The notes below the pieces were generated by a model. That model did not search any database. It was not told the DNA's origin and worked only from the letters and a program-made list of their open reading frames with translations. DNA of 50,092 bases from a virus, in the IMG/VR virus record IMGVR_UViG_3300043313_002047, positions 1-50,092 of that record; one strand, 5' to 3'. Position numbers and translations under genes: made by a program. Below, piece after piece: positions 1 through 50,092 of this stretch (within the stretch, counting starts at the first letter, position 1; each line of letters starts with the position of its first letter).

Positions 1-69
1 AAGACCCGCGGGCCCGGCTCCCCCCGGAGCCGGGCCCGCCACCCGAGGCTTGCACACCCCACCAAGGAG
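1..69. repeat. Terminal direct repeat, copy 1 (circular junction)
   Basis: Bases 1-69 are identical to 50024-50092. A 69-base identity at the two ends of a contig is what an assembler leaves when a circular or circularly permuted genome is cut open. A short genuine terminal repeat is the alternative. The repeat contains the SSB-downstream hairpin and the Shine-Dalgarno region of the first gene, so SSB and the first gene are neighbours on the circle. Confidence 0.93.
8..39. terminator. Very strong GC hairpin after SSB
   Basis: GCGGGCCCGGCTCC (8-21) pairs perfectly with its complement at 26-39, giving a 14-bp stem and a CCCC loop. The second copy is at 50031-50062, just after the SSB stop. There is no U-tract, so it could be a terminator of the type common in high-GC genomes, or a processing or attenuation hairpin between the SSB gene and the ParB operon. 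Confidence 0.6.
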
Positions 70-76
70 GATAGCG

Positions 77-262
77 GTGGCTGGACCACCCGAACGACAC
101 GTCGACTCGATCCCGGTCAACTGGAAGGCGATCGAAGAGGAGACGCGGCAGGACTCCAACTGGAACGAGTGGGAGGATTGCCGCCCGATCGACACCGCCC
201 CGCTGCTCGACGGCCTCTCCGAGGGCCGCGAGGCGGCGAAGGACAAGGTGCTCGATGCCTGA
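77..262 (+). CDS. Small acidic hypothetical protein
   Basis: A 61-residue protein of unknown function. I chose GTG 77 because AAGGAGG at 64-70 sits six bases upstream; a TTG at 50 would extend it but lacks a ribosome-binding site. The protein is hydrophilic and acidic with a Trp-rich stretch (NWKAIEEE, NWNEWED). Its stop overlaps the ATG of the next gene at 255, so it is the first gene of the rightward early operon. No family recognised. Confidence 0.7.
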   Translation: MAGPPERHVDSIPVNWKAIEEETRQDSNWNEWEDCRPIDTAPLLDGLSEGREAAKDKVLDA

Positions 263-890
263 GATCTCGATCACGTTCGAGCAACTCCGCGAGCTGATCC
301 ACACCATCGACCAGCAGCGCCACGACATCGCACCCAACGCGCCGGTGATCCACATCAACCAGCCGGACTGGCTGGCGATCGTATCGCGCGTGGGCGAGGT
401 GAACCTCGAACTGGAAGCCCGCGCCGAGCTGGACGAGATCGGCCGCAACCAGTACGTCGAGGCGATCGCAGGCGAACGCCGCGCCAACGAGCAGCTCGGC
501 TCCGTCAACGACTGGCTGCGGCAGGTCGACTGGTGGTGGATCCACCAGCAGCGACGCGAGGAGCAGACGCGAAACCGCACCGTCACCGTCGACCAGCAAC
601 AGCACTTCTGGAGCGACCTGGAAGTGAACCTCCAGAACGCTGCCCGCGCCGCCGGCCTGTCCGAGATCGACATGGGCACGACCGTGCAGCGCACCTACGT
701 CGCCCGGGTGGTGTTCAACGTCCCCGTCGCGATCGAGCACGGCCGCGACGAACGACACACCGACGGAAACCTGTCGGAGGACATCGCGACGCGCGCGCTT
801 CGCGCCATCGCCGACGGCCAGGTCGAGCCGACCCCGATCACCCACATCAGCGACCCCTCGGTCGACGAGACCGAGGACATCCCGTTCTGA
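255..890 (+). CDS. Hypothetical protein with SSB-like C-terminal tip
   Basis: A 211-residue protein, not assigned to a family. The first 100 residues are helical and charged with a WWW run near 93-95. The C-terminus is an acidic tail ending VDETEDIPF. That closely matches the DDDIPF tip with which bacterial SSB recruits replication and repair enzymes. I infer it may be a DNA-associated protein that competes for, or recruits, SSB partners. The next gene (ParB-like) follows after 23 bases with an AGGAGG site. The real SSB is encoded at 49511 and has a different body. Confidence 0.8.
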   Translation: MPEISITFEQLRELIHTIDQQRHDIAPNAPVIHINQPDWLAIVSRVGEVNLELEARAELDEIGRNQYVEAIAGERRANEQLGSVNDWLRQVDWWWIHQQRREEQTRNRTVTVDQQQHFWSDLEVNLQNAARAAGLSEIDMGTTVQRTYVARVVFNVPVAIEHGRDERHTDGNLSEDIATRALRAIADGQVEPTPITHISDPSVDETEDIPF

Positions 891-913
891 ACAACGCCCA
901 AGGAGGGCACCGC

Positions 914-2848
914 ATGACCCAGCAGACCGTCCCGGTCTCGCAGATCGTGGTGGGGGAGAACCCCCGCACGTTCTTCGACTCCGAGGACCAGGAGCAGCTC
1001 GAGCGCTCCATCAAGCTGTTCGGCCTCCTCGCGCCGATCACCGTCGAGCAGACGGACGCCGAGGAGTTCAAGCTGATCGCCGGAGAGCGCCGCCTGCGCG
1101 CGTTCCAGAACCTCGGCATCGAGGAGATCCCGGCGCACGTCACCACCGTCGCCGATCACGCCGGCGCGGCGATCGCGGAGAACGTGACCCGCGTGAACCT
1201 GCACCCGATCGAGGAGGGCCGCGCCTACGTCGCGCTGCTCACCAACGCCAAGGGGAAGGCCGTCAAGCCCGCCACGCTGGCGAAGAACCTGGGCATCCCC
1301 GCCAAGCGCATCGTCGACCGCGTGCGGCTGGCGCTGCTGCCGGCCGAGCTAGCCGACGCGATGATCTCCGGTGCCCGCATCGACAAGATCCGCGACGAGC
1401 TGACGGACTTCACCGAGAAGTTCGGCGGCGAGCTGGTGTCGCGGTTCGTGGAGGCGTCGCTGGAGCCGCTCACGGAGCTGGTCGTCGACGGCGACGAGAA
1501 CATCCACACCGTCTTCTCGTCCTGGCTCGACCTGCAGGACCCGAAGCCCGCGATCGAGTTCACGTGGCGGGCGTGGCAGAACCTGCCGACCGACGTGGCA
1601 GAGGAGCTGCTCGTCCTCGCCAAGAACAAGACCCGCTCGCAGTACGAGCAGAACGAGGTGCTCGAGCTGAACAGCGAGGCGGACGAGGCGGCGGCGCGCA
1701 GCTACGGCTGCCTGGTGGAGTTCGAGGACGCCGACGAGTTCGGCCAGGCGATCCAGTACTGCACCGACATCGCCTGGATGGCCGACCGGATCCGCTACAA
1801 CATCGGCCAGCTGGAGGCGATCGAGCCGAAGGGCGAGGTCGTCGAGACCCCGAAGCGCCGCATCGACCCGGAGACGGGCGAGGTGAAGGCGCCCACCGCC
1901 GAGGAGCTGGAGGCCGAGGCGGCTGCCGCCAAGAAGGTCAAGCGCGAGGAGGCGGCGGCGGCGAAGGCGGAGCGCGAGGAGCGCGGCCGCGTCAACCAGG
2001 CGTTCGGCATCAACCTGCAGAAGAAGCTCTCCAAGCGGAAGCTGACGCACGCCGACGCCAAGCTGCTGGCGGAGATGGTGCTGATCGACGAGAACTCGAT
2101 CGGCCTCTGCTGGGAGGCGGTCCGCGACGAGAAGGTGGACGGCCCCGACCGCTACCAGAAGGCCAAGAGCCTGCGCGCCTGGGTCAGCCGCGGCAAGAAC
2201 GCGGACGAGGTGATCGGACGCCTGTTCCAGGTGGTCCTGGTGACGGTGTTCCACGACCGCGGCGCGTTCGTGAAGTCGCGGATGGTGGAGGGCGGCTTCC
2301 AGCACACCAGCCGCTACGGCCACCTGCTCGACCTGCTCGCCAGCGTCGGCCCGGACGAGCTCGTGGAGCCATACATGGCGGAGCGCAAGACGCGCGAGGA
2401 GCGCCAGGCGATGTACGACGCGGCGGACGCAGCGGCGCTCGAATACGCCCAGGAGCAGAACCCGGTCAACCAGCTCACCGACCAGAATACTGACGGTGAA
2501 ACAACTGGATCTGCTGGCGAAACCGGTTTCCCGGTCGACACCGGCATCGACGCCGAAGTCGCGGCCGAACGCCTCGAAATCGAGCGCGACAACGTCGAGC
2601 CCGACCCGACCACCGAGCCGAGCGTCAGCCCGGAGGAGGCGGACGAGCCGCTGCTGTCCGAACAGGTCGCAGCGGCGCAGCTGCCCGACGCCGGCGAGGA
2701 GTCGCAGCTCACCCAGGACGAGCAGATCGAGAAGCTCGCCCAGCAGTCGCGCGACGCCCTCCAGGCCGAGCTCGACCGCGAGTCCGCACCGACCGCCGCC
2801 GACGTCGCCAAAGACGACTTCGACCGGCAGATGGAGGAGATCTCCTGA
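914..2848 (+). CDS. ParB-like nuclease-domain/HTH protein
   Basis: A 644-residue protein whose start ATG 914 has AAGGAGG eleven bases upstream. ParB/Srx-fold signatures are clear: ENPRTF (15-20), FGLLAPITV (36-44), the CTP-binding-type GERRLRA (57-63) and ENVTRVNLHPIEEGRAY (89-105). A helix-turn-helix follows at about 118-142. Residues about 315-355 are a Lys/Glu/Ala coiled coil, then a second globular region (about 360-500) and a long acidic disordered tail. It is far longer than chromosomal ParB (about 300 residues). No ParA or parS cluster is visible. Roles known for phage ParB-domain proteins include DNA binding and nuclease activity; which applies here is unknown. Confidence 0.88.
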   Translation: MTQQTVPVSQIVVGENPRTFFDSEDQEQLERSIKLFGLLAPITVEQTDAEEFKLIAGERRLRAFQNLGIEEIPAHVTTVADHAGAAIAENVTRVNLHPIEEGRAYVALLTNAKGKAVKPATLAKNLGIPAKRIVDRVRLALLPAELADAMISGARIDKIRDELTDFTEKFGGELVSRFVEASLEPLTELVVDGDENIHTVFSSWLDLQDPKPAIEFTWRAWQNLPTDVAEELLVLAKNKTRSQYEQNEVLELNSEADEAAARSYGCLVEFEDADEFGQAIQYCTDIAWMADRIRYNIGQLEAIEPKGEVVETPKRRIDPETGEVKAPTAEELEAEAAAAKKVKREEAAAAKAEREERGRVNQAFGINLQKKLSKRKLTHADAKLLAEMVLIDENSIGLCWEAVRDEKVDGPDRYQKAKSLRAWVSRGKNADEVIGRLFQVVLVTVFHDRGAFVKSRMVEGGFQHTSRYGHLLDLLASVGPDELVEPYMAERKTREERQAMYDAADAAALEYAQEQNPVNQLTDQNTDGETTGSAGETGFPVDTGIDAEVAAERLEIERDNVEPDPTTEPSVSPEEADEPLLSEQVAAAQLPDAGEESQLTQDEQIEKLAQQSRDALQAELDRESAPTAADVAKDDFDRQMEEIS

Positions 2849-3114
2849 TGGATGGCATCTTCATCCGCGACGGCCGCCAGCACAAGCGCTGGGGACCGGA
2901 GCGCCCGACCTCCAAGAAGGAGGTCAAGACGATGGTCGAGACGAACCCGGCCATCGTCGAGATCGAGGGCACGTCGTGGCACGGCACGCCCTACAGCGGG
3001 CCGGTGTTGAAGGCGCCGGACGGCGAGTACCACTTCGTCGGCCCGAACCCGCACATCGCCCGGAACTTCTACGGCACCCTCGTCGTGAGCGGCGGCGTCC
3101 CGAAGGTCAAGTGA
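2848..3114 (+). CDS. Hypothetical protein
   Basis: An 88-residue protein of unknown function. It starts one base inside the stop of the ParB-like gene (TGATG), so it is translationally coupled. The N-terminus is basic; the C-terminal half is Gly/Pro/aromatic rich (SWHGTPYSGP, YHFVGPNPHI) and looks like a small beta-fold. No motif recognised. Confidence 0.75.
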   Translation: MDGIFIRDGRQHKRWGPERPTSKKEVKTMVETNPAIVEIEGTSWHGTPYSGPVLKAPDGEYHFVGPNPHIARNFYGTLVVSGGVPKVK

Positions 3115-3380
3115 CCAACGAGGCCCCACGCACACGAACGATCATCGTCGACTGCACCGTGGCCCTCGAGGTCACGGTGCAGTACGACCCCGTCGATGAC
3201 ACGCCCGAGATCATCGACGTGACGCCGGACTGGTCGAACTTCCAGGTCGGCATCCCCTACTACGCGACGCCGCACATCCGGATGCCGAACACCGGCATCA
3301 GCGGGTCGATCATCCAGCACCTGCAGCGCAACCTGCCTCGCGGCACCGAGATGCGCTGGAACCCCACAACCTCACAGTAG
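3111..3380 (+). CDS. Hypothetical protein
   Basis: An 89-residue protein read from GTG 3111, which overlaps the previous stop as GTGA. It contains alternating hydrophobic strands (TIIVDCTVALEVTVQY) followed by a Pro/Asp-rich region, suggesting a small beta-rich fold. Function unknown; existence rests on the stop-start overlap and the good fit to the operon. Confidence 0.65.
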   Translation: MTNEAPRTRTIIVDCTVALEVTVQYDPVDDTPEIIDVTPDWSNFQVGIPYYATPHIRMPNTGISGSIIQHLQRNLPRGTEMRWNPTTSQ

Positions 3381-3389
3381 GAGGAGCAG

Positions 3390-3785
3390 ATGCTCCGCAG
3401 AATCCTCGTCCTGGGGGCCGTAAGCGGCCTCCTGGCGCTCCCGGCGACCTCCGAGGCCGCCAGCACGTCCACACGCCTGAAGCGCGTGGAGAAGGCCCTG
3501 GCGAAGGCGCAGCGCGACATCAAGGTCGTGTCGCAGCGCCAGAAGGACACGCAGGCCCAGCTCGACGTGCTCGTCAGCTGCCTGATCACCGCCCCGATCG
3601 CCCGCTTCGGCATCGAGGACCAGGTCGGCTACCTGTTCGGCGCCCCGGACGTGACGCCGTTCTACACCACCGCGATCGACTCGTCCGACCAGCCCGACGC
3701 CTTCCAGATGCTCGGCGTCGACTGCTCCGCCCCGCGTGTCGCCCGCGGCTTCTTCCAGTCCCAGCTCCCGGCCGGCGTCCGATGA
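3390..3785 (+). CDS. Secreted hypothetical protein
   Basis: A 131-residue protein with an AGGAGGAG ribosome-binding site directly upstream. The N-terminus is a textbook signal peptide: MLRR, a hydrophobic core (LVLGAVSGLLALPA) and a probable cleavage after SEA (residue about 23). The mature part opens with a Lys/Arg/Gln-rich coiled-coil segment (about 28-60). It has two Cys (about 65 and 113) that could form a disulphide outside the membrane. No family recognised; it may act at the cell surface. Confidence 0.75.
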   Translation: MLRRILVLGAVSGLLALPATSEAASTSTRLKRVEKALAKAQRDIKVVSQRQKDTQAQLDVLVSCLITAPIARFGIEDQVGYLFGAPDVTPFYTTAIDSSDQPDAFQMLGVDCSAPRVARGFFQSQLPAGVR

Positions 3786-4228
3786 ACAGCGTCGAGAAGC
3801 GGGCCCTGGCGGGGCTGATCACGCGTCGCTTCGAGCGGCTCGAAAGCGAGCTGCACGCCGCGCGGCGCGCCTACTCGGAGAAGGTGACGGAGCAGATCCA
3901 GGACGGCACGAAGGAGATGCGCGCCGCCTGGTCGGCGCAGATCACCGCGCTGATCGAGGACGCCGCCCAGGTCGGCATCGTCTTCATGGTGCACCACTAC
4001 GAGCTGGCACCGAAGACGGAGGCGGGCACGTACAACATCCGGCCGAAAGTGGTGGACGCCAACCTGTCGGAGTACGCCATGCAGGAGGTGAACGCCGCCT
4101 TCCCACCGGTCAACCTCCCCGAGCAGCGCGACGAGCTGCTGGAGGAGCTGTTCATCGCCGACATCTCGGTCGCGGCGAAGGCGATCCTGGATCGCATCCC
4201 GACGGTGGAGCAGCTGCGCGGTGCATAG
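3782..4228 (+). CDS. Hypothetical helical protein
   Basis: A 148-residue protein with an ATGA overlap with the upstream gene. It is predominantly helical with charged heptad-like stretches at 15-50 (RRFERLESELHAARRAY). No membrane segment, Cys pair or known motif. It is coupled to the following 79-residue gene, which begins within its stop region. Confidence 0.72.
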   Translation: MNSVEKRALAGLITRRFERLESELHAARRAYSEKVTEQIQDGTKEMRAAWSAQITALIEDAAQVGIVFMVHHYELAPKTEAGTYNIRPKVVDANLSEYAMQEVNAAFPPVNLPEQRDELLEELFIADISVAAKAILDRIPTVEQLRGA

Positions 4229-4460
4229 GCTCTCACCGATCCTGCACCACCACCTGCGCCACAACCACTACCCGCCGGTGCCGTTCGAGGTGTTCCCGTG
4301 GGTCGTGAAGGCGATCGAGATGGGCCGCAGCGACGAGGAGGTCGTGGTGCATCACGGCGGCGACGACATGCGCCTCAAGATCACCGACAAGTTCGCCACC
4401 GCCAACCTGCTGATCGAGGCGTTCCACCTCGACGACTTCCTGGAGGAGGAAGATGACTGA
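4221..4460 (+). CDS. Hypothetical His-rich small protein
   Basis: A 79-residue protein starting at GTG 4221, overlapping the previous gene by 8 bases. The N-terminus carries a cluster of His (HHHLRHNHY, residues 9-17) that could bind metal, and the C-terminus is strongly acidic (FLEEEDD). The acidic tail overlaps the next gene's AGGAGG ribosome-binding site. Function unknown. Confidence 0.65.
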   Translation: MHRLSPILHHHLRHNHYPPVPFEVFPWVVKAIEMGRSDEEVVVHHGGDDMRLKITDKFATANLLIEAFHLDDFLEEEDD

Positions 4461-4836
4461 CTTCAAGCCACACCCCGACGGCGGCTCGGTGCTGCAGATG
4501 GGCGTCACCGCCCAGCAGCGCCTCACCGCGATGCTCGCCACCTGGCTGGCCCAGCGCGAGGCACTGCACGTCGAGCGGTACACGATCGGCCGCAGCGTCG
4601 ACCACGGCTCGCCCGCCGAGATCGCCGCGGCCGACGTCGAGGAAGGCCTCGTCGTCAACAAGATGCTCGAGCTGGACGAGTCAGTCATCAACGCGCTGGC
4701 CTCGCTGATCCGCCTCGGCGGCCTGGCGATGGCCGACAACCAGGACCCGCCGTCGCTGATCGTGTCGACGCCGCACCTCACGTACGGCGTGTCGGTGCTG
4801 CGCTCGATCGGCATGAAGTGGTCGGTGGATAGTTGA
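4453..4836 (+). CDS. Hypothetical protein
   Basis: A 127-residue protein with ATG 4453 nested in the 3' end of the previous gene and preceded by GGAGGA. It has mixed helix and strand character and no recognisable motif. Its last codons overlap the TTG start of the GP88-like gene. Confidence 0.7.
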   Translation: MTDFKPHPDGGSVLQMGVTAQQRLTAMLATWLAQREALHVERYTIGRSVDHGSPAEIAAADVEEGLVVNKMLELDESVINALASLIRLGGLAMADNQDPPSLIVSTPHLTYGVSVLRSIGMKWSVDS

Positions 4837-5513
4837 ACTACCGGCTCCTCACCGATCCCTGGGCGAACCCGAAGCTCGCCAAGAACATCGCCCAGGGCTA
4901 CCTGACGGCGGGCCTGACGCTGGCACCGGCCAACGAGTCCGGCTCCAACGTCTGCCCCGCCCACTCCAAAGGATGCGCCGCGGCCTGCCTGCACTGGGCG
5001 GGCCGCGGCCGCATGCAGCAGGTGCGCGAGGCCCGCATCGCAAAGACGCGGCTCTGGCTGGACGACCCGGCCACGTTCCTGGCCCTGCTGCGCGGAGACC
5101 TGGCATGGCTGATCCACCAGGCTCGCAAGCGCGGCCTGTCGCCGGCCTGCCGCCTCAACGTCACCTCCGACATCGCCTGGGAGAGCTTCGATGTTCCCCA
5201 GGAGTTCGACGAGATCATGTTCTACGACTACACCAAGCGGCGCGATCGGAAGGAGTGCGCCAACTACGACCTGACCTTCTCCCGCTCCGAGTCGAACGGC
5301 ACCCTGGTGCTGCCGACACTCGCCGCCGGCATGAACGTCAGCGTCGTGTTCAACCCCGACCTGCCCGACACCTACCGCGGCTACCCCGTGATCGACGGCG
5401 ACCGACACGACTGCCGGTTCCTCGACCCGAGCCCGGTGATCGTGGGCCTGCGCGCCAAGGGCGCCAAGGCGAAGACCGACCAGTCCGGCTTCGTCGTCCA
5501 GATCAGTGCTTGA
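4833..5513 (+). CDS. GP88-family phage protein
   Basis: A 226-residue protein that I recognise as the Gene-product-88 family (Pfam GP88) found widely in actinobacteriophages. Diagnostic blocks in order: a Cys cluster (SNVCPAHSKGCAAACLHWAGRG, 39-60), VREARIAKTRLWLDDPATFL, CRLNVTSDIAWE (about 106-117), EIMFYDYTKRRDR, YDLTFSRSES, and the C-terminal GYPVIDGDRHDCRFLDP...VGLRAKG. Length fits the family. The conserved Cys, Asp and Glu residues suggest a metal-binding enzyme, but the biochemical role is not established. It starts with TTG in a stop-start overlap, which implies coupled, modest translation. Confidence 0.85.
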   Translation: MNYRLLTDPWANPKLAKNIAQGYLTAGLTLAPANESGSNVCPAHSKGCAAACLHWAGRGRMQQVREARIAKTRLWLDDPATFLALLRGDLAWLIHQARKRGLSPACRLNVTSDIAWESFDVPQEFDEIMFYDYTKRRDRKECANYDLTFSRSESNGTLVLPTLAAGMNVSVVFNPDLPDTYRGYPVIDGDRHDCRFLDPSPVIVGLRAKGAKAKTDQSGFVVQISA

Positions 5514-5565
5514 TCAGTCAAGTACCTGACACACCATCGGATATTTTGGAGGAAAACGCCTTCCG
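5509..5565 (+). promoter_or_regulatory. Short AT-richer gap with inverted repeat; possible promoter/operator
   Basis: CTTGA-tcag-TCAAG (5509-5522) is a perfect short inverted repeat overlapping the GP88 stop. It is followed by a locally AT-rich stretch, GATATTTTGGAGG, which gives the next gene its GGAGG site. TATTTT could serve as a weak -10, but no convincing -35 lies at the right distance. It is the only break in an otherwise fully overlapped gene string. Confidence 0.3.
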
Positions 5566-6006
5566 ATGACCCCCTCCCCCGACTACACCGGACTGCCAGC
5601 CTGGTACCTGCTCGACCTCGTGTCCGACCGGCTCATCAAGCTGGCGCTGGAGTCGGGATGCAAAGCCGCCGGCGACCACGAGCTGATGGTCGCCGGCGGC
5701 ACGCTCGTCGCCCAGGCCGGAGGCCCGTCCAAGACGTACATGAACGACCTCTGCCACCACCGCATCGGCGTCGTCGGCCTGCACATGGCGGAGCTGATCC
5801 TGCACGGCGTCGGCCTCCAGATCGCCGAGGTCCGCGACGATATGTTCATCCCCTTCCAGGGCCTGCTCCCCGCGATCCGGATGGCGTCGGACGAGCTGTA
5901 CGCGCTCCGCCTGCCGCCATCCCAGAAGGCGATCCTGACCCGCGCCGCGTACCTGCGCGAGCGCCACAAGATGCTGCTCTCCCTCCGACCGAAAGAGATC
6001 CAATGA
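5566..6006 (+). CDS. Hypothetical protein
   Basis: A 146-residue protein with a GGAGG site 12 bases upstream. Mostly helical with His residues in the middle (CHHRIGVVGLHMAEL) and a basic C-terminus (LRERHKMLLSLRPKEIQ). No known domain recognised. It overlaps the next gene by an ATGA junction. Confidence 0.72.
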   Translation: MTPSPDYTGLPAWYLLDLVSDRLIKLALESGCKAAGDHELMVAGGTLVAQAGGPSKTYMNDLCHHRIGVVGLHMAELILHGVGLQIAEVRDDMFIPFQGLLPAIRMASDELYALRLPPSQKAILTRAAYLRERHKMLLSLRPKEIQ

Positions 6007-6377
6007 TCGTGCCCCTGAAGACGCCGCCGCAGATGCTGCAGCCGCCCGACCCGAAGACGATCGTGCTGGCCCTGCGCGGCCTGCGCACCCTCACCCTGGA
6101 GGAGATGGGCGAGAAGCTGATCGCGATGCCCGACGACGACGCGACGCTGAACCTGATCGAGGAGATCGACCACCTCATCTGGCTCTGCGGCATCTGGCTG
6201 AAAATGGAGAACCTGATGGTCGGCACCGAGTTCGACTCCTCCAAGCCGTCCGAGCCCGAGCGCTGGACACCCGCACCACTCGACAAGTTGCAGTGGGTGA
6301 TGCTCGACCGCTACCGCACCGTCGGGCTCGAGGACGACGTGCGCGAGTACCTCGACAAGAACGCCATCCCGTTCTGA
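6003..6377 (+). CDS. Hypothetical protein ending in NAIPF
   Basis: A 124-residue helical protein in ATGA overlap with its upstream neighbour. It contains a Trp-rich helix (LIWLCGIWLKMENL, about 58-71). Its last residues, DKNAIPF, share the terminal IPF with the SSB-type tip seen at 255-890, though here without the acidic run. Function unknown. Confidence 0.72.
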   Translation: MIVPLKTPPQMLQPPDPKTIVLALRGLRTLTLEEMGEKLIAMPDDDATLNLIEEIDHLIWLCGIWLKMENLMVGTEFDSSKPSEPERWTPAPLDKLQWVMLDRYRTVGLEDDVREYLDKNAIPF

Positions 6378-6547
6378 TGGTCACCACCGGCCGCAAGGCG
6401 AGCTGCCGGGGCAAGCGCAAGTTCGCCACCTCGGCTGGCGCCCGGCTGGCACTCAAAAACGCGAAGGCCGCAGGTCGGCCCGAGAAGCGAGCCTACAAGT
6501 GCCCGGTGTGCGACTACTGGCACCTGACCTCGAAGGAGGAAGCGTGA
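6377..6547 (+). CDS. Small zinc-ribbon-like basic protein
   Basis: A 56-residue very basic protein (Lys/Arg throughout) starting one base inside the preceding stop (TGATG). It ends with CPVCDYWHLTSK, the half zinc-finger (CPxCxxWHLTS) common in small actinophage proteins. With one further Cys near the N-terminus it could bind one zinc ion and nucleic acid. It is just upstream of the helicase. Confidence 0.72.
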   Translation: MVTTGRKASCRGKRKFATSAGARLALKNAKAAGRPEKRAYKCPVCDYWHLTSKEEA

Positions 6548-6768
6548 ACGTCGCCTGCGAGTTCATCGGCGGGCCGTGGGACGGCGAGCACCGATCACTC
6601 TCCATGCTCGCCGTGCGCCTGGGCGTCGTCGTACCGCTGGAGCCGGTGCTGATGATCACCGACACCAGCGCCGGACTGCTCAACCTGCCGTCCGGCGAGT
6701 ACCGCATCCGCCTCGCCGACGTACCCCATGTCCGTCACCGCCGCGTCCGGCTCGACTGGAACCCATGA
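6544..6768 (+). CDS. Small phage protein with FIGGPWDG motif
   Basis: A 74-residue protein from GTG 6544, overlapping the previous stop as GTGA. It opens with CEFIGGPWDGEH and ends with GEYRIR...RRVRLDW. The F-x-GGP-x-DG opening is recurrent in small beta-fold phage proteins of unknown function. Its stop overlaps the helicase ATG (ATGA). Confidence 0.72.
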   Translation: MNVACEFIGGPWDGEHRSLSMLAVRLGVVVPLEPVLMITDTSAGLLNLPSGEYRIRLADVPHVRHRRVRLDWNP

Positions 6769-8114
6769 GCGAGCGATACCCGGGCGAGGAGGCAGAGCGG
6801 GCGATCCTGGGCATGATGATGATCTCCGAAGGCGCGCTCGGCGTCGGCCTCGAGGTCCTCAAGGCCCACCACTTCCACGACCAGGCGTACCGCACCCTGT
6901 TCACCGCGATCGCCGCCGTCGACGACGCCGGCCTGGCGGTGGACACCGTCACCGTGATGGACATGGCGGGCTCGAAGATGGAGCCGTTCGGTGGCTGGGG
7001 CCTGATCATGGACCTGACCGACTACCAGCCGGTCGCGAACGTGCGGCACACCGCGAAGCTCGTCTACGAGCGGGCGGTGAACCGGCGGCTGGAGCGGGTC
7101 GGCAAGAAGATCGCGGAGGTGGCGACGGACGAGCTGAGCGTGCAGGAACGCGACGCGAAGATCGACCGCCTCCTGCACACCATCTACGAGACCACTGCGG
7201 AGGGGGAGGAACCCCCGCTGGCGGACGGCGTCGCCGAGGCGCTCCAGGAGACCGAAGCACTGGCCGCAGGGGAGAGCTTCGGCGTCCCGTCCGGCTTCAC
7301 CGACCTCGACAAGATGCTAGGCGGGTTCCGCAAGGGCCAGCTCATCATCCTCGCGTCGCGGCCCGGCATGGGCAAGACGGCACTCGGCTCGAACATCGCC
7401 CAGAACGTGGCGACAGCGGGCATCCCGGCCCTGGTGTTCTCGATCGAGATGCCGACCGTCGAGATGGCCGGCCGCTTCATCAGCCGCCAGGCGCAGGTGG
7501 CATTCGACCGGATGCGCACCAACACCGACGCCCTCACCGCCGACGACTGGACAAAGCTGCGCGCCGCCGCCGCAGTGGTGTCGGCACAGCCGCTGCACGT
7601 CGACGACCGGCCGCCGTACACGATGGCCTCGATCCGGGCCCGCGCCCGGCGAGCGGTCAGGTCGAAGGGCATACGGCTGATCGTGATCGACTACCTGCAG
7701 CTGCTGCAAACCGACCTGCGGGGCGAGAACCGGCAGACGGACGTGGCCGAGATCTCGCGTTCGATGAAGATGCTGGCGCGCGAGCTCGAGGTGCCGGTGC
7801 TGGCGATGGCGCAGCTGAATCGCGCCGTCGAGAAGCGAGACAACAAGCGCCCGGGCCTGTCGGATCTGAGGGACTCGGGCGCAATCGAGCAGGACGCGGA
7901 CATCGTCATCTTCCCGTGGCGCGAGGGCTACTACGAGCCCGAGGTCGAGGAGCGGGCGGAGCTGATCGTGGCGAAGCACCGCAACGGCAAGGTCGGCACC
8001 GTGTTCTGCCGCTGGAAGGCGCCGACCGTAGAGTTCACCGACACCACCCGGCGGCGCATCCGCTCGTCGGAACCACCCGAGGAGGATCCATGGCACAGCG
8101 ACCCAACCCTGTGA
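6765..8114 (+). CDS. dnaB: Replicative DNA helicase, DnaB family
   Basis: A 449-residue hexameric helicase that unwinds duplex DNA 5'->3' at the phage fork. The N-terminal DnaB helical domain covers about 1-105 (EEAERAILGMMM). The RecA-like core follows from about 172. Visible motifs: Walker A SRPGMGKT (198-205), FSIEMP (225-230), Walker B VIDYLQL (307-313), AQLNR (349-353) and SDLRDSGAIEQDAD (366-379), which carries the candidate arginine finger R369. Length is usual for DnaB. The C-terminal acidic tail ends EEDPWHSDPTL. No separate loader or primase was recognised, so host factors are probably used. Confidence 0.96.
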   Translation: MSERYPGEEAERAILGMMMISEGALGVGLEVLKAHHFHDQAYRTLFTAIAAVDDAGLAVDTVTVMDMAGSKMEPFGGWGLIMDLTDYQPVANVRHTAKLVYERAVNRRLERVGKKIAEVATDELSVQERDAKIDRLLHTIYETTAEGEEPPLADGVAEALQETEALAAGESFGVPSGFTDLDKMLGGFRKGQLIILASRPGMGKTALGSNIAQNVATAGIPALVFSIEMPTVEMAGRFISRQAQVAFDRMRTNTDALTADDWTKLRAAAAVVSAQPLHVDDRPPYTMASIRARARRAVRSKGIRLIVIDYLQLLQTDLRGENRQTDVAEISRSMKMLARELEVPVLAMAQLNRAVEKRDNKRPGLSDLRDSGAIEQDADIVIFPWREGYYEPEVEERAELIVAKHRNGKVGTVFCRWKAPTVEFTDTTRRRIRSSEPPEEDPWHSDPTL

Positions 8115-8284
8115 TCAACGAGGAGAGCGGCCAGGTCGAGTTCGCCAACGGCGTCGTCACCGAGCTGGCGCTGTTCACGGACTCGGAGGATCCGATCCTG
8201 CAGCTGCACACGCTCGGCGTCACCGACGACGAGATCGTGTTCGTGTACGAGTTCCACCCGGCGCTCGCAGGCGACCCGGACTAA
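8090..8284 (+). CDS. Small acidic hypothetical protein
   Basis: A 64-residue acidic protein that overlaps the helicase 3' end by 25 bases; GAGGAGG at about 8079-8085 precedes ATG 8090. Beta-strand-like (VTELALFTDSED, IVFVYEFHP) with no known motif. It is the last gene of the rightward early operon and is followed by a strong hairpin. Confidence 0.7.
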   Translation: MAQRPNPVINEESGQVEFANGVVTELALFTDSEDPILQLHTLGVTDDEIVFVYEFHPALAGDPD

Positions 8285-8291
8285 GACGACG

Positions 8292-8336
8292 GCGGGCCCC
8301 GGCATTGGCTGAGCAACCAGCACTACCGGGGCCCGC
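8292..8336. terminator. Bidirectional terminator between convergent operons
   Basis: GCGGGCCCCGG (8292-8302) pairs perfectly with CCGGGGCCCGC (8326-8336) around a 23-nt loop. It lies between the end of the helicase operon and the end of the leftward recombination operon. An 11-bp GC stem with no U-tract can act on both strands. Confidence 0.7.
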
Positions 8337-8348
8337 ACCGAACGAATG

Positions 8349-8453
8349 CTACAGGCCGCGCCGAACGAGCACGACGAGCAGCACCACGATCGCCAAGATG
8401 ATCAGGATCGTAAGCGGCGACGGCCAGGCATTTCCATCTGCAGCAATCAGCAC
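8349..8453 (-). CDS. Single-pass membrane microprotein (34 residues)
   Basis: A 34-residue protein from GTG 8453, whose codon overlaps the stop of the upstream gene (GTGCTGA). GAGGGGG lies four bases upstream as ribosome-binding site. An N-terminal polar segment (IAADGNAWPSP) is followed by one hydrophobic helix (LTILIILAIVVLLVVLV) and RRGL. The positive-inside rule puts the C-terminus in the cytoplasm. It could be a holin, a lysis regulator or an accessory membrane peptide. It is the last gene of its operon. Confidence 0.6.
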   Translation of the reverse strand: MLIAADGNAWPSPLTILIILAIVVLLVVLVRRGL

Positions 8454-8632
8454 GGGTCCCCCTCGGTGGTGGTGCCGAGAGGATACCCGCCGGCCGTCAT
8501 GCGAATCTCGCGCAGCACCGTGTGGAGCAGCTCGAGGTCGGGCGGATGCCCGTTGCGGCAGTCACGCTCGATGGCGAGCAGCTCGTCCGCCCAGTGATCG
8601 AGCTGCGTATCCTTGACCAGACGCCGCGCCAT
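8447..8632 (-). CDS. Hypothetical protein
   Basis: A 61-residue soluble, helical protein (ATG 8632) starting two bases after the stop of the secreted-protein gene. Two Cys (positions about 25 and 61). No recognisable family; supported by tight spacing and reading-frame continuity in the operon. Confidence 0.62.
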   Translation of the reverse strand: MARRLVKDTQLDHWADELLAIERDCRNGHPPDLELLHTVLREIRMTAGGYPLGTTTEGDPC

Positions 8633-8634
8633 CG

Positions 8635-9048
8635 CTACTGGCAGGCCGACGGCCGGGTATAGGCACCACCGACCGCCACGTCCGTCGAGCCGGTCGCGTT
8701 GTTCTCGACCACCACCTTCGTCCGCAGAAACGCATCGGTCGCGCTGAAGTAGCCGCAGTCAAAGTTCGCGGTCTTCGTGGTCGTCGAGTTCGCCGCCGGG
8801 CAGCAGACCGTGAAGCGAATGGCGGGGGTGCGGCTGACGTACCCGGCGCCACCGTTCGAGCCTTGCACGTAGATCCGCATCTCGTAGCTGGAGCCGTTGC
8901 CGGTCGTGCAGTCCATGTACCCGGTCGACTTCACGTACCCGGAGAAGAACTGCACGGAACCACCTCGGGCCTGGCACCCCGCCTGGGCGATGGCGGGGGT
9001 TGCGAGCATGGCGATCGCCATGGTCGCGAGCAGGATGAGCTTTCTCAT
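8635..9048 (-). CDS. Secreted Cys-rich hypothetical protein
   Basis: A 137-residue protein with AAAGGAGCTGAG just upstream of ATG 9048. A clear signal peptide (MRKLILLATMAIAMLATPAIAQA) is probably cleaved at about residue 23. The mature part is Gly/Ser/Thr rich with seven Cys, including an adjacent pair (VCCPAANS), so it is likely disulphide-stabilised and extracytoplasmic. No known fold recognised. A secreted product inside a recombination operon is unexpected; it may act at the cell envelope or affect superinfection. Confidence 0.75.
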   Translation of the reverse strand: MRKLILLATMAIAMLATPAIAQAGCQARGGSVQFFSGYVKSTGYMDCTTGNGSSYEMRIYVQGSNGGAGYVSRTPAIRFTVCCPAANSTTTKTANFDCGYFSATDAFLRTKVVVENNATGSTDVAVGGAYTRPSACQ

Positions 9049-9073
9049 CTCAGCTCCTTTCGGGTTGTGGATG

Positions 9074-9463
9074 TCACCAGGCCTCCACGTAATGGAGGGC
9101 GATCAGAAGATGACCCTTTCCGCGCGGCGCTGGCTCGCGCGTAGGGATCGAGTGTCGGCACCACGTCGGAGAGTCATCGACCAGGACGCCGAGTGAGATC
9201 AGCTTGTCGAAGACAGGCTTGAGCCGGGCAAGCCGATTGTCCTCGTCGTCCGCCCGCCCTTCCAGGCGGACGGTTACTTCGACACGGCAGGGTCTCCCAT
9301 GGGCCTTCGGCCGCCCAGCCCTCGACCAAGCCTGCTGCGTAAAGATCTGGATCACGCCATCCTCCTGCGAGCGCGTGCGCCAGTGCATCCGCTGCCGCGC
9401 GTTCTGCGACGACGGCACGAAGTCGACGCGCAGCTCGTGGGTCTCGACCACGCCGGGCCTCAT
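9074..9463 (-). CDS. rusA: RusA-like Holliday junction resolvase
   Basis: A 129-residue endonuclease predicted to cut four-way junctions formed during phage recombination and packaging. ATG 9463 overlaps the upstream stop. RusA signatures: the N-terminal SSQNARQRMHWRTR block (about 16-29), the acidic cluster RADDEDNRLARLKPVFDKL (about 67-85) and GVLVDDSPTWC (about 89-99), where Asp residues would bind the catalytic metal. Length matches RusA (about 120). It sits in a row with a Cas4/RecB-like nuclease, as in many recombination modules. Confidence 0.85.
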   Translation of the reverse strand: MRPGVVETHELRVDFVPSSQNARQRMHWRTRSQEDGVIQIFTQQAWSRAGRPKAHGRPCRVEVTVRLEGRADDEDNRLARLKPVFDKLISLGVLVDDSPTWCRHSIPTREPAPRGKGHLLIALHYVEAW

Positions 9464-9900
9464 ACGACGTGCTCGATTTCGCGCAGCACGGCTCCGAGGT
9501 CGAGGTCTTCGATCTCGCCCCGCGTCGCCTTCAGCGTGTCGTGGATCAGGTCGTCGTCGAGGATGGACGACAGGCCGGCGCGGAACACCGGGTAGCAGTG
9601 CGCGGTGCCGGAGGCCACCTGCGCGACGTGCCGGATCATCGAGGCGCAGACCAGCTGCCGCTGCCCGGAGCAGGGTTCGCCGTGCGTCTGCCGGACGCGG
9701 GCGCAGTAGGTGGTGATGCGCTGCTCGGTGTCGCGGCGGGTGCGGGAGCGCCGGTTGTACATCGAGCCGCCGAACGTGGCAACGAGCTGGTTCATCAGCT
9801 TCGGCATCCGCCGCCACGGGTCGCGCGGGTCCTTGACGGCGTACTCCTTGCCGAGGTCGCGCACCGGACAGGAGGAGCAGTCGGTGCTAAGCGACGGCAT
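9460..9900 (-). CDS. Hypothetical Cys-containing protein in recombination operon
   Basis: A 146-residue protein (ATG 9900) overlapping the nuclease gene by 14 bases. N-terminal CSSCPVRD (8-15) with further Cys at about 67, 80, 88 and 105 may bind zinc or an Fe-S cluster. Its C-terminal half is acidic and helical. The position between a Fe-S nuclease and a resolvase suggests a DNA-recombination accessory role, but no domain is recognised. Confidence 0.68.
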   Translation of the reverse strand: MPSLSTDCSSCPVRDLGKEYAVKDPRDPWRRMPKLMNQLVATFGGSMYNRRSRTRRDTEQRITTYCARVRQTHGEPCSGQRQLVCASMIRHVAQVASGTAHCYPVFRAGLSSILDDDLIHDTLKATRGEIEDLDLGAVLREIEHVV

Positions 9901-10933
9901 CGAGCACCTCTCCGGTCGCGAACCACACGTTCAGGTCATCGCGCTCCTTCGCTGCGTAGTACGCCTCGCACATCTCCCGGAAGCCGCACCCCATCGAGTC
10001 GCAGCGGGTCGCGTTCGGCGTGTAGACACCGTGCTCGACGCCGCGCTTGTACGTCTGCAGCACCCGCAGCAGCCGGTCCTCCTGCGCCTGGTCGACCTCG
10101 AAGAAGCGGTACGGGCGCTCCTCGTCGTAGAGCCGCATCGCGTCGATCGCCACCATGAACGGCAGGTCCGGGTCGAGCCGCTCGAAGCCGGGGCGCCGCA
10201 GGCGCATGCACTCCCGCACCGCAACGAAGTACATCACGCACTGGTCGAGGAACTTGGGCGCGAACGGATCCTCCTGGTGCGTCTTCGCGTCCGTCAGCCC
10301 GTAGAAGCGGCCCAGCACCGGATGCTGGAACTCGGTCACGTCGTCGATCCGGCCGGTGAGCGTGAAGCCCTGCCACTGCACGGTGAAGCCAACCTCCACC
10401 ATGGCGGCGTCCGGAAGGTGCCGCCAGCGGGCCGCGTAGGCGCGGGCGAGGGAGATCGACTCGTCGTACAGGGAGGGCAGCGGGTCGGTCTTCGTGAACG
10501 TCCAGACGGAGCCCTCCATCCGGTCGTGCAGGGCGGCGACGAGGGCGTCGATCTGCAGCTTGAGTGGATGCTCCTTCCAGTCCTTCGAGGCGTTCACGTT
10601 CTTCAGTTCCGGGCGGCGCTGCGCGATCGTGTCCTTCTCGATCCGGGCGCGCACGGAGAGGTCCTCGTAGGCGGCGAGGAAGGAGCCGAGCGGCTTGTCC
10701 TTCTGGCCCTGTTCGACCCACGCCTCCTTCACGAACGGCACCATGTCGACCTTGCGGTTCTGCACCCACTGCTCGCGGGCGCGGTGCATGACGGAGCCGA
10801 ACAGCTGGCGGCTCGGTGCGCGCGGCGGCTTGATGCCGTCGATGTAGCGGAACTCGAACTTGCGGCCGCACTCGGAGAACTGGCCGAGCCGCGACGGCGA
10901 GATGATCGTCGGGTCGATCTTCCGGCCGGTCAT
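9887..10933 (-). CDS. Cas4/RecB-like PD-(D/E)XK exonuclease with Fe-S cluster
   Basis: A 348-residue nuclease of the RecB/AddB/Cas4 superfamily, likely to resect DNA ends for recombination. Motifs: SPSRLGQFSECGRKFEFRYIDG (12-33) with the first Cys ligand, GSVMHRAREQW (about 46-56, motif-I type His), VQWQGFTLTGRIDDV (about 185-199, catalytic Asp), LTDAKTH (about 213-219, K of motif III) and QCVMYFVAV (motif Q-x3-Y). The C-terminal CDSMGCGFREMC supplies three Cys to complete a four-Cys Fe-S site. The motifs needed for activity are all present. Confidence 0.9.
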   Translation of the reverse strand: MTGRKIDPTIISPSRLGQFSECGRKFEFRYIDGIKPPRAPSRQLFGSVMHRAREQWVQNRKVDMVPFVKEAWVEQGQKDKPLGSFLAAYEDLSVRARIEKDTIAQRRPELKNVNASKDWKEHPLKLQIDALVAALHDRMEGSVWTFTKTDPLPSLYDESISLARAYAARWRHLPDAAMVEVGFTVQWQGFTLTGRIDDVTEFQHPVLGRFYGLTDAKTHQEDPFAPKFLDQCVMYFVAVRECMRLRRPGFERLDPDLPFMVAIDAMRLYDEERPYRFFEVDQAQEDRLLRVLQTYKRGVEHGVYTPNATRCDSMGCGFREMCEAYYAAKERDDLNVWFATGEVLDAVA

Positions 10934-11172
10934 CGGCCAGCCAGGAAGTCGTTGACGTCGTCGAGCATGTCCGGATGCACAACCAACGGCGGAACCTCCA
11001 CGAACCGGCCCCAGAAGCCCTCGGCCTTCATCCGCTTCAACTCGGCCCGACGCCAGAGGTCGTTGACGATCCGCATCGTCTGGGCACGCTCGTACTGCTC
11101 CAGCGTGATCGGGCCGTACACCGGCAGAGGCGACAACATCTCCTCATACATGACCTGCTCGTAGTCGCTCAC
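10930..11172 (-). CDS. Hypothetical protein
   Basis: An 80-residue protein from GTG 11172 in GTGA overlap upstream and ATGA overlap with the nuclease downstream. Largely helical and amphipathic (LWRRAELKRMKAEGFWGRF). No motif identified; position suggests a small partner of the nuclease. Confidence 0.68.
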   Translation of the reverse strand: MSDYEQVMYEEMLSPLPVYGPITLEQYERAQTMRIVNDLWRRAELKRMKAEGFWGRFVEVPPLVVHPDMLDDVNDFLAGR

Positions 11173-11366
11173 GACAGCACCCCGCCCGGCGGCGCTTCGA
11201 TGGCCACGAAGCCACCCGGCAGGTTGTGACGGCCGTGCATCTCAAGCAGGCCCTCGCCCTTCAGTTCCCGGTAGACCTCCGCCGTCACCACCACGCTGGC
11301 AGGCTGCGAACGACCCATCTGCCAGAGGTGCGTCTTCCACGCCTCGCGCTGCTCGTGCGTCATCAT
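11169..11366 (-). CDS. Hypothetical protein
   Basis: A 65-residue protein starting at ATG 11366, in overlap with the stop of the Gp3-like gene. Contains MTHEQREAWKTHLWQMGRSQP followed by a winged-helix-like stretch (VVVTAEVYRELKGEGLLEMHGR), so a small DNA-binding fold is possible but unproven. Confidence 0.65.
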   Translation of the reverse strand: MMTHEQREAWKTHLWQMGRSQPASVVVTAEVYRELKGEGLLEMHGRHNLPGGFVAIEAPPGGVLS

Positions 11367-12112
11367 GGCCGGTAGCTCGGGTGCTGGCGGAGCTTGACGA
11401 GCGCCGCTTCCGCGCCGACCTTCGCCACCCACTGCGTGAAGGCCGGGTTGTCGATCTCCCCGATCACGGTCAGGATCTTCAGCACCTCGTCCGCCTCCTC
11501 CACCGACGAGCCGGTGGCGGCGTCCAGGTCTAGCCGGACCACCGGGAAGTTCTTGCGGCCCTTGGAGACCATCTCCACCGACAGCCAGCCGGTGGCGAGG
11601 GTGAGGTCGCCGAGCCGCGCGCCCATCTGGACGGTGGCGGCGATGCCCTCGATCGACCCGTAGCCCTTGGTGCCGAACTCCAGCACCGAGGAGCGGTTGG
11701 TGCCGTCGGCGAGGAAGAAGCGCAGCCGCCCCATGTTCTTGCAGCCGTTCTTCTCCTGCTGGAACCACGGACAGTCGCGGTGCAGGCAGGTGATCGGCAC
11801 CGGGTCGGCGTCGATCACGAACCGCTCGGTGCCGTCGCCGACGTCTTCGTCGGTCTTCCGGTAGGCGCGCTGGCCGTCGTTCGAGCGGCACGCCAGCACG
11901 CTGCCCTTCCACGCCTCCAGCGTCTGCACGAAGCACTGCTCGGCTTCGGGGTAGGGCAGCATCACGCGGATGCGGTCGGTGTCGCCGTACAGCTCCCGGA
12001 ACTCGGAGTCGTCACAGACGAAGTGATCGGTGGAAGTGGGAAAGCCGCGGTCGTTCTTCTCGCCGACCTTCACCTTGCCCCGCACGTCGAACCTTGGTTG
12101 GACGAGTGCCAC
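11363..12112 (-). CDS. Gp3/RDF-like protein (phage recombination-directionality-factor-like fold)
   Basis: A 249-residue protein from GTG 12112 with AAAGGAG at ideal spacing; it opens the leftward recombination operon. The central Cys segment CLHRDCPWFQQEKNGC (about 105-120) is followed by GRLRFFLADG, a GYGSIEGI block and LSVEMVSKGRKNFPVVRLDL. This order resembles the Gp3-like family of the phiC31 recombination directionality factor. The assignment is by pattern memory, not alignment. No serine integrase is present, so if it is homologous it probably has a replication or recombination role here rather than excision control. Confidence 0.45.
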   Translation of the reverse strand: MALVQPRFDVRGKVKVGEKNDRGFPTSTDHFVCDDSEFRELYGDTDRIRVMLPYPEAEQCFVQTLEAWKGSVLACRSNDGQRAYRKTDEDVGDGTERFVIDADPVPITCLHRDCPWFQQEKNGCKNMGRLRFFLADGTNRSSVLEFGTKGYGSIEGIAATVQMGARLGDLTLATGWLSVEMVSKGRKNFPVVRLDLDAATGSSVEEADEVLKILTVIGEIDNPAFTQWVAKVGAEAALVKLRQHPSYRP

Positions 12113-12139
12113 GGTGCTCCTTTTGGCTTGTCTACACAC

Positions 12140-12145
12140 ATTGTA
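12140..12145 (-). promoter_or_regulatory. Candidate promoter of the recombination operon (-10 TACAAT)
   Basis: On the minus strand TACAAT lies 27 bases upstream of GTG 12112, in the 90-bp gap between two divergent operons. It differs from TATAAT at one position. No good -35 is seen 16-18 bases upstream. Confidence 0.45.
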
Positions 12146-12190
12146 CCGCCCGCGGATCACTCGAACGCGCACGTCACAGACCGCTCCCTG

Positions 12191-12202
12191 TAGCCTGAGT
12201 CG
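12191..12202 (+). promoter_or_regulatory. Candidate leaderless promoter of the membrane coiled-coil/collagen cassette
   Basis: TAGCCT (12191-12196) fits TANNNT and ends exactly six bases before GTG 12203. The gene has no Shine-Dalgarno sequence. This is the arrangement of leaderless transcripts common in actinobacteria, where the start codon is the first transcribed base. Confidence 0.4.
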
Positions 12203-12532
12203 GTGACGTTGCCGCCGTACCTGATCCCGGTGCTGCTGATGCTGGGCGGTTCCGGAGGCCTCCTCTGGGGGGCGCTGAACTGGCGGCGTGACGACACCAC
12301 CAAGCAGATCGCGCAGACCGACGCCATCGTCACCATGCTGCGCGGGCTCATCGACGAGCTCGAGGCAGCGCTGCAGCGAGCCGAGCTGGACGGGCAGCGG
12401 ACGAAGGAGCAGCTCCTTGCGGAGCGACGCGAAGTGGCACGCTTGCGGGTGATGCTGGACGATGCGAACACCAGGCTGGCGGCGCTGGAGCGCGAGCGGG
12501 ACATGCGGAAGGGACGGCCGGCGCGTGACTAG
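12203..12532 (+). CDS. Membrane-anchored coiled-coil protein
   Basis: A 109-residue protein starting at GTG 12203. One N-terminal transmembrane helix ([20 protein letters not shown], about 6-25) is followed by a continuous charged coiled coil (about 33-100) and a basic tail. Its 3' end overlaps the collagen-like gene by 8 bases. The topology matches phage membrane effectors such as holins with cytoplasmic coiled coils or i-spanin-like proteins; neither is proven. It belongs to a two-gene rightward island inside leftward operons. Confidence 0.72.
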
Positions 12533-13193
12533 CGACGAGCGACACGAGGCGATCGTGCAGGCGGCGAAGGAGGTGGCGCACAACGTCACCACGCGCCGGC
12601 GCCAGGTCGACCACCGCCTCTGGGGCCTCTGGGTGGCGGTGTGCCTGCTGTCGGTGATGGGCTCGGCATCGCTGCTGATCGCGATCCACAAGGGCGACAG
12701 TCGCGCCGACCGGGCGGAGCGGGAGCGGATCGGCCTGGTCGCCGCCGACGCCAGGCTGCGCGCCGAGGCGGTGCAGGCGAAGCTGGACGCGGCGATCGCG
12801 CAGGCCAAGGCGCAGTCGGCGCAGGTGCAGAACGCGATCCTCGTGAAGTGCTTGACGAAGAAGACGGCGCGGGAGGTCGGGTTGTGCCTGAACGTCCAGG
12901 ATGGAGCGCCGGGTCAGCCGGGCGCTCCCGGCCAGGCGGGGACTCCCGGGCCTCCCGGCATCGGCATCCCCGGCCTGCGCGGCCTGAGGGGCCCTCCTGG
13001 CCCCGCTGGCGCCACCGGGGCACCGGGCGCCCCTGGAGCGAACGGAAACACGGGAGAGCGGGGTTCTCAGGGCCCGCAGGGCGAGCGTGGCCCGACTGGC
13101 CCGACCGGCCCAGCGGGTCCTCCAGGACCACAAGGGCCCCCCGGACCGCCAGGTCCAGAGGGCCCTCCGGGACCACCCGGGCCGATCCCCTAG
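12525..13193 (+). CDS. Membrane-anchored collagen-like protein
   Basis: A 222-residue protein from GTG 12525. A basic N-terminal segment (1-33) leads to one transmembrane helix ([23 protein letters not shown], two blocks at about 34-56). Next come an Ala/Gln/Arg-rich helical linker and two Cys (LVKCL, GLCLN). The C-terminus is about 30 Gly-X-Y triplets, broken once by GIGIP, running to the last residues ([10 protein letters not shown]). Collagen-like repeats are usual in phage tail fibres, but this one has a membrane anchor and no fibre domain. It should form a trimeric rod projecting outside the host membrane. Its stop codon overlaps that of the convergent holin candidate in a shared CTAG. 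Confidence 0.85.
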
Positions 13194-13489
13194 GGCTGAA
13201 ACGGAGCGGGCGGCTCCAGCGGCCGCTCGCGGAACGTGGGCGTGTTCGGCGGCGGCACGCTCGGGATCTTGGACGGGTCGACGACGGTGCGGTGCAGGAA
13301 CGCGGTCGTCATCGACAGCGCGGCGTGGACGGCGATCGCGAGCGCCACCTGCCACGGCTCGATGTCGGTCAGGTCGGGCTGCGCTACCAGGTACAAGAGC
13401 GCCTCCTGGATGACGACGGCGAGCTGCTGCAGCAGCGTCCGGATGACGCGGTTGATGGCGTCCTTGATCAGCGGCATCTCGACGTCCAC
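13190..13489 (-). CDS. Putative holin
   Basis: A 99-residue protein from GTG 13489, preceded by GGGGAGG and starting right after the endolysin stop. It has two amphipathic or hydrophobic helices ([17 protein letters not shown] at about 18-34 and [20 protein letters not shown] at about 45-64), then a Pro-rich tail. Placement directly downstream of the endolysin and the two-helix layout support a holin. The helices contain several polar residues, so this is a context-based call. Confidence 0.55.
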
Positions 13490-13490
13490 G

Positions 13491-14336
13491 TCAGCCTCCC
13501 CGGCGCGGGTTGATGTCGAACGCAAGCCCGGCGGCCGCGAAGATCTTGCGGTACTGCGACTCGCCCGTCTCGCCCGGGCACGAGGTGGCCTTGACGTGCC
13601 GGTGGGTGGTCGCCTTGCGATGGTTCATCTTCGGGTAGCCGTAGCCGAGCTTGCCGTCGCGGAGGCGCTTCACGAGCCAGTCGATCGCCTTGCGCTGCGC
13701 GAGCGTCATGCCGTCGGCGTTGCCCTGGAAGACGATGCCCAGCGTGTTGGTGTTGCGGCCACCGTTGCAGTGCCAGGTGAGGTCGTCGTGCTCGTTGAAG
13801 ATGTAGACGACGCCGTTCACGTCGACGCCGATCCCGTACGCGATCGCGGGTGCGCCGCCGGGGGACAGGTAGCCGGTGTTGACGTGGAAGCTCGCGTCGT
13901 TCTGGAACGGCACCATGTTGCCGGTGTAGTGGCCGAGGATGTAGTCGACGTTCGCCCAGTTGCGCTTGCCCCAGCGGCGCGTCTTGTGGCGCACCATGCC
14001 GTGCTCGCCGTGGCGGCAGTCCAGCACCTTCGGCTTGAAGGCGGCGCGGATCGGTGCGCCCTTCGAGGAGCGGACGCGCTTCAGCTTGCCGATCCGCTCC
14101 CAGATGATCGGGCCGACGTTGACGAACAGGCGGGTCGGGTCGACGCCGACGGCGATCTGCGCGACCTTGTAGGCGGACGTGGTCTGGGCGTCGAAGGTGC
14201 CGGTGATCCGCACCGCGAAGCCGCGGTTGTAGAGCAGCTCCTGGAACGTCGACACGCGCGCCGACTTCTCGCCCGGCTTGATCGGCTTCTTCGCGATCCC
14301 GGTGGGCGGATCCGGTACTCCTGGCTGTGGCGCCAT
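13491..14336 (-). CDS. Endolysin: peptidoglycan-binding domain plus N-acetylmuramoyl-L-alanine amidase
   Basis: A 281-residue lysin that should cut the bond between muramic acid and the stem peptide. An N-terminal peptidoglycan-binding-type domain (about 28-82; STFQELLYNRGF, GTFDAQTTSAY) precedes an amidase_2/PGRP domain (about 125-270). Zinc ligands are visible as H136 (ILGHYTGN), H245 (TTHRHVKATSCPG) and C253; E182 and the WHCNGGRNTNTLGI block also fit. There is no signal peptide, so a holin is required. ATG 14336 overlaps the stop of the upstream nuclease gene. Confidence 0.92.
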   Translation of the reverse strand: MAPQPGVPDPPTGIAKKPIKPGEKSARVSTFQELLYNRGFAVRITGTFDAQTTSAYKVAQIAVGVDPTRLFVNVGPIIWERIGKLKRVRSSKGAPIRAAFKPKVLDCRHGEHGMVRHKTRRWGKRNWANVDYILGHYTGNMVPFQNDASFHVNTGYLSPGGAPAIAYGIGVDVNGVVYIFNEHDDLTWHCNGGRNTNTLGIVFQGNADGMTLAQRKAIDWLVKRLRDGKLGYGYPKMNHRKATTHRHVKATSCPGETGESQYRKIFAAAGLAFDINPRRGG

Positions 14337-15088
14337 CAGTGCTTCCCCTTCTTCTTGGGCTTCGCGGGGCGCTGCGCTTTCAGCAGGTTCTGAGTTGCGC
14401 GACGCTCGGCGATGGACGGTGTGATCTTGACAGGCTTGACGGCGGTGATGTCAGGCTTCACCAGCTTCACCCGCGTCTTGCGTCTGCCGCGCGCCTGCCG
14501 CACCTTCAGCGTCGGCAGCTTCGGCCGCGCCCGCTTGCGGTTGCCGGCGGCGACCGCTTCGGCGTCGGCGGTGGTCGCGCCGGGCGCGGTGTAGGTGCCG
14601 GCCTTGGCTTTCGGCAGGTAGGTGCCGAGCATCCCGGCGGCGCCCGTCACCTCCGGCGCGTACTCGACCGCTTCGTGCGGCGCGACGATGATGTCGAGGT
14701 CGAAGATCCAGTACACCTTCCATCCCCACATCCGGTACTCGGTCAGCTTGTCAAGGTCGTGCTGCTCGACGTCCGGCTGGGTGTGGAAGTAGGTGCCCTG
14801 CACCTCGATCACGGCCCGGATGGAGGGGATCAGGAAGTCGGGGCGGATGTCGTGCAGGCGCTTCACGAAGTGCGGGGCGTTCTCCTGGCCGGGCGGGAAG
14901 CCGGGCGCCTGGAACACGAACTCGATGCCGCGCGCCATCAGCTCGGCGAACACCATCTTCTCCGGCACCGTCCCCGGCACGTACGGGTACGGGTCGATCC
15001 ACTGCACCTTCGCGACGCGCCAGTTGACGGGGCTCTGCCGCCGCTCGATGCGCGTCCGCAGTGCGGACAGGTTGCCGGGGATGTTCAC
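14336..15088 (-). CDS. Vsr/DUF559-like endonuclease with long basic tail
   Basis: A 250-residue protein. Residues about 40-140 follow the restriction-endonuclease-like (PD-(D/E)XK) pattern of DUF559/Vsr proteins: PEKMVFAELMARGIEFVFQ, then IRPDFLIPSIRAVIEVQGTYFH (catalytic D about 83 and E about 94, Q replacing the usual Lys position), then DKLTEYRMWGWKVYWIFDLDII. From about 150 the chain is Ala/Gly then strongly Lys/Arg-rich to KKKGKH. The tail would bind DNA electrostatically. A nuclease between tail genes and the endolysin is unusual. Possible roles are host-DNA attack, an ejected or packaging-linked nuclease, or homing-like behaviour. Confidence 0.72.
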   Translation of the reverse strand: MNIPGNLSALRTRIERRQSPVNWRVAKVQWIDPYPYVPGTVPEKMVFAELMARGIEFVFQAPGFPPGQENAPHFVKRLHDIRPDFLIPSIRAVIEVQGTYFHTQPDVEQHDLDKLTEYRMWGWKVYWIFDLDIIVAPHEAVEYAPEVTGAAGMLGTYLPKAKAGTYTAPGATTADAEAVAAGNRKRARPKLPTLKVRQARGRRKTRVKLVKPDITAVKPVKITPSIAERRATQNLLKAQRPAKPKKKGKH

Positions 15089-15270
15089 CGCTGCGAGGAG
15101 GACGCCTCGTACAGCCGGGCGGCTTCGCGCAGCACCGTCGGCCAGGCGAACACGGAGATGGTGTTGTCAGGTCCGGGCTGCAGGCCGATCACGGCGTCGG
15201 CGTCGACGCTGACGATCATCAGGTCGCGGTGCGGCTCGGCCTGGGCGGGGGGTTCGGCGGGTGTATCCAT
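15085..15270 (-). CDS. Hypothetical protein
   Basis: A 61-residue protein (ATG 15270) with a Pro/Ala-rich start followed by a compact beta-like stretch (LMIVSVDADAVIGLQPG). No Shine-Dalgarno sequence. The upstream TAGGCT-N6-ATG arrangement could be a leaderless promoter, although the TAG is also the stop of the upstream gene. Function unknown. Confidence 0.62.
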   Translation of the reverse strand: MDTPAEPPAQAEPHRDLMIVSVDADAVIGLQPGPDNTISVFAWPTVLREAARLYEASSSQR

Positions 15271-15279
15271 GCCCCTAGC

Positions 15280-15756
15280 CTAGCTGGGCAGGTCAACCTT
15301 GCGGTGCTGCGGCGGTCGCTGCCTGGCGGGCAGGTGCGAGAAGTCGACGCCCTGGTGCTTGCCGTCGAATCGCGACACGTCGTTTGAGACGACGTTCAGC
15401 GCCTTGCGCGGCGCGACGTGCTCGCGCAAAATCTTCATGGTGTGGTGCTCGGGCAGCTCGAGGCCGTACTCGACGTCGTTGATGTTCAGCATCGTGACGC
15501 CGCCGCAGTCCGGACAGGGCGGCAGCTCGATGCACTCGCTCGGCTCGCGCTTCAGTCGCTCCGAGTTGAGGTCATCGAGCTGCTTCCACGAGATCTGGAA
15601 GATGCGGCCGCACGGCACCATCTCGGACGGGTGCAGGGCGCCGCACTGCCAGGTCAGGCCGTCCTTCGGGCAGGAGGCGTGGAAGTGGCCGTGCAGCACT
15701 CCGGCTTCGCCGCAGATGCCGTCGACGAGCAGGTGGGGGTGGTCGATGCGCTTCAT
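15280..15756 (-). CDS. Cys/His-rich, probably zinc-binding protein
   Basis: A 158-residue protein in TGATG overlap with the upstream structural gene. Cys/His are spread through the first half (CGEAG, HFHASCPKDGLTWQCGALH, VPCGR) and a CPDC pair sits at about 80-83, suggesting one or two zinc sites. The C-terminal quarter is basic. No family recognised; it lies in the tail region but may not be structural. Confidence 0.68.
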   Translation of the reverse strand: MKRIDHPHLLVDGICGEAGVLHGHFHASCPKDGLTWQCGALHPSEMVPCGRIFQISWKQLDDLNSERLKREPSECIELPPCPDCGGVTMLNINDVEYGLELPEHHTMKILREHVAPRKALNVVSNDVSRFDGKHQGVDFSHLPARQRPPQHRKVDLPS

Positions 15757-16766
15757 CAGTTCACCGTGATCACGACGAGGATGTCCAGCACGCCGGCGGC
15801 GATCGAGTTGCAGGTGTAGATGCCGCCGAGGCTGTTTAGGAACCGCACCTGGTTGGTGACGGCGTTGGTGGACACGAACGATCCGCCGATGGTGACCGAC
15901 ACGGGCGTCACGAAGTTCACACCGGCCGCGTCGGAGCGGATGTGCCGCCAGTTCAGGTGCGAGCCCCAGGCCTGAGTGGCCGCGGTGGCGACGGCGCGCA
16001 CGCCGCCGAGGACGTTCTGCCCGGCGGCGGTGCAGGTGCCGTAGGTGGGCGTGTTGAACATCACGTTGCCCGCGATAATGTCGACGGACACGGCGGGCGC
16101 TCCCGCCATCACGTCGAACCGGACGCGGCTCGACACGTCGGCGACGCTGATCGTGTTGACCTGGGTGATGTTGGCCGCGAAGTAGATGCGGGCCTGCACG
16201 CCGCTCGGGACGTTCGACATGATGGCGCTGAACTCGGCCTGCGAGCCGATCGCATTCACGACCACGGAGCTGGACGACACCAGCAAGTTCGAGGCCGTCA
16301 GCTGCGCCAGCGCCGACGTCGAGCCGCCGGTCAGCGCGACGTACGACATCGGCCCGGTGATCGCGTGCGCGTCGCGGGAGGCGACCAGCGCGACGCGGTC
16401 GAAGACCGAGATGTTCATGCCGTACGACGGGCCGAAGATGGTGTTGTCGAACCGGATCTCGGCCCGCAGGAACCCGGTGTTGTCGCGCCACTCCATGGTG
16501 GCGGTGGTCAGCGCCTGGTCGATGTTGAACTGGATCGGGGTGGATTCGACGAACGCCACGTGCTCGGCGATGATCGACTCCAGGTTGATGTTGTCGGTCG
16601 ACACGAAGTCGACGCCGATCATGTTCGGCGCGTAGTAGATGGTGGTCGGGAAGGCCGCGCCCGGATCGGGACGCCGGAGGATCGCGTCGGCCTCGGGGTC
16701 GACGATCACGCCTTCGTGCCGGCCGGGTGTGCGCGGCTGGCGGAGCGGGATCTGGCCGAACGCCAT
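15756..16766 (-). CDS. Beta-rich structural (tail-associated) protein
   Basis: A 336-residue protein in TGATG overlap with the nozzle gene upstream. Nearly the whole chain is short alternating Ser/Thr/Val/Ala strands (for example QAEFSAIMSNVPSGVQARIYFAANI), typical of phage tail or fibre beta-sandwiches. No enzymatic motif. Position right after the nozzle suggests a tail-tip or fibre component. Confidence 0.7.
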   Translation of the reverse strand: MAFGQIPLRQPRTPGRHEGVIVDPEADAILRRPDPGAAFPTTIYYAPNMIGVDFVSTDNINLESIIAEHVAFVESTPIQFNIDQALTTATMEWRDNTGFLRAEIRFDNTIFGPSYGMNISVFDRVALVASRDAHAITGPMSYVALTGGSTSALAQLTASNLLVSSSSVVVNAIGSQAEFSAIMSNVPSGVQARIYFAANITQVNTISVADVSSRVRFDVMAGAPAVSVDIIAGNVMFNTPTYGTCTAAGQNVLGGVRAVATAATQAWGSHLNWRHIRSDAAGVNFVTPVSVTIGGSFVSTNAVTNQVRFLNSLGGIYTCNSIAAGVLDILVVITVN

Positions 16767-18703
16767 CAGACCTCGAGCAGGTAGCAGTTGAGGAACGCCT
16801 CGCGCTGTCCCTGGTCGTTCAGCACCGGCTCGGACTCCACCGGCTGCGTGACGACGCAGGGGCGGATCACCAGGTCGCGGTCGATCAGGTTGATGATCGC
16901 GCCGGTGTCCGCCCAGCCCCAGATCGCGTTGCGGATGTCGGCCGCGTCGCCGGTGTAGATGGTGCCGTCCGGGCACTCGATGTTGTGCACGGCGGGCATG
17001 GTGAGCTGGAAGCCGTGGAAGCCGGACTCGATGAACGAGAAGTGCATCGTGAAGGCGTTGACCTCGATCGTCTGGGTGAACATCACCGGAGACCAGAGGA
17101 TGAACCGGAGCCGGATGCGTCTGCCGGGCGCGGCGTACAGGCCGAGCTGGAAGATCGAGGTGTAGAGCTCGCCCGCCACGTCGGCGGCGAACACCGGCAC
17201 GCTCGTCCAGACAGCGCCGCCGTCGATCGAGAACTGCATCCCCTTCGTCTCCGCGCCGCGAGTGCGGATCGCCACGTCGCCCCACGCCTTCTTGCGGCCC
17301 GGCTCCGGGCCGAAGTCAGAGGTCTGCAGCACGCCGCCCATGCCCGCGTGCGTCGGCACGCCGTCGGTTGCCTGCCGGATCTTGAAGATGCCGCGCGACG
17401 TGGCGAGGCCGTGATCCATCCAGACCAGGATCTGGTCGCGCAGCGTCACCAGGTTGAAGCCCGTCGCCGACGTGTTGTAGGTGGTCAGCGTCGAGTCCAT
17501 CTCGATGCAGGGGCCGGTGAAGAAGGCGTCCTGCGCCGCGTCGTAGAACTCGACGCCGTGCTGCCCCTGGTTGACGAAGCAGAGCAGGCCGTCGAACACG
17601 TCCAGGTCGAAGATGCCGGTGATGAAGCTGGCCGCCATCTGCCGGTCGCGGTACCACGACTTCACGAGCCGGAGCGCATTGCCGGTCAGCTCGTACAGCT
17701 CGCCGTGGCCGTCGTTGCCGTCGAGGTCGTAGCCAACGGCGCCGATGTAGAGCCGCCCGGCGTACTGCGTCATGCACTGCGGTGTGCAGGCGAACGGGAT
17801 CTCCGCCACGGTGGAGAGCTGCGTGCCGGTGGTGGCGCAAATGACTCCTTCCAGGCCGCTGGAGCGCTGCACGAGGATGTAGAGCTGGCCGTTGTAGGGC
17901 TCGGCGGCGACGGGGAGGCCCGGCATCCGGCCCGCCGTCGGCGACTTCGAGCCCTTCGCCAGGCCGACCCGCTGGAACTGGCCGGTGGCGAGCTGCACGT
18001 ACAGGTAGACGCCCCAGGCGACGAACAGCATGTCGCCCCAGACGTGGATCATGGAAGGCGTCCCGGCCGGCGCGGCGCCGGTGGCGATGTCGATCGGGTT
18101 GATGGTCGCGGTCAGCGCCAGCGTCGACACGTTGAAGGTGTAGATCTTGCCGTCGGTGCCGCCCGCGTAGATCGTCCCGGAGATCGGCTCCATGAAGAAG
18201 CACGTCTTCTGGGTAGCGTGCGAATCCGTGTTGGTGGTGACGACGGCGGCGCCGGTGACGGTGGCGCGCACGATCCGGTTCTGGAACCCGAAGATCGCCT
18301 GCCCTCCGGCGTGCATGGTGGCGATCGGACGCGTGCCGGCCGGGATCGGCACCGCCAGCGACGCACCCGCGTTGCCCATCGTCGACACCGGCTTGGCCTG
18401 CACCAGGCCCGGGGTGGAGCGAGCGGAGCGCGACTGCTGGGTGGGCATCATGTTGCGGCTCTGCGCGAACATGGCGGGGTCGGAGAACTCCGGCTGGTAG
18501 TTGCCGCCCGAGAAGTTGTCCATCGTCCACGAGCTGGAGCGGCCGGTGCCGAGCTGGTCGTTCGGCCCGCCCTGGTGCACCTTGCCGTACGGCGAGTCCT
18601 GGGCGCGCTTCACGATCGAGTTCAGCATGAAGCCCGCCTCGAAGCCGGGCGCGCCGAGGCCGATGTGGTGCTTGGAACTGACAAACGCAGGCAAGAGGCC
18701 CAT
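16766..18703 (-). CDS. Tail nozzle-like beta-propeller protein
   Basis: A 645-residue protein. Repeating blade-like units contain small-residue turns and aromatic strands (GGQAIFGFQNRIVRA, SGTIYAGGTDGKIYTF, HVWGDMLFVAWGVYLYV, YNGQLYILVQR, YAGRLYIGAVGYD, FDGLLCFVNQG), as expected for a beta-propeller. The T7 gp12 nozzle is a large beta-propeller made next to the adaptor gene, and this gene lies immediately after the putative adaptor. Assignment to nozzle is an inference from fold pattern and position. Confidence 0.68.
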   Translation of the reverse strand: MGLLPAFVSSKHHIGLGAPGFEAGFMLNSIVKRAQDSPYGKVHQGGPNDQLGTGRSSSWTMDNFSGGNYQPEFSDPAMFAQSRNMMPTQQSRSARSTPGLVQAKPVSTMGNAGASLAVPIPAGTRPIATMHAGGQAIFGFQNRIVRATVTGAAVVTTNTDSHATQKTCFFMEPISGTIYAGGTDGKIYTFNVSTLALTATINPIDIATGAAPAGTPSMIHVWGDMLFVAWGVYLYVQLATGQFQRVGLAKGSKSPTAGRMPGLPVAAEPYNGQLYILVQRSSGLEGVICATTGTQLSTVAEIPFACTPQCMTQYAGRLYIGAVGYDLDGNDGHGELYELTGNALRLVKSWYRDRQMAASFITGIFDLDVFDGLLCFVNQGQHGVEFYDAAQDAFFTGPCIEMDSTLTTYNTSATGFNLVTLRDQILVWMDHGLATSRGIFKIRQATDGVPTHAGMGGVLQTSDFGPEPGRKKAWGDVAIRTRGAETKGMQFSIDGGAVWTSVPVFAADVAGELYTSIFQLGLYAAPGRRIRLRFILWSPVMFTQTIEVNAFTMHFSFIESGFHGFQLTMPAVHNIECPDGTIYTGDAADIRNAIWGWADTGAIINLIDRDLVIRPCVVTQPVESEPVLNDQGQREAFLNCYLLEV

Positions 18704-19636
18704 CTACATCTCCATCGGGGTCATCAGGGCGGCGACGTTGCGCTGCACGAGCAGCTCGCGGATCGCCAGGTAGCGCTGGTGCCACATCTCCGCGAGGCGC
18801 TCCATGTCCTCGGGCGACACGGCGTTGGTGCCGACCTGGGTGGCGTAGCGGGCGTAGGCGTCGCGGTCGTTCACGAACCGCATCACGCAGCGCCAGACGG
18901 CGAACGCGACCAGGCCCTCGTGGCCGGGGCGGGGCAGGTCGGTGCCGCCGTTGATGGTGAACGTCGGGTAGGTCGCCTCGTAAAGCAGGTAGGCGGCGCC
19001 TGCCTGCCGCGGCGTCTTGTCGGTCAGGATCAGCAGACCGTCGACCTCGTAGTAGGCGGGGAAGTAGTTGTGCCCCACGTAGTTCGGGTCGGGCAGGATC
19101 TGGATCATCCGCACGTAGTCGGCGGGCAACGCGATCTGCACGGCGCTCGTGCCCCACGCCAGCCCGGTCTTGATCTTCCGGGTGACGTCGGTGCTCATCC
19201 AGTCCTGGCCCTCGTTCAGGTAGTCCACGATCCGCGCGTCGGTGATCGTGAACAGCGAGTTGAACAGCCCGAGTTCGTTGCGGACGGCGGCGATCATGGC
19301 GGTGGCGGTGTTGCCGGCCACCGACACGTCGGTCGGGTCGACGACGTTGACGATGAACGTCGGCGTCTCCTGAATGAAGGTGGAGGGCAGCGTGATGCGC
19401 CACCAGGCGACGTAGCGGCCGGACGTGTCGACATCGGCCGCGGCCCAGTCGTAGCGCACCTGGCCGTTCACCGCCGACACGACGACGGCGGGCGTGTCGA
19501 CCTTCAGGGTGCCGCTCGACTCCAGGCGCATCCGCAGCTTGACGGTGGAGCCGGTCAGGTTGAACGGCAGGCCGTCGACGTTGATGGTGTCGGTCAGCGA
19601 GGGGGAGCGGTTGCCCTCGTACATGGTGATGCTCAC
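18704..19636 (-). CDS. Head-tail adaptor with BppU-like N-terminal domain
   Basis: A 310-residue protein from GTG 19636. Residues about 8-100 follow the BppU N-terminal immunoglobulin-like pattern (PSLTDTINVDGLPFNLTG, VKLRMRLE, VRYDWAAADVDTSGRYVAWW). Residues about 105-310 are helical and resemble short-tail adaptor proteins (ARIVDYLNEGQDWMS, then two strands and a final helical bundle). It starts within the adhesin stop and abuts the nozzle gene, matching the adaptor-nozzle order of podoviruses. The fusion of the two halves is unusual. Confidence 0.62.
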   Translation of the reverse strand: MSITMYEGNRSPSLTDTINVDGLPFNLTGSTVKLRMRLESSGTLKVDTPAVVVSAVNGQVRYDWAAADVDTSGRYVAWWRITLPSTFIQETPTFIVNVVDPTDVSVAGNTATAMIAAVRNELGLFNSLFTITDARIVDYLNEGQDWMSTDVTRKIKTGLAWGTSAVQIALPADYVRMIQILPDPNYVGHNYFPAYYEVDGLLILTDKTPRQAGAAYLLYEATYPTFTINGGTDLPRPGHEGLVAFAVWRCVMRFVNDRDAYARYATQVGTNAVSPEDMERLAEMWHQRYLAIRELLVQRNVAALMTPMEM

Positions 19637-21663
19637 GTGTCGCCTCCCGGCGTCGGCGTATCGAAGTCTCCCACACCGGGCGCGTTGCCTACGCTCGGGC
19701 CGGGTCGCGGCTGCTCGATGTCGGGCACGTCGGCCTGGCTGGTGGTGAGGCCGACGCGGGCCAGCGCGCTGGAGAAGAACTGGGTCACGATCGGCGGCAG
19801 GGCGGTGACGACGAAGGTGGCGATCGACGCGGTGCCGCTGCCTGCGGCGGTAAGCCGCTTCGAGATCTGCCTCACAAACGAGGGAGTGCCGGTGCCGCTC
19901 GCCGCCACGGTCTTCGAGACCCGCTTCGTGACCGTCGGCGCGCCGGTGCCCGAGGCAATGACGTTCTTGCTGGTGCGCCGGATCATCGACGCGGTGCCGG
20001 TACCGGCGGCGGTGAGCGCCTTGCCGACGCGCTTGATCACCGACGGCGTGCCGGTGCCGGACGCGGTCACGTTCTTCGAGACCCGCTTCACCACCGAGGG
20101 CGTGCCGGTACCGGAGCCGGTGACGAGCTTGCCGACCTGGCGCACCATCGAGGCGGTGCCGGTGCCCGCAGCCGTCAGCGTCATCAGAAACAGGCGAGAG
20201 GCGCTCAGGGAGGCCGTCCCGGTTCCCGACGCCGTCAGGGCCTTGGAGGTGCGGCGGACGATCTGGGGGCTTCCTGAGCCCCCTGCGGACAGGATCTTGG
20301 CGATCAGCCGGGTGATCGTCGGCGACCCCGTACCCGCAGCAGCGATCTGCTTACCGACGCTGCGCACCATCGAGGCGGTGCCGACGCCCGCGGCGGTCAG
20401 CGCCTGGAAGAAGACGGTGCCGCTGCCGGGGGGCACGTAGGTGCCGCCGCCGTAGTCGTCGAAGGTGCGAGCCGAGTTCTGCGTCAGCAGCCCGATCCGG
20501 GAGCCGGTGGCGTAGGTGGCGTCGACGACCTGGTCGCGCAGCTGCCAGCCGGAGCCGTTATCGGTGAACAGCTGCAGCAGCGAGCCGACCATCCGCAGGC
20601 CGAGTTTCGAGCCGGCGGCGAGGCCGTGCGTGATGGCGCTCGTCAGCGTCGTCGACGAGCCCGCGTTCCAGCGGTACAGGTAGAACGTCGTCGCGTCGAC
20701 GTGGACGGCGTAGCCGGTAAGGCCTCCAGTGCCGACGTTGTTCATCCGGATCCACAGCTCCACCTGGGAGACGCCGCCCGAGCCGTACGTGAAGTAGCAC
20801 TCCTGGTCGTTGCCGAACGCGGTGGCGTTCCACCACTGCGACCACTGCGTCGGGCCCGTCGCCGACTCGATCAGCTGGTTGGAGACCACCTTGTAGCCGC
20901 CGTCGGAGAGGGCAGCGATGTCGGTCGACCAGTTGGCGCTCGGCGGCGGGCCGGTATTCGCCCGGTTGAAGTCGTCCAGGACGGCGGTGGTAGGGAACGG
21001 GACGCCCGCAAACAGGGTGCTCCACGACCTGCGGTACCGCCACAGATCCTGGTGCATGGTCAGCTCGCGGACGTGGTTGTGAATCATCTTGAAGACGCCG
21101 GCGGGCGCGGCCGACCACCACGTCTTCGTCTGATAGCTGTTGCGGTAGCCCCAGTTGCCACGCCGGATCGGACGCCGCCCACCGTTGTTGCGCGCCGACG
21201 GCGAGCCGTACTGGTCGCCGTTCTCGGCGCACATGATCGACCAGATCACGGAGTGCGACGTGCCCGTCTGAGCACCGCCGATGATCTCCGACGCCGCCAC
21301 CACCGGCCGCGCATTGGGCCGAGGCGCCGCCCAGCCGTGGTGGATGTCGTTCGGACGCCCGGACGACATCATCAGGATCGGGCTGCCGACCGGCGTGCCG
21401 GCCAGCGACATGGAGTCACCGTAGGTGGCGGTCTTCGCGGGCTGCCGCGAGCTCATCTTCTCCGGCGTCCGCGACGTGGAGGAGCCGCCCGCCGACTTGC
21501 GCTGGACGTGGGTGTGCTCGACGGCTGTACCGGCGCTGTTCGGGCCCAGCCGGAACTCGTTGATCTCGACGCTGCCGGTGGCGGCCGCCGTGATCTGCCA
21601 GTGCTCCAGACAGCCAGCCGTGGGCGGGCCGGACAGCGTGGCGCCGAACGGCCGCGCGGACAC
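19633..21663 (-). CDS. Adhesin/tail-fibre protein: ConA-like domain plus eleven 18-residue repeats
   Basis: A 676-residue protein from GTG 21663. N-terminal beta-domain (about 20-215) is related to the one in the next upstream gene (shared VQR...TPEK...S.QPA pattern). A concanavalin-A/LamG-like module covers about 228-409 (LDDFNRANTGPPPSANW, WIRMNNVGTGGLTGYAVHV, GSKLGLRMVGSLLQLFTDNG). Residues 421-620 are eleven tandem repeats of 18-20 residues with consensus (L/V)TA(S/A)GTGT(A/P)S..(K/R)R..K. A Pro-rich tail ends the chain. Likely a host-surface-binding spike or fibre. The repeated basic positions are compatible with contact to acidic wall polymers; that is inference. Confidence 0.75.
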   Translation of the reverse strand: MSARPFGATLSGPPTAGCLEHWQITAAATGSVEINEFRLGPNSAGTAVEHTHVQRKSAGGSSTSRTPEKMSSRQPAKTATYGDSMSLAGTPVGSPILMMSSGRPNDIHHGWAAPRPNARPVVAASEIIGGAQTGTSHSVIWSIMCAENGDQYGSPSARNNGGRRPIRRGNWGYRNSYQTKTWWSAAPAGVFKMIHNHVRELTMHQDLWRYRRSWSTLFAGVPFPTTAVLDDFNRANTGPPPSANWSTDIAALSDGGYKVVSNQLIESATGPTQWSQWWNATAFGNDQECYFTYGSGGVSQVELWIRMNNVGTGGLTGYAVHVDATTFYLYRWNAGSSTTLTSAITHGLAAGSKLGLRMVGSLLQLFTDNGSGWQLRDQVVDATYATGSRIGLLTQNSARTFDDYGGGTYVPPGSGTVFFQALTAAGVGTASMVRSVGKQIAAAGTGSPTITRLIAKILSAGGSGSPQIVRRTSKALTASGTGTASLSASRLFLMTLTAAGTGTASMVRQVGKLVTGSGTGTPSVVKRVSKNVTASGTGTPSVIKRVGKALTAAGTGTASMIRRTSKNVIASGTGAPTVTKRVSKTVAASGTGTPSFVRQISKRLTAAGSGTASIATFVVTALPPIVTQFFSSALARVGLTTSQADVPDIEQPRPGPSVGNAPGVGDFDTPTPGGDT
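19804..20403 (-). repeat. Coding tandem repeat array, about 11 units of 54 bp
   Basis: Codes for residues 421-620 of the adhesin. Units share a GTGTA/PS core after TA(S/A)G and a K/R-rich second half. One unit (about 475-494) is 20 residues and diverged (LSASRLFLMT); the last (about 604-620) loses the basic half. Repeat number may vary between related phages through slippage or recombination. Confidence 0.85.
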
Positions 21664-21683
21664 CGGCTAGTCCCCGGGGCCCG

Positions 21684-22346
21684 TCACATCTCCTCCCACA
21701 CGACGTGGGCGGAGACGACGGGGATGCCGCTGGCGGAGCGGGCAGACAGGATCTCGGCGTTCACCAGGTAGATCTCCTGGCCGGGCTGCGACACCCAGCG
21801 GTCACCGCCACCGAACGCGTTGAAGGCGTGGAACAACGCCGCCGCACCGCTCAGCGACGGCTGCGCCGACCAGGTGGTGGCGAAGGTAGCGACGGCGGCG
21901 GGCGAGCGGGTCGAGAACTTCTCCGGCGTCTGATTCGTCGGCGTGGTGCCGCCGGTCGATCGCTGCACCGCGACGCGGCAGACGGTGCTCGTCGTCGCCT
22001 CGCCGCCGATGAACGACTCCAGGATCCGGAGCTGGCCGCTGGCGCCGCACGACAGCGTCCACAAGTCGGTGGTGGTGGCGAGGGTGACGCCCGCCCGCGA
22101 GCCCGAGTAGACGGGGTCCTCGGGCAGCATCCGCCGGTTGATGTCCTCGTACTCGGCCCAGAATGCCTCCGAGCGGAGCTTCCAGACATCGAAGTCCGAC
22201 TTCTTCTCGCGCAGCGCAGAGCCCGCGTAGCGCGCCCGCAGCGCCTGCTTGGCGGTCTCCGCTGCCCGCCACCGGCGCAGGTAGTCGGCCGGGTCGGAGC
22301 AGCAGGCGGGGATGGTGCGCGGCTCGGGGGCGAGGATGGCGGTCAC
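21684..22346 (-). CDS. Structural protein with beta-domain shared with the neighbouring adhesin
   Basis: A 220-residue protein from GTG 22346 (GTGA overlap). Residues 15-75 are helical (YLRRWRAAETAKQALRARY). Residues about 85-220 form a beta-domain containing VQRSTGGTTPTNQTPEKFST and ending VVSAHVVWEEM. The same pattern occurs near the N-terminus of the adhesin at 19633-21663, so the two share a domain by duplication. Probably a virion surface or decoration component. Confidence 0.68.
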   Translation of the reverse strand: MTAILAPEPRTIPACCSDPADYLRRWRAAETAKQALRARYAGSALREKKSDFDVWKLRSEAFWAEYEDINRRMLPEDPVYSGSRAGVTLATTTDLWTLSCGASGQLRILESFIGGEATTSTVCRVAVQRSTGGTTPTNQTPEKFSTRSPAAVATFATTWSAQPSLSGAAALFHAFNAFGGGDRWVSQPGQEIYLVNAEILSARSASGIPVVSAHVVWEEM

Positions 22347-22537
22347 GAGCGCGCCTTGTCGTGGTCGACGGCGAGGGCGTGGTCGATGGTCAGCTTCGCC
22401 GTCTCGATGCAGGCGTCGCACGTCTTGCGGTAGCCGTCCTCGAGGTGGCTGGCGCAGGCCAGCGGCGTCCAGTTGGCGCCGCCGTGTGCGAACGTCTGCT
22501 GGCCGCTCTTGATCGCTGCCACCTTCGGGACGCTCAT
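22343..22537 (-). CDS. Small Cys-containing hypothetical protein
   Basis: A 64-residue protein in TGATG overlap upstream and GTGA overlap downstream. Contains LACASHLEDGYRKTCDACIETAK with four Cys/His ligands in zinc-ribbon-like spacing. Lies among head/tail genes; role unknown. Confidence 0.65.
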   Translation of the reverse strand: MSVPKVAAIKSGQQTFAHGGANWTPLACASHLEDGYRKTCDACIETAKLTIDHALAVDHDKARS

Positions 22538-22902
22538 CAGGCCAGGCCGATCTTGATCGTGAACTGGATCGAGTCGCCGATCGCGAGGTTGATGACGGAG
22601 AAGTCGCCCTTCACGAACAGGTTGCCGGCCGACACCGCGTCGAACAGTCCAGCGTTGGTGACGGCGCGCGGGGCAGTGGCGGTGATCGACCCGATCACCT
22701 GGTAGGTGTCGTTGGTTGTGGTGGTCGTCTGCTGCGTGGAGGTGCCGGACGTGCGCGTCTCGACCTCCGTGAACAGCGTCGTGTCGGCGATCGCGGCGGT
22801 GCCCGCGCCGGTGCCCATCGCCACGAAGTTCGGCTCGGTGCCGGAGCCCTTCAGGCGGTTGGTGGTGATCGCCTTGCCGGCGTTCGCCCAGACGGTTGCC
22901 AT
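22537..22902 (-). CDS. Beta-rich virion protein (decoration or fibre-base-like)
   Basis: A 121-residue protein. The pattern ...VAMGTGAGTAAIADTTLFTEVETR... followed by TAPRAVTNAGLFDA and LFVKGDF...GDSIQFTIKIG is common in phage fibre and head-associated proteins that follow capsid genes. TGATG overlaps on both sides. Exact position in the particle unknown. Confidence 0.65.
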   Translation of the reverse strand: MATVWANAGKAITTNRLKGSGTEPNFVAMGTGAGTAAIADTTLFTEVETRTSGTSTQQTTTTTNDTYQVIGSITATAPRAVTNAGLFDAVSAGNLFVKGDFSVINLAIGDSIQFTIKIGLA

Positions 22903-23084
22903 CAGGCCCTGCCCAGGCGGCGCTTGACCTCGGCGGTGAGCCGGGCCTTGACGGACTCGTCCGTCTCGTCCTCTGCACGCCAGGTGGAGATGACGCCGAG
23001 GTCTTCGACGGTGCCGTCGGCGCGGGTGATGACGGCCTCGATCGAGACCTCCCGCACCTCACCCTTGGCGATTACTTCGGCCAT
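22902..23084 (-). CDS. Small hypothetical protein downstream of capsid gene
   Basis: A 60-residue protein, ATG 23084, with AAGGAG at good spacing. A beta-strand-rich first half (AKGEVREVSIEAVITRADG) is followed by a basic helix. It is the first gene after the capsid terminator hairpin, so it may be expressed by read-through. Confidence 0.65.
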   Translation of the reverse strand: MAEVIAKGEVREVSIEAVITRADGTVEDLGVISTWRAEDETDESVKARLTAEVKRRLGRA

Positions 23085-23105
23085 GCTGCGCTCCTTCGAC
23101 CATGC

Positions 23106-23136
23106 GACCGGCCGGAGCATGAAGCTCCGGCCGGTC
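23106..23136 (-). terminator. Hairpin after the major capsid gene
   Basis: GACCGGCCGGAGC (23106-23118) pairs perfectly with 23124-23136 around a 5-nt loop, seven bases after the capsid stop. It has no U-tract. It probably attenuates rather than fully ends late transcription, making capsid protein more abundant than downstream products. Confidence 0.65.
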
Positions 23137-23143
23137 GTCAGGA

Positions 23144-24127
23144 TCAGGTCGGGACGACGTATGCCGTCTGGAACTGGATGCTGGACAGCTCGAGTGCGCG
23201 CCGCGGCTGGTGCGAGAAGCCGTAGCCGACGCCCCACTCGTGGCCGTAGTCGAACGACTCCTCGACCCACGACACGTTCTCGTCCAGGCCCTCCACGAAC
23301 GCCTCGCGACCGAACGCAAGCGCCTTCTGGGTGGGCACCGTGCCGCCGATGCCGCCGAGAGCGGTGGGCACGTTGTAGGACTCGTAGATGACGACGCCGT
23401 CGATGGTGGCGACGTGACCCGAGAAGATCGGGTTCTGATCCGACCGCGGCGCGGCGTTCTGCACGGCGGTGTTGTACGTCGCGTCGCCCTTCAGGTCGAG
23501 CGCGGCGTAGGGATGCACGACCAGGAAGAACCAGTCGCGGCCGTCCATCTTGAACGGCTTCGCCTTGGCGTTGAGGAGCAGCGCCCGCACCTTGCGGATG
23601 TCGGACACCGTCAGCGTCATGGCGGTGGACAGCGTCGCGTTCGACGTTGCCGTCGAGGCGTACTTGAAGTTCGGCGTGTAGCCGACGCCGTTCATGTTGG
23701 CGGTCTGCGTGAAGTTCGCGAACCGCGCCACGTCGACCTTGTCGGCGCCCCACTCGGCGAGCCGCAGGTAGGCCTCCTCGCGGAGGTCCATGGTGGACTT
23801 CTTGGCGGCGCGGCGGAAGCCGCGGACGCCGTGCCGGAGCAGCGCCGGGATGACGGTCATCTCCGACGTGGTGAGGTTCTCCTCGTTGCCGGTCAGGACC
23901 GCCGTGTCGCCGGCGACGCCGGAGCCCGACAGCGGGTTGGTGACCTGGATGTGGATCGTGTCACCGGGGTTGTTCAGCAGTTCGGACTGCTGGATGATCG
24001 GCATGCCCGAGCCGGGCTCGCCGACGAACTGGCCCCAGAACCCGTGCCGTGTGTGCGAGCGCAGGACGCGCTTCGACCACACCGCCGAGATCGAGGATGC
24101 AACGTTTGCGGGGGTGGTCGAAGCCAC
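23144..24127 (-). CDS. Major capsid protein, N4-gp56-like family
   Basis: A 327-residue HK97-fold capsid candidate. GTG 24127 has AGGAGGT at good spacing. The N-terminal part fits the N4-gp56/DUF4043 pattern: WSKRVLRSHTRHGFW, NNPGDTIHIQVTNPLSGSGV, then GNEENLTTSEMTVIPALLRHGVRG and KSTMDLREEAYLRLAEWGADK. Next comes WFFLVVHPYAALDLKGD and a C-terminal GFSHQPRRALELSSIQFQTAYVVPT. It is preceded by a scaffold-like gene and followed by a terminator, as usual for capsid genes. Confidence 0.88.
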   Translation of the reverse strand: MASTTPANVASSISAVWSKRVLRSHTRHGFWGQFVGEPGSGMPIIQQSELLNNPGDTIHIQVTNPLSGSGVAGDTAVLTGNEENLTTSEMTVIPALLRHGVRGFRRAAKKSTMDLREEAYLRLAEWGADKVDVARFANFTQTANMNGVGYTPNFKYASTATSNATLSTAMTLTVSDIRKVRALLLNAKAKPFKMDGRDWFFLVVHPYAALDLKGDATYNTAVQNAAPRSDQNPIFSGHVATIDGVVIYESYNVPTALGGIGGTVPTQKALAFGREAFVEGLDENVSWVEESFDYGHEWGVGYGFSHQPRRALELSSIQFQTAYVVPT

Positions 24128-24150
24128 AGCCGCCTACCTCCTGGTGGGAG

Positions 24151-24789
24151 CTACCCCTCCTCCGGTAGCGAGTGCGCCAGTGCCTTCAGCTTCTCGTCGT
24201 CCATCGCGCGGAGCTGGTGGATGTCGGCATTCGCCACCTGAGCAGCGGTGAGCTGGTCAGCCTGGGTGGCAACGTTGGCGTTGCCACCCGCGGAGGAGCC
24301 GACAAGCTTGATGCCGTACTCCTCCCGGATTTCGGCCGCAAGCTGCTCGCGCCTCGCGTCGTCGCGGGCCTTCTCGCTCTCGTGGCTCTCCTTGAGAGCC
24401 AGCTCGAAGGCTTCCGGCGACTCGAAGTCGTCTCGCTTGGCCAGGATCCCGCTGTTCGCCATCGGATAGTCGGTCTTGGCCTTCTCCGCGATGCTGTTGA
24501 TCTGCGAGGATCGCCTCATGGTCTCCGCCATGATCGCCCGCACAGAGGCAGCATCGAGGGTGTTGCCCGTCTCCGTCTTCGCCGACCGCGCTTCTGCGAG
24601 GTCCTTTTCGAGCTGGGCCGCGCGGGCCCGCTCGCGGTCGAGATCCGACTGAAGCGCGCGACGCCGCTGTTCTGCGGCATCGGGCTGACCCGGCGCACCG
24701 GGTGTCGGCTCAGGCGTACCGGCGGAACCTTCAGAGGAACCGGCCGCTCCGGGCTGATTCTCTGCAGATTCGCTGGACGTCTCGCTCAT
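24151..24789 (-). CDS. Putative capsid scaffolding protein
   Basis: A 212-residue protein directly upstream of the capsid gene. Residues 1-40 are disordered (Ser/Gly/Pro/Glu), then a coiled coil (AEQRRRALQSDLDRERARAAQLEKDL as consecutive heptads, about 39-68). A charged helical region follows, and the C-terminal helix ends EEG. Highly charged, helical proteins of this size just before the capsid gene are typically scaffolds. Confidence 0.75.
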   Translation of the reverse strand: MSETSSESAENQPGAAGSSEGSAGTPEPTPGAPGQPDAAEQRRRALQSDLDRERARAAQLEKDLAEARSAKTETGNTLDAASVRAIMAETMRRSSQINSIAEKAKTDYPMANSGILAKRDDFESPEAFELALKESHESEKARDDARREQLAAEIREEYGIKLVGSSAGGNANVATQADQLTAAQVANADIHQLRAMDDEKLKALAHSLPEEG

Positions 24790-24819
24790 CCTGGTTCCCT
24801 TTCAGGAGTTGACAGGTCG

Positions 24820-24825
24820 AAGATA
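24820..24825 (-). promoter_or_regulatory. Candidate late promoter upstream of scaffold/capsid (-10 TATCTT)
   Basis: On the minus strand TATCTT lies 30 bases before ATG 24789 in the 56-bp gap after the giant gene. A leader with AAAGGGAA as ribosome-binding site follows. No convincing -35. Such a promoter would supply extra scaffold and capsid transcript. Confidence 0.35.
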
Positions 24826-24845
24826 GCAGGCGAGACGGCTTGCAG

Positions 24846-27800
24846 CTACGACGTCGGCTGGCGGGGACCGCGCACCAGCGAGTCATCCACGCTGCGCTCG
24901 GTGCGGGTGGAGAGCTTCGTCGTCTGCCGGTTGACGGTGCCGGCCATCAGCGACGCGCGGCGCAGGTGGATCTCGGCCCGGGCCCGCAGGTACTCCTCGG
25001 AGCCCTTGTAGCGCTTGTAGCGCGGGTCGGCTTCGGTCAGCGCCTCGTCATAGGCGTCGATCATGTCCTGCTGCTGCTTGCGCTCGTCGAAGAACCCCTG
25101 CAGCTCGGGGTGGCTCATCAGGTAGTCGGGGCGCCGCGCCTTGGGGAGGCCGAAGTAGGCATCGAGCAGGACGCCGATCGCCTTCTCCTCCGGCGTGTCG
25201 CGCTTGGTCTGGAAGTACGCCTTCAGTTCCGGGTGCTTGTCGAGGTAGGCGGGCTGCAGGTCGTGCGGCGTGTCGAAGTAGGTCTCCAGCACCTTGTCGA
25301 GCTTGGGATCGCCGGTCGGGGACTTGGTCGAGAACTGGTCGAAGTAGTCCTGGATCTCGGGGTTGGCGGACAGAAAGAACTGGCGGTCCTCCGGGTCGAG
25401 CTCGAAGTACACCTGCATCAGCGCGGCGATCTGCTTGTAGGCCTCCTTGCGAGGCGTGTCGCCCCAGGCGAAGGCGTGCGCGTTCGCGGTCAGCTGCGAG
25501 TCGGCGGTCGGACCCCAGGCGAACACGTCGTACTCGGCGGCGTGCTGCTCGATGAACTTGACGCGCTGATCCGGTGGCAGCTGGAAGAAACGGTGCCAGA
25601 ACTCGGCCCGGCGACTGGCCCACGGCGCGGAGGCGTGCGCGAAGGCGTAGCGGCGGTAGTGACGACGGCGGTAGTGGCGGTCGGCGCCGTACACCTTGAA
25701 GTAGCGCAGCACCTCTGGGTGACCCTCGAGCCAGTGCGCGCGGGCGGCGCCCTTTGGCTGGTTGAAGTACTCGTCCAGCTGCGGCTTCATCCGGGCGTAG
25801 TCGGAGGCGTGCCGCTTGATGTCGGCCATCGTCTTCGGCTGCCACTTGCCGGTGGCGCGATCGACGCGGCCGGCGGCCTTGGTCAAGTCGAACATCTGCG
25901 GGTGGGCTTCCAGGATCTCGGCGGCGGCGTCCCAGCCTTCGGACTCGACGACGGCGAAGTACCAGCTGCGGTAGGCGGCGTTGGCGGCGTTCACGATCGA
26001 CACGCCGTCCTTCTCGGGCGTCGCCGTCAGCGTCCAGTAGTCCTGTAGGTAGGGGTTGCGGGCGATGAATTCGCTGCGCCGCGCGTAGTCGTCCTCGGGG
26101 ATGTCGTGAAAGGCCTGCGAGACCTTGTTGACGAACGAGTAGTACTCGCCGCGGACGAAGGCGTCGGCCTGCGACCGGGACGTCTGGTGCTCCGTCATGT
26201 AACGGCGCAGGTCGGGGGTGACCATGGCACCGTAGACGCGGCTGCGCTGGTCGGAGTCGAAGCTGGACGACTTCATGTCGTTGTAGATCTGGGCGACCAG
26301 GCCGCGCTGGTTGGCGAGCAGCGTGTCGCGCTTCAGCCGCTGGCGACGGGCCGAGTCCAGCAAAGGATTGGCGAACTGCTGCCGCGCCTTGGTGCGCTGC
26401 ACGTACGGCGAGATCTCGGGGTACAGCTGCAAGAGCTGCTGGCGCTCGCGGTAGTCCGACGTGCGGTAGTAGACCTCGATCATCGGGTAGGCCTCGACGG
26501 CGCGATCCATCATCTCGGAGGTCTTGAAGCGTTCCCGGTCGACGGTGTTGACGGCCATCTGGTGCGGTGTCAGCGAGTTGAAGTCGGTGCGCGCCATCTG
26601 CCGCAGACGCAAGAGCTCGCGGTCCTGGCCGTTCATGCGCCGCAGGTAGACGCCGGCGGTCATCTGGACGAGGGCGGCGACGCCGAAGAAGCCGCGCACG
26701 GAGTCTTCCGCTTCGGCTCGGTTCGGCTGCTTGCCGGCCATCGCCTGCCGCGACATCTCGACCTGCACGTAGTAGTTGATGTCCGCCTCGCGCAGGTCGG
26801 AAAGCGACTGGCCGTCGTGGAACGGCTCGTACAGCGGGTCGAGGAGGAACCGCTCGATGTTGATGCCGTTCGGAAACCGCTCGTGCCACCACTCGCGGCT
26901 GAGGCCCTCCACCAGGCCGGTCTCAGGGAAGATGGAGCGCCACGACTGCGCTTCGTACACGTCGAAGGCCTGTAGGCCGGCGCGCAGGTAGGGGTTGACG
27001 CCGAGGCCGATGTCGTCGAAGTAGCCGAGGATTCGGTTCACGACCTCGATGCCGCCCTGGTCGGGGGGCATGTTCGGGTTCTGGGAGGAGAACATCAGCT
27101 CGTACACGACGCGAATCGAGAACAGCTTCACGGGGTCCCAGGCGACGCCGTCGGGCACGTCGATGCCGAGGTGGCCGAGCACGTCGTCGACGACGCCGGT
27201 GACGTCGAAGTAGCGCGCCAGCGGGTCCTTGCCCTCCTCCAGCATCGGGTCGGATCGGTACTCCTCGAGCCGCTGCAGGTTGGACACGATCCACGGGTGC
27301 TGGGGCACCTCGCGCATCCAGTAGCCGAGGTTCTTGCGCCAGTACACGACGAACGGCAGCAGCAGGCGCAGGTTCTCCTCGCCGACGGTGATGTCGTTGT
27401 AGTCGAACAGGGTGGCGTTGACGCGCCCGATCGCCTTCTCGACGGCCTGGTCGACGCTGAGGCCCTCCTTGATCGCCTTGCGGTAGGCGACGTTGTAGGC
27501 GGCGCGGCGGGCGGCGGTCTCGGGCAGGTCGCCGACCAGGTGCCACATGGTGGCGGCGAACGCGGCGGGCAGGTCGCGCTTGTTGCCCTCCTTGACGGAC
27601 TTCCAGGGGCCCTTCCAGTCGAGCGGGTCCCAGCGCCGGTTGGCGGTATCGAGCGGCGACGCCATGAAGACGCCGTAGCCGCCTTCGGCGATCTCGCCCG
27701 GCACGTCGATGTGGTGGGCGCGCAGGAAGGTGTTGCGGACGTTGGCGTCGTAGTGGGTGACGGCGCGGAGGATGCCGTCGAGCTGGTCGGCGACGTGGGT

Positions 27801-30800
27801 GTTGAACATCCGGTCGCCCTCGCGCGCTGCCTGGTAGACGGCGTGGACGGCGAACTTGGACAGGGTGCCGGTGGCGCGGGCGCCGGTGCGGAGCGGCGCG
27901 AGCGCCATCTCCTTCGGGTCGACCAGGCCGGAGATGAGGCGCTTGGCGAAGTTGTCGACGACGTTGGCCAGGAGCCAGGTCATGGAGAACGGGAGCGCCG
28001 CGAACTTCCACACCTGCAGCGACACGTTCAGCGCCTTGTAGGTGTAGCGGGCCGACCTCGAGGTGTGGAACGAGAGCGCGGAGATGTAGAGGCCGCGCTC
28101 GGCCAGGAGGCTTGACATCGCCTGCTTGTCGGCGACGTTGGAGGCGTGCTTCCAGCCCCGCATCGCCATCCCCACCGTCTGCCGGTGCGCGAACAGGTGG
28201 ATCGAGTCGGCGTACAGCGGGTTGTCCTTCGCCAGCTGCTCGACGATGGTGGTGTCGAGGGTGTCGAGGGTGGCGCCGGCTTCGATCTGGCGGCGCAGCT
28301 CGGCCCGGATCTCGTCGCCGATCTGGGGCGGCACGCCGCGCCGCAGGTTCTCGGTGGAGACCCTGACCATCCGCGTCTTGCCCTTCACGTACTTCGGGAT
28401 CTCGACGTAGGCGGCGGGCGCGGTACGGGTCTCGTCGCCGAAGAAGGCCCGCTTCGGCCCGGCCTTCAGGGTATCGGCGGGTGAGATGCGGCCGCTCTCG
28501 AACAGCGTCTGCAGCTGGCCTTCGGTGAGGTCGGCGAGCGACACGGCGTCGAGCGGCAGCGCCTGGCGCTTCGGCTTGCCGGTGTCGGGGTCCTTGATGA
28601 ACTCCTCGTACAGCTGGCCCTCGTGGGTGTGGACGCCGCGCTCGTCGATCGCGAAGTCTCCGGCCCGGACGTACAGCTTGTCGTTCTGGTTGGCGGGGCT
28701 GGTCAGCTCGACGGTGGTACGGCGCGGCTCGGTCGCCATCCGTTCGCCCTCGGCCCAGGCGACGCCGTCGCGGGCGTCGTTGATCTTGCCGACGTTCTCC
28801 GACCGGGTGCCGACTTCCGGGTCCTGTTCGATGCGGATGGTGGGGCGCGAGTCGAAGAAGGTGCCGGCCGGTGCGGAGCCCATCTCCCGCATCCGCTGGC
28901 GCAGGCCCTGCTCGGTGCGGCTGGCGGACAGGTAGGCCTCGTGGTGCTGGCGCACCTGCCGGTTCAGGCCGACCAGTTCGCGGTGCAGCGAGGTGACGGC
29001 GCGGTTCACTTCCGAGATCTGGCCGCGGCTGGCGTCGCCGGCGGCGAGGTAGCCACGCAGACTCTTGGCGCTGGCGCGGTGGATGGTGGCGACCATACGC
29101 TGCTCGTAGGTCGGCTTGGCGAGCTTCGAGAGGCGCAGCTGTTCGCCTTCCATCTCCAGCGCCATTCGCTCTAGGTAATGCGGATCCATCAGCCGCAGGA
29201 GGCGCGAGAAGACCCGGTCGGACGCCTTCCAGTAGTTGTCGGTGGCGGCCTGCGACTCCTCCTTCAGAAGGCCGATCGAGGTGTGGTCGACGAAGCGCCC
29301 CTCGCGCGCCTCGAAGTAGGTCTTGAAAGCCCGCGTGGCGAGCTCGTCCGCCTCCTGCAGCTGCTGGAATGCAGACTCCACGTCGGGGTGCCGGTAGGGG
29401 AGGTTGCCGACCAGGCGCTTGAAGGCGTCCGGCATCCGCACGTCGAGGCCCTCGCGGCGGACGGCGTGGAAGAACGAGTCGACGTTGTCCTCGCTCAATG
29501 CCAGCCCGCGACGGGCGAGTCCGCCCGTCATCGCCTGCGCCAGCACGTCGCGCATCGGTGCTGCCAGGTCCTTGTCGCCTTCCACCGCTTCGCCCAGCAG
29601 GCCCTGCTTGATGGCCTGCTCGCGGTCGTAGGCGTCCTGCAGCACCTGCCGGGTGGCTTCCTTCGCCTTCGCCTGCCGCAGGGTGCGCTGCTCGTCGCGC
29701 GCCGCCTGCAGCTTGGCGCGGTTCTGAGCCTGCTGCGCGTCGTAGCCCTCGTCGCCGGGCTTCGCCTCGAACGACAGTGCCTCCGGTTCCACCACCGGCA
29801 TGTCGGTGTCCATGTCGGCGATCGTCTGCAGGAACGGCTTCACCTCGTCGGCACTGAACCCGGCGATGCCCTGCTCGGAGATCTCGAACATGCGGGCCGC
29901 GGCGGTGCTCTCGGCCTCGGCGTAGTAGTAGTGGGCGAATGCCTTGGCGAGGCGCGCGTCGAACATCGCGACGGCGTCGGCGTCGAGGTTCGGGAACAGC
30001 TCCTTGCGGAGCCGGATCGCGATCAAGGAGGTGATCAGCTCGTCGTCGAGCTTGCCGCCCTCGCGCGTCAGTCCGGCCTCGATGCCCATCGCCATGGTGT
30101 GCGCCACCTCGTGCAGGAAGGTGGCGGCGGTGACGGCGTTCTCCGGCTTCCAGGTCTTGATCTCCGACGTGCCCTTCTTGTAGCGGCGGGCGTGCGGCCC
30201 GCCCTTCTTGCCGGGGCCGAACTCGTACCACTTGATCCGCATCGACGGATGCTCGGCGTCGGCGTAGCGCAAGAGCGCCTCGCGCCACATCTCGGCGTTG
30301 AAGGCGTCCGGGATCTGGCCGTCGTTGAGGGAGCGCAGGATCGAGCCGGAGACCTCCTCCAGCCGCGACACCATCTCCTCGGTGTTGAAGGTGTTGGTCG
30401 CCATCCGCGGGTCGAACGAGCCGACGTGCTCCTCGATCTGGCGGCGGGCGCGGATGATGAGCGCTTCGTCGGCGGTGGCGCCCTGCCGCTCCAGGGTGTC
30501 GTCGACGGCCTCGTCGGCGGCGTGCTCGAGCCGTCCCTTCAGGCCGAGCTGGGCGAGCGCGTTGGCGAGCTTGCCGGACAGGCCTTCGGACTGGATCAGG
30601 TTGGCGAGCACCTGCGCCTGCCGGGTGCGTTCGGCGATGATCGCGTCGCGGTTGCGCTTCGACTGTTCCTTGGCGGCCATCGCCAGGTCGTGCCGGGTGT
30701 CGAGCACCGCCTGCGCCTCGGCCTGCTCGGCTCGCGTCTTGCCGCCGCCGGGCGTCCAGTAGGACTGCACTTCACGCCGGATCCGCGCCTCGTGCGTCTC

Positions 30801-33800
30801 GGCGATGATCCGCAGCTCCTCCTCGTCCTCCTGCCGTCCGGTGCGCCGGTACTCGTCCCGCTCGTAGCGCATCCGATCGCGGACGCGGCGACGCACTTCC
30901 CGGTTGACGGAGATCTCCATCTCCTCGGCGGTCTGCGGCAGGGCGTAGCCGGGGTTGCGCGCTTCGATGATCACCTGGTCTCCGGCACCGCCGCGATGGA
31001 GCCGCTGCAGCTCGCGGTAGTAGCGCGACACGGGCGCGGTGTCGACGAGGCGCGGCCCGCGATACGTCTTCTGCGGCCGGCCGTCGACGAACTGGAACAG
31101 CGGATCCTCCTCGAACTTGTAGCCGTTGCGGGTGCGGATGCCGCGCTCCAGCACCGTCATCGAGTCCCGGATCGCGTCGTCGAACTCGCGTTCGATCCGT
31201 TCCACGTGAAACGCGATCGGGGCGGGCAGCGAGCCCTCGATCATGCCGAACACGTGGTCGTCGATGGTGCGGACGAGGTCCTCAGAGAACTTGGCCTGCT
31301 TCAGGAGGCGGAGCATGGCGGGGCGGACGGCGACCATCCGGCTGGCGTACTCGGCCAGGCCGACGTCACTCATCTGGTTCATCGACTCGTCCTCGAACCA
31401 GCTCATGCCGTGTTCCTCGGCCAGCTTGACGCCGTGCATCGAGGAGGGGTCGGCGCGCATCCCGGCTTCGGCGGCCTGGTACCAGCGGCCCTCCTCGGCC
31501 AGCACCTCCGGCTTCACGCCGCGGGCGCCCTTGAAGCCGATCGCGCGCAGCAGGTCGCGCTGCTCGTTGACGGCGCGGCGGATCAGCTGCAGCGGCTTCG
31601 CCTGGGCGCGCATCGGCGAGGGCAGGTCGCCACCGGTGAGGGAGGCGGTGATGGCGCGGTTGGAAGCGACGAGATCGTCTTCGGCGATGATCGACGGGCC
31701 GTGCGTGGCGAGGGCGCGCTCGGGCAGCTCGGCCGCGAAGCCGCGCTTGGGAATGAACCGCTCCATCTCGCGGCCCAGGATCGCGACGCCCTTGAAGCCC
31801 TTACCGACAAAGTTGAGCGGGTCGAACACGGCGGTGAGCGCCATCTGCGTCCAGAAGCCCTGCTCCTCGAACCAGATGCGGGCTTCGCGGTCGTAGTCGT
31901 GGTTCGACATCGTGCCGGCCGTCCAGCCGCCCTGGATGGAGCGCTGCACGTCGGTGCGGGCGAGGGCGATGAAGATGTCGCGCGCTTCCATGGTGGCGGC
32001 GACGGCCTGCAGGGTGACCCACTCGGCGGGCCGTCCGGCCTGGTGGGCGCCCTCGAACACGGCGGGCAGCACCGGCATGTCGAGGCCGGGGATGTTGCCG
32101 TGCGTCATCGACTGCTCGAAGCTGGCGGGCACGATCGAAGTGAGAGCGCCGAGGAAGTCGTCGTTCTCGACGGCGGCGCTGAAGTCCTGCTGGGCGCTCT
32201 TGTGCACCTTGATGTAGGCCGAGTTCGGGTCGGTCCAGACGCGGGTCTCGGTAACGGGCACCATCACGCTGACGCCGCCGCGAGGCCCGGCGACGCGCTC
32301 CATCTTCGGCGTGCCGTCGCCGTTCAGCACCGGCACCGTCTGGCGCCGCACCAGGTACTCGATGGTGTCGTTCTCGGCCGTGCCGCGGATCGTCTCCTCC
32401 ATCCCGGCCTGTTCGACGGCGAGCTGCTGCAGGTAGGAGGTGTAGACCTCGAACTCCTGCCTGGTCTCGGACAGGGCAATCGTCTGGGGGACGCCGGAGG
32501 CGAGCGCGAGCAGGGCGGGGGCGTCTGGCATCAGGCCGTACGGCGTGCCGGCGAACGGGCCCTTGGCGCCCTTCTTGGGGAGTCCGCCGTGGCCGAACAG
32601 CTGGGCGGCGTCGAAGGCGTCGAGCCGCTGCTGGGCGTACAGGTAGTCGGGGTAGTCCTCCTTCGCCTGCAGCGCGGCGGCGGCGAGCAGCGCCTGCGCT
32701 TCCCATCCGGCCTTGCGGCTGCGCGCCTGTCGCCAGGCGGTGGTGAAGTCCATGTCCATGCCGGTGCTGCGCTGCGCCTTGGCCCAGACGCCGGTCTTGA
32801 CGAACTTCTCCTTCAGCTTGTGGTAGCCGATCATCTCCTGCCGGTGCTGCTCGATGTGGGCGGCGGCGATCAGCGCGTCGGCGGTGCGGGCGTCGAAGTT
32901 GCCGTCCTCGAGCACCGGGCGTCCGGCAATCCTGACGCCCATCCGGTTCGCGTAGCCCTGCAGCACCTTCGTGAACTCCTGCGTCGGCACGCGCGCAACG
33001 CCATCCTTGGAGGGCTTCGTGACGGTAAAACGCTGCTTCAGGGTGACGCCATCGTTCTGCAGCAGCCAGGCGAGGTCGTTGCCGCTGAGCGACTGAAGGC
33101 CCTCGCCGAATCCCTCGACGCCGTGCAGACGAGCGAGCTGGTCAGGGGTGAGGGTGTCGTGGAACAGGCCGAGGGTGGCCTTGTCGACGCGGGCTTTGAG
33201 GGCGCGCGTCATCTCCGCCTGAAACTCCTCGAAGGCGCTGTGCTGGAGCGCCTTTCGGAGCGTCATGCCGGGTCGCAGCACGCCGGACTGCTCGGCCAGG
33301 GCCTGGGCGGCGGCGAGCGCGCCGGGCGTCTTCTGCTTGATCAGCTGGTAGATGTCGTTCAGCTGCGCGCTGCGCGTCTTCTCGTTCAGCAGGTGGGCCT
33401 GCGTGTCGGAGTCGGCGATGCCGTTTGCGGCCTGCTGGCGGACGCCCTGCATCTGGGCGTTGCCGACGGCGGCGAGGCGGTCGATGCTGCGCGCCCGGTC
33501 GTAGCCGTCTTCGGGCAGGCCGACCTGGTTCCAGGCGGCGCGCGAGCGGCGTCCCCAGATGCCGTCGACGGTGACGGGGTGGCCGAGGGTGCGCATCAGC
33601 CGCTGGCGGCGCAGCGCCACCTCGTCGATCGGGTGCAGGATCTTCGGGACGACGACCTTGATCGGCCCGGTCTTGGAGGGCTTGTTGCGGTCGCGCGGCG
33701 CTGGCCGGCCGATCGCGGCAGGCTTGACTTTCGGCTTCGGCTTGTGCGGTCTGCCCGGTACCCGTCCGCCGCCGCCGACTGCAGAGCCGGTGGTGATGTC

Positions 33801-33812
33801 CGGATTCGGCAT
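24846..33812 (-). CDS. Giant virion-associated polyvalent protein (2,988 residues) with HExxH motif
   Basis: A single uninterrupted 2,988-residue chain, by far the largest gene. In order: a Lys/Pro-rich N-terminus (1-60); two peptidoglycan-binding-like motifs (VDGIWGRRSRAAW at 82-94, EDGNFDARTADALIAAA at 302-318); long helical regions; a zincin motif HEVAH (1234-1238, in AATFLHEVAHTMAMGIE) with an acidic DDEL downstream. Further on are a hydrophobic segment (FAALPFSMTWLLANVV, about 1935-1955), an LFDYNDITVGEENLRLLLPF / YWRKNLGYW block (about 2140-2160) seen in other giant phage proteins, and six or more C-terminal repeats ending (H/N/Y)PE(L/I/V)..YF (about 2440-2910). It lies between portal and scaffold. 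I infer it is packaged and injected, helping DNA cross the wall and membrane and possibly cleaving host protein. Confidence 0.85.
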   Translation of the reverse strand: MPNPDITTGSAVGGGGRVPGRPHKPKPKVKPAAIGRPAPRDRNKPSKTGPIKVVVPKILHPIDEVALRRQRLMRTLGHPVTVDGIWGRRSRAAWNQVGLPEDGYDRARSIDRLAAVGNAQMQGVRQQAANGIADSDTQAHLLNEKTRSAQLNDIYQLIKQKTPGALAAAQALAEQSGVLRPGMTLRKALQHSAFEEFQAEMTRALKARVDKATLGLFHDTLTPDQLARLHGVEGFGEGLQSLSGNDLAWLLQNDGVTLKQRFTVTKPSKDGVARVPTQEFTKVLQGYANRMGVRIAGRPVLEDGNFDARTADALIAAAHIEQHRQEMIGYHKLKEKFVKTGVWAKAQRSTGMDMDFTTAWRQARSRKAGWEAQALLAAAALQAKEDYPDYLYAQQRLDAFDAAQLFGHGGLPKKGAKGPFAGTPYGLMPDAPALLALASGVPQTIALSETRQEFEVYTSYLQQLAVEQAGMEETIRGTAENDTIEYLVRRQTVPVLNGDGTPKMERVAGPRGGVSVMVPVTETRVWTDPNSAYIKVHKSAQQDFSAAVENDDFLGALTSIVPASFEQSMTHGNIPGLDMPVLPAVFEGAHQAGRPAEWVTLQAVAATMEARDIFIALARTDVQRSIQGGWTAGTMSNHDYDREARIWFEEQGFWTQMALTAVFDPLNFVGKGFKGVAILGREMERFIPKRGFAAELPERALATHGPSIIAEDDLVASNRAITASLTGGDLPSPMRAQAKPLQLIRRAVNEQRDLLRAIGFKGARGVKPEVLAEEGRWYQAAEAGMRADPSSMHGVKLAEEHGMSWFEDESMNQMSDVGLAEYASRMVAVRPAMLRLLKQAKFSEDLVRTIDDHVFGMIEGSLPAPIAFHVERIEREFDDAIRDSMTVLERGIRTRNGYKFEEDPLFQFVDGRPQKTYRGPRLVDTAPVSRYYRELQRLHRGGAGDQVIIEARNPGYALPQTAEEMEISVNREVRRRVRDRMRYERDEYRRTGRQEDEEELRIIAETHEARIRREVQSYWTPGGGKTRAEQAEAQAVLDTRHDLAMAAKEQSKRNRDAIIAERTRQAQVLANLIQSEGLSGKLANALAQLGLKGRLEHAADEAVDDTLERQGATADEALIIRARRQIEEHVGSFDPRMATNTFNTEEMVSRLEEVSGSILRSLNDGQIPDAFNAEMWREALLRYADAEHPSMRIKWYEFGPGKKGGPHARRYKKGTSEIKTWKPENAVTAATFLHEVAHTMAMGIEAGLTREGGKLDDELITSLIAIRLRKELFPNLDADAVAMFDARLAKAFAHYYYAEAESTAAARMFEISEQGIAGFSADEVKPFLQTIADMDTDMPVVEPEALSFEAKPGDEGYDAQQAQNRAKLQAARDEQRTLRQAKAKEATRQVLQDAYDREQAIKQGLLGEAVEGDKDLAAPMRDVLAQAMTGGLARRGLALSEDNVDSFFHAVRREGLDVRMPDAFKRLVGNLPYRHPDVESAFQQLQEADELATRAFKTYFEAREGRFVDHTSIGLLKEESQAATDNYWKASDRVFSRLLRLMDPHYLERMALEMEGEQLRLSKLAKPTYEQRMVATIHRASAKSLRGYLAAGDASRGQISEVNRAVTSLHRELVGLNRQVRQHHEAYLSASRTEQGLRQRMREMGSAPAGTFFDSRPTIRIEQDPEVGTRSENVGKINDARDGVAWAEGERMATEPRRTTVELTSPANQNDKLYVRAGDFAIDERGVHTHEGQLYEEFIKDPDTGKPKRQALPLDAVSLADLTEGQLQTLFESGRISPADTLKAGPKRAFFGDETRTAPAAYVEIPKYVKGKTRMVRVSTENLRRGVPPQIGDEIRAELRRQIEAGATLDTLDTTIVEQLAKDNPLYADSIHLFAHRQTVGMAMRGWKHASNVADKQAMSSLLAERGLYISALSFHTSRSARYTYKALNVSLQVWKFAALPFSMTWLLANVVDNFAKRLISGLVDPKEMALAPLRTGARATGTLSKFAVHAVYQAAREGDRMFNTHVADQLDGILRAVTHYDANVRNTFLRAHHIDVPGEIAEGGYGVFMASPLDTANRRWDPLDWKGPWKSVKEGNKRDLPAAFAATMWHLVGDLPETAARRAAYNVAYRKAIKEGLSVDQAVEKAIGRVNATLFDYNDITVGEENLRLLLPFVVYWRKNLGYWMREVPQHPWIVSNLQRLEEYRSDPMLEEGKDPLARYFDVTGVVDDVLGHLGIDVPDGVAWDPVKLFSIRVVYELMFSSQNPNMPPDQGGIEVVNRILGYFDDIGLGVNPYLRAGLQAFDVYEAQSWRSIFPETGLVEGLSREWWHERFPNGINIERFLLDPLYEPFHDGQSLSDLREADINYYVQVEMSRQAMAGKQPNRAEAEDSVRGFFGVAALVQMTAGVYLRRMNGQDRELLRLRQMARTDFNSLTPHQMAVNTVDRERFKTSEMMDRAVEAYPMIEVYYRTSDYRERQQLLQLYPEISPYVQRTKARQQFANPLLDSARRQRLKRDTLLANQRGLVAQIYNDMKSSSFDSDQRSRVYGAMVTPDLRRYMTEHQTSRSQADAFVRGEYYSFVNKVSQAFHDIPEDDYARRSEFIARNPYLQDYWTLTATPEKDGVSIVNAANAAYRSWYFAVVESEGWDAAAEILEAHPQMFDLTKAAGRVDRATGKWQPKTMADIKRHASDYARMKPQLDEYFNQPKGAARAHWLEGHPEVLRYFKVYGADRHYRRRHYRRYAFAHASAPWASRRAEFWHRFFQLPPDQRVKFIEQHAAEYDVFAWGPTADSQLTANAHAFAWGDTPRKEAYKQIAALMQVYFELDPEDRQFFLSANPEIQDYFDQFSTKSPTGDPKLDKVLETYFDTPHDLQPAYLDKHPELKAYFQTKRDTPEEKAIGVLLDAYFGLPKARRPDYLMSHPELQGFFDERKQQQDMIDAYDEALTEADPRYKRYKGSEEYLRARAEIHLRRASLMAGTVNRQTTKLSTRTERSVDDSLVRGPRQPTS

Positions 33813-33821
33813 TGCTACAGG

Positions 33822-34007
33822 CTAGCTGTCGCGGCCCGAGAGCGGGTGATGCGTCCAGATCGTGAACGGCTGACCACCGTCATCGGTGTAGCGCTTCACG
33901 TCCGGCCCGCACGGGCAGCCGCCCGCCTCCTCGTGCTCGAAGCCGTCGCCGATCGGGATCACGTGCTGACGGCGATTGTGGTCGAGGAGGACGAGCAGCC
34001 AGCTCAT
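33822..34007 (-). CDS. Small portal-linked protein with EHE...CPC motif
   Basis: A 61-residue protein in TGATG overlap with the portal gene. It contains HVIPIGDGFEHEEAGGCPCGP and IWTHHPLSGRD. The H/E/C-rich layout (HxxP...EHE...CxC) recurs in small proteins near phage portal genes and suggests a metal site. Function unknown. Confidence 0.68.
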   Translation of the reverse strand: MSWLLVLLDHNRRQHVIPIGDGFEHEEAGGCPCGPDVKRYTDDGGQPFTIWTHHPLSGRDS

Positions 34008-35887
34008 CAGTAGGCTCCGCCGGGGACGCCGGGGACGCCGTTCGGTGGCCGGCCGGTCTTGTCGGAGCCGTTCACGCTGCGGCTGAGCCCGTCGGTGGCG
34101 GAGCCGCCGTTCGAGAAGGCGGCGCCCATCGCGTCCAGGCCGGTTTCGGGGCCGACGCCTCCCGGCATGGCGGCGTCGGGGCCGGGCGGCATCGCGCCGC
34201 CTCCCTGGTTCTGCGCGTCGAGCTGCTGCTTGATGAGGGCGATCATGCCCTGCCGCATCCACGGGTTCTGCTCGGCCTCCTTCACGATCTGGCCGATCTC
34301 GTTGTCGGGGTCCTGGCAGCCGAGGTTCTCCAGCGTGGTGCGCAGCGACTGGGCGCCCTGCGTGAACTTCGACAGCTCCGACAGCGCGTACTGCGGGTCG
34401 TACATATCGAGCCGGTCGGTGAACACGATCGACGTCTCGTAGTTGCCGTCGATGGCGGTCGGCAGCGACGTGTCGGCGATGTCGCGGAACTGCTCGGGCA
34501 GGGTGTCGTCGGGGACGCCGCCGGTCTTCAGCTTGAACGGCTGGGTGCGGCCATTCGGGAGCGGCAGGTTGCCGCGATAGGCGAGGCCGTCTTCGGGCAG
34601 GATCTTCTTCTCGGCGATCCGCAGGATGATCTCGTTGACACGCGCCAGCGCCCACGCCAGGTTGACCTGCTTGAGGCGGGCCAGCTCGACGGTCGGCTGG
34701 AGGCGCATGCCGCCCTCGTTGCCGCTGGTCGCCGCCGCGCCGTCCGAGGAGGCCCAGGAGGCGGTGGTGGTGAAGCCGACCTCGAGCATCGAGCGGTGTG
34801 CCATGTCGAGGTGCTCGTCGATGAAGGCGGGCTGGGCGGCCGTCTCGATCGGCTTCACCTCGGCGCCCTCGCGGCCAGGCAGCACGCCGCCCTTCTTGAG
34901 GATGTCGACGACCTTGGCGGAGGCCTGGCCGGTGCCGGTGTCCATGTAGGCGCCGCGGCTGGCGAAGCCGACCACGTCGGCCTGCTTCGACATCAAGCTC
35001 TGGAAGTAGATGGCGGCGTCGGCCATCAGCTCGACGTCGCCGTAGCCCCAGATCTGCCGGTTCGGGCCGATGTTGGCACCCACCACCCACGGGCAGATGC
35101 CGAGCTCGTGGTCGTATTCGAGCAGCTTCACGCCGCCGCACCAGCGCAGCTTGTAGTCGGCGGTGGACACCTCGTGGATGGTGCAGCGGGCGTTGTCGGT
35201 GCCGCCCTCGTCCGGCACCAGGTGCTCGACCGAGACCGGGCCGTACTCGTCGTTGAACGGGTTCACGTTGCGGCCCCGGTAGGACGCGACGAGCGCGGCG
35301 ATCGGTGTCGTCCAGGAGCGGTAGACGCGGGCGTACGGCCAGATCGTGACGGGGTCGGGGACGACGACGATGCCGGCCGGGTCGCGGCTGTAGAAGCAGC
35401 CGATCTGGCGGCGGATGTCGTACTCCACCTCGAAGGCGTAGGAGCCGACCATGGCGCCGTCCCAGCAGGCGTCCTTCAGCTGCACCGGACCGTCCGAGTT
35501 CCCCCAGCAGACGGCCAGGTAGCGCTCCAGGGCGTACTGGCGCCACTGCTCGGTGACGGACTGGTCGGCGCGCTCGATGCGCACGTCCGGCACCTTCGAC
35601 CCGGCCCGGTGGGTGTGCTTCATGACGGTGGCCATGATGTACGGCAGCCGGATGTCGTGGTTCTGCCCACCACCGGTGCCGAGGTATTCGCGGCCGTAGT
35701 CGGACTGGTCGGAGCCACTCGGGTCGCGCCGGAACTGCTCGGCCAGGCCGCGCAGGCCGACCATCCGGCCGAGCCGCTGCGAGTCTTGCGCGCGCAGCTG
35801 CTGCAGCTCGGTGGAGTGGTCGAGCAGCGAGTGAGGGGTCTGCAGCGGCAGGTTGTCCATCACGGGCGTGCCGGATACCGGATCCAT
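34007..35887 (-). CDS. Portal protein
   Basis: A 626-residue portal that would form the dodecameric DNA gate at one capsid vertex. ATG 35887 overlaps the terminase nuclease stop. Typical features: a stem/wing pattern with VQLKDACWDGAMVGSYAFEVEYD (about 130), PDPVTIWPYARVYRSW, ICPWVVGANIGPNRQIWGYGDVELM (about 285-310), and a C-terminal helical stretch QNPWMRQGMIALIKQQLDAQNQ. It ends with a disordered Gly/Pro tail. Order terminase-portal-giant protein-scaffold-capsid supports it. Length is long but usual for podovirus portals. Confidence 0.82.
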   Translation of the reverse strand: MDPVSGTPVMDNLPLQTPHSLLDHSTELQQLRAQDSQRLGRMVGLRGLAEQFRRDPSGSDQSDYGREYLGTGGGQNHDIRLPYIMATVMKHTHRAGSKVPDVRIERADQSVTEQWRQYALERYLAVCWGNSDGPVQLKDACWDGAMVGSYAFEVEYDIRRQIGCFYSRDPAGIVVVPDPVTIWPYARVYRSWTTPIAALVASYRGRNVNPFNDEYGPVSVEHLVPDEGGTDNARCTIHEVSTADYKLRWCGGVKLLEYDHELGICPWVVGANIGPNRQIWGYGDVELMADAAIYFQSLMSKQADVVGFASRGAYMDTGTGQASAKVVDILKKGGVLPGREGAEVKPIETAAQPAFIDEHLDMAHRSMLEVGFTTTASWASSDGAAATSGNEGGMRLQPTVELARLKQVNLAWALARVNEIILRIAEKKILPEDGLAYRGNLPLPNGRTQPFKLKTGGVPDDTLPEQFRDIADTSLPTAIDGNYETSIVFTDRLDMYDPQYALSELSKFTQGAQSLRTTLENLGCQDPDNEIGQIVKEAEQNPWMRQGMIALIKQQLDAQNQGGGAMPPGPDAAMPGGVGPETGLDAMGAAFSNGGSATDGLSRSVNGSDKTGRPPNGVPGVPGGAY

Positions 35888-36828
35888 CAGTTCTCCTCGC
35901 CGTACACGTTGCCGACCCATGCTTCGCCGGGGGTGCCGCGCACGCCGAGCCAGGCGCCGAGCGCGAGCCCCATCACCTCGTCCGTCTCCAGTTTCTTGTC
36001 GTCCCACTGGTAGCCGGACAGCTGCACGCGCAGCTTCGGAATCTGCGGGCACTCGACCAGGCCGAACGGCTTGTGATAGTCGTGCTCGTCGAAATCATGG
36101 CCCAGCGATTGTGCCAGGTGCGTCAACAGCTGCACCTTGGAACGGGTCGAGAACTCGTAGCCGTGCACGTCAATGCGGTGGTACATGGAAGCGTCGCAGT
36201 CGTTCAGCGGCTCGTCGTTCTGATCCCGGCAGCGCGCGTAATGCAGGTTGGTACGGTGATGAACGGGGCAGTAGGAGCGACTCTGCAGCTCACCCAGCAC
36301 GACGTCGCCGGCGCCGGTGGAGTCGATCAGCGCCTCGGCATGGAACAGCCACGAGGCGCGGCCGATGGCGGAATAGATGACTTCCCACGGCACCCGCGTG
36401 ATGGAGCGGTGATAGACGACTCTGGCCTTGCCGCCGCGCGTCAGCGGCAGCGTGTCGAGCACGTAGATGGTGGTGGAGTCCGTCTTGCGGGCCAGGTCCG
36501 CGCCGAGCTTGAACCGCTGCGGATTTGCGCCGTAGTGCGAGATGGAGTTCCGGTAGGCGTCGAGGATGACGGCGTCGACGTACTCGTGGCCGGTCGCCAT
36601 CGGCTGGCCCTTGAACAGGTTCAGGATCAGACGGCTGGTGAACACCAGGCCGGAGGAGGGCACGTAGCGGCCGAACACGGTCTGCGCGACGACCTCGGTG
36701 GGCTGGGTGAGGAGCATCTCGTAGATCTCCTCGGCCGGGATCCCATACGGGTTGTCGAGCGCACAGCCGGACTGGATCGAGAACTGACGGCGCGGCTTCA
36801 CCCACTGCTGGGTCTCGATCGCGCTCAC
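35887..36828 (-). CDS. terL: Large terminase subunit, separate nuclease domain
   Basis: A 313-residue protein starting at GTG 36828, which overlaps the stop of the membrane micro-gene (GTGA). It corresponds to the C-terminal half of a large terminase: the lid/linker-like start (SGCALDNPYGIPAEEIYEML, QTVFGRYVPSSGLVF) leads into the RNase-H-fold nuclease. Its acidic residues are visible as KLGADLARKTDST (first Asp), AEALIDSTGAGD and DEVMGLALGAW (last Asp). It would cut concatemeric DNA during packaging. The ATPase half is a different gene at 36905-37780. A GTG at 36843 is an alternative start. Confidence 0.85.
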   Translation of the reverse strand: MSAIETQQWVKPRRQFSIQSGCALDNPYGIPAEEIYEMLLTQPTEVVAQTVFGRYVPSSGLVFTSRLILNLFKGQPMATGHEYVDAVILDAYRNSISHYGANPQRFKLGADLARKTDSTTIYVLDTLPLTRGGKARVVYHRSITRVPWEVIYSAIGRASWLFHAEALIDSTGAGDVVLGELQSRSYCPVHHRTNLHYARCRDQNDEPLNDCDASMYHRIDVHGYEFSTRSKVQLLTHLAQSLGHDFDEHDYHKPFGLVECPQIPKLRVQLSGYQWDDKKLETDEVMGLALGAWLGVRGTPGEAWVGNVYGEEN

Positions 36829-36908
36829 CGCGACGACCACCACAGAAACGCCGCCCAGACGACCAGGAAGCCGCCGATGATGATGCTTCCCAGCGCGGTG
36901 GTGCTCAC
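36825..36908 (-). CDS. 27-residue membrane microprotein between the two terminase genes
   Basis: GTG 36908 overlaps the ATPase stop as GTGA, and its own TGA overlaps the nuclease start as GTGA. The product is STTALGS, one hydrophobic helix (IIIGGFLVVWAAFLWW) and SSR. The frame differs from both terminase genes. The stop-start overlaps on both sides and the perfect single-span composition argue that it is translated. Function unknown. Alternatively the stretch is only a linker crossed by a +1 frameshift. Confidence 0.6.
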   Translation of the reverse strand: MSTTALGSIIIGGFLVVWAAFLWWSSR

Positions 36909-37780
36909 GCGATCGCGCCCAGATAGGTGAGGTTCACGAGGTGCTCGTCCATTTCCTGGCGCTCCTGCGCGCTTCGCTTCTGCAGGTAGGCGTGCAGCAG
37001 CGGCTCCAGGTCGTAGCCCGCCTGCCGGCCGTACTCCAGGATCACCGGGTCGACGATCGGCCGGGCGCCGTCGGAGCGAGGCTTGGAGGAGCCGGAGTGG
37101 TCGAGCTGGCGCTCGTCGCCGAGGTACGCCTGGGCCTGCACGGCGAGGTTGAAGAAGCCCTGCGACGTGCCCGGCTTGGCGGTGCCGAGGCAGTCCACCA
37201 TGCCGCGCACATCGGCGACGCGCATCCGGGCGACGTTGTTGATGATCTGCTCGATCTTCGCTTCCCAGCCGGCCTCGTCGATGGTGATCAGGTAGAAGCT
37301 CTTGCCGTCGATCCCCTCGCCGTCATCGCCGAGCGTCCGGAAGTACCAGCGGCCGTTGTGGATGAAGCGGATCTCGTGCGGCTTGGAGCGCGGCAGCGGC
37401 GTCACCAGCCACGGCGCCAGGTGCTCGTTGTTCTTGACCAGCTGCTCGACCTCGTTCCAGACCATCTCCGCCGTCTCGTAGAGACCCGCGGTGTGGCAGG
37501 TGAGGTAACGGACACGACGGAACTTGCGCGGGTCGATCTGCCCGTCGGCGTCCATGTAGCGCGGCTCCGCGCCGAGCTTGTAGAACTGGCAGTGCAGGTG
37601 CTTGACGCCGACGGCGGTGGTCTTGCCCCAGCGGTTGCCCGTCAGCACCAGGTTGTAGGTGGCCTGCGCGTTCGTCAGATACTCGAGCTGGCCCTCGTGC
37701 AGGTTCAGGTCGCAGAAGTGGTGCGCGAAGAACTCGACGTCGTGCCGGCCGCGGGCGACGGCGGTGCGGGCGTCGACCAT
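36905..37780 (-). CDS. terL: Large terminase subunit, separate ATPase domain
   Basis: A 291-residue packaging motor ATPase. ATG 37780 is in TGATG overlap. Walker A GNRWGKTT (48-55), Walker B LITIDEAG (164-171, catalytic E169) and coupling motif GTA (199-201, CLGTAKPGTSQGFF) are intact. The N-terminal adenine-binding region (HEGQLEYLTNAQATYNLVLTG) is also intact. The chain stops after about 90 further residues, before any RNase-H nuclease domain, which is encoded downstream at 35887-36828. The two would have to assemble as separate polypeptides, or be joined by frameshifting. Confidence 0.9.
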   Translation of the reverse strand: MVDARTAVARGRHDVEFFAHHFCDLNLHEGQLEYLTNAQATYNLVLTGNRWGKTTAVGVKHLHCQFYKLGAEPRYMDADGQIDPRKFRRVRYLTCHTAGLYETAEMVWNEVEQLVKNNEHLAPWLVTPLPRSKPHEIRFIHNGRWYFRTLGDDGEGIDGKSFYLITIDEAGWEAKIEQIINNVARMRVADVRGMVDCLGTAKPGTSQGFFNLAVQAQAYLGDERQLDHSGSSKPRSDGARPIVDPVILEYGRQAGYDLEPLLHAYLQKRSAQERQEMDEHLVNLTYLGAIA

Positions 37781-38031
37781 CAGCCCTTGCGCAGGATCGG
37801 GACGCCGCTGGCCTGGTCGATCGGCGCGACGCGCTTGGCGTTGGCGACGATCTCGATGTTCGGCCACTGCACCGTGAAGCCCTCGCCGGACTCGTAGGCG
37901 GTGACGAGGATGAACACCTGGCCGTCTTCGGCAGCCGCGTTGATCTTCTCCTGCACGATCTTCTGCGACTCGCGGATCGGGATCTCACGACCGCTCGAAA
38001 ACATCAGCATGGTGGGAGCCAGCTCAGACAT
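37780..38031 (-). CDS. Hypothetical protein upstream of terminase ATPase
   Basis: An 83-residue protein (ATG 38031) in TGATG overlap with the ATPase gene. It reads as a small alpha/beta fold (FSSGREIPIRESQKIVQEKIN, QVFILVTAYESGEGFTVQWPNIEIVANAKRVAPI). No recognised family; maybe a packaging accessory by position. Confidence 0.68.
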   Translation of the reverse strand: MSELAPTMLMFSSGREIPIRESQKIVQEKINAAAEDGQVFILVTAYESGEGFTVQWPNIEIVANAKRVAPIDQASGVPILRKG

Positions 38032-38308
38032 CGCGCTCCACCGCGCGGCGCTCCAGCCGGCCAATCCACTCCGCCAGCGCGCCGGAGAGCTCCAGCCCGT
38101 CGCCGTCGAACCAGCCGACGCCGATGCCGCCAACGCGGACGTAGACCTCCTTGATCGGCTGCTGGAACGGGTCCACGCCAGGGGCGTAGTCGAACACCAG
38201 CGGCGTGCCGTGCGCGCGGCACAGGATGAACAGCCGGTCGAGCGAGATCACGCTGCGCGGATGATCGCTGGTGACGGGCGCCTGGTCAGGCATCTGAGTA
38301 CTCGGCAT
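38024..38308 (-). CDS. Hypothetical protein
   Basis: A 94-residue protein. ATG 38308 has GGAGG nine bases upstream; ATG 38293 is an alternative that would shorten the overlap with the upstream gene to 8 bases. Beta-rich centre (VYVRVGGIGVGWFDGDGLEL) and a helical C-terminus. Function unknown. Confidence 0.65.
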   Translation of the reverse strand: MPSTQMPDQAPVTSDHPRSVISLDRLFILCRAHGTPLVFDYAPGVDPFQQPIKEVYVRVGGIGVGWFDGDGLELSGALAEWIGRLERRAVERDV

Positions 38309-39011
38309 CTTCCACCACCTCCGTGGAACCCTCGATTTCGCGAACGATACCGGCCGGACCCACCCTCGCGGCCTTCCCCTGCCCGACCGAGCCGGTCGTG
38401 ACGAGGAGGTCGATCAGGGCCTCGGTGGAGTCGTTCTGGCGCTGCTTGGCGATCTCCGCCGCCGCCCGGATGCCCATCTCGGGCGTGACGCGCTCCGGGA
38501 ACTGCTCGACGACGTGCTGGGCGACCCGCACCACCTTCTCCAGGTACACCATGTGCGAGCCCTTGGTGACCGCCGACTCGCTCGGCTCCATCTGATCCTC
38601 GTCGACCGCCTTGCGGAGCAGCTCGTCGCGCTCGGACGACGTGTTCTCCTTGCGCATCGGCAGGTTGCCGCGATTCTTCGCCTGCTCCTTGGCCTTCGAC
38701 GCCGCCGCCACCTGCGCCTCCATCGAGCCCAGCTCGGACAGCTTCATCACCACGATGTGGTGCGCCATGTGGTTCGTCAGCGACTGCTTCGTGAACGGAC
38801 GGCCGGTGCGAGTGAAGTACTCGGGGATGCCGCGAATCGTGAGATGGACGCCCTTCACCTTCTTGCCGGCGGCGCGCTTGACGAGGATCTCGAGCAGCTC
38901 CTCGCCGATGTCGTCGCCGCAGCACTTGCACTTCGGCTGGTGCAGGACCGTCTTGCCGATCCACCGCGTCCCGGCCAGCTCGTAGTGCGGGTAGGTGCCC
39001 TGGATGCCCAC
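38286..39011 (-). CDS. Putative small terminase subunit (zinc/HTH DNA-binding protein)
   Basis: A 241-residue protein from GTG 39011, directly after the preceding stop. An N-terminal CKCC (28-31) sits in a possible zinc knuckle. It is followed by a helix-turn-helix-like block (VHLTIRGIPEYFTRTGRPFTKQSLTNHMAHHI, as two consecutive pieces at about 55-86). Coiled-coil and acidic helical regions follow. DNA-binding plus oligomerising regions immediately upstream of the terminase genes suggest the packaging-recognition subunit. No sequence signature proves it. Confidence 0.55.
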   Translation of the reverse strand: MGIQGTYPHYELAGTRWIGKTVLHQPKCKCCGDDIGEELLEILVKRAAGKKVKGVHLTIRGIPEYFTRTGRPFTKQSLTNHMAHHIVVMKLSELGSMEAQVAAASKAKEQAKNRGNLPMRKENTSSERDELLRKAVDEDQMEPSESAVTKGSHMVYLEKVVRVAQHVVEQFPERVTPEMGIRAAAEIAKQRQNDSTEALIDLLVTTGSVGQGKAARVGPAGIVREIEGSTEVVEDAEYSDA

Positions 39012-39200
39012 CTAGAACAGGGTAGCGGGCGCGTTGACCGGCGGGTCCGGGATCAGCCGCCGATCGCCCACTCGCAGGTATCTGCAGCGCCGCAGGCCCC
39101 GCTCGAAGTCGCCCCGGATCTGCGGCCGGATCGGACAGCTACCCGTCCCGCCCCGCTCGCGCTCTCGCCTCACGCAGAGGCCGCACTGGATGCTCGCCAT
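39012..39200 (-). CDS. Small Cys/Arg-rich protein, first gene of the late operon
   Basis: A 62-residue basic protein (ATG 39200). CGLC (6-9) with Cys at about 22 and 39 could make a zinc ribbon; Arg runs (RRERERGG) suggest nucleic-acid binding. No Shine-Dalgarno; TATACT ends six bases before the ATG, so it may be leaderless. It touches the next gene with no spacer. Confidence 0.55.
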   Translation of the reverse strand: MASIQCGLCVRRERERGGTGSCPIRPQIRGDFERGLRRCRYLRVGDRRLIPDPPVNAPATLF

Positions 39201-39206
39201 GCGCCG

Positions 39207-39212
39207 AGTATA
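39207..39212 (-). promoter_or_regulatory. Candidate late-operon promoter (-10 TATACT, leaderless)
   Basis: On the minus strand TATACT is separated from ATG 39200 by exactly six bases (CGGCGC). It is one mismatch from TATAAT. It would drive the whole 26-kb leftward late operon. The -35 region (CCGGGT at 17-bp spacing) is not consensus-like, so a phage-modified polymerase or activator may be needed. Confidence 0.5.
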
Positions 39213-39463
39213 CGAGCAGCAAAACGGCCACCCGGGGAACCTCTGAGATCCTCGGGGAGAAGACCGTCAAGAGGGAGAAAAGGCAGCGCCGCATGAACGC
39301 TGACAGGGGCGACCTCGGGTGGCCGTAGCCAAACGATAGCACCCAGGACGGCAGAAGGGCCCTCGCAGCTGCAGAGGGCCCTTCGACGGCGCAGTGATCA
39401 AGCTCGCCGACGGCATCCGAACGCGCCCCGAAAGGAGCACGCTTGCCTACGACCTGAGCAGCG
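39213..39463. other. Gene-free gap with hairpin at 39354-39384
   Basis: About 250 bases without a supported gene. GAAGGGCCCTC (39354-39364) pairs perfectly with 39374-39384 around a 9-nt loop and could end transcription from the small leftward gene at 39464. An 11-codon ORF with a purine-rich leader (ATG 39294) is possible but unsupported. The motif GCCAAACGATAG at about 39329 resembles part of the hairpin at 42061-42102. Confidence 0.5.
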
Positions 39464-39667
39464 TCAGTCGGACGCTCCGCTCATCTTGCCGACGACGGTG
39501 CCCTCGTTCGGCTCCGACACGTCGGGAAGCACGGGGCCCTTCGTGTAGCTGCGCTGCAGCATCCCGAAGGCGCCGGCCGGGGGAACACCCGTCAGATGCG
39601 CCTGCTTCGGCGTCCCGCCGGGAGAGAAGTCGTCCTGGTGGTTGTGGGTGGGCTGGTTGGGCGCCAC
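39464..39667 (-). CDS. Small disordered hypothetical protein
   Basis: A 67-residue protein from GTG 39667 with AGGAGG five bases upstream. Rich in Pro/Gly/Thr/Asn/His and apparently disordered (APNQPTHNHQDDFSPGG). It is a single leftward gene with its own promoter. No family recognised. Confidence 0.65.
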   Translation of the reverse strand: MAPNQPTHNHQDDFSPGGTPKQAHLTGVPPAGAFGMLQRSYTKGPVLPDVSEPNEGTVVGKMSGASD

Positions 39668-39705
39668 TGCGGCCTCCTGAGTCTCGTTTGCGAATCCGCA
39701 CGGCG

Positions 39706-39741
39706 ATTCTACCTGGCGCCCGTCCGGCCAGGGTGTATGCT
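39706..39741. promoter_or_regulatory. Divergent promoter pair
   Basis: TAGAAT on the minus strand (39711-39706) faces the gene starting at 39667. TATGCT on the plus strand (39736-39741) lies 57 bases before ATG 39799. The same TATGCT box occurs before the HNH gene at 44080. -35 boxes are not evident for either. Confidence 0.4.
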
Positions 39742-39798
39742 CGTCGAAGTACGACCGGGTCAAGGGGCGACCGGCAAACCGAGAAAAGGACGAAGTGC

Positions 39799-39993
39799 AT
39801 GACGAAGATCGACCACCAGCGACGCGCCACCCTCGACAGGGCAAGGCGCGATCGCCCGGACGCGCTACCCGCAGGCCGACTGCTGATCGCGAAGTGGCCG
39901 ACCACCTGCACGTACTGCCACCAGCCGATCGAGAAGGGCAAGCCCTTCATGTGGACGCCGTACAGCAAACGCTGCCAAGGATGTCCCAGCTGA
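39799..39993 (+). CDS. Small zinc-finger protein
   Basis: A 64-residue basic protein; AAAAGGA precedes ATG 39799. The C-terminus carries CTYCHQPIEKGKPFMWTPYS followed by CQGC, a CxxC...CxxC zinc ribbon. N-terminal Arg-rich helix (RRATLDRARRDR). Likely a small nucleic-acid-binding protein. Confidence 0.7.
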   Translation: MTKIDHQRRATLDRARRDRPDALPAGRLLIAKWPTTCTYCHQPIEKGKPFMWTPYSKRCQGCPS

Positions 39994-40389
39994 CCGACTC
40001 CCGATAGCCCAGCGACGGAGCCGCGTCAGCACCCAGGGTCGTCCCCTCCCGTGAAAACCGGGGCCGAGCATCGCCGAGAGGCGAGCAGGCGGGCAGCGTA
40101 AAGCTGATACCGACGAAGCAAGCGGCGGACACTCCCTCCCTGACGCGCCCGAAGTGACCATTTTCCGCGCGCACGCGCTATGAACTTCCCGTGGGCTTAA
40201 CCGGGTGTCAAACGCTGAGCGGCGGCGAGATAGGTGCTTCGGTCGCGGCGAGGCGGTGCGAGTCGAAAAGCTGCCCTTAGGAGCGAAGCGACCACTCGCC
40301 GCCAGGCGAGACAAGCGCAGCTCGCGAAGTCCACGACTGGCCGAACGCGCGGCAGTACGCTTGGCTGCACCATCCAGCCAGGAGAGACC
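39994..40389 (+). ncRNA. 396-nt gap with no gene; possible structured RNA/leader
   Basis: No frame shows protein-like composition here. A GNRA-type hairpin is visible: TCGCC-GAGA-GGCGA at 40071-40084. Purine-rich single-strand-like runs (GTGAAAACCG, GCGTAAAGCTGATACC) and CGCGCGCACGCGC occur nearby. It lies between a zinc-finger gene and the promoter of the SAP-domain gene. It could be an RNA gene, a long leader or a replication origin; I cannot tell which. Confidence 0.3.
40356..40382 (+). promoter_or_regulatory. Promoter with hairpin over the ribosome-binding region
   Basis: TACGCT (40356-40361) could be a -10, with ACGACT (40333-40338) 17 bases upstream as a weak -35. TGGCTG (40362-40367) pairs with CAGCCA (40375-40380) just before GGAGAG and ATG 40390. 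The hairpin could be an operator or could modulate initiation. Confidence 0.4.
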
Positions 40390-41526
40390 ATGCACCTGAA
40401 CGATCCCCAGAGCATCGCCCGTCGCGCGCTCGAAATCGCAACCTCGGACACCTCCGAGGTGACGCGAGACTCGCGCGCCGGCTTCGGCAACCACGAGCGC
40501 CGCATCATCGTCGGCATCTCGGAAGCGTTCTGCGAGCTGTTCCGCGAGATGTTCAACGAAGGCGTCGCCGGGGAAGCCTCCGACGAGCGCACGCCGGAGG
40601 AGATCCTCTCCGACCGGGAAGCCGACCTCGAGGAGCGCGAGCGCTCCCTCTCCCAGCGCCAGGACGCGCTCGGCCTGGCGCCCGACCTCTCATCCAAGGA
40701 GCTCGTCGACATGGAGACCCCCGCACCACGAGGCAACGGCGACGCCGAAGCAAAGGCCGCCAAGGAGCAGGAAGAGCGCCAGGCGTCGCTCGACAAGGCC
40801 GCAGCCGCCGCAGACCCCGAGCTGGCCGCACGCTCCGGCCGCGAGCCCGGCGAATCGCCGCTCTCATCGCCCAAGGAGTCGAAGCTGCAGGGCCAGGTGG
40901 AAGACCTCCGCGCCCGCCTGGAGATCGCCGAACGCCAGCTGGCGGAGAACGCGCCGAACATCATCACGCACCCGGCCGACCCGAACCTGAAGGGCACCGA
41001 CGAGACCAAGCCCGGTGAGGAGCTGGAGCAGGGCCCCGGCCCGCACGGCGAAGCCGCCGGCCAGGAGAAGCAGGTCTCGCCGAACGACATCGCCCACACC
41101 CCGACGCCCGCAGACAACGTCGGAGCGGGCGCACAGCTCTCGGAGCACCCGGACGCCGAGACCACCACCGAAGCGAACCGCGACAAGGTCTCGGCCGACA
41201 CGCCGAAGCTGACCTCGCACGAAGGCGACGTCGACCGCCCCGACGCGCCGCTCACCGAAGCCAACGACGGCGAGCCGCCGAGCGACCAGCCCGCCGACCC
41301 GGCAGGCAACCCCGCCAACGCCGCGGCGGAGGGCACCGTCGGCCAGCCACAGCCCGACGACCTGGACTCCGAAGGCATCGCCGGCCTCAAGTACGCCGAG
41401 CTGCGCGCGTACGCCGAGGCCCGCAACATCGAAACCACCGCCGAGGGCAAGATGCTGTCGGCAGCCGACCTGCGCAAGGCGATCGACAAGGACGCCAAGA
41501 AGCGCGAGAAGGCCTCGCAGGGCTAG
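40390..41526 (+). CDS. Coiled-coil protein with C-terminal SAP/HeH-like DNA-binding motif
   Basis: A 378-residue protein. Residues 1-60 are a helical domain (FGNHERRIIVGISEAFCELFREMF). Residues 70-100 are a coiled coil (DREADLEERERSLSQRQDAL). Residues 105-320 are largely disordered Pro/Glu/Ala/Asp sequence with a second short coiled coil. The C-terminus (about 330-370) reads GLKYAELRAYAEARNIETTAEG, then KMLSAADLRKAID, matching the SAP/HeH helix-extension-helix pattern that binds DNA or RNA. It stands alone between a promoter and a U-tract terminator, so it is a single-gene unit that may be strongly expressed. Confidence 0.78.
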   Translation: MHLNDPQSIARRALEIATSDTSEVTRDSRAGFGNHERRIIVGISEAFCELFREMFNEGVAGEASDERTPEEILSDREADLEERERSLSQRQDALGLAPDLSSKELVDMETPAPRGNGDAEAKAAKEQEERQASLDKAAAAADPELAARSGREPGESPLSSPKESKLQGQVEDLRARLEIAERQLAENAPNIITHPADPNLKGTDETKPGEELEQGPGPHGEAAGQEKQVSPNDIAHTPTPADNVGAGAQLSEHPDAETTTEANRDKVSADTPKLTSHEGDVDRPDAPLTEANDGEPPSDQPADPAGNPANAAAEGTVGQPQPDDLDSEGIAGLKYAELRAYAEARNIETTAEGKMLSAADLRKAIDKDAKKREKASQG

Positions 41527-41551
41527 CACCCCGCACGCACCACCGGCCACC

Positions 41552-41588
41552 AAGCCCCGGTCAGCTACCAGAGTGACCGGGGCTTTTT
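41552..41588 (+). terminator. Intrinsic terminator
   Basis: AAGCCCCGGTCA (41552-41563) pairs perfectly with TGACCGGGGCTT (41574-41585) around a 10-nt loop and runs into a TTTTT tract. A textbook rho-independent terminator for the SAP-domain gene. Confidence 0.9.
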
Positions 41589-42060
41589 GCTGCCCCCATA
41601 ACAAGCTGGAAAAAGATGGGCAAGGTCGGAACTCGTTAAGTGTGTCGGGGGCAAGACAGAGCAATAACACCAACCACCACCGATCCCTCCCACAAGCGAC
41701 AGACCAGCGAGCCCAGCCTCCTCCAACCAGGCCAATCACTGCTCACCATGGGGGGCTGCACGAGCAACAACTCAAGCCTGTCCTCGCCCCTGCCTCACCC
41801 ACTCAGGCATGCCACGCATGGCTGGTACTCACACGCTGCATCAGGCTGCGACAGGCGTTGCGCCTGCGCTTCGCTCCGGTCGCACGGTGCTCTCCTCCTC
41901 CGACCTGTCCCATCGTGAGGCTACCTAACCATCACCGCCCACGTGGGGACAGGTCTCCTCCGGAGGTGCTGGCGCACGCGCACCTACCTCCCTTCGCGAA
42001 GCGCAGGCGCGGGCTGCTGCGCCAGCCTCCAAGCACGGTCGCTCGCCTCCAACCAGTCCG

Positions 42061-42102
42061 CCCACCGGCTACCCAAACGATAGTGCCGTTTGGGCCGGTG
42101 GG
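42061..42102 (+). other. Bulged hairpin A (CCCAAA/TTTGGG type)
   Basis: CCCACCGG (42061-42068) pairs with CCGGTGGG (42095-42102). After a 3-nt bulge on the 5' side, CCCAAACG (42072-42079) pairs with CGTTTGGG (42087-42094); loop ATAGTGC. Sixteen perfect pairs in all. Same layout as hairpins at 42292 and 44886. Confidence 0.8.
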
Positions 42103-42291
42103 GGCCTGGGATGTTCGGCGGCGATCCGCCTGCCCCTGGGTATTCAAGGCTTCCTCACCCAGACCGGCCGGCGATTGCCAGGCATGGCCAGTGTCCGGCT
42201 GGCAGGCGGGGCTGCTGTTTGTTCTGCCTGACTCTCTCATCGTACCCCTTGTCTGGCCCAGGTAAAGGTCGGCGAGGCACGAGCTTCCTTC

Positions 42292-42332
42292 ACATGGCAG
42301 CCAAAAACGGTAGAGCTGTTTTTGGGCCATGT
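42292..42332 (+). other. Bulged hairpin B (CCAAAA/TTTTGG type)
   Basis: ACATGGC (42292-42298) pairs with GCCATGT (42326-42332). After a 2-nt bulge (AG) on the 5' side, CCAAAAAC (42301-42308) pairs with GTTTTTGG (42318-42325); loop of 9 nt. Fifteen perfect pairs. Same layout as hairpins A and C. Confidence 0.8.
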
Positions 42333-42439
42333 TGAAGCGTCTCGCACCTCGCCTCTCTTGACCTGGGCCAGCCTGCGGGGTTCTTCTGAGAGGTCAGGCG
42401 TGAAACACCTCGCGTCTGCAAGGACCTCGGAGGTCTGAG

Positions 42440-43120
42440 ATGTTCGAGCGCATGCCCGCCCCGCACGACCACGGCGCCTCGCGCCTGCTCGCCCTCGTCC
42501 GCAACCTGGACGCCCACCTGGCCTCGGGCGCCGTGCCCGCAATGCCCCGCGTGCCCAACGGCCACGTCTTCACGGACATCGAGTTCCCGCGCTGCTGGGA
42601 CTGCGACTCCGAGCTGCTCAATTCCGGCGAGTGCCCGACCTGCAACTACCGCGACGACTACGAGGCTGAGGAGGCCACCATGTCTGCACCGATCGAGCCC
42701 ACGCCCTGCGACGACACGCACGGCTGGCACGGCGAGTGCTCGGGCTGCGGGAACACGACCTGCACCTGCGACCCCGAGCCGTGCCCGGACTGCGGCGGCT
42801 ACGGCGACTGCACCTGCTTCGACACGGGGGAGGGAGTCGACGCCGCTCCGCTCCTGACGCCGGAGCAGGAGCAGGCGCAGATGACGCTCAACTCCCGCAT
42901 GTGGGCGTCCAAGCTCGGTGGCCTGCACTGCATGGCGGTGTGCTGCGACGTGGCGTACTCGCCGCTGCTGGAGGCCTACACGACGTCGTCGGCGTTCGGT
43001 CGCGAGTGGCTCGCCACGTACCTGCTGGCGGGTGTGCGTGCCCCGATGATCCTCGTCATCCCGAGCACCGGCAAGACGGTGCGCGTGGCGTCCATCCTCA
43101 ACAACGACTCGGAGGTCTGA
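42440..43120 (+). CDS. Cys-rich multi-zinc-ribbon protein
   Basis: A 226-residue protein with GGAGG before ATG 42440. Cys pairs are dense: CWDCDSE and CPTCNY (about 52-70), CSGCGNTTCTCDPEPCPDCGGYGDCTC (in two parts, about 99-125). At least two to three zinc ribbons are likely. The C-terminal 75 residues form a separate globular part ending in VIPSTGKTVRVASIL. No known family. It may be a nucleic-acid or protein-interaction factor and follows the structured region directly. Confidence 0.72.
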   Translation: MFERMPAPHDHGASRLLALVRNLDAHLASGAVPAMPRVPNGHVFTDIEFPRCWDCDSELLNSGECPTCNYRDDYEAEEATMSAPIEPTPCDDTHGWHGECSGCGNTTCTCDPEPCPDCGGYGDCTCFDTGEGVDAAPLLTPEQEQAQMTLNSRMWASKLGGLHCMAVCCDVAYSPLLEAYTTSSAFGREWLATYLLAGVRAPMILVIPSTGKTVRVASILNNDSEV

Positions 43121-43122
43121 CC

Positions 43123-43332
43123 ATGGGACTCGTCCCTGAACGCCGCTGCATGATCGACGCGGCGATCGACCACATGCCGCTCGTGCTCGAGCTGCGCAGC
43201 GCGATGGCCGTGAGCTTGCCCGGCCCGACGACGCTGCTGCACGCGATGGTCGATGCGTATCCGCGCATCGACTCCTACGGCCTCTGGCTCGCCTGCCAGT
43301 GGGCCGCCACTACCGCCCCCGAAGGAGCGTGA
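43123..43332 (+). CDS. Small hypothetical protein
   Basis: A 69-residue protein two bases after the previous stop, with GGAGGTCTGACC before ATG 43123. The 13-base string CTCGGAGGTCTGA also precedes the upstream gene (42426-42438), so this start region is duplicated. Helical, no motif. Confidence 0.65.
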   Translation: MGLVPERRCMIDAAIDHMPLVLELRSAMAVSLPGPTTLLHAMVDAYPRIDSYGLWLACQWAATTAPEGA

Positions 43333-43336
43333 CCTG

Positions 43337-44038
43337 ATGATGTCGCACGACGCGCTCAAGCGTGACGTTGCCCGCTTCACGTACACCGGCGTCGGTTCCC
43401 GCCAGACGCCCGCCGAGATCCTGTCGCTGATGGAGCGCATCGCGGCTCGCCTCGCGTCCCACACCCTGTACACGCTCCGCTCCGGCGGGGCGGACGGCGC
43501 GGACGCTGCGTTCGCACGGGGCGCCGGCGCGCAGGCCGAGATCTACCTGCCCTGGCGCTCCTTCGCACCCGGTCAGCATCCGCGTGCCGAGCTGCTCGTC
43601 ACCGGCGACGATCCCGACGCCCGCGCGATCGCGGCCTCGTACCACCCGAACTGGGCTGCCTGCTCCAGGGGCGCGCGTGCCCTGCACACCCGCAACGTCC
43701 ATCAGGTGCTGGGCCGCAACCTCGCCCAGCCGTCGAACTTCCTGCTCTGCTGGACTCCGGGTGGTCACGCGCTCGGTGGCACCGCAACCGCCATCAAGCT
43801 CGCGAAGGCACACAACGTGGTGGTGTACAACCTCTACAACGACCTGCACCGGATGCCCTGGCTGGACTGGGCGACCGGCAACGGCTCGGAGAAGATCGAC
43901 CGGATGTTCGAGCTGGTGGACTTCGTGTCGCGTCCCTCGCCACCCGCTCCGAAGCCGCAGCGCACCGCGCCGCGCACCATCCCGGAGATGACCGAGAACG
44001 ACATCTACTGGAAGTCGCTGGAGGATCTCGACCGCTAG
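43337..44038 (+). CDS. SLOG/DprA-like Rossmann-fold nucleotide-binding protein
   Basis: A 233-residue protein. FTYTGVGSRQTPAEIL (14-29) and TLRSGGADGADAAFARGA (about 45-62) are the phosphate-binding loops of the SLOG superfamily (DprA/YpsA/LOG-like). These are followed by EIYLPWRSF, a NVHQVLGRNL block, PSNFLLCWTPGGHALGGTATAIKLA and VVVYNLYN. The core spans about 12-185; the tail is Pro-rich. Phages often carry this family. Proposed roles are DNA processing, or binding of NAD- or nucleotide-derived signals; the ligand is unknown. Confidence 0.82.
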   Translation: MMSHDALKRDVARFTYTGVGSRQTPAEILSLMERIAARLASHTLYTLRSGGADGADAAFARGAGAQAEIYLPWRSFAPGQHPRAELLVTGDDPDARAIAASYHPNWAACSRGARALHTRNVHQVLGRNLAQPSNFLLCWTPGGHALGGTATAIKLAKAHNVVVYNLYNDLHRMPWLDWATGNGSEKIDRMFELVDFVSRPSPPAPKPQRTAPRTIPEMTENDIYWKSLEDLDR

Positions 44039-44046
44039 CGACGGCT

Positions 44047-44079
44047 GGGGACGGTGGGGCTTCGTGCCCTGCCGTCCCC
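44047..44079 (+). terminator. Hairpin terminator after the SLOG gene
   Basis: GGGGACGG (44047-44054) pairs with CCGTCCCC (44072-44079), with an inner GGG/CCC pairing. The following TATGCTATTTT gives a T-rich tail and doubles as the -10 of the HNH gene. Confidence 0.7.
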
Positions 44080-44085
44080 TATGCT
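44080..44085 (+). promoter_or_regulatory. Candidate HNH-gene promoter (-10 TATGCT)
   Basis: TATGCT immediately follows the SLOG terminator and lies 14 bases before ATG 44100. The resulting leader would be about 8 nt and lacks a Shine-Dalgarno sequence. The same box precedes the gene at 39799. Confidence 0.45.
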
Positions 44086-44099
44086 ATTTTGGCTCCACC

Positions 44100-45266
44100 A
44101 TGAAGTCTTTTTGGGAGCGAGTAGATCAACGTGGCCCTGATGAATGCTGGCCGTGGCTCGGTCAGACACGCAACGGCTACGGCCGCGTCTACCTCGGTGA
44201 GGGACGACGCACCAACGCACACCGCAAGGCCTACGAACTGACACACGGTCCGATCGCACCAGGCCTGCAGATCGACCACGTCAAGGCCCGTGGCTGCTCT
44301 CGCCGCGACTGCTGCAACCCGAGGCACTTGGAAGCCGTCACGGCACGCGAGAACATCCGCCGCGGCGACACCGGCAAGTGGCAGCGCACGCCAGCAACGC
44401 ACTGCATCCACGGGCACCCGTTCGATGCCGCCAACACGCGGATACGGACGAACGGGACGCAGCAGTGCCGAACATGCCATCGCGAGAGCCAGAGGCGTTA
44501 CCGCGCCGCCCAGCGTGGCTCCACCGCGGCGCGTTGGCGCACTCCAGGCGAAGGGCGGGGGCGTGTCGAGGGGAGCACGGCAGGCGGGTGGCGGGCGGAC
44601 GCGGGGCCGCGCTCCAGGCGAAGGTCAAGGGCAACACGGGCAAGCAGATTTCGGGAGAGTTTGAGAGAGGTGGGGTTGAAAGTCTTGGCGGGTCGGGTCT
44701 GCCATCCGAACAGGGCCTGCCGCTCTTTGGCCCGAGACGCGGTGGTCACGCTCGGTTTCACGTCCGGGGGTCTTGATCCGGCATGCACTGATCGGAGCAC
44801 GGTCACCGACTCGTCCGGCCCGGCTCGGCAAGCCTCGCTCGGGCCGTCCCACGTCTCGCCGGCGGGTAAAGCACGAAAGATGCCGGTCCGGGGCAAGAGA
44901 CCAAATCGCTGCGCGATTTGGGCCCCGGACGGCCCGATCGCGCTTGACCCGCCGTCGTGCCCGTGCGTCCGGTGCATGTCCGGAGCAAGACCGCCTCGGA
45001 CGCGAAACAAGGAGCGTGACCATGTCCGCGATCTCGAACCCCGCGAGCGAGAAGGCCCTGGCCTACTGGCTGACCCTCGCCACCAAGCTCGGGGAGTCGG
45101 TGGATGTCCTGCCGGAGACGGTGCAGGAGTGCTCGGAGCAGATCGACAACTTCCGTGGCCGGATCCCGGCGACGGTGGGCCAGGTCAGCCTGGCGGAGAA
45201 GCTGCTCGGCGATCACCTGCCCGGCAAGGCGCTGCCCCCGAACGCCTCCACGAAGCTGGCCGGTGA
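44100..45266 (+). CDS. HNH endonuclease, C-terminus probably run-on
   Basis: Residues 1-145 (44100 to about 44535) are a complete HNH_3-type protein. ECWPWLGQTRNGYGRVYLG comes first, then AHRKAYELTHGPIAPGLQIDHVKARGCSRRDCCNPRHLEAVTARENIRRG with the H-D-H/N metal-finger core, and finally CIHGHPFDAANTRIRTNGTQQCRTCHRE...RRYRAA, the usual C-terminal zinc unit. The frame then stays open for about 240 more residues of Arg/Gly/Pro-rich, non-protein-like sequence and overlaps the next real gene by 245 bases. I take the true domain end as about 44535 and regard the rest as run-on through a non-coding region. Homing-type genes like this insert near conserved sites. Confidence 0.72.
   Translation: MKSFWERVDQRGPDECWPWLGQTRNGYGRVYLGEGRRTNAHRKAYELTHGPIAPGLQIDHVKARGCSRRDCCNPRHLEAVTARENIRRGDTGKWQRTPATHCIHGHPFDAANTRIRTNGTQQCRTCHRESQRRYRAAQRGSTAARWRTPGEGRGRVEGSTAGGWRADAGPRSRRRSRATRASRFRESLREVGLKVLAGRVCHPNRACRSLARDAVVTLGFTSGGLDPACTDRSTVTDSSGPARQASLGPSHVSPAGKARKMPVRGKRPNRCAIWAPDGPIALDPPSCPCVRCMSGARPPRTRNKERDHVRDLEPREREGPGLLADPRHQARGVGGCPAGDGAGVLGADRQLPWPDPGDGGPGQPGGEAARRSPARQGAAPERLHEAGR
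44536..45021 (+). other. Barely coding, structured stretch after the HNH domain
   Basis: All three forward frames stay open here by composition alone. A 13-base direct repeat CTCCAGGCGAAGG occurs at 44542-44554 and 44612-44624. GGTGGTCACGCTC (from about 44740) can pair imperfectly with GAGCACGGTCACC (from about 44795). A very stable bulged hairpin sits at 44886-44930. The segment ends at the AAGGAG site of the gene at 45022. Confidence 0.45.
44886..44930 (+). other. Bulged hairpin C (CCAAAT/ATTTGG type)
   Basis: GTCCGGGGC (44886-44894) pairs with GCCCCGGAC (44922-44930). After a 6-nt bulge (AAGAGA) on the 5' side, CCAAATCGC (44901-44909) pairs with GCGATTTGG (44913-44921) around a TGC loop. 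Eighteen perfect pairs. Same layout as hairpins A and B. Confidence 0.8.
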
Positions 45267-45594
45267 CCTGATCGAGAACTTCTCGAAGCGGCCGCCGACC
45301 AAGGCGATGCTGTCCCGCATCCGCTCGCTGGAGATGTCGGTGCAGATCGACAACCCGAACGTCCCGCGCACCACGAAGGCGCTCTACGAGCGGGAGATGC
45401 ACGCCAAGAACCTCCTCGAGGGCGGCGACCTGGTCGGTCAGCTGATCGACGCGACCGATGCGCGCCGCGACGAGTGGGGCCTGGTGGACGCCGAGCTGGC
45501 GCCCGCCACCGCCGAGCAGGTCGATGACTCGCAGCCCGAGTCGCCGAACACGTCGGTGATGACCAACGGCCGCTCGAAGGGCCCGAAGGCCTGA
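45022..45594 (+). CDS. Hypothetical protein
   Basis: A 190-residue protein with AAGGAG before ATG 45022, followed by a U-tract terminator. Helical through about 130 (SNPASEKALAYWLTLATKLGESV, LIENFSKRPPTKAMLSRIRSLEM), then an acidic, disordered C-terminal third. It contains no Cys cluster and no motif I recognise. It is a single-gene unit, like the SAP-domain gene. Confidence 0.72.
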   Translation: MSAISNPASEKALAYWLTLATKLGESVDVLPETVQECSEQIDNFRGRIPATVGQVSLAEKLLGDHLPGKALPPNASTKLAGDLIENFSKRPPTKAMLSRIRSLEMSVQIDNPNVPRTTKALYEREMHAKNLLEGGDLVGQLIDATDARRDEWGLVDAELAPATAEQVDDSQPESPNTSVMTNGRSKGPKA

Positions 45595-45614
45595 TCCTCC
45601 ACAACGGATCACTG

Positions 45615-45649
45615 GGGCGCCTCGCCGGCCGCGGCGAGGCGCCCTTTTT
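45615..45649 (+). terminator. Intrinsic terminator
   Basis: GGGCGCCTCGCC (45615-45626) pairs perfectly with GGCGAGGCGCCC (45633-45644) around a 6-nt loop, followed by TTTTT (45645-45649). Confidence 0.92.
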
Positions 45650-45856
45650 CGTGGACCGACCCGGTTCACGGAAGGAGGCCACGCGATGCTCTAGCCCCTC
45701 CGAGACGTTCTGGGGCTGGCGGCCGGTGCTCCGAGCGCCGGCCGCCTCTACCCGCGTGGGGCTATCGAGCCTCAATCGGCCGCGTGATGAACGCACACCC
45801 TTGCATCCCCGCAAAACCTGACGCAGACTGGGATTTAGATTCCCGGAGGAGACCCC
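45650..45856 (+). promoter_or_regulatory. 207-nt leader with hairpins and a two-codon ORF
   Basis: AAGGAGG (45672-45678) precedes ATG CTC TAG (45686-45694), a perfect ribosome-binding site for a two-residue ORF. AGCCCC (45693-45698) can pair with GGGGCT at 45712-45717 or with another GGGGCT at about 45757-45762, so two folds compete. GGCGGCCGG (45718-45726) forms a 13-bp hairpin with 45738-45746 through a U-G wobble and a GCT/AGC extension. TAGATT (45836-45841) is a possible -10 for the next gene. It looks like an attenuator-type leader, but this is unproven. Confidence 0.4.
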
Positions 45857-46321
45857 ATGGCACTGAAGCAGCTGCGCCGCACCGTGCGCGACCTGGTGGA
45901 GCTCGTCAACGACGCGATCACCGACCTCGACACCGTCTTCAAGCGCCTCGACGCCTACGCGACGCTGGCCAACGAGCATGATCGGCACTTCCAGAACCTG
46001 TTCGAGCGACTCCGCGTTGCCGAGCGCAAGCTGGAGGGGCAGTCGAACGTGCTCGGCATGCAGCGCGCCGACATCAACCAGGCCGCGATCGACATCTCGA
46101 ACCTGGCCGAGCGCGTGTCGGCACTCGAAGACTTCAACGACATGCGGGCCAGCCACCAGCTCGAAGCGCATCGTCCACTGATCGCCGTCATCGGCCAGCC
46201 CGAGCCCGCATTCACCACGCCAGACCCGTTCGACCAGACCGTGCTCGACCACATGCCCGTCGACCTGTCCGACCAGTTCCCCAACGCGCCCATCGTGGGC
46301 GAGGAGATCCCACCGGCATGA
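45857..46321 (+). CDS. Coiled-coil hypothetical protein
   Basis: A 154-residue protein with GGAGGAGA before ATG 45857. Residues 1-95 are one long heptad-rich helix (LRRTVRDLVELVNDAITDLDTVFKRL, RVAERKLEGQ..., ISNLAERVSALED) and the C-terminus is Pro-rich and acidic, ending EEIPPA. First gene of the last rightward operon. Function unknown. Confidence 0.72.
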   Translation: MALKQLRRTVRDLVELVNDAITDLDTVFKRLDAYATLANEHDRHFQNLFERLRVAERKLEGQSNVLGMQRADINQAAIDISNLAERVSALEDFNDMRASHQLEAHRPLIAVIGQPEPAFTTPDPFDQTVLDHMPVDLSDQFPNAPIVGEEIPPA

Positions 46322-46755
46322 ACCACTACCTGAAGCTCCTCGTCGCCGCGGCCCTGCTCGTGCTGCTCGTGACGTGCGTGCCGGCCGCGCACGCCGACAC
46401 GTCGCAGCGCGTCAACACGACAACGCTGACGCACGTCGTGCACAAGGCGCAGACCGAGATCTGGCTGCACAACATCCGCAAGGCGCACGGCTCGCGCACC
46501 ACCTGCACCTTCGCCGACTACAAGGGCACCGCCCCGCACGCCTTCGGCACCGTGCGCAGCTGCATCACGCGCATCTACCGGCACTCCGACTACACCGGGC
46601 GCCTGGCGACCATCAAGGTGAAGATCCTGATGGTTCCGCGCTACCAGCGGGTGCTGTACGAGGATGGCTCCGGCTGGGAGGATTACCCGATCCAGCCGCA
46701 GGACAAGCACCGCAAGCGGTCGGTGTACATGAACGTGATCTGGGTGCATCCGTGA
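46318..46755 (+). CDS. Secreted hypothetical protein
   Basis: A 145-residue protein in ATGA overlap. Strong signal peptide: MNHYLKLLVAAALLVLLVTC then VPAAHA with probable cleavage at about residue 26. A lipoprotein-type Cys at 20 is not in a clear lipobox. The mature part is beta-rich with two Cys (about 63 and 82). Related in layout to the other secreted small proteins in this phage; role unknown. Confidence 0.75.
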   Translation: MNHYLKLLVAAALLVLLVTCVPAAHADTSQRVNTTTLTHVVHKAQTEIWLHNIRKAHGSRTTCTFADYKGTAPHAFGTVRSCITRIYRHSDYTGRLATIKVKILMVPRYQRVLYEDGSGWEDYPIQPQDKHRKRSVYMNVIWVHP

Positions 46756-46979
46756 AGATCTCGATGAGCTTCCAGGACGCCCTCGACGTCGCCTCCGAGC
46801 AGGGCCAGCTGCTCGACCGCAACCGCGGCAACAAGGTCGTCGCGATGCGCTTCCACGCCGCCTGGCTGAACGTGCGGCGCACCATCCACCGCGACTTCCC
46901 CGACTGCTACGGCGACCCGGACGACATCGCCGACCCGCAGACCATCGAGCTGGCCGATGCCATGCTGGACGAGGCATGA
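46752..46979 (+). CDS. Hypothetical protein
   Basis: A 75-residue protein from GTG 46752 in GTGA overlap. Helical and amphipathic with an acidic end (DDIADPQTIELADAMLDEA). No family recognised. Confidence 0.66.
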   Translation: MKISMSFQDALDVASEQGQLLDRNRGNKVVAMRFHAAWLNVRRTIHRDFPDCYGDPDDIADPQTIELADAMLDEA

Positions 46980-47440
46980 CCCACTACGACGCCTTCGGCC
47001 TCCCGGTCGAGCACGAGATCGAGCGTGCCGTCCGGCGGATGGTCGAACATCCTCAACTCTCAAGGGAGAGTTCAATGATCACGATCGTGCGCGCCACCAC
47101 CGACGGCCACTGCTCGCTGCACCAGCTCGACATCTCCACACCCGACTCCGGCCTTCTGCAGATGCAGGGCCTGATCGGCGGCTACGTCGAGGTGTTCGGC
47201 CTGAACGGCGGCGGCGACCTCTGGGTCGACGAGGACGGCGTCGGCAAGGACCTCGAGCTGAACACCGTAGGGATGCTGATGGTGCAGCACACCGGCACCG
47301 CCATGATGCCCGGCGACTACATCAAGGGCACCTGCCTGATCATCGGCTCGCCGACCGAGGCGGGCGACCTGACCAGCGTCCCGGAGGCCACCATCGCCTG
47401 GCTGAAGCGATCGCAGATCACGACGTGGCCCGATGCCTAA
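46976..47440 (+). CDS. DUF3846-like protein
   Basis: A 154-residue protein in ATGA overlap. The region from about residue 55 (GLLQMQGLIGGYVEVFGL, DLWVDEDGVGKDLELNTVGMLM, GDYIKGTCLIIG) fits the DUF3846 pattern of small phage proteins of unknown function. An in-frame ATG at 47074 with AAGGGAGAG upstream could give a second, shorter product lacking the first 33 residues. Those residues resemble a separate helical tag. Confidence 0.65.
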   Translation: MTHYDAFGLPVEHEIERAVRRMVEHPQLSRESSMITIVRATTDGHCSLHQLDISTPDSGLLQMQGLIGGYVEVFGLNGGGDLWVDEDGVGKDLELNTVGMLMVQHTGTAMMPGDYIKGTCLIIGSPTEAGDLTSVPEATIAWLKRSQITTWPDA

Positions 47441-47801
47441 GGAGCCACGTCCCAACCTGATCTGCGTCGCCACCGTCACCCGCCGCTCGACGGACACCCA
47501 GATCCAGTCCACGCACCAGCTGGCGATCACGTTCGACAACGAGTTCGCGCGGCGCCAGGTCGAGCAGAAGACGCTGGAGGAGCTGGCGACCGGCGCCTAT
47601 CCGGGCGCGCTGGGAGCGCAGGCGAACTACGAGAACGCGAAGCACGAGCTGCTGCGCCTCAAGAACTGGCCACCCGATCCGGTGCAGGTCGAGGCCGTCA
47701 TCGAGCAGGCCTACAATGCCGGCCTGACGATGGGCGCCCGCGCCGCCGTGAAGGACACCGCGCCGTTCATCTGGCGCACCGCCACGGAGTTGGACCTGTG
47801 A
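47433..47801 (+). CDS. Hypothetical protein
   Basis: A 122-residue protein whose ATG 47433 overlaps the previous 3' end by 8 bases. A beta-like N-terminus (LICVATVTRRSTDTQIQ, HQLAITFDNEFARRQVEQ) is followed by helices and an Ala/Gly-rich C-terminal helix. No motif recognised. Confidence 0.68.
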   Translation: MPKEPRPNLICVATVTRRSTDTQIQSTHQLAITFDNEFARRQVEQKTLEELATGAYPGALGAQANYENAKHELLRLKNWPPDPVQVEAVIEQAYNAGLTMGARAAVKDTAPFIWRTATELDL

Positions 47802-47935
47802 GCCGCTTCGGCCTCAACCACTTCTTCCTGATCCGCCTCGTCGGCTACGGCCTGGTCGCCTACTCGGCTGGCCTGATCGCGGCGATCGGCGTCACGCTGG
47901 CCGTCGCCGCGATGGGCGGCGAGGTGATCGAGTGA
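47798..47935 (+). CDS. Small membrane protein (45 residues)
   Basis: GTG 47798 overlaps the upstream stop as GTGA, and its TGA overlaps the next start as GTGA. The product has an N-terminal FGLNHFFLIRLVGYG and one hydrophobic, Gly/Ala-rich span (LVAYSAGLIAAIGVTLAVAAM). A one- or two-span membrane peptide of unknown function; a pinholin-like or regulator role is possible. Confidence 0.62.
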   Translation: MSRFGLNHFFLIRLVGYGLVAYSAGLIAAIGVTLAVAAMGGEVIE

Positions 47936-48141
47936 GCGACGACACGCCGCTCAAGCATTTCCTGGACTCCGGCTACCAGGCCGAGTTCGGGATCACGGTG
48001 GAGGGCGCGCACGCCGACGGCATCTGCGCCTGCTGCCGCAAACCACCCACCTTCCACACCGAAGCCGGGGCCCGCGAGTACCAGATCTCGGCGCTCTGCG
48101 AGCCGTGCTTCGACAAGCTGTTCCCCGAGGAGGGGCCGTGA
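47932..48141 (+). CDS. Zinc-ribbon protein
   Basis: A 69-residue acidic protein from GTG 47932. CACCRKPPTFH (about 33-43) and CEPCFDKLF (about 56-64) supply a CxxC...CxxC zinc ribbon. Similar small ribbons cluster in this operon. Confidence 0.7.
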   Translation: MSDDTPLKHFLDSGYQAEFGITVEGAHADGICACCRKPPTFHTEAGAREYQISALCEPCFDKLFPEEGP

Positions 48142-48290
48142 GCACCCGATACCGCGACGAGGCCTGGCTGCGCGCCGTCCTCAACCGCCATCCCGAGGAC
48201 CAGCTCGACCCGCAGCGCACCTGGTCGTACCGGATCGCCGCCGTCGCCGACTACATCGCCGACTGGCGCTGGCTCAGGCGCCGGCGATGA
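48138..48290 (+). CDS. Small hypothetical protein
   Basis: A 50-residue protein from GTG 48138 in GTGA overlap. Trp/Arg-rich and helical, ending in WRWLRRRR. No motif; kept because both junctions are stop-start overlaps. Confidence 0.6.
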   Translation: MSTRYRDEAWLRAVLNRHPEDQLDPQRTWSYRIAAVADYIADWRWLRRRR

Positions 48291-48580
48291 CCAGCACCGA
48301 CAACCTCCCGACCTGTTGGCTGTGCCCGGAGTGCGGTGCGCAGATCAACGGCGCGGCGGACTGGCCCGAGTTCCACTACGCGATGCGAGCCGATCATCGC
48401 TGCGATGGGGTGATGGAACGCGCGACGATCCTTCCTCCCTCGATGACCGACGAGCAGCGCCTCGCGATCCTGTCCGGCCCCATGAACCTCGAAGTCACCG
48501 AGGTGACCAAGGGGTTGTCGCACTACTTCTTCCAAGACGGCCTTGTGGTGCGTCCGCGTTCGGCGGCGACCGATGCCTGA
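48287..48580 (+). CDS. Zinc-binding hypothetical protein
   Basis: A 97-residue protein in ATGA overlap. CWLCPECGAQ (about 10-19), then H and C further on (FHYAMRADHRC), suggest one zinc site in the N-terminal half. The C-terminal half is mixed alpha/beta. Function unknown. Confidence 0.66.
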   Translation: MTSTDNLPTCWLCPECGAQINGAADWPEFHYAMRADHRCDGVMERATILPPSMTDEQRLAILSGPMNLEVTEVTKGLSHYFFQDGLVVRPRSAATDA

Positions 48581-48782
48581 CCTCGTCGACTGTCCGCACT
48601 GCGGCGGTCGCGTCCACCCCCGCTCGACCTGCCCGAAGTCGATCGTCTGCCCGAACTGCAAGGCGCCTCCCGGTGCCCGCTGCAAGCGCCCGAGCGGCCA
48701 CGCGTGCGCAATGCACCAGCAGCGGATCGCATTCGCGGAGCACGCCGACAAGCAGAAGGGGATTCGCTATGCGACCCGTTGA
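48573..48782 (+). CDS. Double zinc-finger protein
   Basis: A 69-residue basic protein. CPHCGG (7-12) with downstream C makes one knuckle. CPNCKAPPGARCKRPSGHACAMHQQR (about 26-51) is the CPxC-x-APPG-x-C...H-x-x-R finger typical of small actinophage proteins. Likely nucleic-acid binding. Confidence 0.72.
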   Translation: MPDLVDCPHCGGRVHPRSTCPKSIVCPNCKAPPGARCKRPSGHACAMHQQRIAFAEHADKQKGIRYATR

Positions 48783-48963
48783 CCACTGGCTGATCACCAC
48801 CGCCGCGTTCTTCTCGGCGGCGCTGACGGCGTTCATCTCCTACCAGTTCGACCCGACGCTCCTGGCCCGCTGGGCGACCGTGGTGTCTGGCACCCTGGGC
48901 GTCATCTCACTGTCCGTTGCCGCCGTGCTCGCCTGGCTCGATGGCGAGTACCGAGGGCGGTAG
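48769..48963 (+). CDS. Two-span membrane protein, holin-like
   Basis: A 64-residue protein overlapping its upstream neighbour by 14 bases, with AGAAGGGG upstream. Two hydrophobic spans (WLITTAAFFSAALTAFISY at about 7-25, VVSGTLGVISLSVAAVLAWL at about 38-57) and a charged end (DGEYRGR). Directly followed by a secreted lysozyme-like gene. It is therefore a second holin candidate besides the one at 13190-13489. Confidence 0.62.
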   Translation: MRPVDHWLITTAAFFSAALTAFISYQFDPTLLARWATVVSGTLGVISLSVAAVLAWLDGEYRGR

Positions 48964-48992
48964 CGGACCCGACCGGAAGGAGCACACCCCCC

Positions 48993-49496
48993 GTGCTCGC
49001 AACCCATCGCCGACTCGCGATCTGCCTCCTGGCACTCGCGATGCTGGCAACCATGATCGGTGTCGCCGACTCCAAGAAGCGGCACCACATCACCGTCGCC
49101 GAGCTCGTGCACGACGCGCACGGCCGGCCGAACCAGTGCGACTTCGATCACGACAAGCGCTGGGGCCCGAAGCAGGTGCAGTGCGCGATCCGGGTCGTCT
49201 GGCCCGACAATGCAGAGGATGCCGCTGTCAGCGTCGCCTACTGCGAATCGCGCTTCGATCCGAACTCGAAGAACCGCTCCTCCACGGCGAGCGGGCTGTT
49301 CCAGTTCCTGTCCGGGACGTGGGGCGGCAACCCGCAGTTCCGCAAGGCGTTCCGGCAGGCGAAGGCACGCGGCTGGTCGTACGGCCGCTCCATCCACGCC
49401 GCCTACCGGGCGGTGTTCGACCCTGTCCGTAACATCAAGGGCGCCCTCTGGCTCTACCAGCAATCCGGCTGGTCGCCGTGGGTGTGCAAACCCTAG
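48993..49496 (+). CDS. Secreted lysozyme/transglycosylase-like protein
   Basis: A 167-residue protein from GTG 48993 with GGAAGGAG upstream. An N-terminal signal peptide (RRLAICLLALAMLATMIGVADS) directs export. The fold signature VAYCESRFDPNSKN, STASGLFQF, LSGTW (about 81-110) is that of SLT/Rpf-like glycosidases, with E85 as the catalytic Glu, so it should cut glycan strands of peptidoglycan. It is separate from the late-operon amidase and sits beside SSB, so it may be made early. Exported without a holin, it could remodel the wall or exclude superinfecting phage. Confidence 0.82.
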   Translation: MLATHRRLAICLLALAMLATMIGVADSKKRHHITVAELVHDAHGRPNQCDFDHDKRWGPKQVQCAIRVVWPDNAEDAAVSVAYCESRFDPNSKNRSSTASGLFQFLSGTWGGNPQFRKAFRQAKARGWSYGRSIHAAYRAVFDPVRNIKGALWLYQQSGWSPWVCKP

Positions 49497-49510
49497 ATCC
49501 GAGGAGGATC

Positions 49511-50014
49511 ATGGCACGAGGAAACCAGGTGACCCTGATCGGGAACCTGACCAACGACCCGAAGCCGCACACGTTCGATTCGGGCACCAAGAAGGCCACG
49601 TTCGGCCTCGCCTGGAACGAGGATCGCAAGAAGGACGACGGCTCGTGGGAGTCGATCGGGCACTTCTTCGAGGTCGAGGTGTGGGGCGGCACGGTGCAGA
49701 CCGCGATGAAGTTCTCGAAGGGGAACTTCGTCGCCGTCACCGGCCGCCTGGCGTGGCGCAAGTGGGAGAAGGACGGCGTCGGCTTCGAGAAGGTCTACGT
49801 CGTCGCCGACGGCGTCTTCGGCGAGAAGATGTACGAGAAGGGGGACGGGTCTCAGTCCGGCGGTGAACAGCCGAACCAGGAGCGCTCCCGGAGCCGCAGC
49901 GCGGGCTCGGATTCGGATTCGCAGCCGCGTACCCGTACCCGTCAGGCCGAGCCGGCCGCGAAGGTGAACGCCCCAGGCGATCCGTCCGAGGTGGACGAAG
50001 ACACGCCCTGGTGA
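49511..50014 (+). CDS. ssb: Single-stranded DNA-binding protein
   Basis: A 167-residue SSB; GAGGAGG lies just before ATG 49511. OB-fold at about 1-110: NQVTLIGNLTNDPKPHTF, ATFGLAWNEDR, IGHFFEVEVWGGTVQTAMKFSKGNFVAVTGRLAWRKWE. A Ser/Arg/Gln-rich linker follows. The acidic tip VDEDTPW is a variant of the canonical DDDIPF, with Trp in place of the last Phe. It is the last gene before the genome junction and so lies directly upstream of the ParB/helicase operon on the circle. Confidence 0.94.
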   Translation: MARGNQVTLIGNLTNDPKPHTFDSGTKKATFGLAWNEDRKKDDGSWESIGHFFEVEVWGGTVQTAMKFSKGNFVAVTGRLAWRKWEKDGVGFEKVYVVADGVFGEKMYEKGDGSQSGGEQPNQERSRSRSAGSDSDSQPRTRTRQAEPAAKVNAPGDPSEVDEDTPW

Positions 50015-50023
50015 CCGACCCGT

Positions 50024-50092
50024 AAGACCCGCGGGCCCGGCTCCCCCCGGAGCCGGGCCCGCCACCCGAGGCTTGCACACCCCACCAAGGAG
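50024..50092. repeat. Terminal direct repeat, copy 2
   Basis: Identical to bases 1-69; see that entry. It begins 9 bases after the SSB stop codon and ends inside the AAGGAGG ribosome-binding site of the gene that starts at 77. Confidence 0.93.

Follow-up and report, generated by a model that had tools for sequence, protein, structure and literature searches.

A gap of 913 nt between two rightward genes of a virus (positions 41527 to 42439) raises the question of whether the virus makes a large structured RNA and, if so, of what kind. To our knowledge, bacteria and phages have very few RNA classes as large as this. The viral record analyzed here, the whole of which we call the window, is 50,092 bases long (68% GC) and probably represents a complete genome, since it carries a 69-base direct terminal repeat (positions 1 to 69 and 50024 to 50092). 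Its genes form two rightward blocks (50 to 8114 and 40234 to 50014) and, between ~8447 and 39844, a leftward one that includes the capsid and terminase genes. The element lies within the second rightward block, between the genes listed first and last in Table 1; the 430-aa protein encoded upstream of it gave no Pfam or PHROG match and fell into no known family.

Farther along the same block lie a gene for a DprA-like recombination mediator (43253 to 44038, + strand) and an HNH endonuclease gene (44064 to 45266, + strand) of weak codon bias that is perhaps a recent insertion. A leftward gene (24846 to 33812, − strand) encodes a protein of 2,988 aa, possibly an internal virion protein, which had no PHROG match and has a 2,359-aa homologue in the related phage G001 described below.

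Coding status, borders, and folding of the gap

An earlier note on this DNA had reported that no protein-like frame spans positions 41589 to 42439, and our analysis agrees. The entire gap is devoid of codon periodicity, the position-specific GC spread being 0.02 to 0.13 across positions 41500 to 42400, compared with 0.35 to 0.45 in the flanking genes. Open reading frames are present mechanically (for example, one of 230 aa at 41573 to 42265), and none has coding bias. An all-against-all comparison of the frames in the relatives' elements gave matches that were short and weak only. Gene calling left other gaps of 0.45 to 0.98 kb, and so the length of the gap by itself is not unique.

The borders that the note had described, a U-tract terminator upstream and a ribosome-binding site downstream, are both in place. 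The terminator has perfect 12-bp stem arms (41552 to 41563 and 41574 to 41585) followed by T5, and a standard scan missed it because its loop is 10 nt long. No terminator was found between the proposed RNA and the downstream gene, and a sigma-70 scan found no consensus promoter. The RNA probably starts near position 41640 rather than at 41589.

The same note had called the region rich in hairpins, and this description held as well: the region contains a perfect 15-bp helix, a bulged hairpin with 46-nt arms spanning positions 42253 to 42371, and further hairpins, and its folding energy is far below that of shuffled sequence. With the small numbers of dinucleotide shuffles used, the z score was −5.2 on the + strand and −9.4 on the − strand for positions 41589 to 42439 (20 shuffles) and −9.4 and −9.7 on the two strands for the whole gap (12 shuffles). 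The other long gaps of the genome gave scores of 0 to −5.5, and the counterpart element in G001 gave −9.5 and −11.7.

Table 1. Features of the locus, in window coordinates
Feature	Position	Strand	Basis or detail
Upstream protein gene	40234-41526	+	430 aa, hydrophilic; codon bias
Intrinsic terminator between upstream gene and RNA region	41552-41588	+	12-bp perfect inverted repeat, then TTTTT
Proposed large structured RNA (ends approximate)	41640-42439	+	No coding periodicity, low folding energy, counterparts in related phages
P1, 5' hairpin with A/C-rich loop	41643-41694	+	Arms 41643-41651/41686-41694; signature and 48-nt leader match to G009
Arm with 15-bp perfect helix plus inner helices	41860-42010	+	Helix 41860-41874/41996-42010
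H1 arm	42053-42109	+	Apical hairpin 42073-42093, loop AUAGUGC; apex common to G001 and G009 on different stems
3' domain	42226-42399	+	Outer helix 42226-42239/42387-42399; inner 11-bp helix 42253-42263/42361-42371
H2, tip of 3' domain	42301-42325	+	CCAAAAACGG UAGAG CUGUUUUUGG (loop in the middle)
Shine-Dalgarno GGAGG of downstream gene	42429-42433	+	Sequence; ATG at 42440
Downstream protein gene	42440-43120	+	226 aa, Cys-rich; codon bias

Relatives of the element and their shared features

A direct DNA search of phage records found no nucleotide relative, and a search of viral contigs with both flanking proteins found no true relatives. Because direct searches came back empty, we used the virion proteins as a route to related phages. 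The capsid protein led to G001 (49% identity), a sequence of 50,318 bp with colinear virion genes, and a search with an alignment of two terminases yielded 31 loci, among them the complete or near-complete genomes G008, G009, and G010. Each of these four phages has a strongly folded noncoding gap of 0.5 to 1.2 kb upstream of the terminase gene and on the opposite strand, giving five complete members with the window. Two further contigs, the partial contig L158 and L182, contain only the leader part before the contig ends. The place of G010 in the group is supported only by its leader, position, and folding; it has no hairpin with the apex seen in H1 and H2, and it aligns weakly.

The members share a 5' hairpin with a G-rich and a C-rich arm around an A/C-rich loop. 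A scan of ~750 kb for a leader signature (GGGG, then 24 nt rich in A and C, then a C-rich stretch) gave one match each in the window, G001, G008, G009, G010, and L158, always within the gap and on the predicted RNA strand. A further likely match is that of L182. Matches in G015/G014 and overlapping contigs and in L165 were taken to be unrelated.

In alignments, the elements of G001, G008, and G009 scored above all 200 of 200 dinucleotide shuffles when compared with one another, in the codirectional sense only; the similarity lies mainly in the 5' part for G008 with G001 and G009 and at the 3' end for G001 with G009. The window is borderline against every other member, 5 to 10 of 200 shuffles (2.5 to 5%) reaching its score, and its match to G009 is a leader of 48 nt. 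An initial local alignment with lenient gap costs was discarded as near-global. MAFFT was uninformative on whole elements. On the short hairpins it lost register, and their pairs were therefore taken straight from the sequences.

Two hairpins with an NWAGWGCY apex are present in each of three members: AUAGUGCC and GUAGAGCU in the window, AUAGAGCC and AAAGAGCC in G001, and AUAGAGCC and GAAGAGCU in G009. The apex of H2 in the window is also that of H2 in G009 (CGG-AAGAG-CUG), on a different stem. On the + strand of the three elements, six of seven occurrences of NWAGWGCY sit on stems of at least 6 bp; across the genomes as a whole, the count is 23 of 196. The sequence differs among the six stems, which argues that pairing, and not sequence, has been kept. 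Since the stems had been looked for, the result is supportive and is not a formal test of covariation. The motifs were recognized partly post hoc: NWAGWGCY was first noticed in the window, widened after G001, and, once fixed on these two, met again in G009.

A helix of 11 to 15 bp closes the 3' domain in all five complete members and ends 25 to 68 nt before the next ATG. Compared with shuffled sequence, its P value was 0.01 to 0.05 in each member and 7e-5 when combined (Fisher), although random places in the genome of G010 equaled that phage's helix in 15% of trials. The outer helices of G001 and G009 differ by several paired substitutions that keep the base pairs (CACACGUUCUCUCC/GGAGAGAACGUGUG and CACUUCUAUCC/GGAUAGAAGUG). 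This comparison of structure covers few and highly divergent members and consists of motif and helix counts, not formal covariation.

A DNA pattern describing the two hairpins of the window matched 15 viral and more than 100 genomic stretches. No other part of the element lay near any of them, and we therefore judged them to be chance matches or bacterial REP-like repeats. Many REP-like repeats (GTGGGCAAACGATAGAGCCGTTTGCCCACCCTAC) do occur in L031, L046, L049, and other Methylococcales loci, with an apex of the CG-AUAGAGC-CG type like that of H1, and Granulicella has a hairpin similar to this REP-like/H1 type; the likeness of apex is probably a coincidence.

Strand, position, and probable role

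Both strands of the element fold well, the minus strand slightly better, so that folding energy does not settle which is transcribed. We prefer the + strand as the RNA strand on four grounds: the A/C-rich loop always lies on the same strand relative to the terminase gene, A and C are abundant and G is scarce at unpaired + strand positions, the element is codirectional with the next gene, and the + strand of H2 in both the window and G009 contains a G-U pair, which would become an A-C mismatch on the complementary strand. The first and last of these observations also speak against an element that acts as DNA, such as a replication origin or a packaging or recombination site with its inverted repeats forming DNA hairpins. 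Good folding of both strands would suit such a site, and hairpins with kept stems would fit single-stranded DNA too, but the element has no array of direct repeats, and we consider a DNA-level role improbable.

The gene directly after the element differs among the five members. A homologue of the one in G009 is found at the opposite end of the G001 contig, and by tblastn the genes after the element in the window (which encodes the 226-aa protein), G008, and G010 had no match in the other members. A DprA-like gene is located 0.8 kb past the element in the window, and in G009 the distance is ~2.1 kb. Judged from these sequences, what is constant is the element and not the gene downstream of it, in keeping with an RNA that is not dedicated to any single gene.

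Because no terminator separates the RNA from the next gene, the main rival is a giant structured 5' leader acting in cis on the rightward operon, for instance one that controls antitermination or translation and is recognized by a phage protein. The shared direction of element and gene would agree with this, as would the ribosome-binding site, which in G001 and G009 falls within a small hairpin (CCUACU..UUAGGAGG). Known cis leader elements of such kind are, however, far shorter than 0.5 to 1.2 kb. The put RNA of HK022, an antitermination leader, resembles the element in being structured and located close to where an operon starts but has two hairpins in less than 100 nt, the element being roughly ten times longer. 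With the first downstream gene different in the window, G008, G009, and G010, we regard a cis leader as unlikely, if the most serious of the alternatives.

The size of the element, its folding, its repeated apex, and its indifference to the downstream gene are best fitted by a scaffold acting in trans or a self-assembling RNA. Our favored reading, which we hold with some confidence, is that the element is the gene for an ~800-nt structured RNA of a class outside Rfam, which heads the operon, is copied from it in the + sense, and most likely serves as a scaffold in trans. The noncoding gap, the excess folding, the matching position and strand, the signature, and the repeated apex can be read directly from the DNA; transcription, the RNA ends, trans action, and a partner are inferred. 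Transcription of the + strand would begin immediately past the terminator at 41588, at the head of the rightward operon, and would yield an RNA with a 5' hairpin exposing the A/C-rich loop and a long 3' helix closing a domain just ahead of the next start codon. The RNA would then be either released from the downstream mRNA or read through into it. A trans-acting scaffold appears the most likely function, in which the repeated NWAGWGCY apex may bind a phage or host protein or may join several copies of the RNA. A bolder proposal, which we put forward tentatively, is that the members form a previously undescribed class of large phage RNA that stands by itself and is found in a broad range of uncultured phages, the duplicated NWAGWGCY hairpins and the A/C-rich loop serving to assemble it into a particle, either ribonucleoprotein or RNA-only.

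The most A+C-rich 120 bases of the window lie in the element on the RNA strand, and the same is true of G008. In L182, likely a distant member, a 120-base stretch upstream of the terminase gene (849 to 975, − strand; the RNA strand) reaches 91% A+C and is followed by many GC-rich hairpins, resembling an extreme version of the leader. Composition of this kind would suit a site, built around the C-rich, G-poor leader, that loads Rho or a different binder of single-stranded RNA or acts as its decoy. Such a site would explain neither why the element folds so extensively nor why a hairpin apex is repeated in it, and a functional rut site placed 5' would itself shut off the operon; we give this explanation very little credence.

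Known large RNAs and regions in more distant phages

The earlier note had proposed that the element is either GOLLD/ROOL-like or a new class. The former did not hold up: neither the window, at any position, nor the relatives' elements gave an Rfam match at gathering score. Permissive searches of both gave only unrelated families at chance level, GOLLD not being among them. The covariance models of GOLLD and of ROOL matched neither the window nor the relatives' elements. GOLLD is often found near tRNAs or carries them, and its expression rises during lysis; ROOL, too, is often found near tRNA islands. As the note had said, no tRNA lies beside the element, there being none in the window. Of the relatives' loci that were scanned, G001 alone carries a tRNA close to its element; a tRNA was the sole Rfam match at gathering score in the G001 stretch searched.

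GOLLD is phage encoded, around 800 nt long, and extensively structured by prediction, with no protein product, and ROOL is a large ornate RNA of phages and prophages; both form multimeric nanocages, and the function of both is unknown (PMC12286853). The element shares with GOLLD its phage origin, size of ~800 nt, much predicted secondary structure, and lack of a protein, and with ROOL its large and ornate character and phage setting. It differs from GOLLD in its leader and hairpins, in heading an operon, and in the lack of an adjoining tRNA in the window, and from ROOL in standing apart from tRNA islands. Given its size and setting on one side and the failure of the covariance models and the lack of a tRNA array on the other, we consider it extremely improbable that the element is a diverged member of either family. 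A role comparable to theirs is possible.

The alternative that the note had left open, a new class, gains from the folded noncoding counterparts with shared elements in divergent phages, and we conclude that the element probably represents such a class, a large structured phage RNA that heads the rightward operon. No description of it was found among open-license papers. A further unrelated class with a fixed operon position and a simple searchable signature would allow the question of why phages produce large folded RNAs to be asked in an independent setting, and would demonstrate that conserved position can lead to such RNAs once nucleotide similarity is almost gone.

Other loci (G012, G015/G014, L166, L170, and L178) have an A/C-rich noncoding stretch in a similar place and were not counted as members because the full signature is absent. 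L216/L217 (G015, positions 44224 to 45184), L170, and L178, which come from more distant phages, have a conserved, alignable intergenic region of ~600 nt in a similar place, and that of G015 is itself well folded.
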